Shown here: positions 1-64,000 of the stretch, piece by piece
How positions within the stretch are numbered: position 1 is the stretch's first letter
Layout of the letters: every line of letters begins with the position of its first letter
DNA from: Sacculina carcini
Lineage: Eukaryota > Arthropoda > Thecostraca > Sacculinidae
Reading direction: 5' to 3'
Assembly: GCA_916048095.2 (NCBI GenBank)
Contig: OU696570.1
Location: 5,509,518 to 5,573,517 of the forward strand
DNA: 64,000 nt
Notes under the pieces: generated by a model
Told to the model about the DNA's origin: nothing
Database searches by the model: none
What the model saw: only the letters and a program-made list of their open reading frames with translations
Program-made: the position numbers and the translations under genes

Positions 1-990
1 CAGGGAAGGAGAATAAAAAGGAAGCGGGATGTAAAACTGAATATCGTCAGCATAGATATGAAAACTTAGTGTTTACGAAGAATAGGACAAAGAGAAGACA
101 TGTACAGATTAAATAACAAAGGACCAAGAATGGAGCCCTGTGGAACACCATGACGTAGAGCAACCGAAGAAGAGACACAGGAATTAAATTTCACAGCATA
201 AGTCCGACCACTGAGATACGATTTGAGAAGAGAGAGAGGACTAGAGCAGATACCAAGATGAGAGAGATCACGAAAAACATAGGGTGATTAACCAAATCAA
301 AGGCAGAAGACATATCAAGGAGAACAAGCAAGGCAGACCGACGGTAAGAGAAGTGGGATAAAACGCCATTGGTTACAGAGATAAGAACAGACTGAGTGGA
401 ATATGAAGGACGGAAGCCAGATTGGTAAGGATAAAGAAATTGGTTAATGAAGGGAGAAAGTTGAGAAGAGATGGCAGATTTAAGAAGTTTGGAAGGGAAG
501 CTGAGAAGATAAATAGGCCGATAATTTTTAATAACAGTTGGATCTAACGTGGGTTTTTTAAGGTAGGGTAGATTGTAGCATGTTTATCAGCGATTAAAGC
601 GCCATAGAGGAAAGAACTATTAATCAAATGAAGAAAATAGGACAAAAGGGAAGGAATCAATTCAGAAACTGCCTTAAAATTTATAGGATCAGAAGAAGAG
701 AACGACAATTTAGTTGATGAGATAAGGGCAGTCAAGTCAGTCACACTAAGATGATTAAATGATTAAAAATGATCAGGTAAGGAAATGTGTCTGAGAGGAG
801 ATAATGAAGGAGGAATAACGGAAAGCAACGAATTGACTTTATCCTCAAAGAAGGTAGAAAATTGTGAGGCTGTTATAGTGGAAGAAATAGAACGCGAACG
901 AAGACCACAGAGAGAATTCAAAGTACCCCATAAAGATTTGGGAGAGCGAGAAAGAGAAGAAAGACGAGTTTTATAGAAGTTTCACTTGTT
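1..990 (-). mobile_element. LINE-1 of window: reverse transcriptase part of a non-LTR retrotransposon (CR1/Jockey-like), 3' part off the left edge
   Basis: Read on the minus strand, this stretch encodes successive blocks of a non-LTR reverse transcriptase: a linker of the 'FFEDKV' type (around 840-870), a NYRPI block (around 505-525), a palm block with LDMSSAFDL (around 294-321) and GVPQGSILGPLLF (around 115-155). These are standard LINE RT motifs. The frame has in-frame stops and shifts, so it is a relic. The endonuclease and ORF1 of what looks like the same element lie at 9691-11865 on the same strand, in the right order and with little missing between them. The LINE therefore appears to have been split by the 8.7 kb between. 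The family assignment (CR1-like) rests on the PHD-type ORF1 and is tentative. Confidence 0.8.
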
Positions 991-2225
991 GAAAATTTTT
1001 TTGTCTACACTGTAGGTTTAATTTTTAATTTTAAAAATGAAAGATAAAAGTTATGGCGGTGAAAAGACAAAATGAACCCTAAAAAATGCGAAAATTTTGG
1101 TCAATTTTCTGAAGACTACTCTTCCTAAACCAGCAATGGTACAACTATAAAAATGATACCACTGTGTAGAATATTTTCTGTTCTAATCAACAAACTATAA
1201 TTCATACCCAAAAATGAATATAAAACATGTGAAATGGAAAAAATTCAATCTACATTTAAAATTTTATTTAAACTCCACGCGTCCGATTTTCTATACTTTT
1301 TTCTCTATTACTCAAAAACTAATTATCACACAACTGAATAAATAATACCATCATGCTGGAAATTTTGTTTGCTACAACACGGTATAATTTTAATTTTCCA
1401 AAGTGTATTAAAAAAGTGACGGCGGTGTGAAGTGTAAATGACAAAGTCAAAAAGGCAAAATTAGCACACAAAAACGTGAATATTCTGGTCAATATTCCGC
1501 TATAAAAATTATAAACTAAAAAAACTACAAAAATAAACTGTAAAAATTATACTATTGTGTAGATAATTATGTGTTCTACAAGATAAGCTATAATTTATAC
1601 CCACAAATGATACAAAAAACGTGTAAAAAAGGCAAAATTCTCAAATACATCCAAAATTACACTTAAACACCGGGCGGCTAAAATTAATTCATTTTTCTAC
1701 TATTTCTCAGTAGCTATTTGTTACACATAAAAATAAATTATACCATCGTGCTAGAAATTTTTTTTCTACAATACGGTATAATTTGTAATTTTCCACAGTA
1801 TATCTGAAGGAAGTTACGGCGGTGTAAAGTCAAAATGTCATGTTGCCAATTTGACAGCTATTATGCGCACTTGCGATTACACAGGAATATACTACTGTGT
1901 AGATAATTTTGTGTTCTACAAGATAAGTTATAATTTATACCCGCAAATGATACAAAAAACGTTTAAAATTGGCAAAATTCTCAAATACATCCAAAATTAC
2001 ACTTGAACACAGGGCGGCTAAAATAAATTCATTTTTCTACTATTTCTCAGTAACTATTTGTTACACATAAAAATAAATTATACCATCGAGCTAAAAATTC
2101 TGTTTTCTACAATACGGTGTAATTTTGAATTTTCCAAAGTGTATCTGAAGGAAGTTACGGCGGTGTAAAGTCAAAATGTCATGTTGCCAATTTGACAGCT
2201 ATTATGCGCACTTGTGATTACACAT
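990..2225. repeat. Tandem array, about 340-bp unit, roughly 3.5 copies
   Basis: Two well-matched units begin near 1556 and 1896 (period 340), each starting with TGTGTAGATAATT and ending near GACAGCTATTATGCGCACTTG-like sequence. A diverged unit begins near 1163, and a partial unit lies at about 990-1160. Shared landmarks are ATACGGTRTAATTT and ACGGCGGTGTAAAGT. The unit is AT-rich with no coding capacity. It could be a satellite, or an internal repeat of a non-autonomous element. The two last units are much more alike than either is to the first, so they duplicated later. Confidence 0.8.
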
Positions 2226-2985
2226 GAATATACACTGATTTTATTTCACTGAAGCCCAATCACAATCAAGAATGCATCATATTAGCTCCAAGCATGGATG
2301 GTATGGTTTTATTGCGTACAGTTTAATTAATGATACACTATACTGAATAGAAAGTCTTTATTGTCCTCAATATTTGCACATCAATGGTTCTGCACGACGG
2401 CCGGGTAAAATGCTACTGGGAACAAAGTAAACTACTGAATTTTACTGTGTAATTTAATTGGTTTAATGTAGTGTGAAGTGGAGATACTTGCGCATTAAGG
2501 CATTTGTATCAGCTGACTGTTTGCCGTGCAGTGTGTTGAGGCGTGGCTTATAGCCTGCACGTGCGGGTAGCCCGCGTGTGCGTGTGTGCGAGCGTGCATG
2601 TATGTGTGTGAACTTGCAGGCGTTGATGACGTATTGGCGTATTGTTCTCTGATTGGTTGATTATTGGATGAATGTACAAACGATCGCTTGCATCGGGCGA
2701 TTCTCAACGCGTGAACTTGAGAGTGGATGTTGGGCAGTGTGTGTGAAGCGTGCGGCGGTGTTGCGTTGTGTTGAAATGGGATTTACGGCGGTAGCGGTGG
2801 TTTATTGAGTGGTTCGTTCACTCACGGGTTATTGTTACCCGGTGGGTTATTGAGTCGTTTGTTCACTCACGGGTTACTGTTATCTTTTGTTATTATCTAA
2901 GTATTTATATTCGTTCAGTCATTCCGAGTTTATTCGAGACTGTAATTACACGTTTCTTAATTTCTGGTTGTCGATCTACCGAGAC

Positions 2986-3768
2986 ATGACGGAGAACGAA
3001 TCAACAATGAGGGTTGCGGGGAATGCGGAACTACAAGCTATTTCGGCCGCAAGTAATGTGGCTTTCGACCTGAGGCTGGTGCCGGAGTATGACGGCAAAA
3101 AGGACCCCACAGAATGGCTCAGCAAAGTTCGGAAAATGTGTCGACTCCGAGGCGTGCGCGATGTGGCCCAAGTTGTTGGGATGAGAGTTACAGGTGATGC
3201 ATATGCTGTCGTGGACTGCCTCCCCGATGTGGAACAGATGGACCTTGAAAAAGTGGAGCAAGCTCTTCAGACCGCGTTTGGCATAGATACTTTCGGAACG
3301 TACGACGCTTTTGTGGGGCGAATATTGAGCGAAGGTGAGTGTGTCGATGTGATGTTGTCCGACCTGCGCAGACTGGGAGCCAGGTGCAATATAACCGACC
3401 CAGTCTCAATAAAATGTGCTTTCGTCTCAGCGATCCCACAGACGGTGCGACATGTCCTCAGGGCGAACGCCAAACTCGACGCTATGACGCCGACCGAAGT
3501 CGTGGACAGGACAAGGGTGATTTTGTCAGAAACGACCCACAACGTTAACACTGGACTGGCTGCTCGTTCGACAACGCGTGATTACGACCAGCAGATAAAA
3601 CCCTTCAAGTGTTTCTTGTGTAACCAAGCCGGGCATTCCGCGCGCTATTGCTCTCGCCGAAAAAATGGCCCTGGAAAAGGGAGAACTGGGCCCACGTGTT
3701 TCAAGTCTGGTGAAATCGGGCATATCTGTTCACGCTGTCCGGAAAACGGCCAAGGAGGAGAGACGTAG
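2986..3768 (+). pseudogene. gag of Gypsy element B (fossil)
   Basis: This open frame encodes a retrotransposon Gag of about 260 residues. It has a capsid-like helical region that opens with LRLVPEYDG, and C-terminal zinc-knuckle sequence (CFLCNQAGHSARYC, spacing C-x2-C-x4-H-x4-C, near 3610-3650). Gag would package element RNA in cytoplasmic particles. The open frame runs upstream through the primer site into the LTR, so the true start is unsure; ATG 2986 is the first in-frame ATG giving an acidic leader. Its closest relatives in the window are the gags at 33329-34051, 20013-20732 and 49770-50516. Confidence 0.75.
3036..3047 (+). other. Putative primer-binding site of element B, complementary to the 5' end of tRNA-Phe
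   Basis: The word AGCTATTTCGGC directly follows the LTR end ACA. It is the exact reverse complement of GCCGAAATAGCT, the first 12 nt of typical eukaryotic tRNA-Phe(GAA). The identical word occupies the same place in D (49755-49766) and E1 (19966-19977). It sits in a different frame relative to gag in each element, so conservation is at the nucleic-acid level. It lacks the TGG start expected of a site pairing with the tRNA 3' CCA. Confidence 0.65.
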
Positions 3769-3906
3769 GTGCCAGTCTCTTCTCCTCTACCGAAACGGCG
3801 TCGATGGTCACCACTCGTGTGTTGGTATGAATTTTGGCGAGAGAGAGGGCAGAAATGTAAGATGATCGAGCCGAGCAAAACGATAGCCAATCAGATGAAG
3901 AACGAG

Positions 3907-4205
3907 CGACAGTAATGAACACGTTGGCTGAACTGCAATGTATTCGTGGACACAACACGAGGCTAACTGCCGAAAATGGTACACTCGTTCATACACCCCA
4001 CTCTAGCACACGGACATACATACACGCTTACACAAGGATCATGTGTCACGAGCTTCACCGCGTGTAACCATGAACGTTCACACAGTTACACACCAACATA
4101 CATACACGCTCACACAATGTTAACGCGACGCAAGGCACATCGTACATCAATGACTCACGCACGTGCAAACGTCATGGGCGTGCTGACACTACATACATAC
4201 TGGCG
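3907..4205 (-). repeat. LTR of element A (3' LTR)
   Basis: This is a direct repeat of 9400-9690, from CGACAGTAATGA to CATACTGGCG, with about ten substitutions and a small length difference. It is rich in CA/TACA runs, like other LTRs in this window. A purine-rich tract lies just inside it on the element strand (4206-4230). Confidence 0.85.
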
Positions 4206-4382
4206 TGGCCTGATTTTCTTCTCCCTTCGAGAAAACAGACATGCAGTTAGTGGTCAGATGGTCTAATGACGATGAGGAATGCAAGTATACAAGACATACA
4301 CATAATAAACTTATCGACAATAACCAGTGTAAAACTGACAACATTGCAACCGGTATGATTCTCGTTCCAAGTAACTTAAGCA

Positions 4383-4385
<3 letters not shown>

Positions 4386-4431
<46 letters not shown>
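4386..4431. repeat. (TA)n microsatellite
   Basis: Uninterrupted TA dinucleotides inside the 3' non-coding part of element A. Confidence 0.95.
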
Positions 4432-4432
<1 letters not shown>

Positions 4433-7400
4433 GCATACATACAAGTATACCTACAGACACAAAATTAAATGAAAAACCCATGACAGCACAAATTCCTCAA
4501 ATCACTTAGGCATTTTCCTAACACGTTGAGGTCTCGCGGTGGTAGTGAATGTGTTACTCTCCGGGTCAATCAAATGGTTCAGATGTGAGGCTGCCTCGTC
4601 TAGCTCGGATGGTGGAGACGATATCTCTTGTGGTACGGTCGCTACCAACTCGTCCTCTGGCGAGTTCTGCTCATCGTCGATGGTACGCACAAGATGTGTT
4701 TGTTATTCAATAGTCGGAATATGATAACATTCGTTTAGTCTGAAGGAGTACAACTTGGCTCGAAGTTGTGACTCGGTAAATTTGCGTATTTAGCAGAAAT
4801 CACCCTGGATGGATACAACCAAGTATCGAGGACGAGGTTGGGCCTTGTCACGGTCAACAGCAAGATATACCAAGTATCCGACCTTCAGATGGATGGGCCT
4901 CGGCATGGGTCGGCGATGGCGCGATTCGGAAGAATAGTTGTGAGGATGGTTCGAAAGGCGTTTGGTGTGTTGATGCATGATGAGCTTGTGATCATCGAGA
5001 GGAATGTTGGAATGAGAGAATTGATCACGGGAAAAATACAGCTCCTGGGATGATAATCCAGGGCCTCTCATTCGCGAATTCAGTAGAGATGTAGCAATGG
5101 CCAAATCAGAGGATGAAACACTTCTCGCGTCCGGATTCAGACGCTTGAGTTCATCACGAAGCTCACCGATGGCGTGTTCCGCAACAGGATTCTTGTTGCT
5201 GTTTTTAGCACAACCTACTTCGAGTGTAATGCCAACGATTTGAAGTCGAGGACTCGACACCACACTCACAAATCCTGGAGCCGGATCGACTCGGACAGTA
5301 ATAACTGAGCTATTTGCAGCGCGCAGTTGGACACATAAAGTGATGAGTGCCGACTCCAATGAAAGAGCTGTTTCGTCAGGGAAAATACTTGTGAGTGTAA
5401 AATATGTCACTGTTTCCCGTACCACCAAGATGAGTTGGCGGTGGAAATGCATCACATCGGCAGCATACGAAATCCCGACCGAAGAGACTGGTGGCGCTGT
5501 GGTGGATTCAACAAGAGGAAGAGGGAGTTTCCTGAGTGATGCGCATGTGTGACATCCTGAATAAAGAGTTTTGAGATGAGTATCGAAATCTGATGTGAAA
5601 AATACCTTGTGAATACTTGTTTCAATTGGTGTTGTGTGGGATGTGAAAGGCGCAAGTGTAACGCACTCAATAGACCGGGTGTCGCAGAACGTGGTATCAC
5701 GATACATTCACGTGTGACAGAAAATGGTGATGGACGTCTCACGACAAGTACACCATCACTAGCAAGAGAACAGGTCTGTAAATAGCGTTTGGCGTCACGA
5801 ACATTGGTATGTTTCCGTGTTGTTCGTGTTCCTTGCGATAAATGGGCTTTTGTTCGACGCAGATCAGGACATTCTTGTTGTGCTGCCTTCCACGTTTGTC
5901 GGGCGGCGAAAGGCAAGCGTGATTTGCCCGAGAGGATGTCGTCAACTTGGATGGATCGCACTGTGGCGTCTTCCATGCGAGAAACAAATGCACACACTTG
6001 ACACGAATGTTCGTCGCACGTGGGGGCATTGCGGCTCGCAAAATCGGACGGAAGATTCATGGAACCTGCCAAGTGTAATACACGCACATGGTATTGACTG
6101 ACTGCGGAAAGGAAGGTAGTCACGCGTGGGCTTGCTGAAAATTCACCGCGTGTAAGCCTTTCATAAGCCTGAACACATGGCTTGCTGTCGGTGAGGACCG
6201 TGCATTGCATATTGGACTGGATTATGAATGGTGCGAAGTGACGTGTGGCCGCCGAGATGACGAGGGCCTCTATTTCGCATGGTAGCCATGTCGCCTGGTG
6301 TACGCCATGCTTTGCACTGAAAAAACCCGCCAACAGTGTACGTTTGTTACGAGTGACGTATAGTGTAGCGCAAATGCCATGCTGTTTGCTTGATCCATCA
6401 GTGACTATCCAAAGATAGTCTGAAGGTCTTGGAATGACAATAGATTTATTGGACCGAAGGTGTTGTTGAGCCGCCTGAAACGCCGCTATGAGTTCGTCCG
6501 ACCATTGAAAACTTTCCGCAGATTCGCGTCCTGCACACATAGACTCTAGTAGAGTTAAGAATTGTGATGTGTTGTTTACTACACGACTCAAAACTTTATA
6601 AGCACCAATGAAACTGCGCATTTGCTTCACAGTTTTCGGCAAATTACATGAGGCAAGTGTGGAGATTCGATGTGGACTTGCACTCAAATACCCATCCGAC
6701 CACACCCATCCGAGAATAGAGGCCTTGCGAGGACAGATGATTGTCTTGCTAGGCGACAATCGCAAGTTACATTTGTCAAGAGCTGCTAAAACCAAGCGCC
6801 AGGTGGATAAAATCTCCTCGGGTGTGTTACCACCGCTAAACAGATCGTCTGCAAGCTTGACTAAGTGGCCTTCCTGAATGAAATCTCCCAATACTCTGCA
6901 CATGAGCTCCTCTAGAGCTGCCTCTGAGCCTGGTAGCCCCATTGCGCATCGAGCATACACTCGAGTCCCTTTGAATAGCGTTATAACACCGCAGGATTTC
7001 ATCGAGTGTTGAGATAAGGGGATCTGAAAATACGCCTGAGCAAGATCTGAGGATATTATATACTTCCACCCTCCAATAATTCGCAAGGTCGAGTCAACAT
7101 CCGGCATAAGAGACGGCGGTGGCTTACTGTACTGGCCAACAGAGGAAAAGTCAGTAACAAGACGGCTACCCCCACTTGGCTTGTGCCCTAGAAATGAGGG
7201 GTTCACATATTCAACATCTACTCCAACATCTTCGGGCTTTTTGAACACTCCTGCTGATTTCAATTCGTCAAATTTGGTTTGCAGATCGGTTAGGCGCGAG
7301 CGGTTATATTGAGGTAAACGACCCTTTCGCTGTGGGGGCTGTACAGAACCAATATTCACGACACTACAGATATTTCCTGCTGCATTGTTATAACCAGGGA

Positions 7401-9387
7401 TGTCACTGTCAAACACTTTACCGTACTCAGAAAGTGTGTGATGGAATTGAGTGCGAATTTCTGATTGAAGGACATTATCTGGATCAACTTTAATCGTGCT
7501 CAAAACAGAAACCGGCAAAGAACGACGTGGGACTGAAGCATTGCGTGAATACGCTGTGTCTCGCAGTGACGCAACATTGTGATCCGATGATACGGAAAAC
7601 AATGTACACACATGATCACATGAACGTATATGAAGCGGGCGATCGCCGTGATTAGGTACCCGAATTCGTCCAGCGACGATCTGTGTGAGTGATGGAAGTG
7701 GCCACAATTGACTGCCCTTTTGCACCTGAAAACCTTGTGCTAGGCTCGATGGACACCATCTCATCAGAGGCAAAGTTGGGAGCCTCAAATTCGACAAAAT
7801 CCCCCGGCCAAACAGTTTGTGGCTCTCCGGGAGAGCGTACCGTGCAATATGTTCGTCGGGCCACTGGTGGAGTGGACGGAGAAGATTCCCCTGTGGATGA
7901 ATATCGAAAAATGATATATTTTCCAAGCGACACTGAGAAATCGGCTGGTCGGACGGAAACATCCTTCACACACATAAATGGAGTCTCTGCCAAGGCCTCT
8001 ACTTCAAGCGACTCCACAGCGAGAGCGTCAAAAATCACGGTGTGAGAACCCCGGCACAAACGCAAATGAACTTCTCCAACTACACTGAGGCGCGAATGAC
8101 CGTCTGCTTGAACGGCATTTTGACAAGATTTGTGTAGTTTGGCTCCCAAGTGCATTGCTGTGGAAGCACGGATTAAATTAACTTCGACACCAGTGTAAAG
8201 TGTGAGACGTAAAGGAGTATGATGGAGAAAAACAAGTAAATGTGGTGAAGGATTCGTATGAACACGTCGAGTTATTACAGTAGACGTTGCGACATTACAC
8301 ACATTTTCATTCGTAAAAGAGCCTAATTCACCAACCTGTGTTTCGTCCTCATCAGCGGAGTGGTCCGACTCTTCACCAGCAATCACACGGATACCCGCCA
8401 TGAAACGACGGTCTTCCTCCGGGAGGAACCGGCAATGACTGAGAAAATGTGTCTCACTCCCCGGCCGGCCAGCGACTTTGCACAGGGCACAGGAACGCTT
8501 TGGAGCCCTTTGTCGGCCGAACTTCGCGGCTGCTGGTCGGATGACACGCTGAAATTGACCTTGTAGCTACAAGCTGCCTGTGGCGGCGCGCAGAATTTGC
8601 ACATCTTCTGAGGACCTGATCTCTGACAGTAGAGCATCCATGGCTTGACTAATCTCAGGTTTCAGCGAAGCCAGTGTTCTACTTCGCAATTCAAGACCAT
8701 ATCTTTGCTTGACTAGAGCTGGCAGTGACGTGTGAATCAGCTACAACCATGTGAGCGTTACGAAATTCTCCATTGAAGGCGAAAGCTCTTCCTCCTCGAA
8801 CGGGACGACTCCATGGTGACTGATTCCCCCGTCAGGCTGGAGCAAGTTATCTTCAACAAAAGCCATCAGCCGCTGATACAAATCCTCTGGGCGTTCGTTC
8901 GACTCCAGCATGATGTTCGCAAACTCCAGCAAATGAGACCCTGAAGATTAGAACCCGTAGTGGAGACGAATCGCCTGCCATATGTCCTTTATCGATGTTG
9001 AATTTTTGACAATCGTGTTGCGTGAGATCACTGGGCAATAATTGATGATTTGGCCAAGCATTGACTCTATCTGGGCCACTTTTTGTGCTGCAGTACGGCG
9101 AGATAACTCTGGAACATCTGCTGTGTCATCAGAGAATCCTCGCAGCGGTGATTGTCTAGTCTTCTTCTCCCAAATACCGCTTGGTAGCAGAAATCCGGCA
9201 AAATTGCTGTCAAGAGACATCGTGTATTCGATGTTCTGCTTCCAGTTTTCGAAACTGGTTATCGTTTCGATTCTTGTTAGACACCATTGTTTCGGTGCCC
9301 GAGTCGCCATTGTCGTGAAGTGCCTGTATTTACAGCATTAGCCAGCCACAGAATAGGCAAAACGCGAACAAGAGGTCAGTGGGTAAA

Positions 9388-9399
9388 GCGCTGCCACCA
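9388..9399 (-). other. Canonical primer-binding site of element A
   Basis: On the minus strand TGGTGGCAGCGC directly follows the 5' LTR. TGG pairs with the CCA end of a tRNA, as in most LTR elements. It is a useful contrast to the non-canonical sites of B, C, D and E1. Confidence 0.7.
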
Positions 9400-9690
9400 C
9401 GACAGTAATGATCACGTTGGCTGAACTGCAATGTATTCGTGGACACGACACGAGGCTAACTGCCGACAATGGTACACTCGTTCATACACCCCACTCTAGA
9501 ACACGGTCATACATACACGCTTACACAAGGATCATGTGTCACGAGCTTCACCGCGTTTAACTATGAACGTTCACACAGTTACACACCAACATACATACAC
9601 GCTCACACAATGTTAACGCGACGCAAGGCTATCAATGAGTCACGCACGTGCAAACGTCATGGGCGTGCTGTCACTACATACATACTGGCG
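9400..9690 (-). repeat. LTR of element A (5' LTR)
   Basis: Pairs with 3907-4205. The next base to the right (9691) is already LINE endonuclease coding sequence on the minus strand. Confidence 0.85.
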
Positions 9691-10726
9691 GAAAGCGTCG
9701 CCAATGACGTTCGAGACGGCGCTGAGAACACTTAAGGCTACGGAGATTAGAATTGAACCAAGGAGGAAGGCGAGGAGAAAGAGAAGCGCATGTCCGAAGG
9801 GGAAAAATGCAATCATTAATAGACATAAGAGCGGCAGACAAACACGGAAATAATTCGGCAGGAGAAAGTGAGTACATAAAATGGATAGGAAGAAAATAAT
9901 CCAGGAGTGATAGGAACGAGGATGGGTCAAATTTCTTATAGTTACGATAAGTGAAAGAAGAATTAATGGGAGGAGGAGAAAACGGAATTGAGGTTAAATG
10001 GAGACTGTGATCGGAGATTGACGGATCTGGAGGAATGGTGAGAACGTCCGGAGGATGGCGATCAGAAGAGATGAAAGGCGACGGAGACAGAATTAAGTCA
10101 AGGGTATGGCCAGAAGTATCAGTAGGAGAAGAGTTGCAATGAATCAAACCATGAGATTCAAGCATAGAGAGAAAGCCTAAGCAGTAGGGGTTACGGGAGG
10201 GAGAATCTGTCCAAAAATTGAAGTAACCTAGAATAAAAAAATTGCTAGAAAAAGACGTATTGACAGCCTCAAAGAGAGGGGAAAACTCATCAAGGAACAA
10301 CGGAGAAGTGCCGGTATGATTGTGTCGATATAATATAAGTACGCAGAATGCATAGTGGTGACGAACATGAAGAGAAAGGGCTAAAAATTCAAAAGAAGAA
10401 GGAGGGGGAATCAAACTAGAGATAATGGAAATCGAGAGAGAGTTTGAGAAAATGCAACCAACGACGCCACCAGAGGATTTACAATTAGAGCGAGCCTTGT
10501 GAAGAAAATTAAATGGTGATACGTTGGAGGAAAACAGCGATACATCTGACTCAAGTAACCAAGTTTCAGCCAGACAGAGAATGGAAAGGCCATAAGAAGA
10601 GCAGAAGTTTAAGATATGATACGTTTTATGTCGGCACGATCTAATATTTACAAAACCAATGGAGACGCGATACATACGCTCTGATCCAGGAGAGGGAAGA
10701 ATATGATTGACCAGAGATGAAGACAT
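9691..10726 (-). pseudogene. LINE-1 of window: ORF2 apurinic-like endonuclease domain
   Basis: About 345 residues are open from 10726. They show the endonuclease/exonuclease/phosphatase fold: IGFVNIRSCRHK (start), CLAETWLL (catalytic Glu block), GGVVGCIFSNS, FFILGYFNF where families usually have GDFN, and the C-terminal block SDHSLHL with the conserved His. A basic linker follows and is cut at 9690 by the LTR of element A. The endonuclease nicks target DNA for target-primed reverse transcription. RT sequence that fits as its continuation lies at 1-990. The GDF to GYF change suggests loss of a metal ligand and so an inactive enzyme. Confidence 0.8.
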
Positions 10727-10974
10727 AGGTGGTGAAGATGATGACTGCAGTGATGAAGAGATAGATTGAGAAGGGTGAGATAATGAGGAAAAAAAGGATA
10801 GTCAATGATTCGATTGCGGGGATTGAGCCGACGAAATTTGATCAGAATCAGAGGTGGCGGTGCGGAGGCGGATGGAATCCCGGACGGCAGTGAAGGAAGT
10901 GCACGAAGTGTCAAACGAAGAGTGAGAATGGGAATGGTTCCGGCCCGAGCGCCACAATTACAACATTTTGAAGG

Positions 10975-11865
10975 AGCTGAGCGCGGACAATCAGATGAAG
11001 AATGATCACCAGAGCAGTGACCACAAATTACACGGCTAGAACATCGCGTTGATTTGTGCCCTAGGCCGGCACATTGTGAGCAGCGAGCGACCCAATATCT
11101 GTCGAACACTGGGCAGGAATGGAGACCAACAAACCAGCGGTCGCCAATCGTGCGGATCAGAGAACGAACAGATGGAGAGAAGGACAAGACAGCGTCAGAT
11201 ACGTTATTCTTTGGCTTGGTGAAGAAAAGAAACATCAAGTCAGAGTCCGGAATATTGGCAAGTGGTGGTTTTTTCAGCCGGAGGGATTTGACGAAATTAT
11301 CCGGGGAGATTCCCGCCGGAACATTTGCCAGAGTAACCTTGGGTCGGAGTGGAGCAGCAGATGGGACGTGAATCTCGACATCTGGTACAGCAGCGCGTAG
11401 TTTAGAAGCAGCCCGCTCAGCGGCGTCAGCAGAAGTGCAGCGCAAGACGAGACCTCCACCTGACGTAGTGCGTGATCCAGCAATTGGGACATCCTGAAGA
11501 GCAGTCTCCACTAAATTGGGTACGACGGGTGCTTCGTTGTGTGACTTCAAAACAACATCATAGCTGCGTGCAGGCCGCTCATTAGAGGTCACCGACGGTG
11601 CAGATTGAACGGAATCAATCCCACGAGTCGTAGATTAAATCACAGAAAGCCGGGAGTCAATGGCGCTCACATTGTGGACGAGTTGGAGAGCAAGCTTAGC
11701 CCGCCCGATACACGGGGAACAAATCCAATTGATGGAGCTCAGCAGCTCACTCTTGACTCCCAGGAGAGAGGCGCATCTAGTGTGAGCCAAGGATGAGCAC
11801 AGGGAACAAGAGATATGCCTAGGCTCACCTGTGTCACGCTTGCAGAATACACACGAATCAGCCAT
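10975..11865 (-). pseudogene. LINE-1 of window: ORF1 with PHD-type zinc finger and zinc knuckles
   Basis: Translation from ATG 11865 begins with a Cys/His-rich PHD-like finger (CVFCKRD, CSLCSSLAHTRC, WICSPC). After one in-frame stop near 11635 the same frame continues into a central domain of about 150 residues (VTLANVPAGISPDNFVKSL), then gag-like knuckles CSQCAGLGHKSTRC, CGHCSGDHSSSDC and CCNCG near 11070-10990. The frame is then lost before ORF2. A PHD finger in ORF1 is known from CR1-group LINEs; RNA or chromatin binding is the inferred role. One stop plus the late frame change make it a pseudogene. Confidence 0.75.
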
Positions 11866-12050
11866 TGAGGCGATTGCAGTTGTGAATCCAAAATAATAAT
11901 ATCAAGACCAAGATGATCCACCAAATCCACCAGCAGCCCAAACGTAAACCACCAACGTGAATAACGATCCGAACAAGAAAGAGAAACAGAAAATAAAGAT
12001 AATGTAAGATTGAGAGAACACCATGGTAACAAGAACGCTGCTGTTAAGCT
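11866..12050 (-). other. Probable 5' untranslated region of the LINE
   Basis: This lies between the ORF1 start and the next repeat (M). No coding signal is seen and the true 5' end is not defined. Confidence 0.4.
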
Positions 12051-12060
12051 GTTTGATTTA

Positions 12061-12947
12061 GACTGGTTTGATTTAAGCTGTTTTTTAAACCACGGTTTTT
12101 TTCAAATACGATTTTTTAAAGGCGGTTTTCATAGTGAAGATTTTGAAAAAAATTGACGGCAGATCAGGGAAGGTTTAACCAAATTAATTGCTTTTTATTA
12201 ATAACTTGGTTTTAGAACTGGTCTTATGAATGATGGTTTCTTTGATGTAGTTATTGGTGTTTAAATACTTTTTTGTACATTAAATATATTTCCTCATTCG
12301 TTTTTTTCCTACACGAAAATATTGCCCATTTTTCTGGTCAGGATTACCACTCTGAATAATGCGACCCGCTTTTATTCGTAGTCTCATTAGGGACACTCAT
12401 TTTGTGTGTGTATATTCGTAGTCTTTGTGTAAATATTTGCTGTGTTTGTACTATTATATTTGCAAGTAATTCCCCAGTTGAATGAAACTTATTATTATCA
12501 AAGTTTCTGGGAGGAAAAAGGTTATGTGTAAAAAATAATAAAAATCATGCCACCTGTTGTTTTTTAAAACAGTTTCAGTTTTTAGAAGAAAAAAACGGTT
12601 CTCAAGCACAGCTTTCTTACACAATGATTAACTCAATAATTGAACGCAAAGTTGTACGGTACATAGAAGTGCAGCACAGTACCGTGCAAACAATATTATT
12701 ACGACTTTCAGACACATTATAATACTTGTATTTTGCATATTTAATGACAATTTAATTTCATAGGGTCACTTATAGGATGAATAACTCATGTCTTGATAAA
12801 AATAATTCATATAACATCCCAAATATATCATTTCAACAATTTGAATTCTTTGCATAACGCTTCAAAAAACGTGTTTTTGTCGAGTTTTTTTGGCAAAAAA
12901 CGGATTTTTATATGAAAACACTGGTTTTTAGGTCGCATCTCTAAACT
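12061..12947 (+). repeat. Interspersed repeat M, copy 1 (non-coding, AT-rich)
   Basis: About 0.89 kb aligns along its length with 34561-35460, for example around TACATTAAATATATTTCCTC and CACGAAAATATTGCCC. Its right end is GGTCGCATCTCTA, matched by GGTCACATCTCTA in copy 2 and in a third short stretch ending near 23733. The left ends are less exact. No frame is open. It may be a non-autonomous DNA element, since the right end resembles hAT-type termini, but no matching left terminal repeat was found. Confidence 0.75.
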
Positions 12948-12952
12948 CACCA

Positions 12953-13742
12953 TATAATAACGCACAGACCGCCCATTTTCTGTCGTCCGCCTCACTTAGG
13001 ACTCGCAAAAGCTAACATTGCAAGGCTTGAAATCGACAAGATGCTGAAACTCGGCAATTTACGTCCATCAGACAGCGCGTGGGCATCGACATTGCACCTA
13101 GCCTCGAAAAGAACTGGTTATTTCAGACCATGCAGAGATTATTGCGCACTAAATATCCGCACCGTTCCCGACAATTACCCGCTGACGTACCTGCGAGCTT
13201 TTTCGCTAAACTTCACGGCTGCAAAGTGTTCTCCAGGTTTAATCTGGTGTGGGCCTACCACCAGATACCCGTCCAACCGGTCTATATCTCCAAAAAAGCA
13301 ATCATGACACCATTCGGCATCTGCGAATATGCGCGAATGCCGTTCGGCTTGAGAAACGCTGGACAAATGTTTCAACATTTTATGGGCAGCGTTTTACGTG
13401 ATATTGACGGCATATTTCGTTATTTAGACGACTTGCATCGAGTTATAACGATCAACACGCATGCCTGCTCACGACTGTCATGTCTCGCCTGGAACAGCAT
13501 GGCCTGAGCGTCAACGTTGGAAAGTGCGTCATTGGGCTCCATTCAATCCCATTCCTAAGTCATCCAGTGACAACCGATGGAGTTATTCCCCCCGAAGACA
13601 AAGTGACCGCCATCCAGATCTTTCAAAGACCGATAACACAATCACAGATCCACCGTTTTCTCGGGATGGTAGCTTACTACCAACGCTTCATACCAACGCG
13701 ACTGCAAAGCTGAAGACTTTGCACGCCCTGCTCACTCACTGA
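12953..13742 (+). mobile_element. Ty3/Gypsy reverse transcriptase fragment (CsRn1-like)
   Basis: Frames on the + strand give RT blocks in order: a leader typical of the region upstream of the RT fingers (near 12960-13080), FSRFNLVWAYHQIPV (13220-13270), MTPFGICEYARMPFGLRNA (13300-13360), a YLDD box (near 13420), and the connection block IHRFLGMVAYYQRFIP (near 13650-13700). It covers RT only; no gag, integrase or LTR is attached. Fossil, several breaks. It is similar in type to E2 and F. Confidence 0.8.
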
Positions 13743-13964
13743 GCAAGGCGTTTGGAGTTACCTGTTGGATGGTGTGTTGACACTGTGGCGCCTGCGCAGA
13801 TGTAGGTCACCAACATTTGCGCATAGATCACAAACACGCACCTCACCAGCGCTCTTGCGATACGCGTCCAAGAGATGTACGTTACACGCGGACATACACC
13901 AAACTAAATCATCAGTCATCGCACACCTAATCCACCAGCCCTCTTCATTTTCAGCCTACATCTA

Positions 13965-14073
13965 TACCATTTCAACTTCAAAATGAGAATAATCAACTTC
14001 AAAATGGGAACAGTCAACTTCAAAATGAGAATAATTAACTTCAAAATGAGAATAGTCAACTTCAAAATGAGAC
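13965..14073 (+). repeat. Left terminal inverted repeat (five 21-bp units)
   Basis: Five direct units of the CAACTTCAAAATG type, matching the right end in reverse complement nearly throughout. The units are likely transposase-binding sites by analogy with multi-site ends of other transposons. Confidence 0.88.
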
Positions 14074-14401
14074 CAAGATGTTTATCGCAATATATCCAGT
14101 GAATTATTACTGAAAGTATTTTCATGACATTAGCTAAGCAAACCACAGTATAATACGAACACAAAAATATAAATAAATAAATAGATCGAAACAAAAATAA
14201 AGCATGTAAGTGTGGTACAAATACAACAATGAAATCTTATATATAATTGAGTTCCAGTAAACAATTGTGCGTATTTAAATATTGACTGCATATGTTTGAG
14301 ATAAAGCACATTTTTGTGAATGAATTTTTGTTGAAATAGTATGAAAAAATTCACAAATGTATGACAATCAATCACCTCAGTTTCAGAGATACGTATATAC
14401 G

Positions 14402-14735
14402 AAGGTTAAATAAGGTTAAATGCCTAAGTGGCAGCTGCTACACGGGAAGAAGCCGAAGCTTATGAACACACAGGCGTGCCCCGTGCAGCTCGCTGCCACC
14501 ACAGAACCGACCCTCTCCACGCTATGGCGCCACAAGGACGTAAGACGTATTAGAGAGGGCCACCTCCCCAGAATGCATGGCACAACACATGACTGATATC
14601 TGGTACCATTTACTGCTGGGTTGACAGGGGCTGTGGGATTGTAGAATTCGCCCAAGAAATTCTGCTCCGCCGGGTTTCGAACCACGGACCTCCCGCTTGT
14701 GAGGCGGGTGTGCTAACAACTGCACCACGGAGTCC
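14402..14735 (-). mobile_element. tRNA-Val-derived SINE, copy 1
   Basis: On the minus strand the element begins GGACTCCGTGGTGCAGTTG, with a box A (GTGCAGTTGTTAGCAC), an anticodon-like CAC between CCCGC and GCGGG, and a perfect box B (GGTTCGAAACC). These make a tRNA-Val-like RNA polymerase III promoter. A body of about 230 bp follows, shared with 60736-61029, and a tail with repeated TTTAACCT. It is inside the Tc1/IS630-like element. It is not a functional tRNA gene, because the acceptor end does not close and the unit continues into the SINE body. Confidence 0.9.
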
Positions 14736-14861
14736 AAAACATGATAATAACTTTAAAACTGCATTTAAATACTCATAACACTGTTTTACAGTATAAAATA
14801 TTAATATCAAGCTTAATTATTATCTGAATCATAAATCTTATTATGAAATTTCAAGATATGA

Positions 14862-14970
14862 TTAGTCAACTTCAAAATGAGAATAGTCAACTTCAAAATG
14901 AGAACAATCAACTTCAAAATGGGATAATCAACTTCAAAATGGGACTAATCAACTTCAAAATGAGACTGAA
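14862..14970 (+). repeat. Internal array of five transposon-end units
   Basis: Five units of the terminal repeat lie in the same orientation as the left end, but without the terminal TACCATTTC. The array may be a subterminal duplication, or the remains of the left end of a second copy. Confidence 0.85.
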
Positions 14971-15251
14971 ACATTGCGTTGAACTGAAAATAATAAGCTG
15001 AAGACATTTTCGAATAATTTATTATGATTTTAATGTTTTTTCACGAAATAAAATCACCGAATAAATCACCCAACACTTGATTATTTTTAATAAATTTGTC
15101 TAATAAGTGATATATTTGTGAAAAGTTCTCGAGTTTCTGCTTCAGGCCGGTTATAGCTGGAATATTGAAGGCTGACGCTGTGTTTTCGTTTCCCGCATCA
15201 CATATTTGCATTTCGTGTTTTGATATCACAGTTGTTTTTGAGCCAATTATA

Positions 15252-16313
15252 ATGAGCGGGCGTACCGTGAATTATATTAAAAAATCTGACTCCAAAGACA
15301 AAAAAATTCAAATAGTGGCTGCACATTCGTCGGGCGGTGACTGGAGGCAGCTGGCTAGAACGTTGGGAGTCGCCAAATCAACTGCTTATCGCTGGATATC
15401 TAATGAAGACCATGAAGACTCTCGTGGAGGCTCAAGGCAAAGGAAAATACATGAGGACCACATGAAGTTTATGGAAGATTGTTTGGAGCAAAACCCGCGT
15501 ATTACGCTAAAAGAAATAACGGAGAAAATTCGCCAGCAATTCAACGTACAAGTTTCTAAGGAGTGTATTCGCCGTCAGCTTGAAAAGATGCTTATCACAA
15601 TCAAGCAAATACGATTTGAACCTGAAAGGGCAAACTCAATACAAAACAAGCAGAAACGTGCAGAATATGCAAGGAGATTGTTGGAACTGCAATCCAACAT
15701 GCTCCCCGTCATATATATGGACGAAACCAACTTCAATATGTTTATTTCGCGCAATTACGGTCGATCAAGAGCCGGGTCACGATGCACGACCGTCGCAGCT
15801 GGTAGTCGTGGAGCAAACGTACATGTTATTGGCTGCATAACCAATCAAGGGCTTCTTCATCATCAAATCCGCCGAGGATCGCACAAAATCAATGATGCGA
15901 ACGAGTTTGTGCGCCAATGTCTCCAGGCGGCAAAAATAACGTTTGGCGGACCCGTGGTGCTTGTGGTTGGTAATACACCATGCCACAATCAAATTGAGCT
16001 AGTGTTCGCCGAGGACGAGTACAAATCTCATCATTTTCTACGTCTGGCTCCATACAGCCCGATGATGAATGTCATCGAGATGGTGTGGTCCCAATTGAAG
16101 AGCGAGGTGAAAAGAAAACTAACCGACCAGCTGCCAACAATTTTGACTAGCAGAAATTATGCCATTTCGCAAGCAGAACAAAGATTATCGGCATTGGAGG
16201 CGATAATTTCGGAGAGTTTAGGAAATGTGAGCGCACAAAATTGCGCCCGCTGTATTGCACACGTTCAACAACATCTCTCGTCTGCACTGGAGATGCGAAA
16301 TATGTTGTTTTAA
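15252..16313 (+). CDS. IS630/Tc1-like DDE transposase (open frame, catalytic Asp replaced)
   Basis: ATG 15252 opens a frame of 353 residues with no stops. The N-terminal third is helix-turn-helix DNA-binding sequence (LARTLGVAKSTAYRWISN, then a second helix-rich block ending CIRRQLEKM). The catalytic core follows: YMDETNFNMF (first Asp, about residue 160), VLVVGNTPCH (about residue 240) and LAPYSPMMNVIEMVW (Glu, about residue 277), with 35 residues between the last two catalytic positions (DD35E spacing). The second block is normally V-DNA-PCH, so Gly stands where the second catalytic Asp should be and cleavage activity is probably lost. An in-frame extension upstream to 15165 exists, but ATG 15252 (ATAATGAGC) matches the usual family length. 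The flanking repeat arrays are its presumed binding sites. Confidence 0.88.
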   Translation: MSGRTVNYIKKSDSKDKKIQIVAAHSSGGDWRQLARTLGVAKSTAYRWISNEDHEDSRGGSRQRKIHEDHMKFMEDCLEQNPRITLKEITEKIRQQFNVQVSKECIRRQLEKMLITIKQIRFEPERANSIQNKQKRAEYARRLLELQSNMLPVIYMDETNFNMFISRNYGRSRAGSRCTTVAAGSRGANVHVIGCITNQGLLHHQIRRGSHKINDANEFVRQCLQAAKITFGGPVVLVVGNTPCHNQIELVFAEDEYKSHHFLRLAPYSPMMNVIEMVWSQLKSEVKRKLTDQLPTILTSRNYAISQAEQRLSALEAIISESLGNVSAQNCARCIAHVQQHLSSALEMRNMLF

Positions 16314-16988
16314 TGCACCATGTACATAGATAAACTTGTTGTGTTTGTTTGAATAAATGAAAAAATGTATCTTAATTTGTCTCTCGTAATGATTTACAGA
16401 AAACAATCGCAGTATTAGTCAGAGCTGCAACTGCAAAGTCTTAAAGTCTTGAATGCAGTGACTATTAATTTCAACTTATAATTTCAACTTGCATATTCTT
16501 ACTTTGTTCCCTTTCATATATCATTCAACATGGAGTTAGCTAGCAAAAGAGAGGACATTTCAACTTAGCATGCTCATAGTTAAGTATATAGTTAAAGTTA
16601 TAATTGTTTTGTCAACAAATATCCGTATACTTGTAGTGTTATGGGTGATTTATTCCTATACATTTGTTTACTCTTATATTACGATTTATTCTTATGCAGT
16701 TATTGCTATTTGAATTAATTTTTGAAGCATATAAAATATTCCTCTACCACACAAAACAATTATTTGCTAATAAGTGCGCTAAATTGTATTCCAGATACTT
16801 AATACTGAACGCTTAAGGTTATTCTACTGGAGCTCAATTAGCTAATTCAAATTACTGTAACTTCATTGCTAAATGTAAAAAATAATGCACAGATCTGTCA
16901 TGATTATTGTATTTATTAGTTTTTATGTTTTAATACATTTTTTGTTCTTAATTAATTAAAATTATGCAAGTAAAGTCATAAAGAACAC

Positions 16989-17098
16989 GGTCTCATTTTG
17001 AAGTTGACTATTCTCATTTTGAAGTTGACTATTCTCATTTTGAAGTTGATTGTTCCCATTTTGAAGTTGATTAGTCCCATTTTGAAGTTGAAATGGTA
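16989..17098 (-). repeat. Right terminal inverted repeat (five 21-bp units)
   Basis: Reverse complement of the left end, unit by unit, ending GAAGTTGAAATGGTA followed by TA. Confidence 0.88.
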
Positions 17099-17100
17099 TA

Positions 17101-18104
17101 GTTTGCATCTGCTTGACCTCAACTGCACCCAGAGATGCGGCAGCCATCGAGGGCAACATCTGGTCCACATCCGCGTGCCCAGACCATACATGCCCCACAA
17201 CACTCGGCGATGACATACGTGCATACACACATTCCCAATCACACACACTTCACAATCACAACAATTCACACACATCACCCAATAACAACAAATCGGTGAG
17301 AACACTAGCGATGTATATAGCGCCGTCACACATACTCTTCCCCACAGAGTCCACAGAACTCACGCTGTTGCTGGCTAGTTCTGTTGAAAATAGTTGCTTG
17401 AACTTTTGTTTGGCCCATTCGTGTGATCATAAATATTAGTTGCTGCGTTTTACTAGACCTGTATCGTCGTCCGCAGGTTTCGGTTCACCCTCATTATTTT
17501 GCTGCCGCTACTGCACCTAACTGTTCATAACTATACACTGTACATAAACATACCACTACACTCACGATACACTACACTTCTTCTGCCATTTTCAATTAAT
17601 CTACCAAGATATTCCAATTCCGAAGTCCACGCCAGTATCCAAATCCAATATTTCGCTCAATGGCTTTTCAAATATTATTCATCAGAACAAAAAATCAAAC
17701 CACATTGCAGACTGTACAATTAACACAAACACAATTGCTAACCTGGTACAACCCAGTATCTCACCTCTTACCGTACTCAAGGTGGCAATTATGAAATATA
17801 ATCTATATTTTGAAAGACTGCATACAACAAAATCACGTTATAAATTGCCACCAGAATTTCAACATAATTAACCACAAAGTGTGTCATACTTTTGGAATTT
17901 GGAATCTGAACTATAGCTCCTGCTTTCATAATGACTCATAAAGTGGCGTACTTATGGACGTTGTAAATTTACTTATGGCTCCTGCTTTCATGTGATTATA
18001 AGTCATAACGCAAGAAATGAGAAATATGTCAAAAGTCCTGCATTAATCGCTCATATGTGCAAATTTGAAGTTTCTTCAAATTTGAAGTTTCATCTAAATC
18101 AGAT
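17101..18104 (+). promoter_or_regulatory. Upstream region of the host gene; no other gene seen
   Basis: There is no coding signal. The left third (17200-17330) is rich in CACACA-type sequence resembling an LTR remnant. Near the gene, TGGCTCCTGCTTTCAT-like words occur twice (around 17911 and 17976), and a perfect 14-mer, CAAATTTGAAGTTT, is repeated at 18060-18073 and 18077-18090, 15 nt before the start codon. No convincing TATA box could be fixed. Confidence 0.35.
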
Positions 18105-18162
18105 ATGAACATTCAAGCGTGGTCATTGCTCCTTGCTCTCAATATTCTGCTAGTATATTGCG
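18105..18162 (+). CDS. Host gene, exon 1: signal peptide of a secreted mucin-like protein
   Basis: ATG 18105 opens 19 codons plus one base (G), ending at a perfect donor GTAAGT (18163). The translation (MNIQAW, then SLLLALNILLVYC) is a textbook signal peptide: short polar start, hydrophobic core and small residues at the likely cleavage point. Exon 1 ends in phase 1, exactly what exon 2 needs. The exon is far too short to find by length, and is supported by the splice site, the phase and the fact that its two partners are open. The mature protein would start near Gly/Glu-20. Confidence 0.75.
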
Positions 18163-18980
18163 GTAAGTACATTGTTTTTCACTGGTTAAAATTAATTCTG
18201 TTCTTTTGTCCACCAACAAATGAACATGCTGCTAAAGTATACGAATGCTAATGTATGTGTGAAATATGTCACAGTATGTATATGCACATGCAATTTGCCG
18301 AGCTCATTAAGAAAACGTTTGATCAACTCTACAAAACACAAGTCGCCCACAACGCTCACTACACAGAGGCACGCGCATTCAAATGTCACAAGCACAACAC
18401 ACTCAGCCGACACAAGACCAGTCCAGCCTTGAAAAACACTAACTACCAGAATCCATTGTCAATCCCACCAATGACGTTCTCACAGATAACACTGACCAAT
18501 CAGCGGACAACGACACTCACTCAACCAAGAAGCACTAAGCATACAAACCTGACGAGCATAATACCAAAGCTCAAGAGTTCGATCACTGAAATACATATAC
18601 ACAGACACATAGACAACCACACACACTACGACGTACGTACATACACACATACACAAATATACCACATGCGTACACTCACCAACTACATGATTATATAAAT
18701 GGTGACAAATGTAATCACATGAATGATCTCATTTTGCTATTTCTAGCATGTCTACATATATCTTGACTTAACAAAGTGCAGATAAAAGATATAGTGCTGT
18801 TACACTCTACAGTCAACCCGCTCCTTGATATTAGATATGTCGGGGTGAGCTATAAAAAAACCAGCTGCAAGAAGGATAGATGTGTACTGTATTAGGATAA
18901 TACAGATCACTGCTCCAAATCACTGCTTAGAACATCACTGCTCCAAATGCTTAGTTCCCCTGCACCTTGGTAAAAAATAA
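18163..18980. other. Start of intron 1; no gene, LTR-like CA-rich stretch
   Basis: An open frame on the + strand at 18255-18698 is rich in His/Thr and reflects CACA/TACA repeats of the kind seen in LTRs here. No protein family is recognisable. ACTGCTCCAAAT is repeated near 18910 and 18940. Confidence 0.4.
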
Positions 18981-19072
18981 GCAGAGATATGCAGAGATTT
19001 GTCACAGAGTATGCATAGATTTGTCACAGAGTATGCATAGATTTGTCACAGAGTATGCATAGATTTATCACA
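18981..19072. repeat. 22-bp minisatellite, about four units
   Basis: Units of GAGTATGCATAGATTTGTCACA, head to tail (written in two parts: GAGTATGCATAG then ATTTGTCACA). The first unit is diverged. It lies in intron 1 of the host gene. Confidence 0.9.
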
Positions 19073-19122
19073 CAAAAATTCTGTTGAAATTCTCCAATTT
19101 GTGTTTTGTAGATCTGCGCTGT

Positions 19123-19530
19123 GTGCGTCTCGTAACTTCGCCAATTTCAATTTGTAAAAAGGCTTACGTACGCTTAAGTGGTGGCGCCAAGTAGGGCTTG
19201 GGGGTGAGTAATCTCCCTAAAATTTGTCAGCCCTGCTTATAGTGTCTTGGGTGCGTAACAGTCACTACGTTGTAAATATTTATATGACTTGTCATAGAAG
19301 CGCCATTAGCGCCGTAACTATGTACTTGGGTGAGGTGATTATGTGTAATTTTGTTATATTACATTTTTGAGTGACACGTAGCTCTTGAAGTTTCCAGGTA
19401 AGTATAAGTAAGTCATAAGATTCTTAGCGTTTGGTTTGTACGGTTTGTTTCTCTTGTGTTGTAAATATATGGGGTTATTGTTAACGCCTCTTCTGTGCTG
19501 ATGAGCCGCGACATTATATATGGTGACGAG
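19123..19530 (+). other. Candidate 5' LTR with canonical primer site (CsRn1-like Gypsy)
   Basis: This stretch of about 390 bp ends GCCGCGACATTATATA and is followed at 19521 by TGGTGACGAG, a canonical TGG-type primer site. No second LTR copy was found that matches well, so its limits are uncertain. It could be the 5' end belonging to E2. Confidence 0.4.
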
Positions 19531-19641
19531 AATTATGAACTGTGGGTTGTCATTAAATTATTGTGGGCTATTCTCATTGCAATTAGAATGGGAGTGTGAT
19601 GGAATTGGAAACCACTTGTCTATGAGCGCATGGGTTTGGTG

Positions 19642-19672
<31 letters not shown>

Positions 19673-20900
19673 ATGCGCGGCTGGTCTGTCGTGTGTTTAG
19701 GTGTGTTGGTGTTGACCTTGGTTAAGGTCAAAGGCCGGTTGTGTAAGCGTAGGGAGTTGGTGTGTGGAGCGGATAGTGTGCGGTTGTGCAGGTGTGTGTT
19801 GAGTAGGGTTGTGTAAAATCGGGTGTATTGGCTACTGCGTCTTGTTATGATCGTGTTCATCTTCATTCTCTTGTTCTGTATTTTTCGTCACTGTCATTCA
19901 TCGCTGTGCAATAAATCGCTTGTGAGAAGCGTGTGTACAATGGCAACAAGGGCGGTAAAACAACAAGCTATTTCGGCACCGACTTCAGCTCCAAAATGTG
20001 TTGCGCTCCGACATGATGAAGAGTTTCGACGGCACAGGTGATGTGATCGCATGGCTCAAAAAAGCTGAATTGGTCGCTAAGCTTACTGGAGTCACTGATT
20101 TGCAGAGTTTTGTGCCTTTATTTCTAGAGGGAGCAGCATTGGCCTTGTATCTTGAGTTGAGTGTTGAGGCTCAATCAGATTATGAGTTGATTGAGTCAAA
20201 ACTTCGAGAGGCATTTTCAAGCACTCCGGTGGATTCTTTCGTGTTATTGAAGAGTGTGATATGGCGTGGTGAGCAAGTTGATGTATATGCGAATGAAATA
20301 CGTCGGTTAGCGGGCCTGTGTGGGTTTGGAGGTGATGCATTGGAGCTCGCCGTAAAGTTGGCGTTTATCAGTGGGTTTCCAGGCAGGATCTCGGCAGGGT
20401 TGCAGGAATGTGATGTGCAACAAACGACAATGGAGGCTCTTCTCACAAAGGCTCGGATACTGGCGCGGTCGGTGGTCAGTGCTGTGGCCACTGAGCCCAA
20501 CGTCGCAGCTGACACCAGTGTTTCTGCGACAGCTCAGCGCCCTGTTGAGGGAGGTAATGGATTCGTTGGACGGTGTCTTAATTATGGAGGTCGACATATG
20601 GCTCGTCATTGCAAGAAAAATATGCCCCGGTGTTTCAAATGTGGCACAGTTGGTCACAGGGCAGTGCACTGCCAGTTGGGAAACGATGGTGGGGAAGTTG
20701 CTGCGCCAGCGGCTTCCCCCGCGATGTTGTGATGGCGCGAACAAAAGATCTTCCATACGTGACGGTTTCGACTTGCGGACGGCAAGTAAAGGCCTTGCTG
20801 GACACAGGATGTTCTACATCTATTATTTCAAGTAAATTGAGTGTTCCGAGCCACAGTGAAGTGACACGTGTTCTGACGGTGGACGGCCGTCAGAACACGT
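19531..20900 (+). mobile_element. Gypsy element E1: LTR end, primer site, gag and start of protease (fossil)
   Basis: The LTR candidate ends at 19965 (...AACAACA) and includes a (GT)n run (19646-19671) and an AATAAA at 19910. The 12-nt tRNA-Phe-like primer site follows, then gag (about 20013-20732) with a capsid-like region (SFDGTGDVIAWL) and CCHC knuckles near 20570-20670 (CFKCGTVGHRAVHC), and then protease sequence with LLDTGCSTSII near 20800. After about 20900 the sequence changes to RT of another Gypsy lineage (E2). gag and protease are of the B/C/D lineage. Incomplete and broken. Confidence 0.75.
19966..19977 (+). other. Putative primer-binding site of E1, complementary to the 5' end of tRNA-Phe
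   Basis: AGCTATTTCGGC directly follows ACA, identical to the sites of B and D but in a third frame relative to gag. See the finding on 5' tRNA ends. Confidence 0.65.
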
Positions 20901-23615
20901 GAGCAAAACGGCAATAACTACACCGTTTGGATTATTTGACATGCTCCGAATGCCGTTTGGTTTGCGAAACAGCGCACAAACGATGCAAAGACTAATGGAC
21001 GCCATCTTCCGTGCAATCAGCTTTGTCTTCGTTTATATTGACGACATTTTGATCGCTAGTGACAACGAAGAACAGCACCATCAGCATCTCCATACTGTTT
21101 TTCACGCTTGAAGGACAATGGCATCAAAATCAATTCGAACAAGTGTATTTTCGGAAAATGCGAACTCACATTTCTGGGACACACCGTCAGCAAACATGGC
21201 ATCACACCGCAACGCGACGCAGTTGAAGCTGTTACGAGATATCAGCAACCAGCCACACAGGATCAGCTGCGCCGATTTTTAGGTATGGTCAATTTTACCA
21301 TCGTTTTTGCCTCATGCCGCTTCGCTGCTGTCACCTCTTCACAAATTGTTGACAAATAACAAGCGACGATCGAAAGTACCGGTCATCTGGACGACCGAGA
21401 CACTCGCTGCATTCCGACAATCAAAGGAGGCGCTCGGTAGAACAGCAGTTCTACAGCATCAAAATCCTGAAGCACCGTTCAGCTTAGTGACTGATGCCAG
21501 CAACACAGGCGTTGGTGCAGCACTACAGCAGCGCAGTGAAGGCGCATGGCGCACTGTCGTTTTCTGGTCCAAACAACTTACTGAACTTCAGACTGTGTAC
21601 ATAACTTTTGGTAAAGAACTCCTTGCTGCGTATTTGGCAACGCGTCATTTCCGGCAATATCTCGAGGGGCGGGAGTTCACATTGTTCACAGACCACAAAC
21701 CCTTGGTCCATGCCATCCGTTCATCTGTGTCACAACATTCACCACGTGAACAGCGACACTTAGATTACATTTTACAGTTCACTTCTGATGTCCAGCACGT
21801 GAGTCGAACAGAAAATGTAGTGTCCGATGCACTCTCAAGAGTTTGCGGTGTACAGCATGTTGACACAATTAATCTGCAAGCAATGACAGAAGCTCAACAC
21901 CAGGACACGCAACTTCAGAATCTGCAACAAGACAAAAATGTAGCTTAAAACTACAATGGCAAACGTTCCAAGCTGCCGCTGAAAAACCACTTCTATGCGA
22001 CACTTCCACAGGCTCTCCGAGACCTCTTGTACCTGTACACATGCGTCACGGTGTATTCAGAGTGTTACACGCACTGTCCCATCCAGGTCGAGCTGCCACA
22101 CTTAAACTTGTGTCAAAGCGCTTCGTCTGGCCTGATATGAGACGTGACGTTCACACATGGACAAAGCAGTGCTACCATTGTCAGACAACAAAATTCACAC
22201 GGCACAATCGTTCTCAGGCTGGACAATTCGAGCTACCAGATCGTCGTTTTCAGCACGTGCATATAGACATTGTCGGCCCTTTGCCGTACTCCAGTGGATA
22301 TCAATACATAATGACAATGGTGGATAGATTCACTCGCTAACCGGAGGCATGTCCACTGCCCGACATTTCAGCTGACACCGTCGTACGTTCATTTATCTCC
22401 TCGTGGATATATCGATTTGGCGTGCCTGGCAGCATTGTTTCAGATAGGGGCAGCCAGTTTACAGCGTATTTGTGGCACAAATTGAACAACTCTCTCGGTA
22501 CATAGGTGCGCATGACAACAGCATACAACCCTGCCGCCAATGGATTAGTGGAACGCCTGCACCGCCAGCTCAAATGCGCTTTACGTGGCAGCATAAACTG
22601 GGTAGACAGACTACCAATTGTTCTACTGGGAATACGCTCGTGCATAAAGGAACCCCTCCATTGCTCCTCGGCTGAGCTTGTATACGGTACCAAGTTGAGG
22701 CTGCCGGGCGAGTTGTTAAGTAAACCAATACGATCTACACTCACTCATCACAAATTTGCCGAACAATTATCTGCTCATTTTGATGCGACTCGACCCCAGC
22801 AGACACGCACCGCTGATACTACTGTATTCAGCCTACAGGAGCTGTCGACGGCAGACTTCGTGTTTGCTCGTCACGACGGCCATCGCCGTCCGCTGGAGCC
22901 AGTGTATGAAGGCCAATACGAGGTGGTGAAGCGCACACCAAAAACCTTCACTATCCAGCGGAAAGGTCATGAAATCATCGGTGTCGACCGGCTTCGCCCT
23001 GCATTCATCGAGAACTCAACAATATTTCGCGGTCCCGAGAACGACTGGTCATTACAAGCGGTCAGCAAGACTAAATTGCTAAAGTCCACGCCACAAACAC
23101 AAGTTTACCATACTCGATCAGGTCGAGCCGTCAAGCCTACGGTTCGCTTCTCAGCGTGATTTTAGGAGGGGGTTCCTGTGGCGTGTGTGTGGTACTTTGA
23201 CCGCCTCTGCGTATTTTGACCTCATGTTGTGTGATTGAGTGTATGTGTGTTTGACTGTAGGCTCGCATTTGTACAAGGTGTATGCACGCGCGTGTGCTGC
23301 TTATAGCATTGGCGTTTATATTGTGTTTGCTTGTTTGGGTGTATCTTAGCGTTGTAGTAATGGGTATGTTGCTGTTAGGATTGTTCGTTCATCTTGTGAG
23401 GTCACTGGTCACACTGTGAGGTCAGTGACATATATGTCCAGTGCATTCTGTGTGTACGTGTGTGAGGCCAGCCAGTCAGTCGGTGTGTGTGATTGACAAG
23501 AAGCGGCTGGTCCTGCGGCGTTGTGTTGCATTTTTGTGACAGTATTTAATGAGTGTGTCTGTTTGAATATATCCTTAGTGTTTTTATCAGCCGTGTGGTT
23601 GGAACCAACCAACAC
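20899..23615 (+). mobile_element. Gypsy element E2: RT, RNase H, integrase and 3' LTR candidate (CsRn1-like, fossil)
   Basis: + strand pol from the RT palm onward: TTPFGLFDMLRMPFGLRN (near 20920-20970), YIDDILIAS (21040), RNase H with VTDASNTGVGAAL and FTDHKPLVHAI (21490-21720), an integrase zinc finger (SHPGR ... CYHCQ, 22080-22190) and core (IDIVGP, SDRGSQF, NGLVERLHRQ), and a C-terminal tail ending near 23159 with TRSGRAVKP. A polypurine tract (AGGAGGGGG, 23164-23172) precedes a probable 3' LTR starting TGTGGCG at 23177 and ending somewhere near 23615. It lies in intron 1 of the host gene. Broken, about three or more breaks. Confidence 0.85.
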
Positions 23616-24640
23616 TATAACGAAGCTTATTCTATGATTTAAAAAACGAATAGAATGTCTTTTTGGATAAGATATTTTTTGCAAAACAAGATTTGTTTGA
23701 AACCATAGGTTTTTTGAGGTCACATCTCTAGTTGAGAATCCAAGATCGTTGAACAACCTCCGAATGTTAACTGATAGTAGATATGTATTGTAATATGTGT
23801 TATTTCTTCAAAAACGAAGAAATACATTGACCATTCTAATGTGTTTATGCCATGTTTTTTGCAGAAGAAAGCAGATATTTACTTCTTTCCGGAATAAACT
23901 CTCGGCATGAGCTGGTAAAGCAGTATCCAATGGTAAGATTTGCATTTCTTGTTGTTTAGTTTTGCCTGTAACTCTCATCATTGCAATGTGATTTGGCTAG
24001 CCAGGAGGTGCAAATTCCACTCTGGGCTTTCCAATACATTCCAACAATGACGGCATGTGCAGATCAATAGACGCATGCATATATTGTTGTGGAATTTGCT
24101 GTTTTATGATCAACACATATGTGTTACGCTGTTTATAGGTGTATTTCCAATTTAAATAGGATGCATCACTAAAATGTTAGCAAGCCAATGTATGCTAAAT
24201 TTTTAATTGTCCAGGTATTATTCATTCAAGTGCATTACGCCATTTCTCAAAAACACTTCTATCTAAGAAAAAACTACATAAATGGTGGACAAAGCTCGGC
24301 TAGAACTAGCGTTATACTAAATCAGACCATGAATATATGAGCCAATGAATGAATATGTGCCGTTATCAATTTGTGAGGTTTGAATATATATCTTACAATA
24401 ACAGTTAATCTGGTCATATGCTGTGTTGATCTGAACTGGTCATGAACAGTGTTGTTTGCATTGTATGTCTGCAGTAAATCCATGTTTAATTATATAAATG
24501 TTAATTTGACCAATTCCATGTTTCGGCTGGGAGATGTTACGACTCACACATTATGAGGGAACAAACGACAAGATGAGCAGGGTGGCACATTTATCGGCCA
24601 AATGAATATCCTCCAAATCAAAGAAGGAATACAAGCATTT
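23616..24640. other. Host gene intronic sequence around exon 2; M-like repeat end
   Basis: Positions 23640-23735 are AT-rich and end GAGGTCACATCTCTAG, like the right end of repeat M. The rest carries no coding signal apart from exon 2 at 23865-23932. Confidence 0.5.
23865..23932 (+). CDS. Host gene, exon 2
   Basis: A pyrimidine-rich stretch and TTTTTTGCAG precede 23865. The donor GTAAGA follows 23932. With the G carried from exon 1, the 68 bases read without a stop (EESRYLLLSG, then INSRHELVKQYPM), and the exon ends in phase 0, which is the phase at which exon 3 opens. The residues supply the start of the first Tyr/Trp-type repeat completed in exon 3. A weaker alternative donor (GTAAAG) lies inside the exon, near 23914. 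Confidence 0.7.
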
Positions 24641-25830
24641 GATCATTTACCGTTTTCTCGTAGCTGGTAACGTCTTGGATAACATCTGAAAACGGACGTC
24701 GCTCGGGTAAGCAGAAGAAAGTAGTCGCATATTATAATTGAGAATATATGGGCTAGTTGTGAAGCCAAAAAGTAGATAATTGTAAAGATAAGCAACGAGT
24801 CTGCCATGCTGGTACCAGAAAAAACAAAACCTGTTCTTGTCACACTCAAGCTTAAAACGGATCTTCAAAAACGCTTGTTTAAGATATGCGGGTACATAAA
24901 ACCGATAACACCAAAAACGAAGAAGTAGAGAACAAATTATCAGGTTTCCATCAACATATACAGCGTCATTTAAACTCGACGACCCAAAACTAGGCCTGAC
25001 CTTCGTCATGGCTAGCTCAATTTGCTTCACGACAGCTCCATGAGGCACAATATACGAGTCCCGACCCTCCTTCAGATGGCACAGGAATACGTTATATTAT
25101 ACCTTCTTTATCCTGTTGGTCAAGCACATGCTGATAAGTTTTGTGCAGCCTCTTCGAACTGAGGAGATTCCATTCACGCTGTAGAACTCTTATAGGTACA
25201 TGTATTTTTGTATTTCCCTGTTCGGAGGCACAAGAGCAATATCGTCAGTTTATGGTAGCTCAACATAATAGTGGCCACCTGAAAAACAAAACACCTTTCT
25301 TAAACCTATCATAAGCTTGCAATTTAGCCTCTGCATCAGAATAGCACCATACCCACCTGATTCCAGATAAAACATTTGTTCTAATCCTCTATCCACTTCA
25401 GATAATCGGAGAACAGCAGACAATGAGTAGACGTACGACGTCAGTGGTTCCAGCAAATCGATCTATCATTGGTTCGATTTTCTATAGTCTGTGAAATTGA
25501 AGTCGTATTAAGAATGATTGAGGTGATGGAAGTTTTCTTTTAGTCAGATATCAGATAATTTTCTATATTGACATATGTCACTACTCCAACTGGAAGTTTC
25601 CACGCGACACCCTTCAGACACGACACCAATTCAAATTCTGCGAAGTACTTAAGTACGTCAGTACCAATATGGCCCTCTAGACACATAGTATCGCTCGTCT
25701 GATGATAAATAGACGAATCAGGGAGATGAATATTGGCTACCCGAATGTTTTTCAATGCCGCCGTAAGTCCACTGACTTTGAATCCAATGTTTAAATTTGA
25801 ATGAATCAACCTGCTTGAGTTCTACCTTTC
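24640..25830 (-). mobile_element. BEL/Pao retrotransposon remnant (protease to RT, fossil)
   Basis: Minus-strand frames show, from right to left, a protease-region block (GHIGTDVLKYF, around 25650), the pre-RT block ending HYYVELP (25250-25270; BEL/Pao elements have YEVELP here) and RT sequence DAVYVDGNLI, IKQAFLKI-like and LLFGFTTSPYILNY (24740-25000). These are characteristic BEL/Pao blocks. No LTRs were found. It is strongly decayed with many breaks, and lies in intron 2 of the host gene. Confidence 0.75.
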
Positions 25831-26016
25831 AATTTGCGTGAGATGTACGTAAACTTTAGGTGACATCACACATATTTTCAACCAAATACTGAATACGATC
25901 AAGAATTGAAGAATTTAATATATCAATTTTGACTACCAGTATCCAGCAAAACCTCAATTGGAGTACGTAAATTTCAGACTTCTACAAGCAGGCTAATCGA
26001 CGGTTACAAATGGTTG

Positions 26017-26064
26017 GTTCTACCCGAACTAAAGGACCTCAGGTTCATCTAGTTCGGGTAGAAC
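26017..26064. other. Perfect 15-bp inverted repeat with 18-nt loop
   Basis: GTTCTACCCGAACTA (26017-26031) and TAGTTCGGGTAGAAC (26050-26064) are exact reverse complements. They could form a hairpin or be the fused ends of a deleted element. Confidence 0.85.
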
Positions 26065-26169
26065 GCCGCAACATCATGGGCGAGTCTGGTTGACCAGACG
26101 GAGATCTAGTTGACACGTTTACATCAACAACACCCTCTTTACTAGATGCACCATCACTAGCATGCTGAG

Positions 26170-26298
26170 CTCTATAATTGTGCCGATAGATATAAATGGT
26201 ACTAAAACTGACCCGCCCAACTACAGACCCATAGCGCTGACCAGTGTTCTGTGCAAATATGTGAAAAGATAACAATGGATCAGTGGGTTCAGTCAATG
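26170..26298 (+). mobile_element. LINE-2 of window: RT fragment, left part
   Basis: The + strand encodes IVPIDINGTKTDPPNYRPIA then LTSVLCKYVK, the fingers motif of non-LTR RTs. The continuation, with the palm, is at 27600-28600 after the inserted TIR element. Confidence 0.75.
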
Positions 26299-27502
26299 CC
26301 ACCTAGATACAAGGCCGTTTCACGAATTCGTGACGTCACAGCTTTCGGCCTACGTCGGTGCAGTCTGTTTGTGCTGCGGTGTACTGTTAGTTGATAGTAT
26401 GCGTACGCCGGTGCATTATTTTCACAAATACTCCCAGTTTTAAATAAAACCTTGCATTTAGAAGCTGTATAATGCTTAACAATTTTTTACGACCTAATAC
26501 AAACAAAATTTAGGCGGTTTACGATCATGTATTGTACAAAGCGTGATAATTAACAACAAGAAAACGGTCAAATATAGAAGCTAATATGACATGTTTCTAG
26601 AAAATACTAGAAAATAACCAATGATAAGTTTGTTATCTTATCATTATTTGACCTATTTTATTAATTTTGTTACTTTTAAAATTATTATAGCTATTGTTAA
26701 TTTATAGCGGTATCCAGAAATTTAATCCCATACCTCCGACCTTTGATTCCCATTCCACCAAAGGGTATGGATACTCGCGGCTAATAACCACCGGACTAAA
26801 CAATCACAACGCAAAACCAACGTTTTCAAACAATGGGAGTAAGGATCGTAAGATGTAATAGAAAATGTCATTATTAAGATATGAAATGCAGCGCACAAAA
26901 TGATCAAATATTTAAATAAGATTGAAAAATATCTTAATTAATTCAACAAAATCAGGTTCAACGAAGGAGATAAATGATTGAGCCTTTATTAACTTACCTT
27001 TCACTCCGAAAGGTGAAATTCTCCGGAATACACCAATCTAATAATACTTGAAGTAAGCTTGCGGGGAACACTGCAGCACTACTTAAAGTATGATAGAAGC
27101 AACAGCGAGTGCAAACGCTCAATGCCACTACAATTGTGAACGCAATACTAACAGAAACACGTCGAGCCAACTACGCTACACTGAAAATATAATGCGCACA
27201 ACGCCACAAATAATTATCACAGCGAACACACGTAAAATCGCAAAACGCGCAACGCCATAAACACGCGCAACGCCACAAACACGCGCAACGCCACAAACAC
27301 GCGCAACGCCACAAACACGCGCAACGAGCTGATCACGTGGTCAGCGATGTAGCGTCAGCGTTCCAACGGTTTGTAGCTGCATCATTAGCATCGGTTTGTA
27401 GCTGAGTCATAGCAAGCTGTGATACCCAGGTAGCGTTATGACTGACGGGCTGACGTAACACATCCCATGGGGAGGGGATGGAAAGGCCTTGTATCTAGGT
27501 GG
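26299..27502. mobile_element. Non-autonomous DNA element with 18-bp terminal inverted repeats, inside a LINE
   Basis: CCACCTAGATACAAGGCC at 26299-26316 has its exact reverse complement at 27485-27502, and similarity extends a few bases inward. The 1.2 kb between has no transposase frame, but holds an 18-bp minisatellite (27246-27326). It separates the two parts of a LINE RT. The superfamily is uncertain, since no clear target duplication is visible beside the repeats. Confidence 0.75.
27246..27326. repeat. 18-bp minisatellite (4.5 units)
   Basis: CGCGCAACGCCACAAACA repeated head to tail; nearby sequence (27189-27210) carries related single units. Confidence 0.95.
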
Positions 27503-27599
27503 TACATGAAGTACATGAAGAAAAGAATAAACAACACTGTACATGAAGAAAAGTACAAGAAGAAAAGAAGTACAAGAAGTAAAAAGAAAGAGGTAAAAA

Positions 27600-28600
27600 A
27601 ATAACAGTAGCTTTGTATCGCTTCAGAGCGTCAATATCATGTGTGTCTAGCCTGTTAGGATATTACAGCAAAATCATTGATGCAATTCATGAGAGAGGAC
27701 AGTGAGCTGACAATATGTATCTAGACCTGATGAAAGCATTCGATAAAGACCGATAGCACAACAGACTGTTGGAAGCTGTAGCATCACGGAGGTGTGAATA
27801 CTGGATGAAGAACTATCTTATCGGAAGGGGAATGAGCACAACAGTGAAAGGAATTGAATCATTGAGTAGATATTTCAGGAGTGGAGTAACGCAAGGGTCA
27901 ATCTTAGGGCCGATAATGTTTATCGTGTATATCAACGATATGCTAGATGTTATCGTGAGCGGCACCCATCTGTTCTGCTGCTTCTACCGCTAATGACGCC
28001 AACATGTTATAGGTGGTAAAGGACCGAAGCGACTGTACGGCATTACAACAAGATCTTGACAGATTGAATGAGTGGGGAGATAAATGAAGGATGCAGTTCA
28101 ACGAAAAAATCTCACGTGATGAAATTTGGTGCAAATATATTCAGACATTTAACGGATTACGGGCTGGGAAACAAATATTTGCACGAAATTAAAAGAGAAA
28201 GAACTCTCGGAATTATTGTTGAAACTGATATCTCTCCTCAACGGCACATTAACGGCATTCGCGGAAAATTTGATGTTTTCATTGTTAGAATTATACACAC
28301 CTTCGAATTTCTTGATGAAAAAATGGTTAGAGAGTTGATAGTGTCAGTGATTAGACCCAAGTTGGAGTACACCGTCGTGGTGTGGTCCCCCCATGAGGTC
28401 GGACGCAAAAATACTAGTAAGTCTGCACAGACTGGCGACGAAACTTGTTCCAAAATTGATGAACAGGAAATATGCGGAACGACTCCAAGCTCTAAATCTG
28501 ACTAGTCTGGAGGATAGAAAAAGGAGGAGATTTCATAATCATCTTCAAGTCTATGAAAGATATGAATACTCCAGTAATTACAGGATTCGATAAGCAGATG
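27600..28600 (+). mobile_element. LINE-2 of window: RT palm to C-terminus (relic)
   Basis: The + strand frames give YLDLMKAFDK (27718-27750), GVTQGSILGPIMFIVYINDM (27889-27945), the region after the FADD site, FGANIF ... LGIIVETD (28120-28230), VRELIVSVIRPKLEYTVVVW (28330-28390) and the tail YAERLQALNLTSLEDR (28470-28515). The order and motifs are those of CR1/Rex-like LINEs. Frameshifts and stops break it in several places. It is in intron 2 of the host gene. Confidence 0.82.
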
Positions 28601-30036
28601 AGAGAAAGAGGACACAATTCAGGAAAACCCGTTGCATAAAGGATATACAAATGTACAGCTTCCCATAAAAAGCAATATATAGCTGGGATTAACTACCCGA
28701 GGATATTGTCGAAAGCAAAAAAACATCAGAGTTTGTTAAAGTGAAATTGATAGGTTAAGAAACAGGTCAGCTCGAGCTTATGCTCAATTCCTGTAGAACA
28801 ACTGGGTGTGTACAACAACTCGGTGAGAGCACGCACGCACGCACAGCACATACATACAGATACATATATGCAGACACAAACACGCGCAAACAGCACTTAA
28901 ATACAGACACACACATATATAACAAAGTTATAATCAGACCAGTTATATATCTGTCAGTTTACTCAGTTTTCTTTCTCTCTCTTTCTCAGTTTACTTTCGC
29001 GTTCTTTCGCGGCCTGCTTGTGCAGCTGTCGTTAGGCTAAATTATGTGTTAGCGCGACGCCAGTATTACACGGCGCCTGATATGTTTGGCACGTGTGGAG
29101 TATGGGTGACAGTAATTTATGAGCCTTTTTTGTAAGTCTGACTTGGCTGATCATCTCGAGGCAGCACGCCTATGTACTGTCAGATCGCGTTTAGAAAAAG
29201 CTTGTGTCCCGGTTTTGTAGTTCGAGTGGTTTGGCCAACTGGCATTGCTTGCGGGATATGGTGCCAACGACATGTGTTCGTAGGTATATATCCCGGGGTT
29301 TACTGAGAATGGAAGCTAGGCTTGGGCGGTGCTTGTGCTGTGCTTGTTGGTGGGAGCTGGTTTAGTTTGGCTTGGACTAGCGACTTGCGATGTAGGACTC
29401 ACCATTATTAAGTCGTCATTAGAGCATTAGGTTCAGGACTTTATTAAGTGTTAAGAGTAGATTTGACTGGTTGCCCTGAATACACAATTCAACTTCGACT
29501 GGGTGACTATTAGTTGTTATCGCGGAACACTACATCAAGAGGAAATATCAAGACATCACGATCAGCCGAACGAAGATCAATATCACAACATATCACTACC
29601 GTTACAACATAGAGAAACGCGCGCGCACAACACATAAGGGAACCTGTGTGTGCGCAGGGGCGTACATAAGCTAATATTTATCAATAAATACCTCACGAGA
29701 CTGTTTGAAAGTGCATCCGGGTCGGTGGTGTAGGTTTTTTCATTGAGAAAACCCATGTTTTTAAAGATGGTTATAATTATGTGGATATTTGAAATAGTTT
29801 GTCAGCAGAACAAAACAAATTCATTTAGTAATCCTGTGTTTTTTTAAAAAGAAACCATGTCTTTTATGAAAAAATGCAATGATGTTCTTCAAATTGGTTT
29901 AAATTCGTTTTATTAATGTACAGATTCGGAAAATGTTGACATCAGAACAAGACAAGGTAATTGGCTGGTCAAGTGCTTTCTTGACAAGCGTATATTTTAC
30001 GTTTTTTTAATAAAAAAATGTTTTCTAAAGCAGTAT
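28601..30036. other. Intronic stretch, no gene; LTR-like region 28757-29720
   Basis: CACGCACGCACG and CATACATACAG runs, an AATAAA-like signal (near 29681) and a TGGTGTAGG word near 29730 suggest an old solo LTR, but no second copy or target duplication was found. The AT-rich remainder shows nothing. Confidence 0.3.
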
Positions 30037-30433
30037 TGTAAAAGGTGAAGCCGAACGAGACTATTCCAGGATGTATTATTGCTGATAAACAATGAAGAAA
30101 CGAAGAACACCAAGCAACAACGCAGAAATATCAAACACAATGCACACACGCGCAACTCGCTCTCTAACACCACCACACACGACACACTCTGTCAGCTCAC
30201 TGACGCAATCCCCATTCACACCATAAGACGACATTCGATACAGCCAACACCCGAACATACAAACAAGTGCAAGGATGGTCTCACGCTCCGCCGCGCGCTG
30301 CAAACTCAGCGTCTCGTCAAAACTCAACGAACGCACGTGCATATGCAGCGTGCGCTCCTCTCACATGCATCACTCAAGATTCACAGACACACACATAACA
30401 TACATAGCTAACGCCAACAACTCACAACTCACA
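30037..30433 (-). repeat. 3' LTR of element C
   Basis: 397 bp; on the element strand it starts TGTGAGTTGTGAG and ends CCTTTTACA. Preceded by the target duplication AGTAT. Confidence 0.95.
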
Positions 30434-30453
30434 TCCCCCCTTGATCTTCATAA

Positions 30454-33425
30454 TCACTCAATCGATGAATCACCATCGTCATCCGCGTACACCTCGTAGT
30501 CGCCAAATCTCGACGGCATGCGCACCTGTCTTCTCGGCCTCCAACCATTCTCTCCATGTGACGCTTCCTGTCCTCTTGAAGACGCCACTTCTCCATAGAC
30601 CTCCATTGGGGGCTCCTCATCTTCGGCTTCCTCCTCCTGTGGTGGCCGGCGCTCGCTCTCCCCCGTCTCACGTGGTCTCACATTACTGACATGCCGGTTC
30701 ATTCCATTCACCTCGACCACAAGGTCAGACACAACCCTGGAAACAACGCCTTCGTCGCTCACCGCGTCGCACCGCTCCCCCGGCCGCCGAACCCAAACGC
30801 GATCGCCCACTTTGAACTTGCTGGTGATAGTAGCTGTTTCACGCCGTGCAGGCTCCTCATCCGACATCCTCACGGCGTAGCGATACAACAGATCCACAGG
30901 CCGCCGATTTGCTCCGTTCGACTTCGTCGGCGACAAGTTGTACAGCATGACTGCCTTGAGAATAGAACACCGCTTTCGGGCCGCAATGGTTTTGACGGTC
31001 CTGTGACAACGCTCGACTATGCCACATCCTCCAGGTCGGTATGCACATCTGTAGCGTAGCGTTACGTGCCACTTCCTCATGGCCTCCAGGAAAACTTCAC
31101 CTCGAAATGACGTATCATTGTCCAGAAGCAATTCGGTAGGTGGACCACGTTCACTGAACACCTCGTTGAAAACTTCAGTAACTTCTTGGCTGCTCCTGGA
31201 ACGAAGCTTCTTCCACACGGTATAGCGTGAAGGTCCACAATCGATCAGGGAAAGATAGAGCGAAGAACCACAATGAGTAAAGTCAGCAGACAGTCTACTC
31301 CACACCTTGCTGACACTCAGCTCACCCTTCTTCCACTTCGACGGCGCTGGACATACCGAATTGCAGATGTCGCATGACCTCACGACCTCCGCCACCTGAC
31401 GATTAGACACGAACAATTTCTTCCGCCTGCAGAAATATCTGGTTCGATGTACACCAGGATGCCCAGTCGAATGGTGGATTTCCTTGACTGCAGCGAGGAC
31501 ATCACCCACAACTCCAACTGCACAGGTCGATTGTCCCACCCTCAGCCAGGATCCAGGGACACGGGTGAGAACATCGGCTTTGTTTTTTGAAGACTCCACC
31601 TTGTGTACACGAACCGTCAGACCGTATTCGGAAATGATCTCTCTCACCATTTCCAGCCGCCGCCTTATCAATAGTTCACCAGACGCAACAGTCTTCATTC
31701 GCTCTCTCGCAGACAGCAGACCATTCATCCACGAAAACACAGTGGCTGAGTCAGTGAATAGGTCGATGTTCTATTAAACTTCAGACTCACCGCCAATCCC
31801 AGACCTTTCACCACTGAATCTAACTCGCTGATGTTGATGTGCTGGGAATCGTTCCTGAGCCAACATGCATCCTCCAAAGTCTCGCCATTGATGTCCACCA
31901 CAACACCCAAGGCGATGCTGCTGGCGTCCACCCACACATTTGCCGAGTCGCCTTCAATTTTCCAGACACCTCGAACAGGGTCGCATTTTTCAACGCGTGA
32001 CAGCAACGACATGACTATACCACGCAGACCGTCATCAGACACCGGATCGTCCCACCCTGTAGTGAATTTTGTCGCCAGTCGTTTGACAAAAGAGGCCGCC
32101 ACCCGCAACCATCCAGCAACAGGGTAATGCGACACGAGTCTGCTGCATAAAGAAAACACAGTGCGTCGAGTCAGCACCTCAGGGCACTCTCCGATGTCGT
32201 TGTCCCTCTTCCACCGCAACACATTGCCATTCTTGTACACAAACAATCCCAACACACGCGCTCCCTGATTCAACTTCTCTATTTCTTTGCTTTCAAGTCC
32301 AAAACGTTCAAAATGACGCTTGACATACTCCGGTGACACGATGTCAGCATCCACAATCAAATCGTCAACATAAGATGAACATCCTTGATACACGCTTTCA
32401 TCCTGACTGAGCACCTCATTCACCACAGTCTGCATGATCATGGGTGCTGCACTGAGACCGAAACCCAGCCTTGTTAGGCAGTACAGCTGACCTCCATACC
32501 TCACTGTCTGGTAAGGCCAGAGAGAGGGGTCCACTTGAATCTGAAGATATGCCTTTTTCAGATCGATGATGAATAGGTTTTCACTTTTCCTCCTCCAGAC
32601 TCTCAATTTCTCATGGCACACGTCCGCGTCCGCCGTGAAGTTGTCCACGTACTTGTTGAGCTCCCTGAAATCCAGGACGGGCCTGACCTTTCCTTTGTTT
32701 CGCTGCACGACGGCCATGAGTGGGAGCAGACAGCGCGGGTGACCATGCACGCTCTCATCATAAGGAACAAGCCACTTGTTCCTGACCCACAAATCCAGCT
32801 CACTCTCAAATGCCTCGAGAGCCCCCTCTGGCACACGATATTGCGGTGTTTTATTATGAAACTTTTGGGGCTCCTCTTCATTCACCCACCTCCACTTGCA
32901 TTTCCACCTGCCCATGCTCCGGTCAAAATCAACTCCGTGACCCAGTTTACACACCTGAAGATCAGGTTCAGCTGCGCAGCACGACTGTGACGGTAGCACT
33001 CCAAACGACACTTTGCTGTCAGCATCGACACTCACTCCTCCTAGAGCAGATATCACGTTCATGCCGAGAATAGCGCTGAAGTTCATGGGCCTTTGTTCAG
33101 TCACCAACACTTCCACTGTGACCGATCGACCTCCAATCGTCACACAACACTGCGCCACACGTGAACACACGAAACTCGCACCACCCAACACATTCACCAT
33201 CATCCTCTCAGGTGTCCACGATTTACACACAGACCTGGCTACTATACACCTCGAACATCCCGTATCCACTGAAAAATCACACATGTGCCCGTCAATCGAC
33301 ACGTTCGCAGTGGGCAGCGCCTCGTTGTTCATTGCGGAGAAAGTACCGGCGCCGATGAACCTTCTCCTTCGGAGTTTTCCGGACAGTATCTGGCGATGTG
33401 TCCCATCTTGGCACATCGAAAACAC
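30454..33425 (-). pseudogene. pol region of Gypsy element C (protease, RT, RNase H, integrase)
   Basis: The order on the minus strand is: aspartic protease with VDTGCSRCIVA (near 33250), RT with VRPVLDFRELN, DLKKAYLQIQVD and YVDDLIVDAD (32690-32330), RNase H with VWVDASSIALG and the acidic HINISELDSV block (31940-31810), and an integrase with ADFTHCGSS, LLLDNDTSFRG and GIVERCHRTVK (31290-31000), followed by a basic tail. Products would process Gag, copy RNA to DNA and integrate it. The domain order is Ty3/Gypsy, with the same lineage as D and the remnant at 38700-39660. Long stretches are open; fossil with about one break. Confidence 0.88.
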
Positions 33426-34051
33426 TTCGTGCCGGACATTCTCTTTGGACAGGATCTACTCCAGTGACCCGTCTCTTTGCACACGAAACACCTCGTAGAC
33501 GACACTGGAGCACGTCGAAGCACCGCCTGCTGTTCCGCCGATTTCGCCGCAAGACACGTCACATTATCCTTCGTCTGCAGAACCATCCGCGTTCTCACAA
33601 CGATGTCATTGATGGTCAAGTTCTCCGAAGTAGCACTTGCCCGTATGCTCGCAGCAACATCCTCAGGGAGTCCACTGACAAATGCGCACTCGAGCAGCGA
33701 ATCCGACACATTCCCGAACGCCTGGGCCAGCCTCCTCAGGTCTGCGACGAACACATCCGGTGATTCGCCGGGGAGCAATCGCCGATTTTTGAACTGCTCG
33801 TAGGCTGCGTGCTTGTTCAAGCCGAAAGCATCGTAGAGAGCTCTGCGAGTTTTCTCGGCTGATTTTCTTTTTTCATCAGGCAGCTGTGACCACACAACAA
33901 AGGCTCCCTTCGACAGTCTCAGAGGAACAACACTCATGATGTCGACACTTTTCAAGCTGCACATCATCTCGGTCCTCGTCCACCACTCCACCACATCACT
34001 ACTTCCATCAAACTCCGGTATTAACCGGGCGTCGAACGAAGCCGACTCCAT
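33329..34051 (-). pseudogene. gag of Gypsy element C
   Basis: ATG 34051 opens 240 residues: a capsid-like region beginning FDARLIPEFDGSSDVVEWW, then two CCHC knuckles, CFVCKETGHWSRSC and CFRCAKMGHIARYC, near the end. It overlaps the start of the protease/pol frame by about 100 bp, the arrangement used by many Gypsy elements to express pol from gag. The ATG lies 19 nt after the primer site, consistent with a short leader. The frame is open. Confidence 0.9.
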
Positions 34052-34070
34052 TTCTTCAATTCACAAAATT

Positions 34071-34082
34071 GGCCGGTTAGCT
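34071..34082 (-). other. Putative primer-binding site of element C, complementary to the 5' end of tRNA-Ile
   Basis: On the element strand AGCTAACCGGCC directly follows the LTR end ACA. It is the reverse complement of GGCCGGTTAGCT, the first 12 nt of tRNA-Ile(AAT) in many animals. The position and the length of the match equal those of the tRNA-Phe-like sites of B, D and E1. Confidence 0.7.
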
Positions 34083-34479
34083 TGTAAAAGGTGAAGCCGA
34101 ACGAAACTATTCCAGGATGTATTAAAGCTGATAAACAATGAAGAAACGAAGAACACCAAGCAACAACGCAGAAATATCAAACACAATGCACACACGCGCA
34201 ACTCGCTCTCTAACACCACCACACACGACACACTCTGTCAGCTCACTGACGCAATCCCCATTCACACCATAAGACGACATTCGATACAGCCAACACCCGA
34301 ACATACAAACAAGTGCAAGGATGGTCTCACGCTCCGCCGCGCGCTGCAAACTCAGCGTCTCGTCAAAACTCAACGAACGCACGTGCATATGCAGCGTGCG
34401 CTCCTCTCACATGCATCACTCAAGATTCACAGACACACACATAACATACATAGCTAACGCCAACAACTCACAACTCACA
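34083..34479 (-). repeat. 5' LTR of element C
   Basis: 397 bp, three differences from the other LTR; followed by the target duplication AGTAT. Confidence 0.95.
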
Positions 34480-34560
34480 AGTATCTATGTCAGATACATT
34501 TGATTTATGTACGTTCAAATACCTTTTGTATAGCAAACAGCCTGCTGGTACGTATACGAG

Positions 34561-35460
34561 GCTGGTTAAACCACTCGATTTAAACTGTTTTTTTAAACCG
34601 TGGCTTTTTCAAAATATTTTTTAAACGGTTTTCGTAGATGTAGAGGCTTAGAAAAAAATTGCCGGCATATCAAGGAAAGTTGAACCAAATTTATTGGTTT
34701 TTTATTAGTAACCTGTATTTAGAACTGGTTTTATGGATGATGGTTTCTTTGATGTAGTAATTTGTGTTCAAAAACCTTTTTGTACATTAAATATATTTCC
34801 TCAGTCGTTATTTTCCTACACGAAAATATTGCCCGTTTTTCTGGTCAGGATTGCCACTCTGATTAATGCGACCCGCATATATTTGTAGTCTCATTAGAGA
34901 CACTAAGTTTGTGTGTATATTTGTAATATTTGTGTTAATATTTGCAGTGTTTGTACTTTTATTTTTGCAAATAATTGATCTGCTGAATGAAATTATGAAA
35001 CTTATTATAATCAACGTAGTTCATTTCTGGTAGGAAAAAAGTAATATGTAAAAAATAATAAATAATTATGCCACCTGCTGTTTTATAAAACAGTTTCAGA
35101 TTTTAGCATAAAAACGGTTCTCAAACCCTGCTTTCTTACACAATGATTAACTCAATAATTGAATGCAAAACTGTACTATACGTAGAAGTGCCGCACAGTA
35201 CCGTGCAAACAATGTTATTAGGCCTTTCAGACACATTATAACACTTTTATTGTGCATATTAAATGATAATTCAATTTGGTAGGGTCAATATTAGCGTAAA
35301 TAACTCATGTTTTGATAAAAATAATTTATTTAACATCCCAAATATATAATTTCCATAGTTTGAATTCTTTACATGACCCTTCAAAAAAAAACAAAAAGAA
35401 CGTGTTTTTGGGCGCGTTTTTTTTTGGCAAAAAACGTTTTTTTTCAGGTCACATCTCTAA
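34561..35460 (+). repeat. Interspersed repeat M, copy 2
   Basis: Aligns with 12061-12947 along its length with small indels, in the same orientation, ending CAGGTCACATCTCTA. Non-coding. It lies in intron 2 of the host gene, about 80 bp from the end of element C. Confidence 0.75.
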
Positions 35461-36296
35461 ATATGACACTAACATTAACTAAAAAATTGACCCACCCTAA
35501 TGCACACTTTGCAAGCACACAAAACAATCATAAAATCACTGTGTACAAAGCAATTGACATAATAAAAGACATAACACAATTGTGTGCGTATGCGTACATG
35601 CCAAACAGTGACACGGAGCGTAGTTGTAGTTAAATATCGTCTGTTTGTAAGCTCGTGGACGTAGTGGACTTCAAACACCAGCTGAATATATTAAGATCAA
35701 GTGGAAACACCAAGAGTATATCACACACAGTATAGTACAGTTGGCAATTGGTGGGAGCGAAGTAGGAATGATTGTGACTGAACAAGATTGTGTAGTGTTG
35801 TTGTATCGTTCCGTGCGGCCGCGCGGCCGTGCAAAGCGGACACTTCGATGGGCGGAGCTTGTTTGACAATTTGATGGTTGTGCGAATGAACTGGTTGGTT
35901 CGAAGGAATTCAGGGGTGCTGGGTTGAATCATCGTTGTGTATTCAATCATTGTGTGTAATCTGTAAGGTGTTAATATACTCAGCTGTTGTGTTATTATTC
36001 GGTCACCAACAACACATTTTGTCAATTAATCAGCAAAAATTATAGTCGACTTCGAAACAGTCAAGCAGGCACCGAACAATTCGAAAGCGTACACAGTAAG
36101 ATGTTAATGACAGAAATTACGAAACATATGCAAATTGGACAATGAGCAATATGCGTTGTCGCCTTCATTGACAATTTTATTCATATTTAGCAGTGAAAAT
36201 CGGGTGTCACAGAGAGGATGTAGAAGGAATGTGGAATATTGCATATACTGTCATTTGCACGTAATTTATTCTGTTCTTATTTACTGAATATTTCAG
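35461..36296. other. End of host intron 2; no gene seen
   Basis: A GC-rich palindrome, GCGGCCGCGCGGCCG (around 35817), sits in a stretch that could be part of an old LTR (35640-36030). The intron ends ATTTACTGAATATTTCAG, a good acceptor. Confidence 0.4.
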
Positions 36297-38096
36297 CTTT
36301 TGGATATTGTGGGGCCGTATATTCTGCACGGCGAGCTTCTTTCATCACCTTTGTACAAGCATGGAATGCACGATGGATACTACATCTACCAGAGCTCTGA
36401 CAGTGGCCTGACGCAGTGGCGTTTATTGAAAGTTCCCCGTACAAGGTCTACGCTAAGTCAACTTGTTAGTTCAAAAAAAGAAACATTCATTCTGGCTTCT
36501 AACAGCAATGCAGATATTTCATCGAAAAATTGGATGTTGGAAACTATGCCATCTGTACCAATAGAGATCAGTGTTGAACGACACCTTTTGCATAATATAT
36601 TCTGTCCCAGTGGAAGCTGGACAATAAGAGAAAAATCTGTGCAATACAATGATTGGACGGTGATAGATAGATTTCATGCAACAAATACATTTAAGTACGG
36701 TAGAATGACATACCAGAGTGAAACTAGGATATTACACTTGGATGACGATGGAAAATGGATATTGACTGACAAAAATACTGCAAGTGCGTCGACAGATGTT
36801 TACAAGTCAAGTGTAGTGGTAGATAACGTGGAAGAAATTATACAGCTTGAAAGCACCAATGAATACAAAAAAAGCAGTGTGCAGCTGTCATGCACAATGA
36901 TTTCTGATTTGTCGTGTGAAGCAAACATATGCGCCGGTCAAACATGTGAGGTATTCGGAGAAAATAGCATGTGCGTGTGTCCATATGTGTTCAAGGACGC
37001 CAAATGCAGCGTGAAAGAAGAATGCGACCGTCCACCGTTATATATAGGAAAAGCAAAGTTTATCGGATTCAGAGCGGGACTTGCCGCTTTTGAATGCAAA
37101 AAGTCACATCATCCTCCTGAGAATTCACACTATACAATGAAAAAACGCTGGTACAGTCCTTGTGTAAATGGAGCATGGATAAAGCCCGAATGTAAGCGCA
37201 ATAAAGTGGTATATAACACCGACGTCTCAGAGCGTTGCACAACTCGCAACAGGCTTTGTTTTTTGGTATATATGGCTTCAGAAAAAATAGTATTTGATGT
37301 ATTCATGGGTATCAGAATAAATTGCAGGTTTTGTCATCTCATAATTAAATCGAAAGCATTGGGTAGATGGCATGGAGAAGCCTGTATGGTCTTTGATTAT
37401 GAAACTGGAGACGGAGCAAGCTGGGAAATTAGTATACAATCGCGCATTTCGGCTCAAGCACCCAGAAAAGCGCTTGATTTAAAAGGAGCTCAAAGTGGCA
37501 GAGCTGTCGTGGACGTCACTAATGCCGGAGAAAGCTTTGATTTCATTCTGGAGAATAAGCACCCCGGCTATATGCAAAATATTAGAATTGGATTATACAG
37601 TTGCAATTATGCAGATGAGACGGTTGAGCCCGCCACCACTACAACAACTACAACAACCACAACTACCACCACTACTACAACTACTACTACAACAACTACA
37701 ACAACCACAACCACTACAACTACAACAACCACAACCACTACAACTACAACAACCACAACTACCACTACTACTACAACTACCACAACAGCAACTACAACAA
37801 CCATAACCACTACAACTACAACAACCACAACTACCACTACAACTACAACAACCACAACTACCACTACTACTACAACCACTACTACAACTACTACTACTAC
37901 CACCACTACTACAACCACGACTTCAACTACCACCACTTCAACCACTGCAACTACCGCCACTACAAGTACTACTGCAACTACTACAACTACGACCACGACT
38001 ACATCTACCACCACGACAACTCCTACTACAACCACTACTGCAGGAACTACAGCTGCATCTACAACACCAGGTGAGCAAAACGTGCCAAAATGTTAA
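36297..38096 (+). CDS. Host gene, exon 3: repeats, EGF-like, sushi-like and threonine-rich mucin-like region
   Basis: Opens in phase 0 after TTTCAG. Residues about 43-85 complete a Tyr/Trp-type repeat (GPYILHGELL, DGYYIYQS, QWRLL), and a second, similar unit lies near residues 150-200 (YGRMTYQS, LHLDDDGKWIL). An EGF-like module with six Cys (C-x4-C-x4-C-x8-C-x-C-x8-C) is at about 247-280, and a sushi/CCP-like module follows (C-RPP ... SPCVNGAWIKPEC), to about 343. An unrecognised region of about 130 residues (beta-rich, Cys pairs) comes next, then roughly 140 residues that are nearly all Thr, a likely O-glycosylated stalk. No transmembrane segment is seen. The frame ends at TAA 38094-38096, but a good donor (CAG/GTGAGC) at 38071 suggests that the gene continues. 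Probably extracellular; function unknown. Confidence 0.82.
   Translation, partial: LLDIVGPYILHGELLSSPLYKHGMHDGYYIYQSSDSGLTQWRLLKVPRTRSTLSQLVSSKKETFILASNSNADISSKNWMLETMPSVPIEISVERHLLHNIFCPSGSWTIREKSVQYNDWTVIDRFHATNTFKYGRMTYQSETRILHLDDDGKWILTDKNTASASTDVYKSSVVVDNVEEIIQLESTNEYKKSSVQLSCTMISDLSCEANICAGQTCEVFGENSMCVCPYVFKDAKCSVKEECDRPPLYIGKAKFIGFRAGLAAFECKKSHHPPENSHYTMKKRWYSPCVNGAWIKPECKRNKVVYNTDVSERCTTRNRLCFLVYMASEKIVFDVFMGIRINCRFCHLIIKSKALGRWHGEACMVFDYETGDGASWEISIQSRISAQAPRKALDLKGAQSGRAVVDVTNAGESFDFILENKHPGYMQNIRIGLYSCNYADETVEPATTTTTTTTTTTTTTTTTTTTTTTTTTTTTTTTTTTTTTTTTTTTTTTTTTTATTTTITTTTTTTTTTTTTTTTTTTTTTTTTTTTTTTTTTTTTTTSTTTTSTTATTATTSTTATTTTTTTTTSTTTTTPTTTTTAGTTAASTTPGEQNVPKC
37633..38060 (+). 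repeat. (ACN)n triplet tract coding for threonine
   Basis: Mostly ACA/ACT/ACC codons over about 140 codons, with scattered Ala, Ser, Ile and Pro. Codon identity is mixed, so the Thr run is probably selected and not a pure slippage microsatellite. The opposite strand is open as poly-Val, which is a shadow. Confidence 0.95.
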
Positions 38097-38700
38097 CCAA
38101 AACCGTTTTTACATTACATTTGCGAGTTATGGTGTCTAAATGCGATCTTTTAATGAAAGCTAAGATTAAAATTTTCAAGACCTGCATAAAGTAATACCAG
38201 TAATATTGAAGCTATGCATATTGTATTTAGTATTTTCAATGTGTTTATGTGTTTCATGAAATGGTTTTGCAGTTTGCCTGTAATGGGGGGTTACAGTACT
38301 ACGAGTGAAGGTTTAAATATAGAATGGTGTTCTGCTCAATTACGTGTTTTAGAGTGTATGTTTCTATAGTGTCTGCATTTTACGCCTGTTTGCACCGTAT
38401 CATGCCGCTATCGCGCCGCTTGTCCTGTTACATGCTGATTAGACATGTTCAATGAAAATCTTCTCGATTTTATTCCCTCCTGCAAGGTTCCAATGATTGT
38501 CGAGCTGGAAAAACCAAAAAATACATTTATTTTGTGCTTAAATATATATTATATCGGTAAATATCCATCTTGCTTAAAGGCCGAACCCTCACAATGAGCA
38601 CTAACCGAGAGGGCATATTCTTGCTCTACGGTCTGAAACGTTTAAATATGTCTCATGATCAACAATTGGTTGACGCCCTAGTACGTTGTCGTGGTCTTCC
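38097..38700. other. Downstream of exon 3; nothing recognised
   Basis: AT-rich, with no open frame of interest and no clear polyadenylation signal close to the stop codon. It is consistent with a further intron. Confidence 0.5.
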
Positions 38701-39660
38701 GTAGAGTGAGTCACTCAGCCAATGAACACTGATTTCGAATCTGTCATTAGTCGAATACTTTTCATCTTCCATGCAGCCGTCAAATGCATGCCTTTTAGCA
38801 CTGCATCCAACTCAGCGATGTTGATATGTGAGTCACAGTCCTTGCGTAACCAACAACAATCTTCAACAATACTGCCATCTATGTGGTGTGATCGTGTGCA
38901 GTGAGAGAGAGTGTGTGTGTGAAAGATTGTGTGTGCGTGAACGTGTTAGTGTGTCTATATGTGATAGTGTATGGTTGAATTGTATATTGCGTGCGAGAGT
39001 GTGTGAGCAAGTGTGTATAGCTGTTTCGGTGAGTGTGTGCAGTTGTTTCGGTGTGTGTGTGTGTGTGTGTATGTGCTTGTAGAGTATGCTTGCCCCGCGG
39101 CGGCGAGCGATTGACCGGCTCGCCGCTGATTGGTTGTTGCGGCGGGTGAGGACTGTGTGCGCGTATGTGTGCTCCCGTGTGACACGGTGTGAGCGTAGAG
39201 TTGTGTTTGTGGTGCGATCGGAGTGTGACGTCTTGTAGGCGCGCGTGGGGCCGTGATGCCCACGCGCGCCTGTCTGGAATATATTTAGATTTTTTGTTTG
39301 TTACAATCTACCTCTAAAGCCACCCCAGTGGCTAGTGCCAGTGAACCAGTGTCAACCCAAACCACCGCTTCTTCGCCCAGCACTCTCTATCTTCCTTTCC
39401 AAAGATCGTTTTTTTCACCTCTGGTGGGCATCACCAAAAATTGAACGTAAACCTTCATCAGTAATCTCATAATCCCAATTATTAGTTATTGCAGCGGTTC
39501 GACGTTTCAGATATGAAGCTGCCGGTCTCGAATACGCGCAAACAAGCAAATGTCCGGTAATCTGGCCGCACCATGATAACACCACTCTTCTACTCAATCT
39601 CGAGGGCAGAGGAAGTATTTCTTTGGCTCTTCGCCAAATGATATTTCCATTCTCACTTCT
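38700..39660 (-). mobile_element. Gypsy remnant I (RT-RNase H segment), split by a solo LTR
   Basis: The minus strand encodes the RT-RNase H connection (39410-39640, matching the segment of element C that runs from its RR-VFSLC block to DDGLRGI) and RNase H (39310-39390 and 38720-38880, with VWVD at the start and the CDSHINIAELDAVLKG block). The RNase H is interrupted by the solo LTR at 38882-39305. Same lineage as C and D. Fossil, incomplete; older than the LTR that split it. Confidence 0.8.
38882..39305. repeat. Solo LTR with 5-bp target duplication ATCTA
   Basis: 424 bp from TGTGGTGTG to TTGTTACA, flanked by ATCTA on both sides (38877-38881 and 39306-39310). The Gypsy RNase H coding sequence continues on both sides, giving direct proof of insertion. 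It has GT-rich runs and two GC-rich hairpins: GCGGCGAGC/GCTCGCCGC near 39099 and GGCGCGCGTGGG/CCCACGCGCGCC near 39238-39270. A solo LTR forms by recombination between the two LTRs of an element. The TTACA end resembles element D. Confidence 0.88.
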
Positions 39661-39667
39661 CACTTGC

Positions 39668-39712
39668 ACTTCCACACACACACATACACACATACATACA
39701 TACATACACTAT
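39668..39712. repeat. (CA)n/(TACA)n microsatellite
   Basis: ACACACACA and TACATACATACA runs at the edge of remnant I; the next 400 bp hold nothing recognisable. Confidence 0.9.
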
Positions 39713-40099
39713 ATATTCACACATGTCTATCCCATAAGCACCGAATACTCGTAACAGCACATGAACACTCGCACGAACAAACCCTCTTCTACAGTTGTGA
39801 ACAGACGCGCATACACTCAGCGCACGCACACATACACAAAACAAGACATCAATTAAACAGTGAGGCTCAAACAAACGACAACACTAATACAGTAACATTA
39901 GCAAATTGAATCATTTGCTCCTGCAAGAAATATTGCGAGTAATTATTCAAGAGAACGTACCATATTAGGTAAAAATTAGAATTAAAATAAGTGATCATAT
40001 GCTTTCCACAGGACATACACTTCACTGTCACTCATACATCTAATATACATGTGGCGTATCATATGTGCATTTATCTCACTTTCTGTTTGTAGCTCATTT

Positions 40100-40500
40100 G
40101 CTCTGCTTCCAATTGTCAGTATCATCGTGAAGCCAACTGTACGTATGTGTGTCTGTATGTCTGGGAGTTGAATGTGTTTCAGTGTGAAGGTGTGTGCACC
40201 TGGTTTATATGCTTGTCTGTGGCTTCCAGACGGGAATTCGCTCGTTTGGTCATGTGAAGGGTGTATGTCTGTTGTGTTGTATGTTTGGGTATGTTTGTTG
40301 ATGTGAGCGATTGTGTGTCATTATGGGTCATGTGACCAAGCTTATATAAATCCGTACCGCGGTGATCGGGATGTCAGTTCAGTTGGGTCAGCTCGTGTGT
40401 CAGTAATCGTATCTGATCGCCGCATCAATATATCTCGCCGCTGCAATCGAACCGAAGTCTTCTTGTGTGGACCAGATAGCCACATATTGGTGCCGCGAGT
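40100..40500 (+). promoter_or_regulatory. Candidate 5' LTR with TATA box, initiator and canonical primer site
   Basis: TATATAAA at 40343-40350 is followed 31 bp later by an initiator-like TCAGTTC (40374), then an LTR-like end GATAGCCACATAT and TGGTGCCGCGAGTG from 40488, a TGG-type primer site. The promoter spacing is right for transcription starting inside an LTR. Left limit unknown. It may belong to F (43177-47115) or to G; no matching 3' LTR was identified. Confidence 0.5.
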
Positions 40501-40725
40501 GAGTGGCGGTGACTTATATTCTTCAACTTTGCACCCTGTACATCAATCGCCTCATATTCTCATCGTCTCATGTTTTCCATCACTGCTCCCAAATGACCCA
40601 ATCGAAGGAGGAATCGGAGTGGAGGGCCGTCAGTCGTGTTTGGGACAGGAGTGAGGACGGACTGCACTGTGCGCGTACAACAATATTGTAACGCGCCAGC
40701 CATTGTCGGGGCCATCTCCCTTACG

Positions 40726-41430
40726 ATGGACATGGAGACGTCTACCTCTGAACTACCACCAATACAGCAGGAACTCGAAGGCCCAGTGTTGCACGTGGCG
40801 ACGCCGCCACGACCGCGCAGACCGCTAAAGACCAACAAAACACCTTCGTGGGCCATCCCCCTCGTCAACGCGGTGGAGGAGTTGCAGAAAAACGCCGAGA
40901 AACAACACTCGGACCAAAACATCGGTACGACCCCGTCGCTGCTCAAGCTCCAACGGGTGGCCCGAGCTACGTCCCCTGACGACGACGATTCGGATTACGA
41001 GGCCGCCAGCACCGCGTCGGCATCTACGCTGCCAGCTGAGGACGTAGTTCTCACGTGGGGCCGCCGGCTCAAACACTACCTGCGAGACAACGGCCAAACC
41101 CTCAAGAAGCGAGAAATCGCTGAGATCGAGGGGGTACTCTTGATTGGGCGCTACTTCGCGCAGTTGACACCAGCCGACAAACACTGGTACAAGCGTCGGG
41201 TGGAAATTCTACTCACCGCCGACTTGTACGGCTGGGACACCGCGCTCAAGGCCGAGCGCTCGCAAGAGGCCGGCAGCCTCAAACTCAATATCTCGAGGGA
41301 ACTCGTCGAAAACTCGAGACCGCGTCTGTCGGCTCGACCGCCGCGCACCGATGGCCGCCCAGCCGTCGCCGGAGGAGCCCGGGCTGGCAAGCCCCGGGCT
41401 GGCAGACCTCCACCACCTGCTCGAAAATGA
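40726..41430 (+). CDS. Element G ORF1: Gag-like protein of a DIRS-like retroelement (fossil, frame open)
   Basis: ATG 40726 gives 234 residues. The acidic/Pro-rich N-terminus is followed by a helical middle (VVLTWGRRLKHYLRDNG, IAEIEGVLLIGRYFAQL) and a very basic Pro/Arg/Gly-rich tail, typical of a nucleic-acid-binding Gag-like protein without zinc knuckles. It overlaps ORF2 by 80 nt in another frame, as in elements that use frame shifting or reinitiation. GC content is clearly higher than in the surroundings. No homologue is named with confidence. Confidence 0.6.
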   Translation: MDMETSTSELPPIQQELEGPVLHVATPPRPRRPLKTNKTPSWAIPLVNAVEELQKNAEKQHSDQNIGTTPSLLKLQRVARATSPDDDDSDYEAASTASASTLPAEDVVLTWGRRLKHYLRDNGQTLKKREIAEIEGVLLIGRYFAQLTPADKHWYKRRVEILLTADLYGWDTALKAERSQEAGSLKLNISRELVENSRPRLSARPPRTDGRPAVAGGARAGKPRAGRPPPPARK

Positions 41431-43174
41431 GCAGGTGTGGGACCTCCTGCAGGGATGCGCGCAACGCTTGCAGGAGGTACCGTTAGCAGGGCGACCTGAC
41501 GTCGCCCTGCTTGGCCAAGGCCAGTACGCGCAACTCCAGCCGGTGCAGCGACCTACCGACTGGCTGGACGATTTGCTCACCGAGCACTTTCAGGAGGAGG
41601 CCATCCCGGCGCTGGATGCCCTGGAAGACATCGACCTTACGCAGCCACAAAGTCCCACTCAGGATGAGGACTCCTGGGGCCGCCTAATGTCGGCGCCCTG
41701 GGATATCATTGGCAACGAAAACCAATACTACACGTCCTCAGGAGACGAGGCAGCCTCAGGAGCTAGCCCGGCCGCTGCATCCGACAGTGAAGAGGCCGCC
41801 GACGCCAGCGGTCTCAGCTTTCTACGAGACCTTCAGACCGGACCTCAAGGTAGGCTCAAGCCACCCAGCTTTCGGGACACGAACATCATGCGGCCTCATC
41901 CCCACCACGATGACATGGTGAACAATATGTTACGAAAGGGCGTACGTACGCACATTCCGGCTCAGGCCCTGGGTGAATGGCACCCAACCAGAGCGTCTCG
42001 CGACATGGATGCCATCATGACGGCGCTGGTCGAAGCCGACATCCTCCGACCGTCGACCTCCAGACGGGGTCCTACATTCAGGATTTTCGCCATCCCCAAG
42101 GCGGACGGCTCGGCGCGCGTCATCTATGATCTCAAGCCAATCACGCCGTTGCTGGCGTCCTACAGCATCAAACTGCCGCGCCTGCAAGAAGCATTGATGC
42201 TAGCAGCGGCTCATCCGGGGTGGCAGCTGGTAAAATTCGACATGCGCCACGGCTTCTACCAGCTGCCACTCAGTCCTGGACTGGCATCCTTCATGCGGGT
42301 GGTTTATCGGGGCCAACACTTCGAATGGACTCGCCTACCCATGGGGTTAGGTAGTGCTCCAGCCATCATGCAGCGGGTCAGCTGGTCCACGGCACGCGCC
42401 ATCGAGCGACATTGCCCACCGGTGCGGGTGGTGCCCTACCTCGACGACTTCCTCGTCCTGGGACCGTCGCACGTGCTTCGCACCATTCCGGCCTACTTAG
42501 TTCAGCTGGGGATTGCAACAAACCCGGCAAAGTGCCAGTGGACGCCCACGAGAACTATCGAATTCCTCGGCCTGCGTCTCTGCATGGACCCGCAACCGCA
42601 AGTGCAGCTGCCCATGAGCCTCAGGTGCTCTCTACAGGCGGCGATACGGACGGCGCCCACCAGAAACTTCGCCTGGCGACTGCGCCTGGCGGGCTACGTC
42701 TCGTTTGTTCTGCGCATTCTACGGCTGCCGACTAACATTGTCACCCTCATTCTACATTACCCAGAGAAGGCCCGACATTACGCAGCCGGCTTCACAGTGC
42801 TCCAGCCCCTGCGAGTGCCGGGGCCGGTCGACTTCATGATCGCCACGGACGCGTCTACCATCGGGACTGGCTTGGCGACCCGCGACCGCGCCTGGGCCAT
42901 ACCATGGACCGCATGCGCCACCAATATCTACTTGGCGGAAATGCGCGCGGCCATCATGGGTCTGGCGGTCGCACGCGCCCAAGGCAGCCAACATGCCTTG
43001 GTCGCCACCGACAACATCGGAGTTGCCTTCAACTTAGCCAGACGACGGATCCCGCTGGCTATGGTAGCATCATACTGGCGCCTGGTGGGCCAGATGCCAT
43101 TTGTCGTGGCATACGTTCCTACCTCCCTCAACCCGGCTGACGGCCCGTCACGCAAAGAAAGGAATCCGAGATGA
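41351..43174 (+). CDS. Element G ORF2: reverse transcriptase-RNase H protein, DIRS-like (fossil, frame open)
   Basis: One open frame of 607 residues from ATG 41351. After a 180-residue acidic N-terminus come RT blocks (FAIPKADGSARVIYDLKPI, VKFDMRHGFYQLPLS, RLPMGLGSAPAIMQ and the catalytic VPYLDDFLVLG at about 355-365), a thumb (IEFLGLRLCMDP) and RNase H (IATDASTIGTGLA, YLAEMRAAIMG, VATDNIGVAFN), ending YVPTSLNPADGPSR. No protease or integrase, and no tyrosine recombinase, is seen. The blocks resemble DIRS-type or hepadna-like RTs more than the Gypsy RTs here. The frame is uninterrupted, unlike its neighbours, so it inserted late or was kept. Confidence 0.75.
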   Translation: MAAQPSPEEPGLASPGLADLHHLLENEQVWDLLQGCAQRLQEVPLAGRPDVALLGQGQYAQLQPVQRPTDWLDDLLTEHFQEEAIPALDALEDIDLTQPQSPTQDEDSWGRLMSAPWDIIGNENQYYTSSGDEAASGASPAAASDSEEAADASGLSFLRDLQTGPQGRLKPPSFRDTNIMRPHPHHDDMVNNMLRKGVRTHIPAQALGEWHPTRASRDMDAIMTALVEADILRPSTSRRGPTFRIFAIPKADGSARVIYDLKPITPLLASYSIKLPRLQEALMLAAAHPGWQLVKFDMRHGFYQLPLSPGLASFMRVVYRGQHFEWTRLPMGLGSAPAIMQRVSWSTARAIERHCPPVRVVPYLDDFLVLGPSHVLRTIPAYLVQLGIATNPAKCQWTPTRTIEFLGLRLCMDPQPQVQLPMSLRCSLQAAIRTAPTRNFAWRLRLAGYVSFVLRILRLPTNIVTLILHYPEKARHYAAGFTVLQPLRVPGPVDFMIATDASTIGTGLATRDRAWAIPWTACATNIYLAEMRAAIMGLAVARAQGSQHALVATDNIGVAFNLARRRIPLAMVASYWRLVGQMPFVVAYVPTSLNPADGPSRKERNPR

Positions 43175-43185
43175 TTCCTTTCTTT
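43154..43185 (+). other. Perfect 13-bp hairpin at the stop codon of element G ORF2
   Basis: AAAGAAAGGAATC (43154-43166), loop CGAGAT, GATTCCTTTCTTT (43173-43185). The TGA stop lies at the loop/stem border. It may mark the 3' end of G or a fold in its RNA. Confidence 0.85.
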
Positions 43186-46100
43186 TCAGCTTCACTCGTA
43201 GCTGTGAAACCGCCTCAGTTCAGCCCAGAATTAGTGAGTGGGTGAATCGCGATCATGGACGCGCAATTCCATCTAGCGCTATTACGGCGGAAGATACGCG
43301 ATATCTTAACGCGGTCGCAGCACTTCCACCGAAGTCTCTGCGCGATCGAGCCAAGAGGTGAGGGACAGCCACAATTACACCGAACTGAAGAAGGCGTTCC
43401 AGGGGCTGTTCACCAGAAGCAAGGCTGAGCGATTTGAGGAAATCCTCACACAGTTCTCACTTGCAGGTCGACCATCAGAGGCATTATCCGAGCTCCGGAG
43501 GACTGCAGCCAGTGTGGGTGCCGGCGAGGACCTGGTCCGGCATGAATTCCTCAAGTCGCTTCCTGCAACAATCACCACAGCCCTGGCGGCTCAGCAGGAC
43601 CTGTCGCTCGACCAGTTGGGGTCCTTGGCTGATGAACTTGTGCCGCTAATGAGTACATCATGTCTGTCGGTGGGTGTCCAGCGCTCAACAGATCATCAAC
43701 TGCCGCGAGCCAGTCAGTATCAACAACAGCAAAATCACACCAGTCGCACCTCTCTGCCAATCGGACTGCGTCCAATTCACCAAACCCAGAGGCCACAGGT
43801 ATGTCGGGTCCATATTTATTATGATTAATCGGCCCGGACCTGCTAGCCGTGGTATCGGTTGCCGTCAAAACAGTCTGGCCATCAAATTCAGCCATCATCC
43901 CTAGCAGCCTTTCCGGCGCGACCGTCGGAAAACTAGAGAGGCAAGTCTTGGTCCAAGCGACACCAGGCCTGCCACTTCTAAAAGTCGCAGCCAAGGTGTG
44001 TCTTGCCACAATCTCTTTTATAGTGGATGCGGGAGCTGGCGTGTCAATTTTGCCTCCTCGAATAGTCAAGTGGGGAATACAGTCTACCACAGAAAAGCTT
44101 TCATCGGCAAGCGGTGCAGCCATTACTGTGCAAGGTGAGGTCTACATTAAAATCGCCATAAAGGGTCTCAGGCGCAGTTCAACATGGACTTTCGTGATTG
44201 CTGATGTCACATAACCACTACTCGGCGATGATATTTTGTACCATTTCAAACTTGTAGTTGATTGCGGAACAAGTGCGTACATAATTCATTAACACTGTTG
44301 CGTGTACCAGCGGGGGTTTGTGCGTCCTTCTCTTCTTGTCTCGTGGTCAACGACGCAAAGGGAGTAGTGGAGCCCGCCCGCCAGCTGATCATGGATTTCC
44401 CCGAGATGACTACACCCAAACAGTGAAGTGCCGGCGGCAGCAAGTCGGTGATGCACAACATCGACACTGGCAGCTTGTCTCCAGTGAAGGCCGCTCGCAG
44501 ACCTTTCACACCCGAGAAACAGACATCAATCAACGCCGATATTGACTCCCTGTTGAGAGTCGGTGTGGTCAGACCATCAGACTTTGCTTGGTCGTCACCA
44601 GTGCACCTGGTTGTCAAGGAATCTGGCGGCTGGCGACTCACAGGTGACTTCAGAGCTTTAAGCGCCCAAACAAAAAGCGACAACTACCCTATACCGCACA
44701 TACATGACTGTTCAATCAAACTTAGCCGAAAAACTGTCTTCTCAAAACTGGATGTATTGCGGGCATATCACCAAGTACCTGTAGCGCAGCAAGAGATCCC
44801 GAAAACGGCCATTATAACTCCGGCGGGGTTGTATGAGTATTTGTACATGCTCTTTGGCTTACGCAATGCTCCATCTACCTTTCAACGCTATATGGACGAA
44901 ATTTTCCGAAAATGGAATGTGTTTTTGTCTATATTGATGATATTTTATTCTTTTCGGACAACATGGAAAACACAAGCAGCATCTTTGTCTCGTCTTTTAA
45001 ACTCTCCTAAAGAAGTGGTTGCGCATCAAAATGGAGAAGTGAGTGTTCGCAGCATAAAAAGTGGACTTTCTGGGCTACATCATCTCTGCATAAAGCATCG
45101 CTCCTGCGACAAGCAAAGTCCGAGTACTGGTGGATCAGCCACCCCCGTCTTCATCAGCCGAGTTGAGACGATTTCTGGGAACCACCGGCTTCTACAGAAG
45201 AATGGTCAAGTTTTACGCCACTGTCGTTCAGCCGCTCACTGAGCGCATCCGCGTTGAGCCAAGCAACAAGAATATGCAGCTCAACGAAGAGGAGTTTGCA
45301 GCTGTCAAAAAGTGCAAACAAGAGCTGGTGTCATCAAGAGTGCTGAGTCATCTACTTCCGGCGTGCACAACTTACCAGCTGGTCACTGACAGCTCACAAG
45401 TTGCCATCGGTGCTGCCATTCACCAAATGGTGAACGGCGAGCCTGTGCTGTGGTAACTTTTTTCCAGGAAGCTATCAGAAAAGAAAAGTGCAGTGCAGAA
45501 AAGATACTCTACTTTCGACAGATGGCTGATGGATGCCTTCCTGTCCGTCGTCCATTTCAAGCATCTGATCGAAGGCCAAGAGGTCGTGCTGTTCACCGAT
45601 CATCTACCGTTGGTTGGCGCTTTTCGCAGTACGAAGTCAGCCAAACTAGATAAACAGCAACGCCACTTGTCCGTGCCCACCGAGTACGTTTCCGATGTAA
45701 CATACATCAGACTAGCCGGAAACATTGTGGCGGACTGCTTGTCTCGACCAGTAGCCAGCGTTAGAGTAGACGTGTGGGACCTGCCCTGGATAGCGGCAGC
45801 CCAAGCTAAAGATGATGACCTCAAGCAATTGATGTCCAAATTGAAGCCTTACAAAATCAGCGGCGAACATGAGCTGTATTGCGAAGTTTCCAGTATTCAC
45901 CCACGGCCGTTCGTACCACTCAATTTCCACAAGAGTATTTACGCCAACTTGCACAATCTGTCACACCCAGGCGTGCAGAGAACTGTGAAGCTTGTTAAAG
46001 AGAGGTATTTCTGGCCATCACTGGAAGGCGACGTGAAAGAGTGGGCGAACACATGTTTGGCATGTCAACAGGCCAAAATCAGTCGTCACAACAAACCGCC

Positions 46101-47115
46101 TATTACTCCGCTCACTGCTGCATCTGGTCGATTTGAAACAGGGCACATGGACATTGTCGGCGCTCTGCCACCTCAGTGAATGTTCGGACATCCGTTCGCG
46201 AATCCACTGCGGTATGTGCTGGCATGTGTCGACAGAGCAACCAGGTGGATTGAAGCCGTACCCCTCTCTGAGTTAACTGCAGAATATGTCGCTCGCGCAC
46301 TCATCAACACATGGTTGTCTCGTTTTGGTGTACCTGTCTACGTTATCACAGACAGAGGAAAGCAGTTCGAAGTAGATCTTTTCCGCTACCTCGCCGAGAC
46401 CATCGGTCTTCACCGACTGCACACGGCAGCATATAGGCCGTGCTGCAACGGGTTCGTTGAACGACGACGCCGTGTGATCAAGTCGTCAATAATGACCCGT
46501 AAACAAGAATAGTTGCCTGCACTGCCTGTCGTACTGCTCGGAGTCCGCATGCTTCCATCGAAAACCGGCATAACCCCGTTCAGCGCGGTCATTGGCAGTG
46601 AGATAATGTTTCCGCGCATCGCCATCGATCGCGACAGTAGCAGCGACGAACAACACCAGTTCTTGAGAGAAGTGGCAAAATACATGGCCGAAGTGGACTT
46701 CCGAGTGCTCTCCGAAGTTTCATCTCACTGCAACCCCTCAAAGTATGATCCTGCTGGCCTCGAGCGGTGCTATCATGTGTGAGTACGCGTAGATTGAGTG
46801 CGCCATGCTCTCCAAGCGCCTTACAAGGGACCGTTCCGAGTTCTGCGGCGCAGCCCTAACGTGTTCACGATTGAACTGCCGTCTAGAGCGACTGAAAAAG
46901 TATCTGTTGCCCGGCTCAAGCCGGCCTTCAAACCGTTTCAGTCTTCTACCACGCCACAGCAGCACAGCCACATCAGCAATCAGACAGTGTTTGTACAGCG
47001 TCCCTGCACAGACGACACTTCACAGGGAAATCCATAAGTGAGCGAAACATACATCAAAACGCGCGCGGGACGAACTGTGCGGATTAAACCAAAACCAGAT
47101 TATATTTACTTTTGA
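43177..47115 (+). mobile_element. CsRn1-like Gypsy element F (fossil)
   Basis: + strand parts: gag from about 43187 (VAVKPPQFSPELV, DAQFHLALLRRKI, FLKSLPATITTALAAQQ) to 43830; a protease-like region near 43980-44214; RT from about 44480 (FAWSSPVHLVVKESGGWRLT, YHQVPVAQQ, LFGLRNAPSTFQ); RNase H near 45350-45660; integrase with zinc finger (LSHPGVQRTV ... CLACQ) and core (HMDIVGA, TDRGKQF, GFVERRRR) from 45950 to 46500; and a tail ending TRAGRTVRIKP near 47090. Gag and pol match the CsRn1/Kabuki branch known from flukes and insects. No LTR pair was resolved. Broken, at least half a dozen breaks; old. Confidence 0.85.
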
Positions 47116-48127
47116 AAAATATGTACAATTGTTTCTGAAAAAATATTTGTATTGTATTCTGCAGTATACGATATCGTACGTATACATTGTGCTCATATAT
47201 ATATATATATATATACATATATTATTTTCCGTGTGTTTGTTCTAAATATGCGAGAACATTGTACGATATTTCTCTGTGCCCATTGACAGGGCTATCCTGG
47301 TGGGTATTGTGTTGTATCTATACTATATATACTGTGTTACATGCTCAGTTTGTTGTGATAGTGTTGCGATGTATACCCTTCATATTCAGATATACAGGGT
47401 CTTATGAGTGTCAAGATCAATGCTACACATTAACTGCTGGCTACAGCGCAAAGCACCATATAGCGCACCTGAGTAGCTCCGCCCTCCGCAAGGGGAGTGA
47501 CTGTGGCGTATCATCCAGATGAGCTTGGTGAAAGCCTGGTTCCTCCACAAGAATATTCGTTAGGAATCAGGAAAAGCTATTTGTCCTCAGCTTCACGCGC
47601 GAGGTGGTGGTCTCGTATATGAAGGCCACCAATGGCAAGGACTCAATCATCTCAAGCGCGGAGATCGCTTCTCTCGCTGGACTGGCAGAGCGGCCTCCTC
47701 TGGTCTCCAGCTCCGACGTTGTCAGCTATATTCGCCTCGTGCGTGAACAGCAACGGCGATATCAGGGATCCGGTTGCAAGTCGAGCTCGCTGTCCTAATA
47801 CGGAAATTGTGCCAACAGTACGCTGTGCAGGTAGTGCTTCAATTCCTATCATACGACATAAATAATTACCGGCAGGCAGCTCGAAACAGTCCATTTCTTG
47901 TTCCCTTACGGACCAATTCGTCTTGGATTGAAACTATTGTATGTACCCGGAGGCAGTGGCAGCGCCAATAATTATCCGGTATGAGACTGAGGGGGCTAAG
48001 GAAAAGTATGCGGGGACTTGGGAAAGCATAAAACATGAAACAACTCTCGAAATATTCATGGTCAGGATTTTCGGTGTGCTCGGGGGATTTTTACATTTGG
48101 TTTGGTAAATTTTTGGGGAATTATAAC
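47116..48127. other. Non-coding stretch with (TA)n and an unplaced short frame
   Basis: (TA)n at about 47195-47218. A + frame at 47604-47798 (64 residues, KDSIISSAEIASLAGLAERP) has a protein-like composition but no recognised family, and stops follow quickly. It could be a decayed exon or element relic. Confidence 0.35.
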
Positions 48128-48275
48128 TAGGGATGTCAAAAAAGTAACCTAAAAATCAGAAAAATGTAATTTTATTTTCTAGAAAAATTAACCCAAAAAG
48201 TAACCTAAAAATAAGAAAAAGTAACTTTTTTTTCGAGAAAAAGTAACCTAAAAAGGTAACCTAAAATATATATAG

Positions 48276-48327
<52 letters not shown>

Positions 48328-49510
48328 TGAATATAAATATATAAATATATAAAAATATATGATTTAATGTTATTATCACTTTTGTATCTCCTTATCACAT
48401 GTTTATCGAGCCTTTGCTGATTAGCGCGCTATATTAAATACACGGTTTTCGTTGTTTGTTTGTGAACTTAAAAAAATAACCTAATAACCTATAGAAAGTA
48501 ACCTAAAAATAACCTAACCTTCGTAAAAATAACCTCCTTCAAAAAAGGTCAATTTCTGTTTGCAGTTCTGAAGGGAGAAAATACACCAGTCCTTTTCTTC
48601 TATCCTCTTTCCGAGTGGGTACTATTTTTCCACCCTATTTTCACAACAAACCACCAAAAATGACTTAATATTATTCGGCTAATTTCGCAAAAGGAGCATA
48701 ACCATCAAAATGCAATTTAAAGTGGAAAGCTAATGCAAAATTGAAATACACCAATTGCCAATGTAAATATTTTTAGTAATGGTTGCAATAATGTTCTTTA
48801 TATTGGTCTCTATCTCACGCCCTGAAAATCACGTGCTAATTCCTGTTCAAAGTATATGCGTAATGTCAAGTGCTACAGTGCAGTATCGGGTATAGAGAGC
48901 TCACACATCTTACTATATCACGCTCCAAACATCTCACAACACCCTCCGGTTCGTGGACATTTCCTAAAATAGAATGACGCTATCCTGCGTACCCGAAAAC
49001 GTATAAATATCGAGTAGCACAGATATTAAGGTGAATATCAATTGCTAAATCCTAACAGCAGAAATTTTTACATTTCTTGATCTTCAGACCTAATATTCCA
49101 TCTCTTTTCCCATTTAATCCTTATATATTCCGTTTTTGTGCCTCTTATCTGCAAAAATTCATCACACTTTGTGGTAAACTCACCTAATAACAAGAAAAAA
49201 TACTAAAGTTAACCTAATGATATAAAATAACCTAAAAGCAAAAAAAAATAACCTAACGATGAAATTTAAATTTTATTTTATATTTGATGTATTTATCACA
49301 ATCACAAAAACAGTTGCAGAAATGATATTTTCAGGGTGTAAGGAAGAATCCTGTCTCAACCACTGAATTAATTTATAATAATTCTAAATCATGCAACTAG
49401 GAACAATTGTGAAGTAAATAAAAGAAAAAGTCGTGGTTTCATTTTTTGGTCAACCAAAACAAAAGTAGATCATTACAGATCAAATTATTAAAAAATGAAT
49501 AACCAAAAAT

Positions 49511-49754
49511 TGTTGTATGTATTAGCATTATGATATTTACTTATTGTGTGCATTTGTATGAATGAAAGAGTCTTGCGTATGAAGCCACGTTATATATAAT
49601 TAAGCTGTAGAATTGTGTATTGCGTATTGACTAATGTTTGATGTTGCCATGGGAACGGATGAGGGAATGTTGAATTCTCACAATGTGCGTGGTTGTTGTT
49701 GTTCGGAGTGGAAATCATACCGACGTGTTTTGTGAATACATATTTTTCCTTACA
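49511..49754 (+). repeat. 5' LTR of element D
   Basis: 244 bp, TGTTGTATG to CCTTACA. Confidence 0.95.
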
Positions 49755-49766
49755 AGCTATTTCGGC
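49755..49766 (+). other. Putative primer-binding site of element D, complementary to the 5' end of tRNA-Phe
   Basis: AGCTATTTCGGC abuts the LTR end and lies 3 nt before the gag ATG (49770). It is identical to the sites of B and E1. Confidence 0.7.
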
Positions 49767-49769
49767 AAT

Positions 49770-50516
49770 ATGGCTAATGTTAAGTTGACAGAAGTTGTGC
49801 GGACGTTTGATGGCTCCAGCAATGTGAATGACTGGCTGGACAAATTTGATTTGATCGTCCAATTGAGAGGCGTGGAAAACCCTGAAACAGTGTTACCGAT
49901 GTTTCTCGAGGGTAGCGCACTTTCCGTGTATACTGAGCTCAGTGCGCAGCAAAAACAGGATATTCATCAGATCAAGTCGGCGTTGCTGAACGCGTATTCA
50001 GTGAATCCCTTCAAGGCGTATGAACAATTCTCGCAGCGAGTTTAGCGAGACGAGCCTGTGGATGTATACATGGCAGAGTTGCGCCAGTTGGCTCGCCTTG
50101 CCGGCATAGCCAACAACATACTGCTGCTGCGTGCATTTGTGGTCGGTTTGCCGTCGGCGGTGTCGCGAGAACTCAGAGCGACAGCTGGCATTGAAAGCAT
50201 GAATTTGTCTTCTGTTGTGGAGCGCACGAGAGCCCTCATGTCGGAGCTCCACGAGAATCAATCAGCAGCAGTTGCTGTCATTGGACCAAGGAATGGACCT
50301 GCACCCAGGCAGAGTGTTCAGTGTTTGGAACGCCGCGGCACGCACGTTGCACGATTCTGTCCGAGAATGCCAAATCGGAACAACAACAACAAATCCAACA
50401 ACAGACTTTGTTGGATTTGTGGCGAGCCAACCCATTTGGCTAGAGAGTGTCCATGCAGGCCGGGAAACGCCAAGGGAGAAGTTTCTGCGCCGGAAATTTC
50501 TCCAAGTTCTCATTAA
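49770..50516 (+). pseudogene. gag of Gypsy element D
   Basis: The ATG just after the primer site starts a Gag of the B/C/E1 lineage (VVRTFDGSSNVNDWLDKF, then RQLARLAGI, FVVGLPSAVSRELRA), with a terminal CCHC knuckle CWICGEPTHLAREC near 50410-50450. The pol frame starts before the gag frame ends. Fossil. Confidence 0.8.
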
Positions 50517-53326
50517 TGGCGCTTCCAATTGTAGATGGTTTTATTGGTGGTCGCCCCGGTAGGATTCTCATTGATACTGGATGCACACAGTCATTAGTTG
50601 GTTCATGGGTGCTACCATATTATTCGTTGAGTAAGGGCGTCGTGATGGGAGTTGATGGAAAAGAAGTGGATACGTTAGGCACTGTGAATCTTTGTCTAAG
50701 CGTGAATGGTGTCTCACAGAAGGTGAAGTGCATAGTGATTGGAAAGTTGCTTCAAGGTGTGGATGCAATAGCTGGGTTGAACTTCATTCAGTTGGTCGGT
50801 GGATTTGCGTGGAAAGACGGGGTAGTATCATTTAACAACACCAACGTGGACGAACTAACGGCCGGACTTTCCGGTGAACCAGCAATTGAACGCACGCAAT
50901 GTGCAGCAAACGTCGTGACCCCAAGAAAACTTTCGATCAATGACCCTGATTTTGTCGCTGATTTTGATGGATCATCATGGGTTGTCAAATGGTGTTGGAA
51001 GGATGGCGAGAGACCTGATTTAATGAATAAGATCGATTGCTATCAAAGTAACAGAACCAACGAAGTCAAGGCGCAATGGTAAGAGGAATTGTTTTCATGG
51101 ATTGACAAGGGGTGGCTCAAGAGATGTGAAAACCAGAACGACAGAAGAGGAATAATACCTTTGATGACAGTTGTGCAGGTAAATAAAAATAAGGTGCGAC
51201 CTGTTCTAGACTACCGAGAGTTAAATCGGTCAGTGGAGAGTCATCCAGGTGCTGATGTTGCGGTGTGTACGGAAACACTGAGAAATTGGAGACGCATGTC
51301 GAGAAACTTGAAAATTGTTGATTTGAAGTCTGCATATTTGCAGATACAGGTTGACAGGCGGTTGTGGCCGTATCAACGAGTGATTTTCAGAGGTGTTGTT
51401 TATTATCTTACCAGGCTCGGGTTCGGTCTAAGCTCGGCACCGAAAATTATGACAGCAATTGTGAAGAAAGTTTTGGAGCAAGATGCGCGTGTGAAATCTG
51501 GTACTGATTGTTACATTGATGATGTAATAGTAAATGAAGACATTGTATCAGCGGAAACAGTGACCAAACATTTAGCCCAGTACGGACTCGAGGCGAAAGC
51601 TCCGGAGTCATTGGATGGAGGACGTGTCCTGGGTCTGAAGGTGGCGCGTAGGGGAGGAAAAGTGTGTTTCAGTCGAGGAAACGTGCTTCCGACTGAGGAT
51701 GAAATAAAAATGAAAATGACCCGTAGAGAGATGTTTTCAATCTGTGGCAGAATTGTGGGTCATTACCCTGTATGTGGATGGCTTCGAGTGGCGAGTAGTT
51801 ATATTAAGCGGTCAAGCGAGGGACAACGATGGGAAGATGAGGTAGGAAGCACAGCCGTAGGAATGCTCAAAGAAATGCTGACGCGAATTGCTCGAGAAGA
51901 TCCTGTGAGAGGGACTTTTTATGTGTCATCGACACCAAAAGGCAGTGTGTGGTGCGATGCGAGTAGCTTAGCTGTCGGTGCTGCTGTAGAAATTTGTGGC
52001 CAAATAGTGGAGGATGCAGCTTGGCTCCGGAAGTCGGATGATTGTCAGCATATAAACCTTGCTGAATTAGATGCTGTACTGAAAGGCATCAACCTGGCTC
52101 TAAAGTGGGACTTGAAAGTGATTGAAGTGTATACTGATTCTGCCACTGTTTTGAGATGGGTACGCTCGACTCTGGAAGGTGATAGAAGAATAAAGGTGAC
52201 GGGAATGTCAGATATACTTGTGAAACGACGACTGTCAGTTTTGAAAGAACTCGTTGATGAGTTGAAACTGAGTATTTCTTTGACACTGGTTCCATCGGAG
52301 AAAAACAAAGCTGATGTATTAACACGCGTTCCGAAGACTTGGATGAGGGCAAATACAGTGGCTGCTGTAATAGCGCCAGTCGTCGACATTGAAAGACTGC
52401 ACTCGGACCACCATTTTGGTACTGAGAGAACACTGTATTTGGCGAGATTGGTGGACCCTTCGGTGCGAAGAGAAAGTGTGGAAGCTGTTGTGAAGCGGTG
52501 TAGAGTCTGTAAGATGGTAGACCCAGCTCCTGTGCGTCACGAGCCCGGTGAACTTAGTGTTCGTGAAAATTGGACACGCTTAGCGTTGGATGTGACGCAC
52601 TATCGTGGACAGTCATATCTAACACTAATTGATTGTGGTCCAAGTCGCTTTGCGATATGGCGTGAAGTGGCCTCTGAAAACGCCAAAGATATATGTCGGC
52701 ATCTGACGCAAATACTCCTAGAGAGAGGGCCACCGGAAGAATTTCTTATGGACAACAGTCGTGCGTTTCGATCTTACGAGGTTGCAGAATTGTGCAAGGC
52801 ATATAATATACTTCAGCATTACAGGGCGGCCTATAGACCATCAGGGAACGGTATTGCAGAACGTATGCACCGCACAATCAAGGTGATGGCATCAAGATCC
52901 AGAGACAGTCCACTGAAGATGGTATTCTGGTACAATCTGGCGGCAAAGGAGAATGCCAATGGCAGTACAGCACCATCGGAAGCGATATTCAATTACCACT
53001 GGAGGCATCCTGCTGCCAAAACAACACAGATGCGTGACACCACCAATTCGCGATACAAGTTAGGAGATACGGTGGTGGTGAAACCGAGCGACAGACGATG
53101 CACGTCCAGGTGGACAGAGGGGAAAGTCACTGGTGTACGTTCGGAAAATATAGTGGATGTTGACGGTGTTCCGAGACACGTCCTTGATATCCGTCGATTG
53201 TTCATTGAAGATGATTCAGAAGACGACCGGTCAGCCGTTGAATCAGAGGGCAATACAGTGGAAGTTCCGAGAAGATCACAGCGTAACAGACGGCCACCAG
53301 TGTGGATGGCCGACTATGTCAGATGA
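50447..53326 (+). pseudogene. pol region of Gypsy element D
   Basis: Protease, RT, RNase H and integrase in Ty3/Gypsy order. A 745-residue stretch from 51089 covers RT to integrase and ends with a basic tail (SQRNRRPPVWMADYVR). The catalytic blocks listed for the element are all recognisable. Closest to the pol of element C, with which it shares the same RNase H block (HIN-AELDAV). Confidence 0.88.
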
Positions 53327-53345
53327 TGAGGACATCACGGGGAAG

Positions 53346-53589
53346 TGTTGTATGTATTAGCATTATGATATTTACTTATTGTGTGCATTTGTATGAATGA
53401 AAGAGTCTTGCGTATGAAGCCACGTTATATATAATTAAGCTGTAGAATTGTGTATTGCGTATTGACTAATGTTTGATGTTGCCATGGGAACGGATGAGGG
53501 AATGTTGAATTCTCACAATGTGCGTGGTTGTTGTTGTTCGGCGTGGAAATCATACCGACGTGTTTTGTGAATACATATTTTTCCTTACA
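53346..53589 (+). repeat. 3' LTR of element D
   Basis: 244 bp, one difference from the 5' LTR. Confidence 0.95.
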
Positions 53590-53785
53590 AAAAATAAAAA
53601 TACAAGCTTCAAGCTTCAATCAAAAATCCAATAAAATTAAGGAGATGATGAACCGAGGAAATAAACCGAGCCAAGTACACGTGATATTGTCACAATTAAC
53701 TATCAGCATTGGTGCTATCAGCTATCATTACCATCGACATTGTCAACATTGTCACCATCAACCAGATCACTGAGTCACTAATCAG

Positions 53786-55050
53786 TAGGGCTGCCAAAAG
53801 TTAATAAAGTTACTTTTTCACCTAAAGGTCACTTTTTCATAAGCTACCTAAAACTGCATGAAAAAGTTGTGTACGATAATTATTTAAAAAGTTATTAGGT
53901 TACCAAAAGTTACTTTTTCATCGTTAGGTTACTTTTTTTGCTTTTAGGTTACTTTTTTATCGTCAGGTTACCTTTTGTTACTTTTCTGGTTATTAGGTAA
54001 GTTTACCACGAAGTTTGGTGACTTTTTGCAGATAAGAGGCACAAAAACTGTATATATGAGGATAAAATAGGAAAAGAGATGGAATATAAGGTCTGAAGAT
54101 CAAGAAATGTCAAAGTTGCTGCTGTTAGGATTTAGCAATTGATATGCACCTTAATATCTGTGCTACTCGATATTTATACGTTTTTCGGTACACAGGATAG
54201 CGTCATTCCATTTTAGGAAATGTCCACGAACCGAAGGGTGTCGTGAGATGTATGGAGCGTGGTATAGTACGATGTGTGAGCTCTCTATACCAGATACTGC
54301 ACTGTAGCACTTGACAGTACGCATTTACTTGAACAGGAATTAACACGTGATTTTCAGGGCGTGATATAGCGCCATTTTCCAACGTTTGACATTTATAAGA
54401 CAGTGAGCACAGGCTGCTACATATGCTTGTAGTGTTTAGGCTCACACTAAAATGCAAGCTGTAGTACGTTCTATTTGATAACAAGTTTCATTGAAAGAAT
54501 ATAAAGAACATTATTGCGACCATTACTAAAAATAATTACATTAGCAAGTAGTGTATTTTGCATTTGTATTAGCTTTCCACTTTAAATTGCATTTTGATGG
54601 TTATGCTCCTTTTTGCGATGTTAGCCGAATAATATTAAGAGAATTTTGGTGGTTTGTTGTAAAAATGGTACCAGATCGGAGAGAGGATAGAAAAATAGTA
54701 CCAACTCGGAAAGAGGATAGAAAAGAAGGACTGGTGTATTTTCTTCCTTCAGAACTGCAAACAGAAGTTGACCTTTTTTGAAGGTTATTTTTACGAAGGT
54801 TAGGTTATTTTAGGTTACTTTTTATAGGTTATTAGGTTACTTTTTATGTTCACAAACAAACAACAAACAAACCGTGTATTTGATATAGCGCACTAATCAG
54901 CAAAGGCGTGATAAACATGTGATAAAGCGATGCAAAAGTAATAATAACATTACAACTCATAGGTTATTTTAGGTTTCTTTTTTAGGTTACTTTTTCTCGA
55001 AAATAAAGTTACTTTTTTCTGGTTTTTAGGTTACTTTTTTGACAGCCCTA
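53786..55050 (+). mobile_element. hAT-like non-autonomous element, copy 1 (whole); 8-bp target duplication CTAATCAG
   Basis: 1265 bp. It begins TAGGGCTGCCAAAA and ends TTTTTTGACAGCCCTA (terminal inverted repeats). CTAATCAG flanks both sides (53778-53785 and 55051-55058), exact over 8 bp. Both ends are rich in the word AGGTTACTTTTT, alternating in direct copies, likely subterminal transposase sites. There is no transposase frame. It lies in the 3' UTR of LINE-3, which itself sits inside another copy of the same family. Confidence 0.93.
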
Positions 55051-55061
55051 CTAATCAGTAA

Positions 55062-57101
55062 TTGTCCAAGATCAGCTTGTTGGTAACTTGTTTGAGTCTA
55101 CGTTTAGAAGGAGGAACATTCACGAGAGATGGAATATTGTTGGCAACTATCTGATTCCAGTACTTGGGTGCCTTGATAAACATGCAATGTTCTTCATAAT
55201 TGTTATTTACTCTTAGCTCCTCAAAATGATGTTTTTCTCTAAGATTTGTTGCATTGAGTTTCAAAATAAAATTGTGAGAAATACATGGGGGAAGTGAATT
55301 GGTTGAAAAACAATGCATTAAATTCATACAGTTTGATTTGACGAGATCACGAAATTTTTGTACCTTATATTTTTTTTTTAATTGGGCTTGTATGTGAACC
55401 ATATGGAGCCATGTCGATAATCCTCATAATTATCTTTTGCGCAACAATTAAAGGATTTTAATGGGTAGGATACCCCAATGCCCAATATAAATTACAATAC
55501 GATAAGAAAGGTTGAATTAAGGCATTGTATAATAAAGCGCGTGTTCAGAGGTTAAAAATTTACGAGCCTTCGAAATATTTCGAATGTGCCTGCTAATTAT
55601 TGAAGTTGTATACTTGATATGAGCGCGGAATTTGAGATAATTATCTAACATCACCCCCAGATATTTCACCACTGGCGAGTGATCAATTCGAGCATTGTCA
55701 ATTAATAAGTTTAAATTATTCAGCTCATTTTTGGTGAAATTATATATTTGATATTTCGTCTTAGACGTGTTTAACCGTAGTCTATTTGCTTTGAAGCAAT
55801 CTGATATGTTACTTAAAAGATTGATGGCTTTACTCGTCAATTCATCCTGTGTAGAGGCTGAGATAAAAACAGCAGTGTCGTCAGCAAACATTAAAAATTG
55901 CGATGAAGTGCTACATTTAAAAAGGTTTTTAAAATAGATTAAAAAAGTATTGGTCCCAAAATTGAACCCTGAGGTACTCCCATTTTGACTTCTTTTTTAC
56001 TTGAACAACAACCATTAAAATCAAGAAATTGCAGGCGATTTGACAGGAATGCCTTGAGCAACTTTATTGTTGAATCGGCCAAGTTGTAGAAGCGGAGTTT
56101 GTTCAGCAGTATAGCATGATCTACACAATCAAAAGCTTTTTTTATGTCAAGGAAAATTGTAAGCGCGATTGAGTTAGAACCACGTGCTTTGCCAATTAGT
56201 TGAGTTAAAAGACCGATTGGCATGTATGTAGATCGTTGTTTTCTAAAACTGGATTGTTATCGGATGATGGTTTATTATTGATTGTTATTTATTTATTATT
56301 TTCTTTCCAACTCTCTTTCTAGGCTTTTTTCTTTTCGAAGTCTCTTTCTCTCTGAATTTTTTGGGCGCCTCCGGTACATGGGGCCACCTTAGGGTGGTAA
56401 TAGTGCTTGCACTCTTCCCATGCTACTGGATTTGCCTGTAATTAATAATAATAAATAAATAAAACCAAATTGAAAGTCAAATAGAAGATCATTGGTAGTA
56501 AAAAAATCCATGAGCTGATTATATAATATTCTATCTAGTACTTTAGACATAGGCGTTAAAATTGATATAGGTCTGTAGTTAAAAAGTTTTGCTTGTTACC
56601 TTGTTTGATAATTGGAATAACATGCTCAATTTTGGAAGGACTCGGAAAGCATGATTGTGTGATACATAAGTTAGTCATGTGTGTAATTTCGGTGAGGAGT
56701 GACGAAGCAATAAGTTTTAGAATTTCACCTGTGAGACCGTCATGTGCGCTCTTGCCACACTTCAGTTGACTTATTATGGAGTGTACGACAAGATTTGGAA
56801 TAGTTTGAAAAACGCATTTGCTGCTTTCACCCGACTTTAAATGATCGATAAACATCCAATAGTGTACGTTGGTAAGCGGCATATTTCTTACTATATTAAG
56901 ATTAACGTTAGTAAAATACATGTTGAATTCTTCAGCAATGTCTGTTGGGGTATCATGTAAGACATCATTGTGTATAAAACAGGACGGTAAAATCTCCTTT
57001 CGTTTTTTCAAGTTAGTTATGGTTAGTAATGTGTTCCACATCATTCGATTATTGCATTGATGACGTTTTAGTTGCTCAAGGTGGTATTTCTGTTTTGCCA
57101 A
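55062..57101 (-). pseudogene. LINE-3 ORF2, reverse transcriptase domain
   Basis: Reading leftward: fingers (CGKSAHDGLTGEIL near 56750, SKIEHVIPIIKQG near 56610), palm (TIFLDIKKAFDCVDHAIL near 56140), GVPQGSILGPILF (55945-55985), the catalytic MFADDTAVFI (55860-55890), and a thumb and tail ending LKQVTNKLILDNY before the stop at 55059-55061. Several frameshifts break it and a 0.2 kb insert interrupts it at 56249-56459. The RT copies LINE RNA at nicked target sites. CR1/L2-type motifs. Confidence 0.85.
56249..56459 (+). mobile_element. 0.2 kb retroposed insert in LINE-3 RT (SINE or LINE 3' tail)
   Basis: The LINE reads FDFQFG on one side and RKQRST on the other, so the piece between is extra. 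It ends with TAATAATAATAAATAAATAA, a typical simple-sequence tail of a 3' end copied by target-primed reverse transcription, and TAAAA occurs at both borders. The family is not recognised. Confidence 0.8.
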
Positions 57102-57210
57102 TTGTATTTCGCTTTTTAATCTATTGCGAAATTTTTTAAATATTTGAAAGTCTTTTTTTTAACTATATTGACGTATTTGAGATGTAATTTGTTTTTTAGA
57201 TTGATGTCTG

Positions 57211-58274
57211 CTAGGAGTTTTTTTTGTCAATCCACGGCTGTTGAGGCTGTTTCCTCAGGTTCTTTTTAGTATTTGATAATTTGTCGATTTGAGTTACACA
57301 TGTTTGTAGTAGGAAGTTGGCACATTCTTCGGTTTCTGATATCTCATAGAACTTGTCCATCTCAACTCTGACTTGTATTAATTTGTCAGCATTTTTAAAA
57401 TTGAATGATTTTCTATTTTGATGCGATGTTGTGGGTGAAACAGTATTGTACGTCACAGTGCAATAAGTTGGAAGGTGATCACTGATATCATGTGTTATTA
57501 CGCCACTGGAAGAGACTAGAGACGCGTTGTTGATGAATATGTTGTCGATCAGAGTGGAGCATGTCTGTGTTGTACGAGTCGGCTCATTGATTATTGGGTA
57601 CAATCCTTTAGAAGCCATGAAATCAATAAAATCTGTTTGCGAATTATCCAAGATATCAATGTTAAAATCACCGCCAATAACTACTAGTTTATCATTAAAC
57701 AATGTCTCAAAATGTGATGTGTCTAAAAATTCATAAAAAGGGAAGACTGATAAGAGGGAGACCTGTAGACGGAGATAAAAACTATATTTCTTTTATTTGG
57801 GTTAAACAGCTCAATAGTAACTGCTTGAAATGCAATCTCTGTGCCACTCGAATACCTGTCACTGACCATGTAATTATATTTTTTGCTCACATAAATAGCA
57901 GATCCTTTATCCCTCGTTCTTTCTCTTTCCGGCGAAGCGATCACTAAATCATAGTCACCAATCTGGAAAAATTTAGATGAACAGTCATCAATCCAAGTCT
58001 CTGATAATAGGATAATATCAAACATTATTGAACTTTAGAGTAAGTATTTCAGTTTTTCAAAGTTTTGCTTCAGCGATCTTATATTGACTTGCAATATGGC
58101 CAACTCCAATGAGTTTTTCACAATGGTGGAATGAATCTTGTATGTGCATTGTTCATATATCTTTTTGTCACCGAAATCCAAATGTTGTGTGAAAAAATTA
58201 CTTTCAGGCTCCAGTTCTATCCCCAGCTCATCATCCAAATAATTCATACTAATTATCACAAAAAATGCAAACAA
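57211..58274 (-). pseudogene. LINE-3 ORF2, endonuclease domain
   Basis: The AP-type endonuclease blocks read in order: LAILQVNIRSLKQNF (near 58080), DIILLSETWIDD (58000), ISVYRSPSY (57755), VVIGGDFNIDILD (57660, intact GDFN), TLIDNIFIN (57530) and the SDHLPTYCTV block with catalytic His (57475). Two frame changes split it. It is better preserved in motifs than the endonuclease at 9691-10726. Confidence 0.85.
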
Positions 58275-58647
58275 TAAGTGCAGGAATAAATATCAAATAA
58301 TAGATGGATGAATTACAATGAAAAAAGGAAATATCAGTATATAGAAAAAAATTAAAAACGCAGAATGAAAATTATACGTATAGTTAGAACAAAAACAAGA
58401 GTTGCGATGTGGGTGCACAAACATTACACCGGTCAGCGGTGAATAGGTGAGTGAAGCGAAAAAATGAACACATTTTCAAGTATATACAGACAATTGGCAT
58501 ACAATACGTAAACAACAATACAACTAGGTTAAGATTACAGGACGTAAACAAACGCACGACAATACGACGTCAAGGCAAGTGTGTACACTCACTGTGTGGC
58601 AGGTGTGACCTGTGTGAGGTGAGGTATATTGGTTGTAGCTAGTTGAA

Positions 58648-59455
58648 CTACCGCCTGTTTGACTGAATGAATCTGGTGTTGGGTCGGTTCACTTTGTTTG
58701 TCGTGGCTGTAACATTGCGGCTGACATTTTTCCACTCAGCCGTGCGTTCTGCCTGACACAACTGAATAGAATCTGGTTCTTCGGTCATTGCTCCGGCTGG
58801 TCCAGTGTGGCGAAGGACATCATCCATTGATAATACCGTAACAGCACGGGCGTATTCAGTTACTCGAATTTTCACCAATCCCATGTCAGTCCATACCGCG
58901 TGAATTTTTCCAGCTCTTCTCATTTGCCTCAAGTCATACATCAGCTTGCTGTTTTATCTCGTCAAATGATCGTTAACAAATATGGGCCCAGAGCGATTTC
59001 CAGCGGCGTCCGCAGCCACCTTCAAAAATGTCCGGGCCCTGTAAAACTCATTTCGCTCTCTGAGTTTTCCAAAGCAGATCAGGAGTGGTCTGGATTTGCC
59101 TGTGACAGGTTTGCAAATTCGGTGTACCGATTCCACGTCATCAGCGCATATGTCCACCTTCATTCTCTTGGCAACATCTTGCAGGAGCTTGTTGGCATCT
59201 TCAGATTTCTCTTCCACCAGGCCTGAGATGCAACGATTTTTTCGCCTGGAGTGTTGTTCAATTTTGTCGATTCTGTCCAGTGCAGAGTTCAGATCTTCTT
59301 TCAGGATCGCAATCTCATGCTCTTTTGCCTACACTTCCTCTGCGACTGCAGCTTTCACAGCAGGCTCGACAATCTTCTGCCTAATCATATTGAGTAGCTC
59401 ATCATTGGATAAACACTCTTTCATGGCCTCCATCATTTCTGCTGCATACGCCATT
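58648..59455 (-). pseudogene. LINE-3 ORF1 (coiled coil plus RNA-binding-like domain)
   Basis: ATG 59455 starts an acidic helical segment (MMEAMKECLSNDELLNMIRQ). After an in-frame TAG near 59330 it continues as a coiled coil (LKEDLNSALDRIDKIEQHSR), then an RRM-like/transposase-22-type domain (CISGLVEEKSEDANKLLQDV, PLLICFGKLRERNEFYRAR) and a C-terminal half (LRQMRRAGKIHAVWTDMG), ending near 58648. This layout is that of the trimeric ORF1 proteins of L1/CR1-type LINEs. Two stops interrupt it. Confidence 0.75.
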
Positions 59456-59713
59456 GCCGCACCGGCTCACTGTCTACTGGAGTTTAGCGAAACTTAATGA
59501 TACACTACAAGCACCACGAAACACGTCCTTACACGCCGAGCACAAAACACAGACGAGAACAAACCACAGACGAGCACAAACACAGAATTCCTTTTGGTAA
59601 CCAAATAACTTTTTTACAATTATCGTACACAAATTTTTCATGCAGATTTAGGTAGCTTATGAAAAATTGACCTTTAGGTAAAAAAGTAACTTGATTAACT
59701 TTTGGCAGCCCTA

Positions 59714-60735
59714 ATTATAACCCATCCAAGTCCCTCTTTGGTGCCGCCGCTGCTCAAAAGTCTTGAAAAACCGACAGAAGCACATGCTTCCTTCATTAGA
59801 CTAGTTCAGCTTATTTTTGTGCTATATTTCGTGCAATGGACTTTTTTCCTCTTAAGCATTGAGTTGGTGTCATTATGAGCGTTCTCCGGCAATGATCCAT
59901 TTATTGATCACTGAATGTAAATCGCTCTTATACAGAAATTATCATTATTAGAGCATTCAAATTTATTGTGAAGCAGTATGGGGCAATACATAAATTATTA
60001 AGACTAATTGTTTTCTTCTGGAGGTGGTTTGCCCACCCTGTGTGTCAACAAAGAGAAACACCGATAAAAGAGTACAAATGGTCTACACCAATGCTCTATT
60101 AGGACATGTTTAAAACTCTAAAACAATTATTTAAAATATAATGACTTAAGTACCTGGTCCAAATATTTAAACAAATGAATGATGTGCATTATATCAAAAC
60201 AACAACAACAACAATGTATTTGTTCTTGAAAAAAATCATTATGGGGAAAAAGTAGTTGAAATTGGTGACATATTTTTAGATCACTGCCGGTTAATGAGTT
60301 AAAGTCACTTATATCATACATATTTGCTGAAACTTTTGAAGCTTGTGCGGTTGATGTCAACACTTTACAGTGGTTATTGCTGAATATTGATGTGTATCTG
60401 TAGCAGTAATATTGGCAAATTCCGCCATCATATTATCTCCACGCTCAGCAACGTTATTAACTTCTTTTAAATTGTTCACATACTCCAGGATCATTCTGCT
60501 GTGAATAATCTATGACCATGCTGCTATAGGTGTATATGCATTTTTTCTCTGTAGTGTTTGAAAGGTGGTTTATCTGGGTTATAGAGCTATACAAATATAC
60601 TCTTCCATATGGCGCCAACCAGCGATTTTGGTAAATTGTGCCTGCAAGCGAGATAGAGCACCTTTTAACCAAGCTGCTGTTCAAACAGCTTGGCAGTTCC
60701 CCGATGTACTCCAATGCTGCTAAACTAAACTTTGT
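59714..60735. other. No gene recognised
   Basis: AT-rich. A minus-strand frame at 60127-60363 (78 residues) includes a poly-Cys run from a (CAA)n stretch and is not convincing. This may be host intergenic or intronic DNA. Confidence 0.4.
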
Positions 60736-61029
60736 GGATTCCGTGGTGTAGTGGTTAGCACACCCGCATCACAAGCGGTTGGTTCAAAACCTAGAGGAGC
60801 AGAATTTCTACGACGAATTCAATAATCACACAGCTCCTGTCTACCCAGCATTAAATGGGTACCATATATCAATCATGTGTTGTGCCATTCATTCTGGGGA
60901 GGTGGCCTTCTCTAATGCGTATTTGGTCATTGTGGCGCCGTAGCGTGGAGAGGGTCGGTTCTGCCGTAGTAGCGCGCTACATGGTGCACACCTGTGTGTT
61001 CATAAGCTTCGGCTTCTTCCCATGTTCAC
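60736..61029 (+). mobile_element. tRNA-Val-derived SINE, copy 2
   Basis: Begins GGATTCCGTGGTGTAGTGG (tRNA-Val-like head with box A GTGTAGTGGTTAGCAC). The box B is decayed (GGTTCAAAACC). The body matches copy 1 (14402-14735) to CTTCGGCTTCTTCCC, and is cut at the TTAA of the following MITE. Confidence 0.88.
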
Positions 61030-61033
61030 TTAA

Positions 61034-61351
61034 GGCTGGCTGACACTTGCACGATTTTGTGGTACGCATTGGCACGACTGGAGTCGTGCCAATGCGCAAA
61101 CTAGTCGTAAACTGGCGTGAAGTGTGCGTAAACCTGTCGTGACTGCGTGACATGTCGGGCCGAGAATTTTGAAATGTTCAAAATTTTGGTCACGACAAAA
61201 TTTAAGGACCGGATCGTGAACTATGCGCGAACTGTTCGTGAACTCGACGAGAGCTCGTCGTGACAATGCGGGATGATGCGTGCCACTGCGTGGCAGTGCG
61301 CGCCATGCCACGACTGTTACGAATTATAAGTCGTACAAGTGTCAGCATGGC
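61034..61351. mobile_element. 318-bp MITE with TTAA flanks and internal palindromes
   Basis: Inverted ends (left GGCTGGCTGACACTTG, right complement GCCATGCTGACACTTG, both continuing with YACGA) lie between TTAA at 61030-61033 and 61352-61355. TTAA duplication is used by piggyBac, Kolobok and ISL2EU-type elements. Inside is a perfect palindrome of two 13-mers (CATTGGCACGACT, two bases, and its complement, at about 61068-61095), and a shorter one (AATTTTGAA/TTCAAAATT). Confidence 0.85.
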
Positions 61352-61355
61352 TTAA

Positions 61356-62490
61356 AGCCAGGCTGTATTTCTTTCACTAAGCTCCCAAATCTACAGCAAT
61401 TTCATGGGTGTATCAGCCTGAACTGTTCCTGTTGGGCAGTCTATCGTTGGGAGCTTCAATAGCATGCATTTAAAACAAAGGCAGGGGTGTGTATACAGTC
61501 GATCTTGAGACAGGCACTCCCAAGTTCACTGATGGGAGCATAGCGTGTCTTGTCCTTTACGCCTTTTACATTTTCCCATCACGGTGGAGAGCGGCGTACT
61601 GGAGGGGAGCTGTGATGAGTTCTGTCTTTTAATCTTGATTCATATGATACCTCAACGGTATTCTGTTCCTTCCTGTTTTTGATCGTAAAAAGGTAATATG
61701 GTCAAGATAGGCACCTCCAACTTTCAAAGCAGCAAATAATATCGCCTTTACTTGATTGTCGGAAAATTCAAGACGATAAGCGATATTGCATAGATCTGCT
61801 TACTCAATGATTCCTGGAAATTGTCATTTTGGAGATGTGAGGACCAAGGACGACGTTAATAGTAATCCATATTATCTTTATTTGCATTGTCGCTTGGACA
61901 AATCTACGACACAGCAGCAACAGTGATTTTCCGTGCGGCAATTAAAGAGATGGTCACAATTTTGATATATGCATGGCTTGTTCTTCTCTTTGCTGTAGTC
62001 TGGCTGTCGTAACGTCGTTGTAGCCTGAGTCGTGATTCAAGTATCTTGCCATCGCGAGACATGTGCAGCGTTGTACTTGATAATGGTCTTGATCCTAACC
62101 ATTAGTTAAAATAGAATGACACCTTCCACTTTTTCACTAATGATACCTTGTTGCGAAGACGTTCCTTTTTATCTGCTAGCGTACTACACCGCTTGTCTTC
62201 TGATAGGCAGCTGACAATCACTAATGATGTGTGAAGGGACACAATCGTTAATATTTCATGATAAAATCTAGTAATAAACCGGAGGAATGTTTATGTGTGG
62301 ACTACAGATGCGGCTTTTGATGTATATAACTGTCGCCTTTGCAGCTTCCTGCATAACACTATTATATTTATATTTTGAAGTGATTATATATTTGTTTAAG
62401 AGATCCAACATATATGCAAACCAGAGCAAACAACATCAACAAGCGCTATTGTGCATTGATCTGTCTAATATGGAGGATAAACGTGCATGA
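61356..62490. other. No gene recognised
   Basis: A + frame at 62287-62490 (67 residues, hydrophobic core then a polar tail) has no known family and no splice support. Otherwise nothing is seen. Confidence 0.35.
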
Positions 62491-62499
62491 GAGGATGCA

Positions 62500-64000
62500 T
62501 ACTGTGACATCCTCTGTATTTGTGTTACAATGTTTGCAAGTTGTTCGACTGTGTACGCCAGATTTGTGTACGCCAGCTATGTGTACGTGATAATTGTATG
62601 CGTATCTCGCGCTATATTGGTTCGATAGAGTAAAAAGTTATTGTGTCTTGTCTGGTTGTTGCATTTGTTTGATTTTTTTTTAATTTGTTTGTTGCATATC
62701 TGAAAAGGAGGAACTGCAGAGTATCCTTCGGTATATTGTTTTGGGCCTCTAGGACTGTAGTGTCCTCACAAGAAGATGTAGACACGAACGAGCGCAGCTG
62801 ACACACCGGACTAGAACAAAAGAATGAATAGGAAAACAGGTTACCTTACACCACAACTCGGTTACGCCCATCTGCCAGCCATTGTCCCCAGGTCGCCGCA
62901 TTATGCACAATCTACTAGTTAAAGTAAATAACGTTTACAATGCGGCGCTGTAGCGACATAACAATAACACCAATACTATATAACAACGCTACACATCCAC
63001 GCACTAAAAATTGAACTAATCTGCAAATCGGGCCGGCAACCAGCGCCTGCGACCACTAGCTGAGGGCAGAAGTTCGCGCGACGATCTTCCATTGTCGGTG
63101 AGCTGGGCGTCGGTGTGTAGCGGTGGTGGAACCGCATCTGCGCCTTCTAGTGTCCACTGATGAGACCAGTCGTGCACGTCGACATCGGACGAATTGACGC
63201 CATCTTCCGGATGCGAACCAGTACTCTTCACGAGATGGGCCGCATTACGCACAGATCCATCTTCGAGGCGGTACGTTGATCCTCTAGTTCCTGTGATGCG
63301 CATAGGACCCGTGTAGCGCCGGATCGACTTCTTGATGTGACCTGGTACACGCACATACACCAAATCACCTGGCGCTAACGTCGGCGCTCTTGTGGCAAGT
63401 CGGCGGTCGTAGCTTCGCTTGTTCCGCTGCTGCTGCCGGTGCACGCGCCCCTGAACAACCACGTTCGGTGGACCAAGGTCGAACACTGGCAGAGACAGCC
63501 TCATGCGACAACCGTGCAGCAGCTCGGAGGGTGAGACACCTGTTGCTCAGTTGGGAGTTGCACGATATACCACCAGAAGCCGTCGCACATCCGCGATGGA
63601 ACTCCCAGATTTCAACGCCTGTTGCGTCCATGTTTTAAGCGTCGGAATGAACCGCTCGATCATGGAGTTCCCTTGGGGCCAGTACACAGAAGACCGAACA
63701 TGATGAATGTCGCGTCGCCTCAAGTAATCTTCGAATGCATCACTCACAAACTGTCGCCCGTTGTCTGTCACTATTTCATCAAGAAATCCTTCCCTGGACC
63801 AGATTCCGTCGAAGAATGTGACGACGTCCACCGTGCTGACCGAGCTGGAATACCCAACCTCCACCCATTTCGAGTGGTAGTCGACGAGGTTCATCGCGTT
63901 TCTGCAGTCCGGAGTGGCGGCGTTGATCGGCCCAACGATGTCCAGTGCGACCTTTTGCCAGGGTCTATCTGGATACTCGGCCGATTTCATTTGTGCCGGC
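62500..64000 (-). mobile_element. Ty3/Gypsy element H: integrase part and 3' region, continues off the right edge (fossil)
   Basis: The minus strand encodes an integrase core (VALDIVGPI near 63940, EIVTDNGRQF near 63770, GNSMIERFIPTLK near 63650), then the C-terminal part with LAPGDLVYVRVPG (near 63370) and RYTGPMRITG, ending in RWLPARFAD before 63016. The non-coding flank to about 62500 probably holds the 3' LTR, but no second copy is in view. At least one break; the rest of pol would lie beyond 64000. Confidence 0.8.

Follow-up and report, generated by a model that had tools for sequence, protein, structure and literature searches.

Candidate primer sites complementary to the 5′ ends of host tRNAs in Gypsy-type retroelements of Sacculina carcini

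The window analyzed here, by which we mean the whole 64-kb stretch of Sacculina carcini DNA, contains two retroelements, C and D, that are bounded by pairs of long terminal repeats (LTRs). Element C lies on the minus strand, where its 5′ LTR (34083–34479, 397 nt, TGT…ACA) and 3′ LTR (30037–30433) are 99.2% identical. The interior of C comprises a gag-like open reading frame (ORF) with zinc knuckles (33329–34051), an ORF with a protease-like stretch, a reverse transcriptase (RT) and the DUF7047 domain (PF23088) (31725–33425), and an ORF in which an integrase zinc-binding domain scores over the cut-off and an integrase core under it (30454–31740), all on the minus strand. Element D, on the plus strand, has a 5′ LTR (49511–49754, 244 nt, TGT…ACA) and a 3′ LTR (53346–53589) that are likewise 99.2% identical. 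These enclose a gag-like ORF with a zinc knuckle (50058–50516) and a pol ORF (51089–53326) with matches to RT (under cut-off), DUF7047, RNase H (RVT_3) and the integrase core, for which there are more than 1000 relatives in the database, with Argonauta and Petrolisthes among their sources. The domain order of zinc-knuckle gag, RT, DUF7047 and integrase is Gypsy-type in both elements, which have LTRs and an RT ahead of the integrase in pol, as expected of the Ty3/Gypsy group; the RNase H match is seen in the D ORF and the protease-like stretch in the C ORF. PF23088 is common to C, D and the source list of 25 aligned proteins, and the RT regions of C and D share 48% identity over 352 aa. D itself sits between long inverted arms (48123–55055; for example, 48850–49264 with 53916–54330, 89% complementary), which may belong to a foldback-type element into which D inserted.

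In both elements, a 12-mer stands directly at the end of the 5′ LTR. Both LTRs of C run from TGTGAGTT to TTTACA and are flanked by the target duplication ATACT, and the LTR end is therefore ACA, with AGCTAACCGGCC (34071–34082, minus strand; GGCCGGTTAGCT in plus-strand letters) directly after it at zero gap. Both LTRs of D run from TGTTGTAT to CTTACA, and the 12-mer AGCTATTTCGGC (49755–49766, plus strand) adjoins ACA, again at zero gap. D is flanked by …AAAAAT and AAAAAT…, the A run blurring the length of its duplication. We refer to the C-type 12-mer as the Ile word and to the D-type 12-mer as the Phe word, for the tRNAs discussed below. The initial annotation had held that the second LTR fixes the boundary in C and D, and the near-identical LTR pairs, together with the ATACT duplication in C, bear this out. 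The positions that it gave for words adjoining ACA, AGCTATTTCGGC at 3036, 19966 and 49755 on the plus strand and GGCCGGTTAGCT at 34071–34082, are also confirmed.

The two remaining words belong to element B (3036–3047, plus strand), where the word lies within an open gag-like frame and whose family comprises 23 sampled loci, and to element E1 (19966–19977, plus strand), whose context is identical in loci L003 and L188. No second LTR of B or E1 was found in the 64-kb window, so their LTR boundaries are not fixed there. All four elements had been assigned to one lineage, which agrees with the RT identity of C and D but is not secured for E1, since its RNase H region is unlike that of D: the two gave no alignment (E 0.34), the E1 region matches other Pfam RNase H families, and it resembles an ORF of another element at 45493–46179 (40% over 113 aa). 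The gag-like ORF of E1 is B-like, at 27% identity.

Elsewhere in the window, element A (minus strand, 3907–9690) has LTR-like repeats and, as previously claimed, a conventional primer site, TGGTGGCAGCGC, at the LTR end. At 13962–17101, an ORF (15165–16313) that by eye resembles a putative Tc1/IS630-type transposase lies between inverted arms, each 124 nt long and built of 21-nt tandem repeats (93%). A further ORF (41351–43174) looks by eye like a putative DIRS-type reverse transcriptase, and a long threonine-rich repeat tract (37563–38096) forms the end of the ORF at 36300–38096.

The site is far more widespread than the four elements of the window. ACAAGCTATTTCGGC, which is ACA followed by AGCTATTTCGGC, occurs at 1844 places (924 + 920) in the whole genome, which comprises 264.4 Mb in 43 contigs; the reversed pattern, as a control, occurs at 0. 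The degenerate pattern ACAAGCTAHMBSSSC, with the Phe word excluded, occurs at 454 places versus 16 for its control. Among the 100 of these places that were listed, 82 carry the Ile word; CAGGCGC (11) was rejected as a site, its flanks being alike on both sides in all fetched copies, as was AAGGGCC (3), which also has like flanks on both sides and by eye resembles RT coding sequence. The last four comprise the Thr word described below, a Phe word and an Ile word with one change each, and one unexplained sequence. For the Phe word, 100 places were listed, of which eight came as loci, 40 more were fetched and three lie in the window. With identical contexts merged and one change in the word accepted, the sites from the fetched loci occupy 115 distinct contexts, with 10 clusters of at least three and 40 singletons or pairs. 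Most sampled contexts have only the word in common, their LTR ends and leaders being unrelated.

A partial element set (150 of 1957 PF23088 candidates scored, 50 upstream pieces examined) was also read from the coding side. Upstream of the PF23088 matches, the Phe word follows ACA or a similar triplet in 41 of 50 pieces (36 exact, three with one change and two with two). In the other nine, no ACA-like triplet is followed by a site: two of them contain the word without ACA, exact in L100 and with one change in L090, and seven are unaccounted for. Scans of viral contigs gave no relatives. Three loci (L153, L158 and L162) carry tandem sites, ACA and the Ile word followed by TGTAACA and the Phe word (which in L158 has one change), an arrangement that would result if an older site had gained a newer one ahead of it.

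When compared to the host's own tRNA genes, of which we have a partial set (63 of 15013 tRNA candidates scored), the words correspond to tRNA 5′ ends. The own tRNA-Ile(AAT) starts with GGCCGGTTAGCT in 10 of 10 places found, and ARAGORN calls tRNA-Ile in the four of these loci that were submitted and again in a later run. The C word had been read as the reverse complement of nt 1–12 of tRNA-Ile(AAT), and the host's genes agree in every case. The own tRNA-Thr(CGT) starts with GCCGCTTTAGCT and the own tRNA-Lys(CTT) with GCCCGGCTAGCT; the complements of these starts also occur as sites, as described below. In all three tRNAs, nt 13–15 are CAG, which does not pair with the LTR end ACA, and a primer 3′ end at nt 12 therefore fits.

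For the commonest word, the comparison is with animal tRNA-Phe, the start of which we take to be GCCGAAATAGCT; AGCTATTTCGGC would then be the complement of its nt 1–12, GCCGAAAUAGCU. No intact own tRNA-Phe gene was found in the assembly with four tRNA-arm patterns, a 13-mer search and BLAST, and the commonest word is thus unverified on the host's gene. The 13-mer GCCGAAATAGCTC gave 15 matches versus one for the control; ARAGORN sees no tRNA in any of the 15, several of which, judged by eye, resemble sites that have mutated. BLAST returned just two 3′ pieces of tRNA-Phe-like sequence (L122 and L123), both starting at nt 38 and without the 5′ part; L122 retains TTTCGGC, to which a 5′ strand of GCCGAAA would be complementary. 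The tRNA-Phe gene may be absent from the assembly, and we draw no conclusion that the tRNA-Phe of the host is different. On these comparisons, the identity of the site with a tRNA 5′ end has good support in the case of Ile, Thr(CGT) and Lys(CTT), and in that of Phe it is probable.

The Thr and Lys words come from a single Ile-type family, in which the 12-mer has been exchanged. Among 26 copies for which exact flanks were demanded, AGCTAACCGGCC is present in 23 (22 exact, one with one change), AGCTAAAGCGGC, the complement of the tRNA-Thr(CGT) start, in two (one exact, one with one change), and AGCTAGCCGGGC, the complement of nt 1–12 of tRNA-Lys(CTT), in one (exact). The Ile, Thr and Lys words sit between identical flanks, and the three swapped copies, when read directly at their LTR ends and in their leaders, prove to be of the same family as the Ile-type copies; each of the three has one additional base after the site. 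Four of the 12 positions distinguish the Thr word from the Ile word, but only two distinguish the Lys word from it, so that the Lys case carries less weight by itself. A distance of 19 kb separates the two Thr copies, which may be descendants of one event. The initial annotation had proposed tabulating site words against the host's own tRNA starts, and for this family the table yields matches to nt 1–12 of different tRNAs. The simplest account of the swaps seems to be that the site is copied from its primer and rewritten in the process.

A second trace of such copying may be the base that follows the site (nt 13). Counting ungapped members of at least 85% identity, nt 13 is the most variable of 70 positions in both of the best-sampled families, the 18 loci of family F3 (T8 A8 C2) and the 23 loci of the B family (C14 G7 A1 T1), and a second count gave the same picture, with one B-family locus outside the pattern. 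The 23 Ile-type copies have A12 C7 G4. Two families are constant, one with A in 7/7 copies and the other with T in 5/5, though an additional copy of the T family carries A. Synthesis that copies a primer to the 5′ terminus of a tRNA has no template for the next base, and nt 13 varies as if copying had run off the tRNA end. Together, the own-tRNA matches, the swaps and the variable nt 13 support, at the level of sequence, the earlier inference that these elements begin reverse transcription on tRNA 5′ ends, nt 12 being the 3′ end of the primer. We put the probability at roughly 0.83 that the 12-mers are primer-binding sites for host tRNA 5′ ends, with the primer ending at nt 12 and the site recopied from it.

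The variable base could also have a template if the primer were a piece of an incompletely trimmed pre-tRNA rather than a mature 5′ end, nt 13 then being copied from base −1. The own tRNA-Ile genes that were read have C, G or T at −1, and the complements G, C and A are the very bases found at nt 13 of the Ile-type copies. However, both tRNA-Lys(CTT) genes that were read have A at −1, which predicts T, whereas the Lys copy has C, and the nt 13 bases differ among families that carry the Phe word. A pre-tRNA primer is therefore unlikely in our view. Much less probable still is that the word is no primer site at all but a conserved motif, such as a peptide, a protein-binding site or a tRNA-gene remnant. 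In the B family (2887–3768) and in L100, the word does lie within an open frame, where it translates as AISA. Yet most sampled contexts share nothing but the word, the word abuts the LTR end in C and D, and the 12-mers switch to nt 1–12 of other tRNAs while the flanks stay unchanged. With respect to a peptide, the B word is within the gag-like frame and the D word precedes the ATG, so a single conserved peptide cannot account for both.

The other source of a primer would be the element itself, as in Tf1 and Tj1, whose sites are complementary to the start of their own RNA. The site resembles that of Tf1, as described in part of one report, in its length (12 versus 11 nt) and in its abutment to the LTR (PMC7175516). 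However, the best partner of the site in the whole LTRs of D and C, compared as LTR letters rather than from a mapped RNA start, makes 9 of 12 pairs with G-U allowed, which is within the shuffled range, and what the site tracks is instead the tRNAs, both in the swaps and in the own-tRNA matches. Because LTR complementarity is no better than in shuffles, we rejected self-priming for C and D, and we hold it to be very improbable as the explanation of the site.

The best reading is priming by host tRNA 5′ ends. The first 12 nt of the tRNA, consisting of the acceptor strand (nt 1–7) and UAGCU (nt 8–12), would pair with the 12-mer abutting the 5′ LTR, and with the primer 3′ end at nt 12, minus-strand DNA would begin at the last base of the LTR. 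Plus-strand DNA would then copy the primer up to the tRNA 5′ end, at times adding a base for which there is no template, and the old site would be replaced by this copy, which would account for both the swaps and the variability of nt 13. The least certain step is the making of the primer: on the model of Tf1, whose enzymology is the nearest, the RNase H of the element itself may cut the annealed host tRNA in place, after nt 12, though the primer may instead be a free 12-nt fragment. The four proposed primers (Phe, Ile, Thr and Lys) have UAGCU at nt 8–12 in common, and these last five bases would therefore still pair if another of the tRNAs took the place of the usual one. Mispairing in the acceptor part might then be tolerated and copied, producing the site of the new tRNA. 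We lean towards such Tf1-like trimming in trans of a UAGCU-bearing host tRNA, with an in-place cut and a site that rewrites itself, whereby families could change tRNA and exchange LTRs via the shared 12-mer. Two loci have structures of the latter kind: L057 and L174 have LTR ends like that of L004 (80 and 83 of 90 positions, respectively), joined at the 12-mer to other leaders, which are like those of L058 (60/60) and L192 (57/60), respectively. These chimeras may reflect plus-strand transfer between elements that share a site, which would give such products, or ordinary recombination.

When compared to canonical priming, the difference lies in the end of the tRNA that is matched. Canonical TGG sites also lie directly at the LTR end, whereas the sites of C and D begin with AGCTA at that position and match the opposite end of the tRNA. 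The copia site pairs with the anticodon-side end of the 5′ half of a tRNA. A half-tRNA rather than a tRNA 3′ end is described as the copia primer in part of one report (PMC5371799), and a passage on the fungal element FunCo1 describes a site complementary to an internal region of tRNA-Lys (PMC5445492). The elements studied here resemble copia and FunCo1 in that the primer would be a part of a tRNA other than the 3′ end. They differ from them in matching nt 1–12 of several tRNAs instead of an internal stretch, and C and D are Gypsy-type rather than Copia elements. With respect to the internal stretch of initiator tRNA-Met that characterizes copia-type sites, the words are instead complements of nt 1–12 of tRNA-Ile, -Thr(CGT) and -Lys(CTT), among fetched genes that do not include the own initiator tRNA-Met.

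Within the Gypsy group, the closest parallels are Tf1 and Tj1. In the passages concerned, Tf1 RNA pairs with the site through its first 11 nt and is cut by RNase H directly after them, before nt 12 (PMC7175516), and Tj1 self-primes with an RNA 5′ end that pairs with the site over 11 nt, the RNase H cut falling just beyond (PMC4600332). The present site likewise would pair with the 5′ end of an RNA that is cut just past the pairing, the cut here being a proposed one, but that RNA would be a host tRNA here, and it is the element's own in Tf1 and Tj1. Possible novel priming is also mentioned for Cryptococcus Tcn2-5 in the same Tf1 source (PMC7175516).

We found no description of sites complementary to tRNA 5′ ends in the parts of the open full-text literature that were searched, a scope with few subscription journals, and such sites may have been reported before. 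In the passages cited, the primers are a tRNA 3′ end, an internal piece of a tRNA or the element's own RNA. Searches for complements of tRNA 3′ ends would miss the sites reported here, despite 1844 places of one word in one genome. Since the primer and its 5′ end leave natural footprints in the swaps and in the variable base past tRNA nt 1, sequence data from other genomes can be used to test the mechanism. Two further questions follow: how a tRNA comes to be opened at nt 12, and whether such elements are acted on by 5′ tRNA fragments in the way that others reportedly are by 3′ fragments. In one source, retroviruses copy the primer tRNA during second-strand synthesis, and Ty1 and Ty3 strictly inherit their site (PMC7472051). 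The swaps in the Ile-type family resemble the retroviral copying, unlike the inheritance in Ty1 and Ty3, the copied stretch here being the 5′ 12 nt of the tRNA. On the best reading, priming by tRNA 5′ ends is a variant of priming by tRNA fragments, and an apparently new one.
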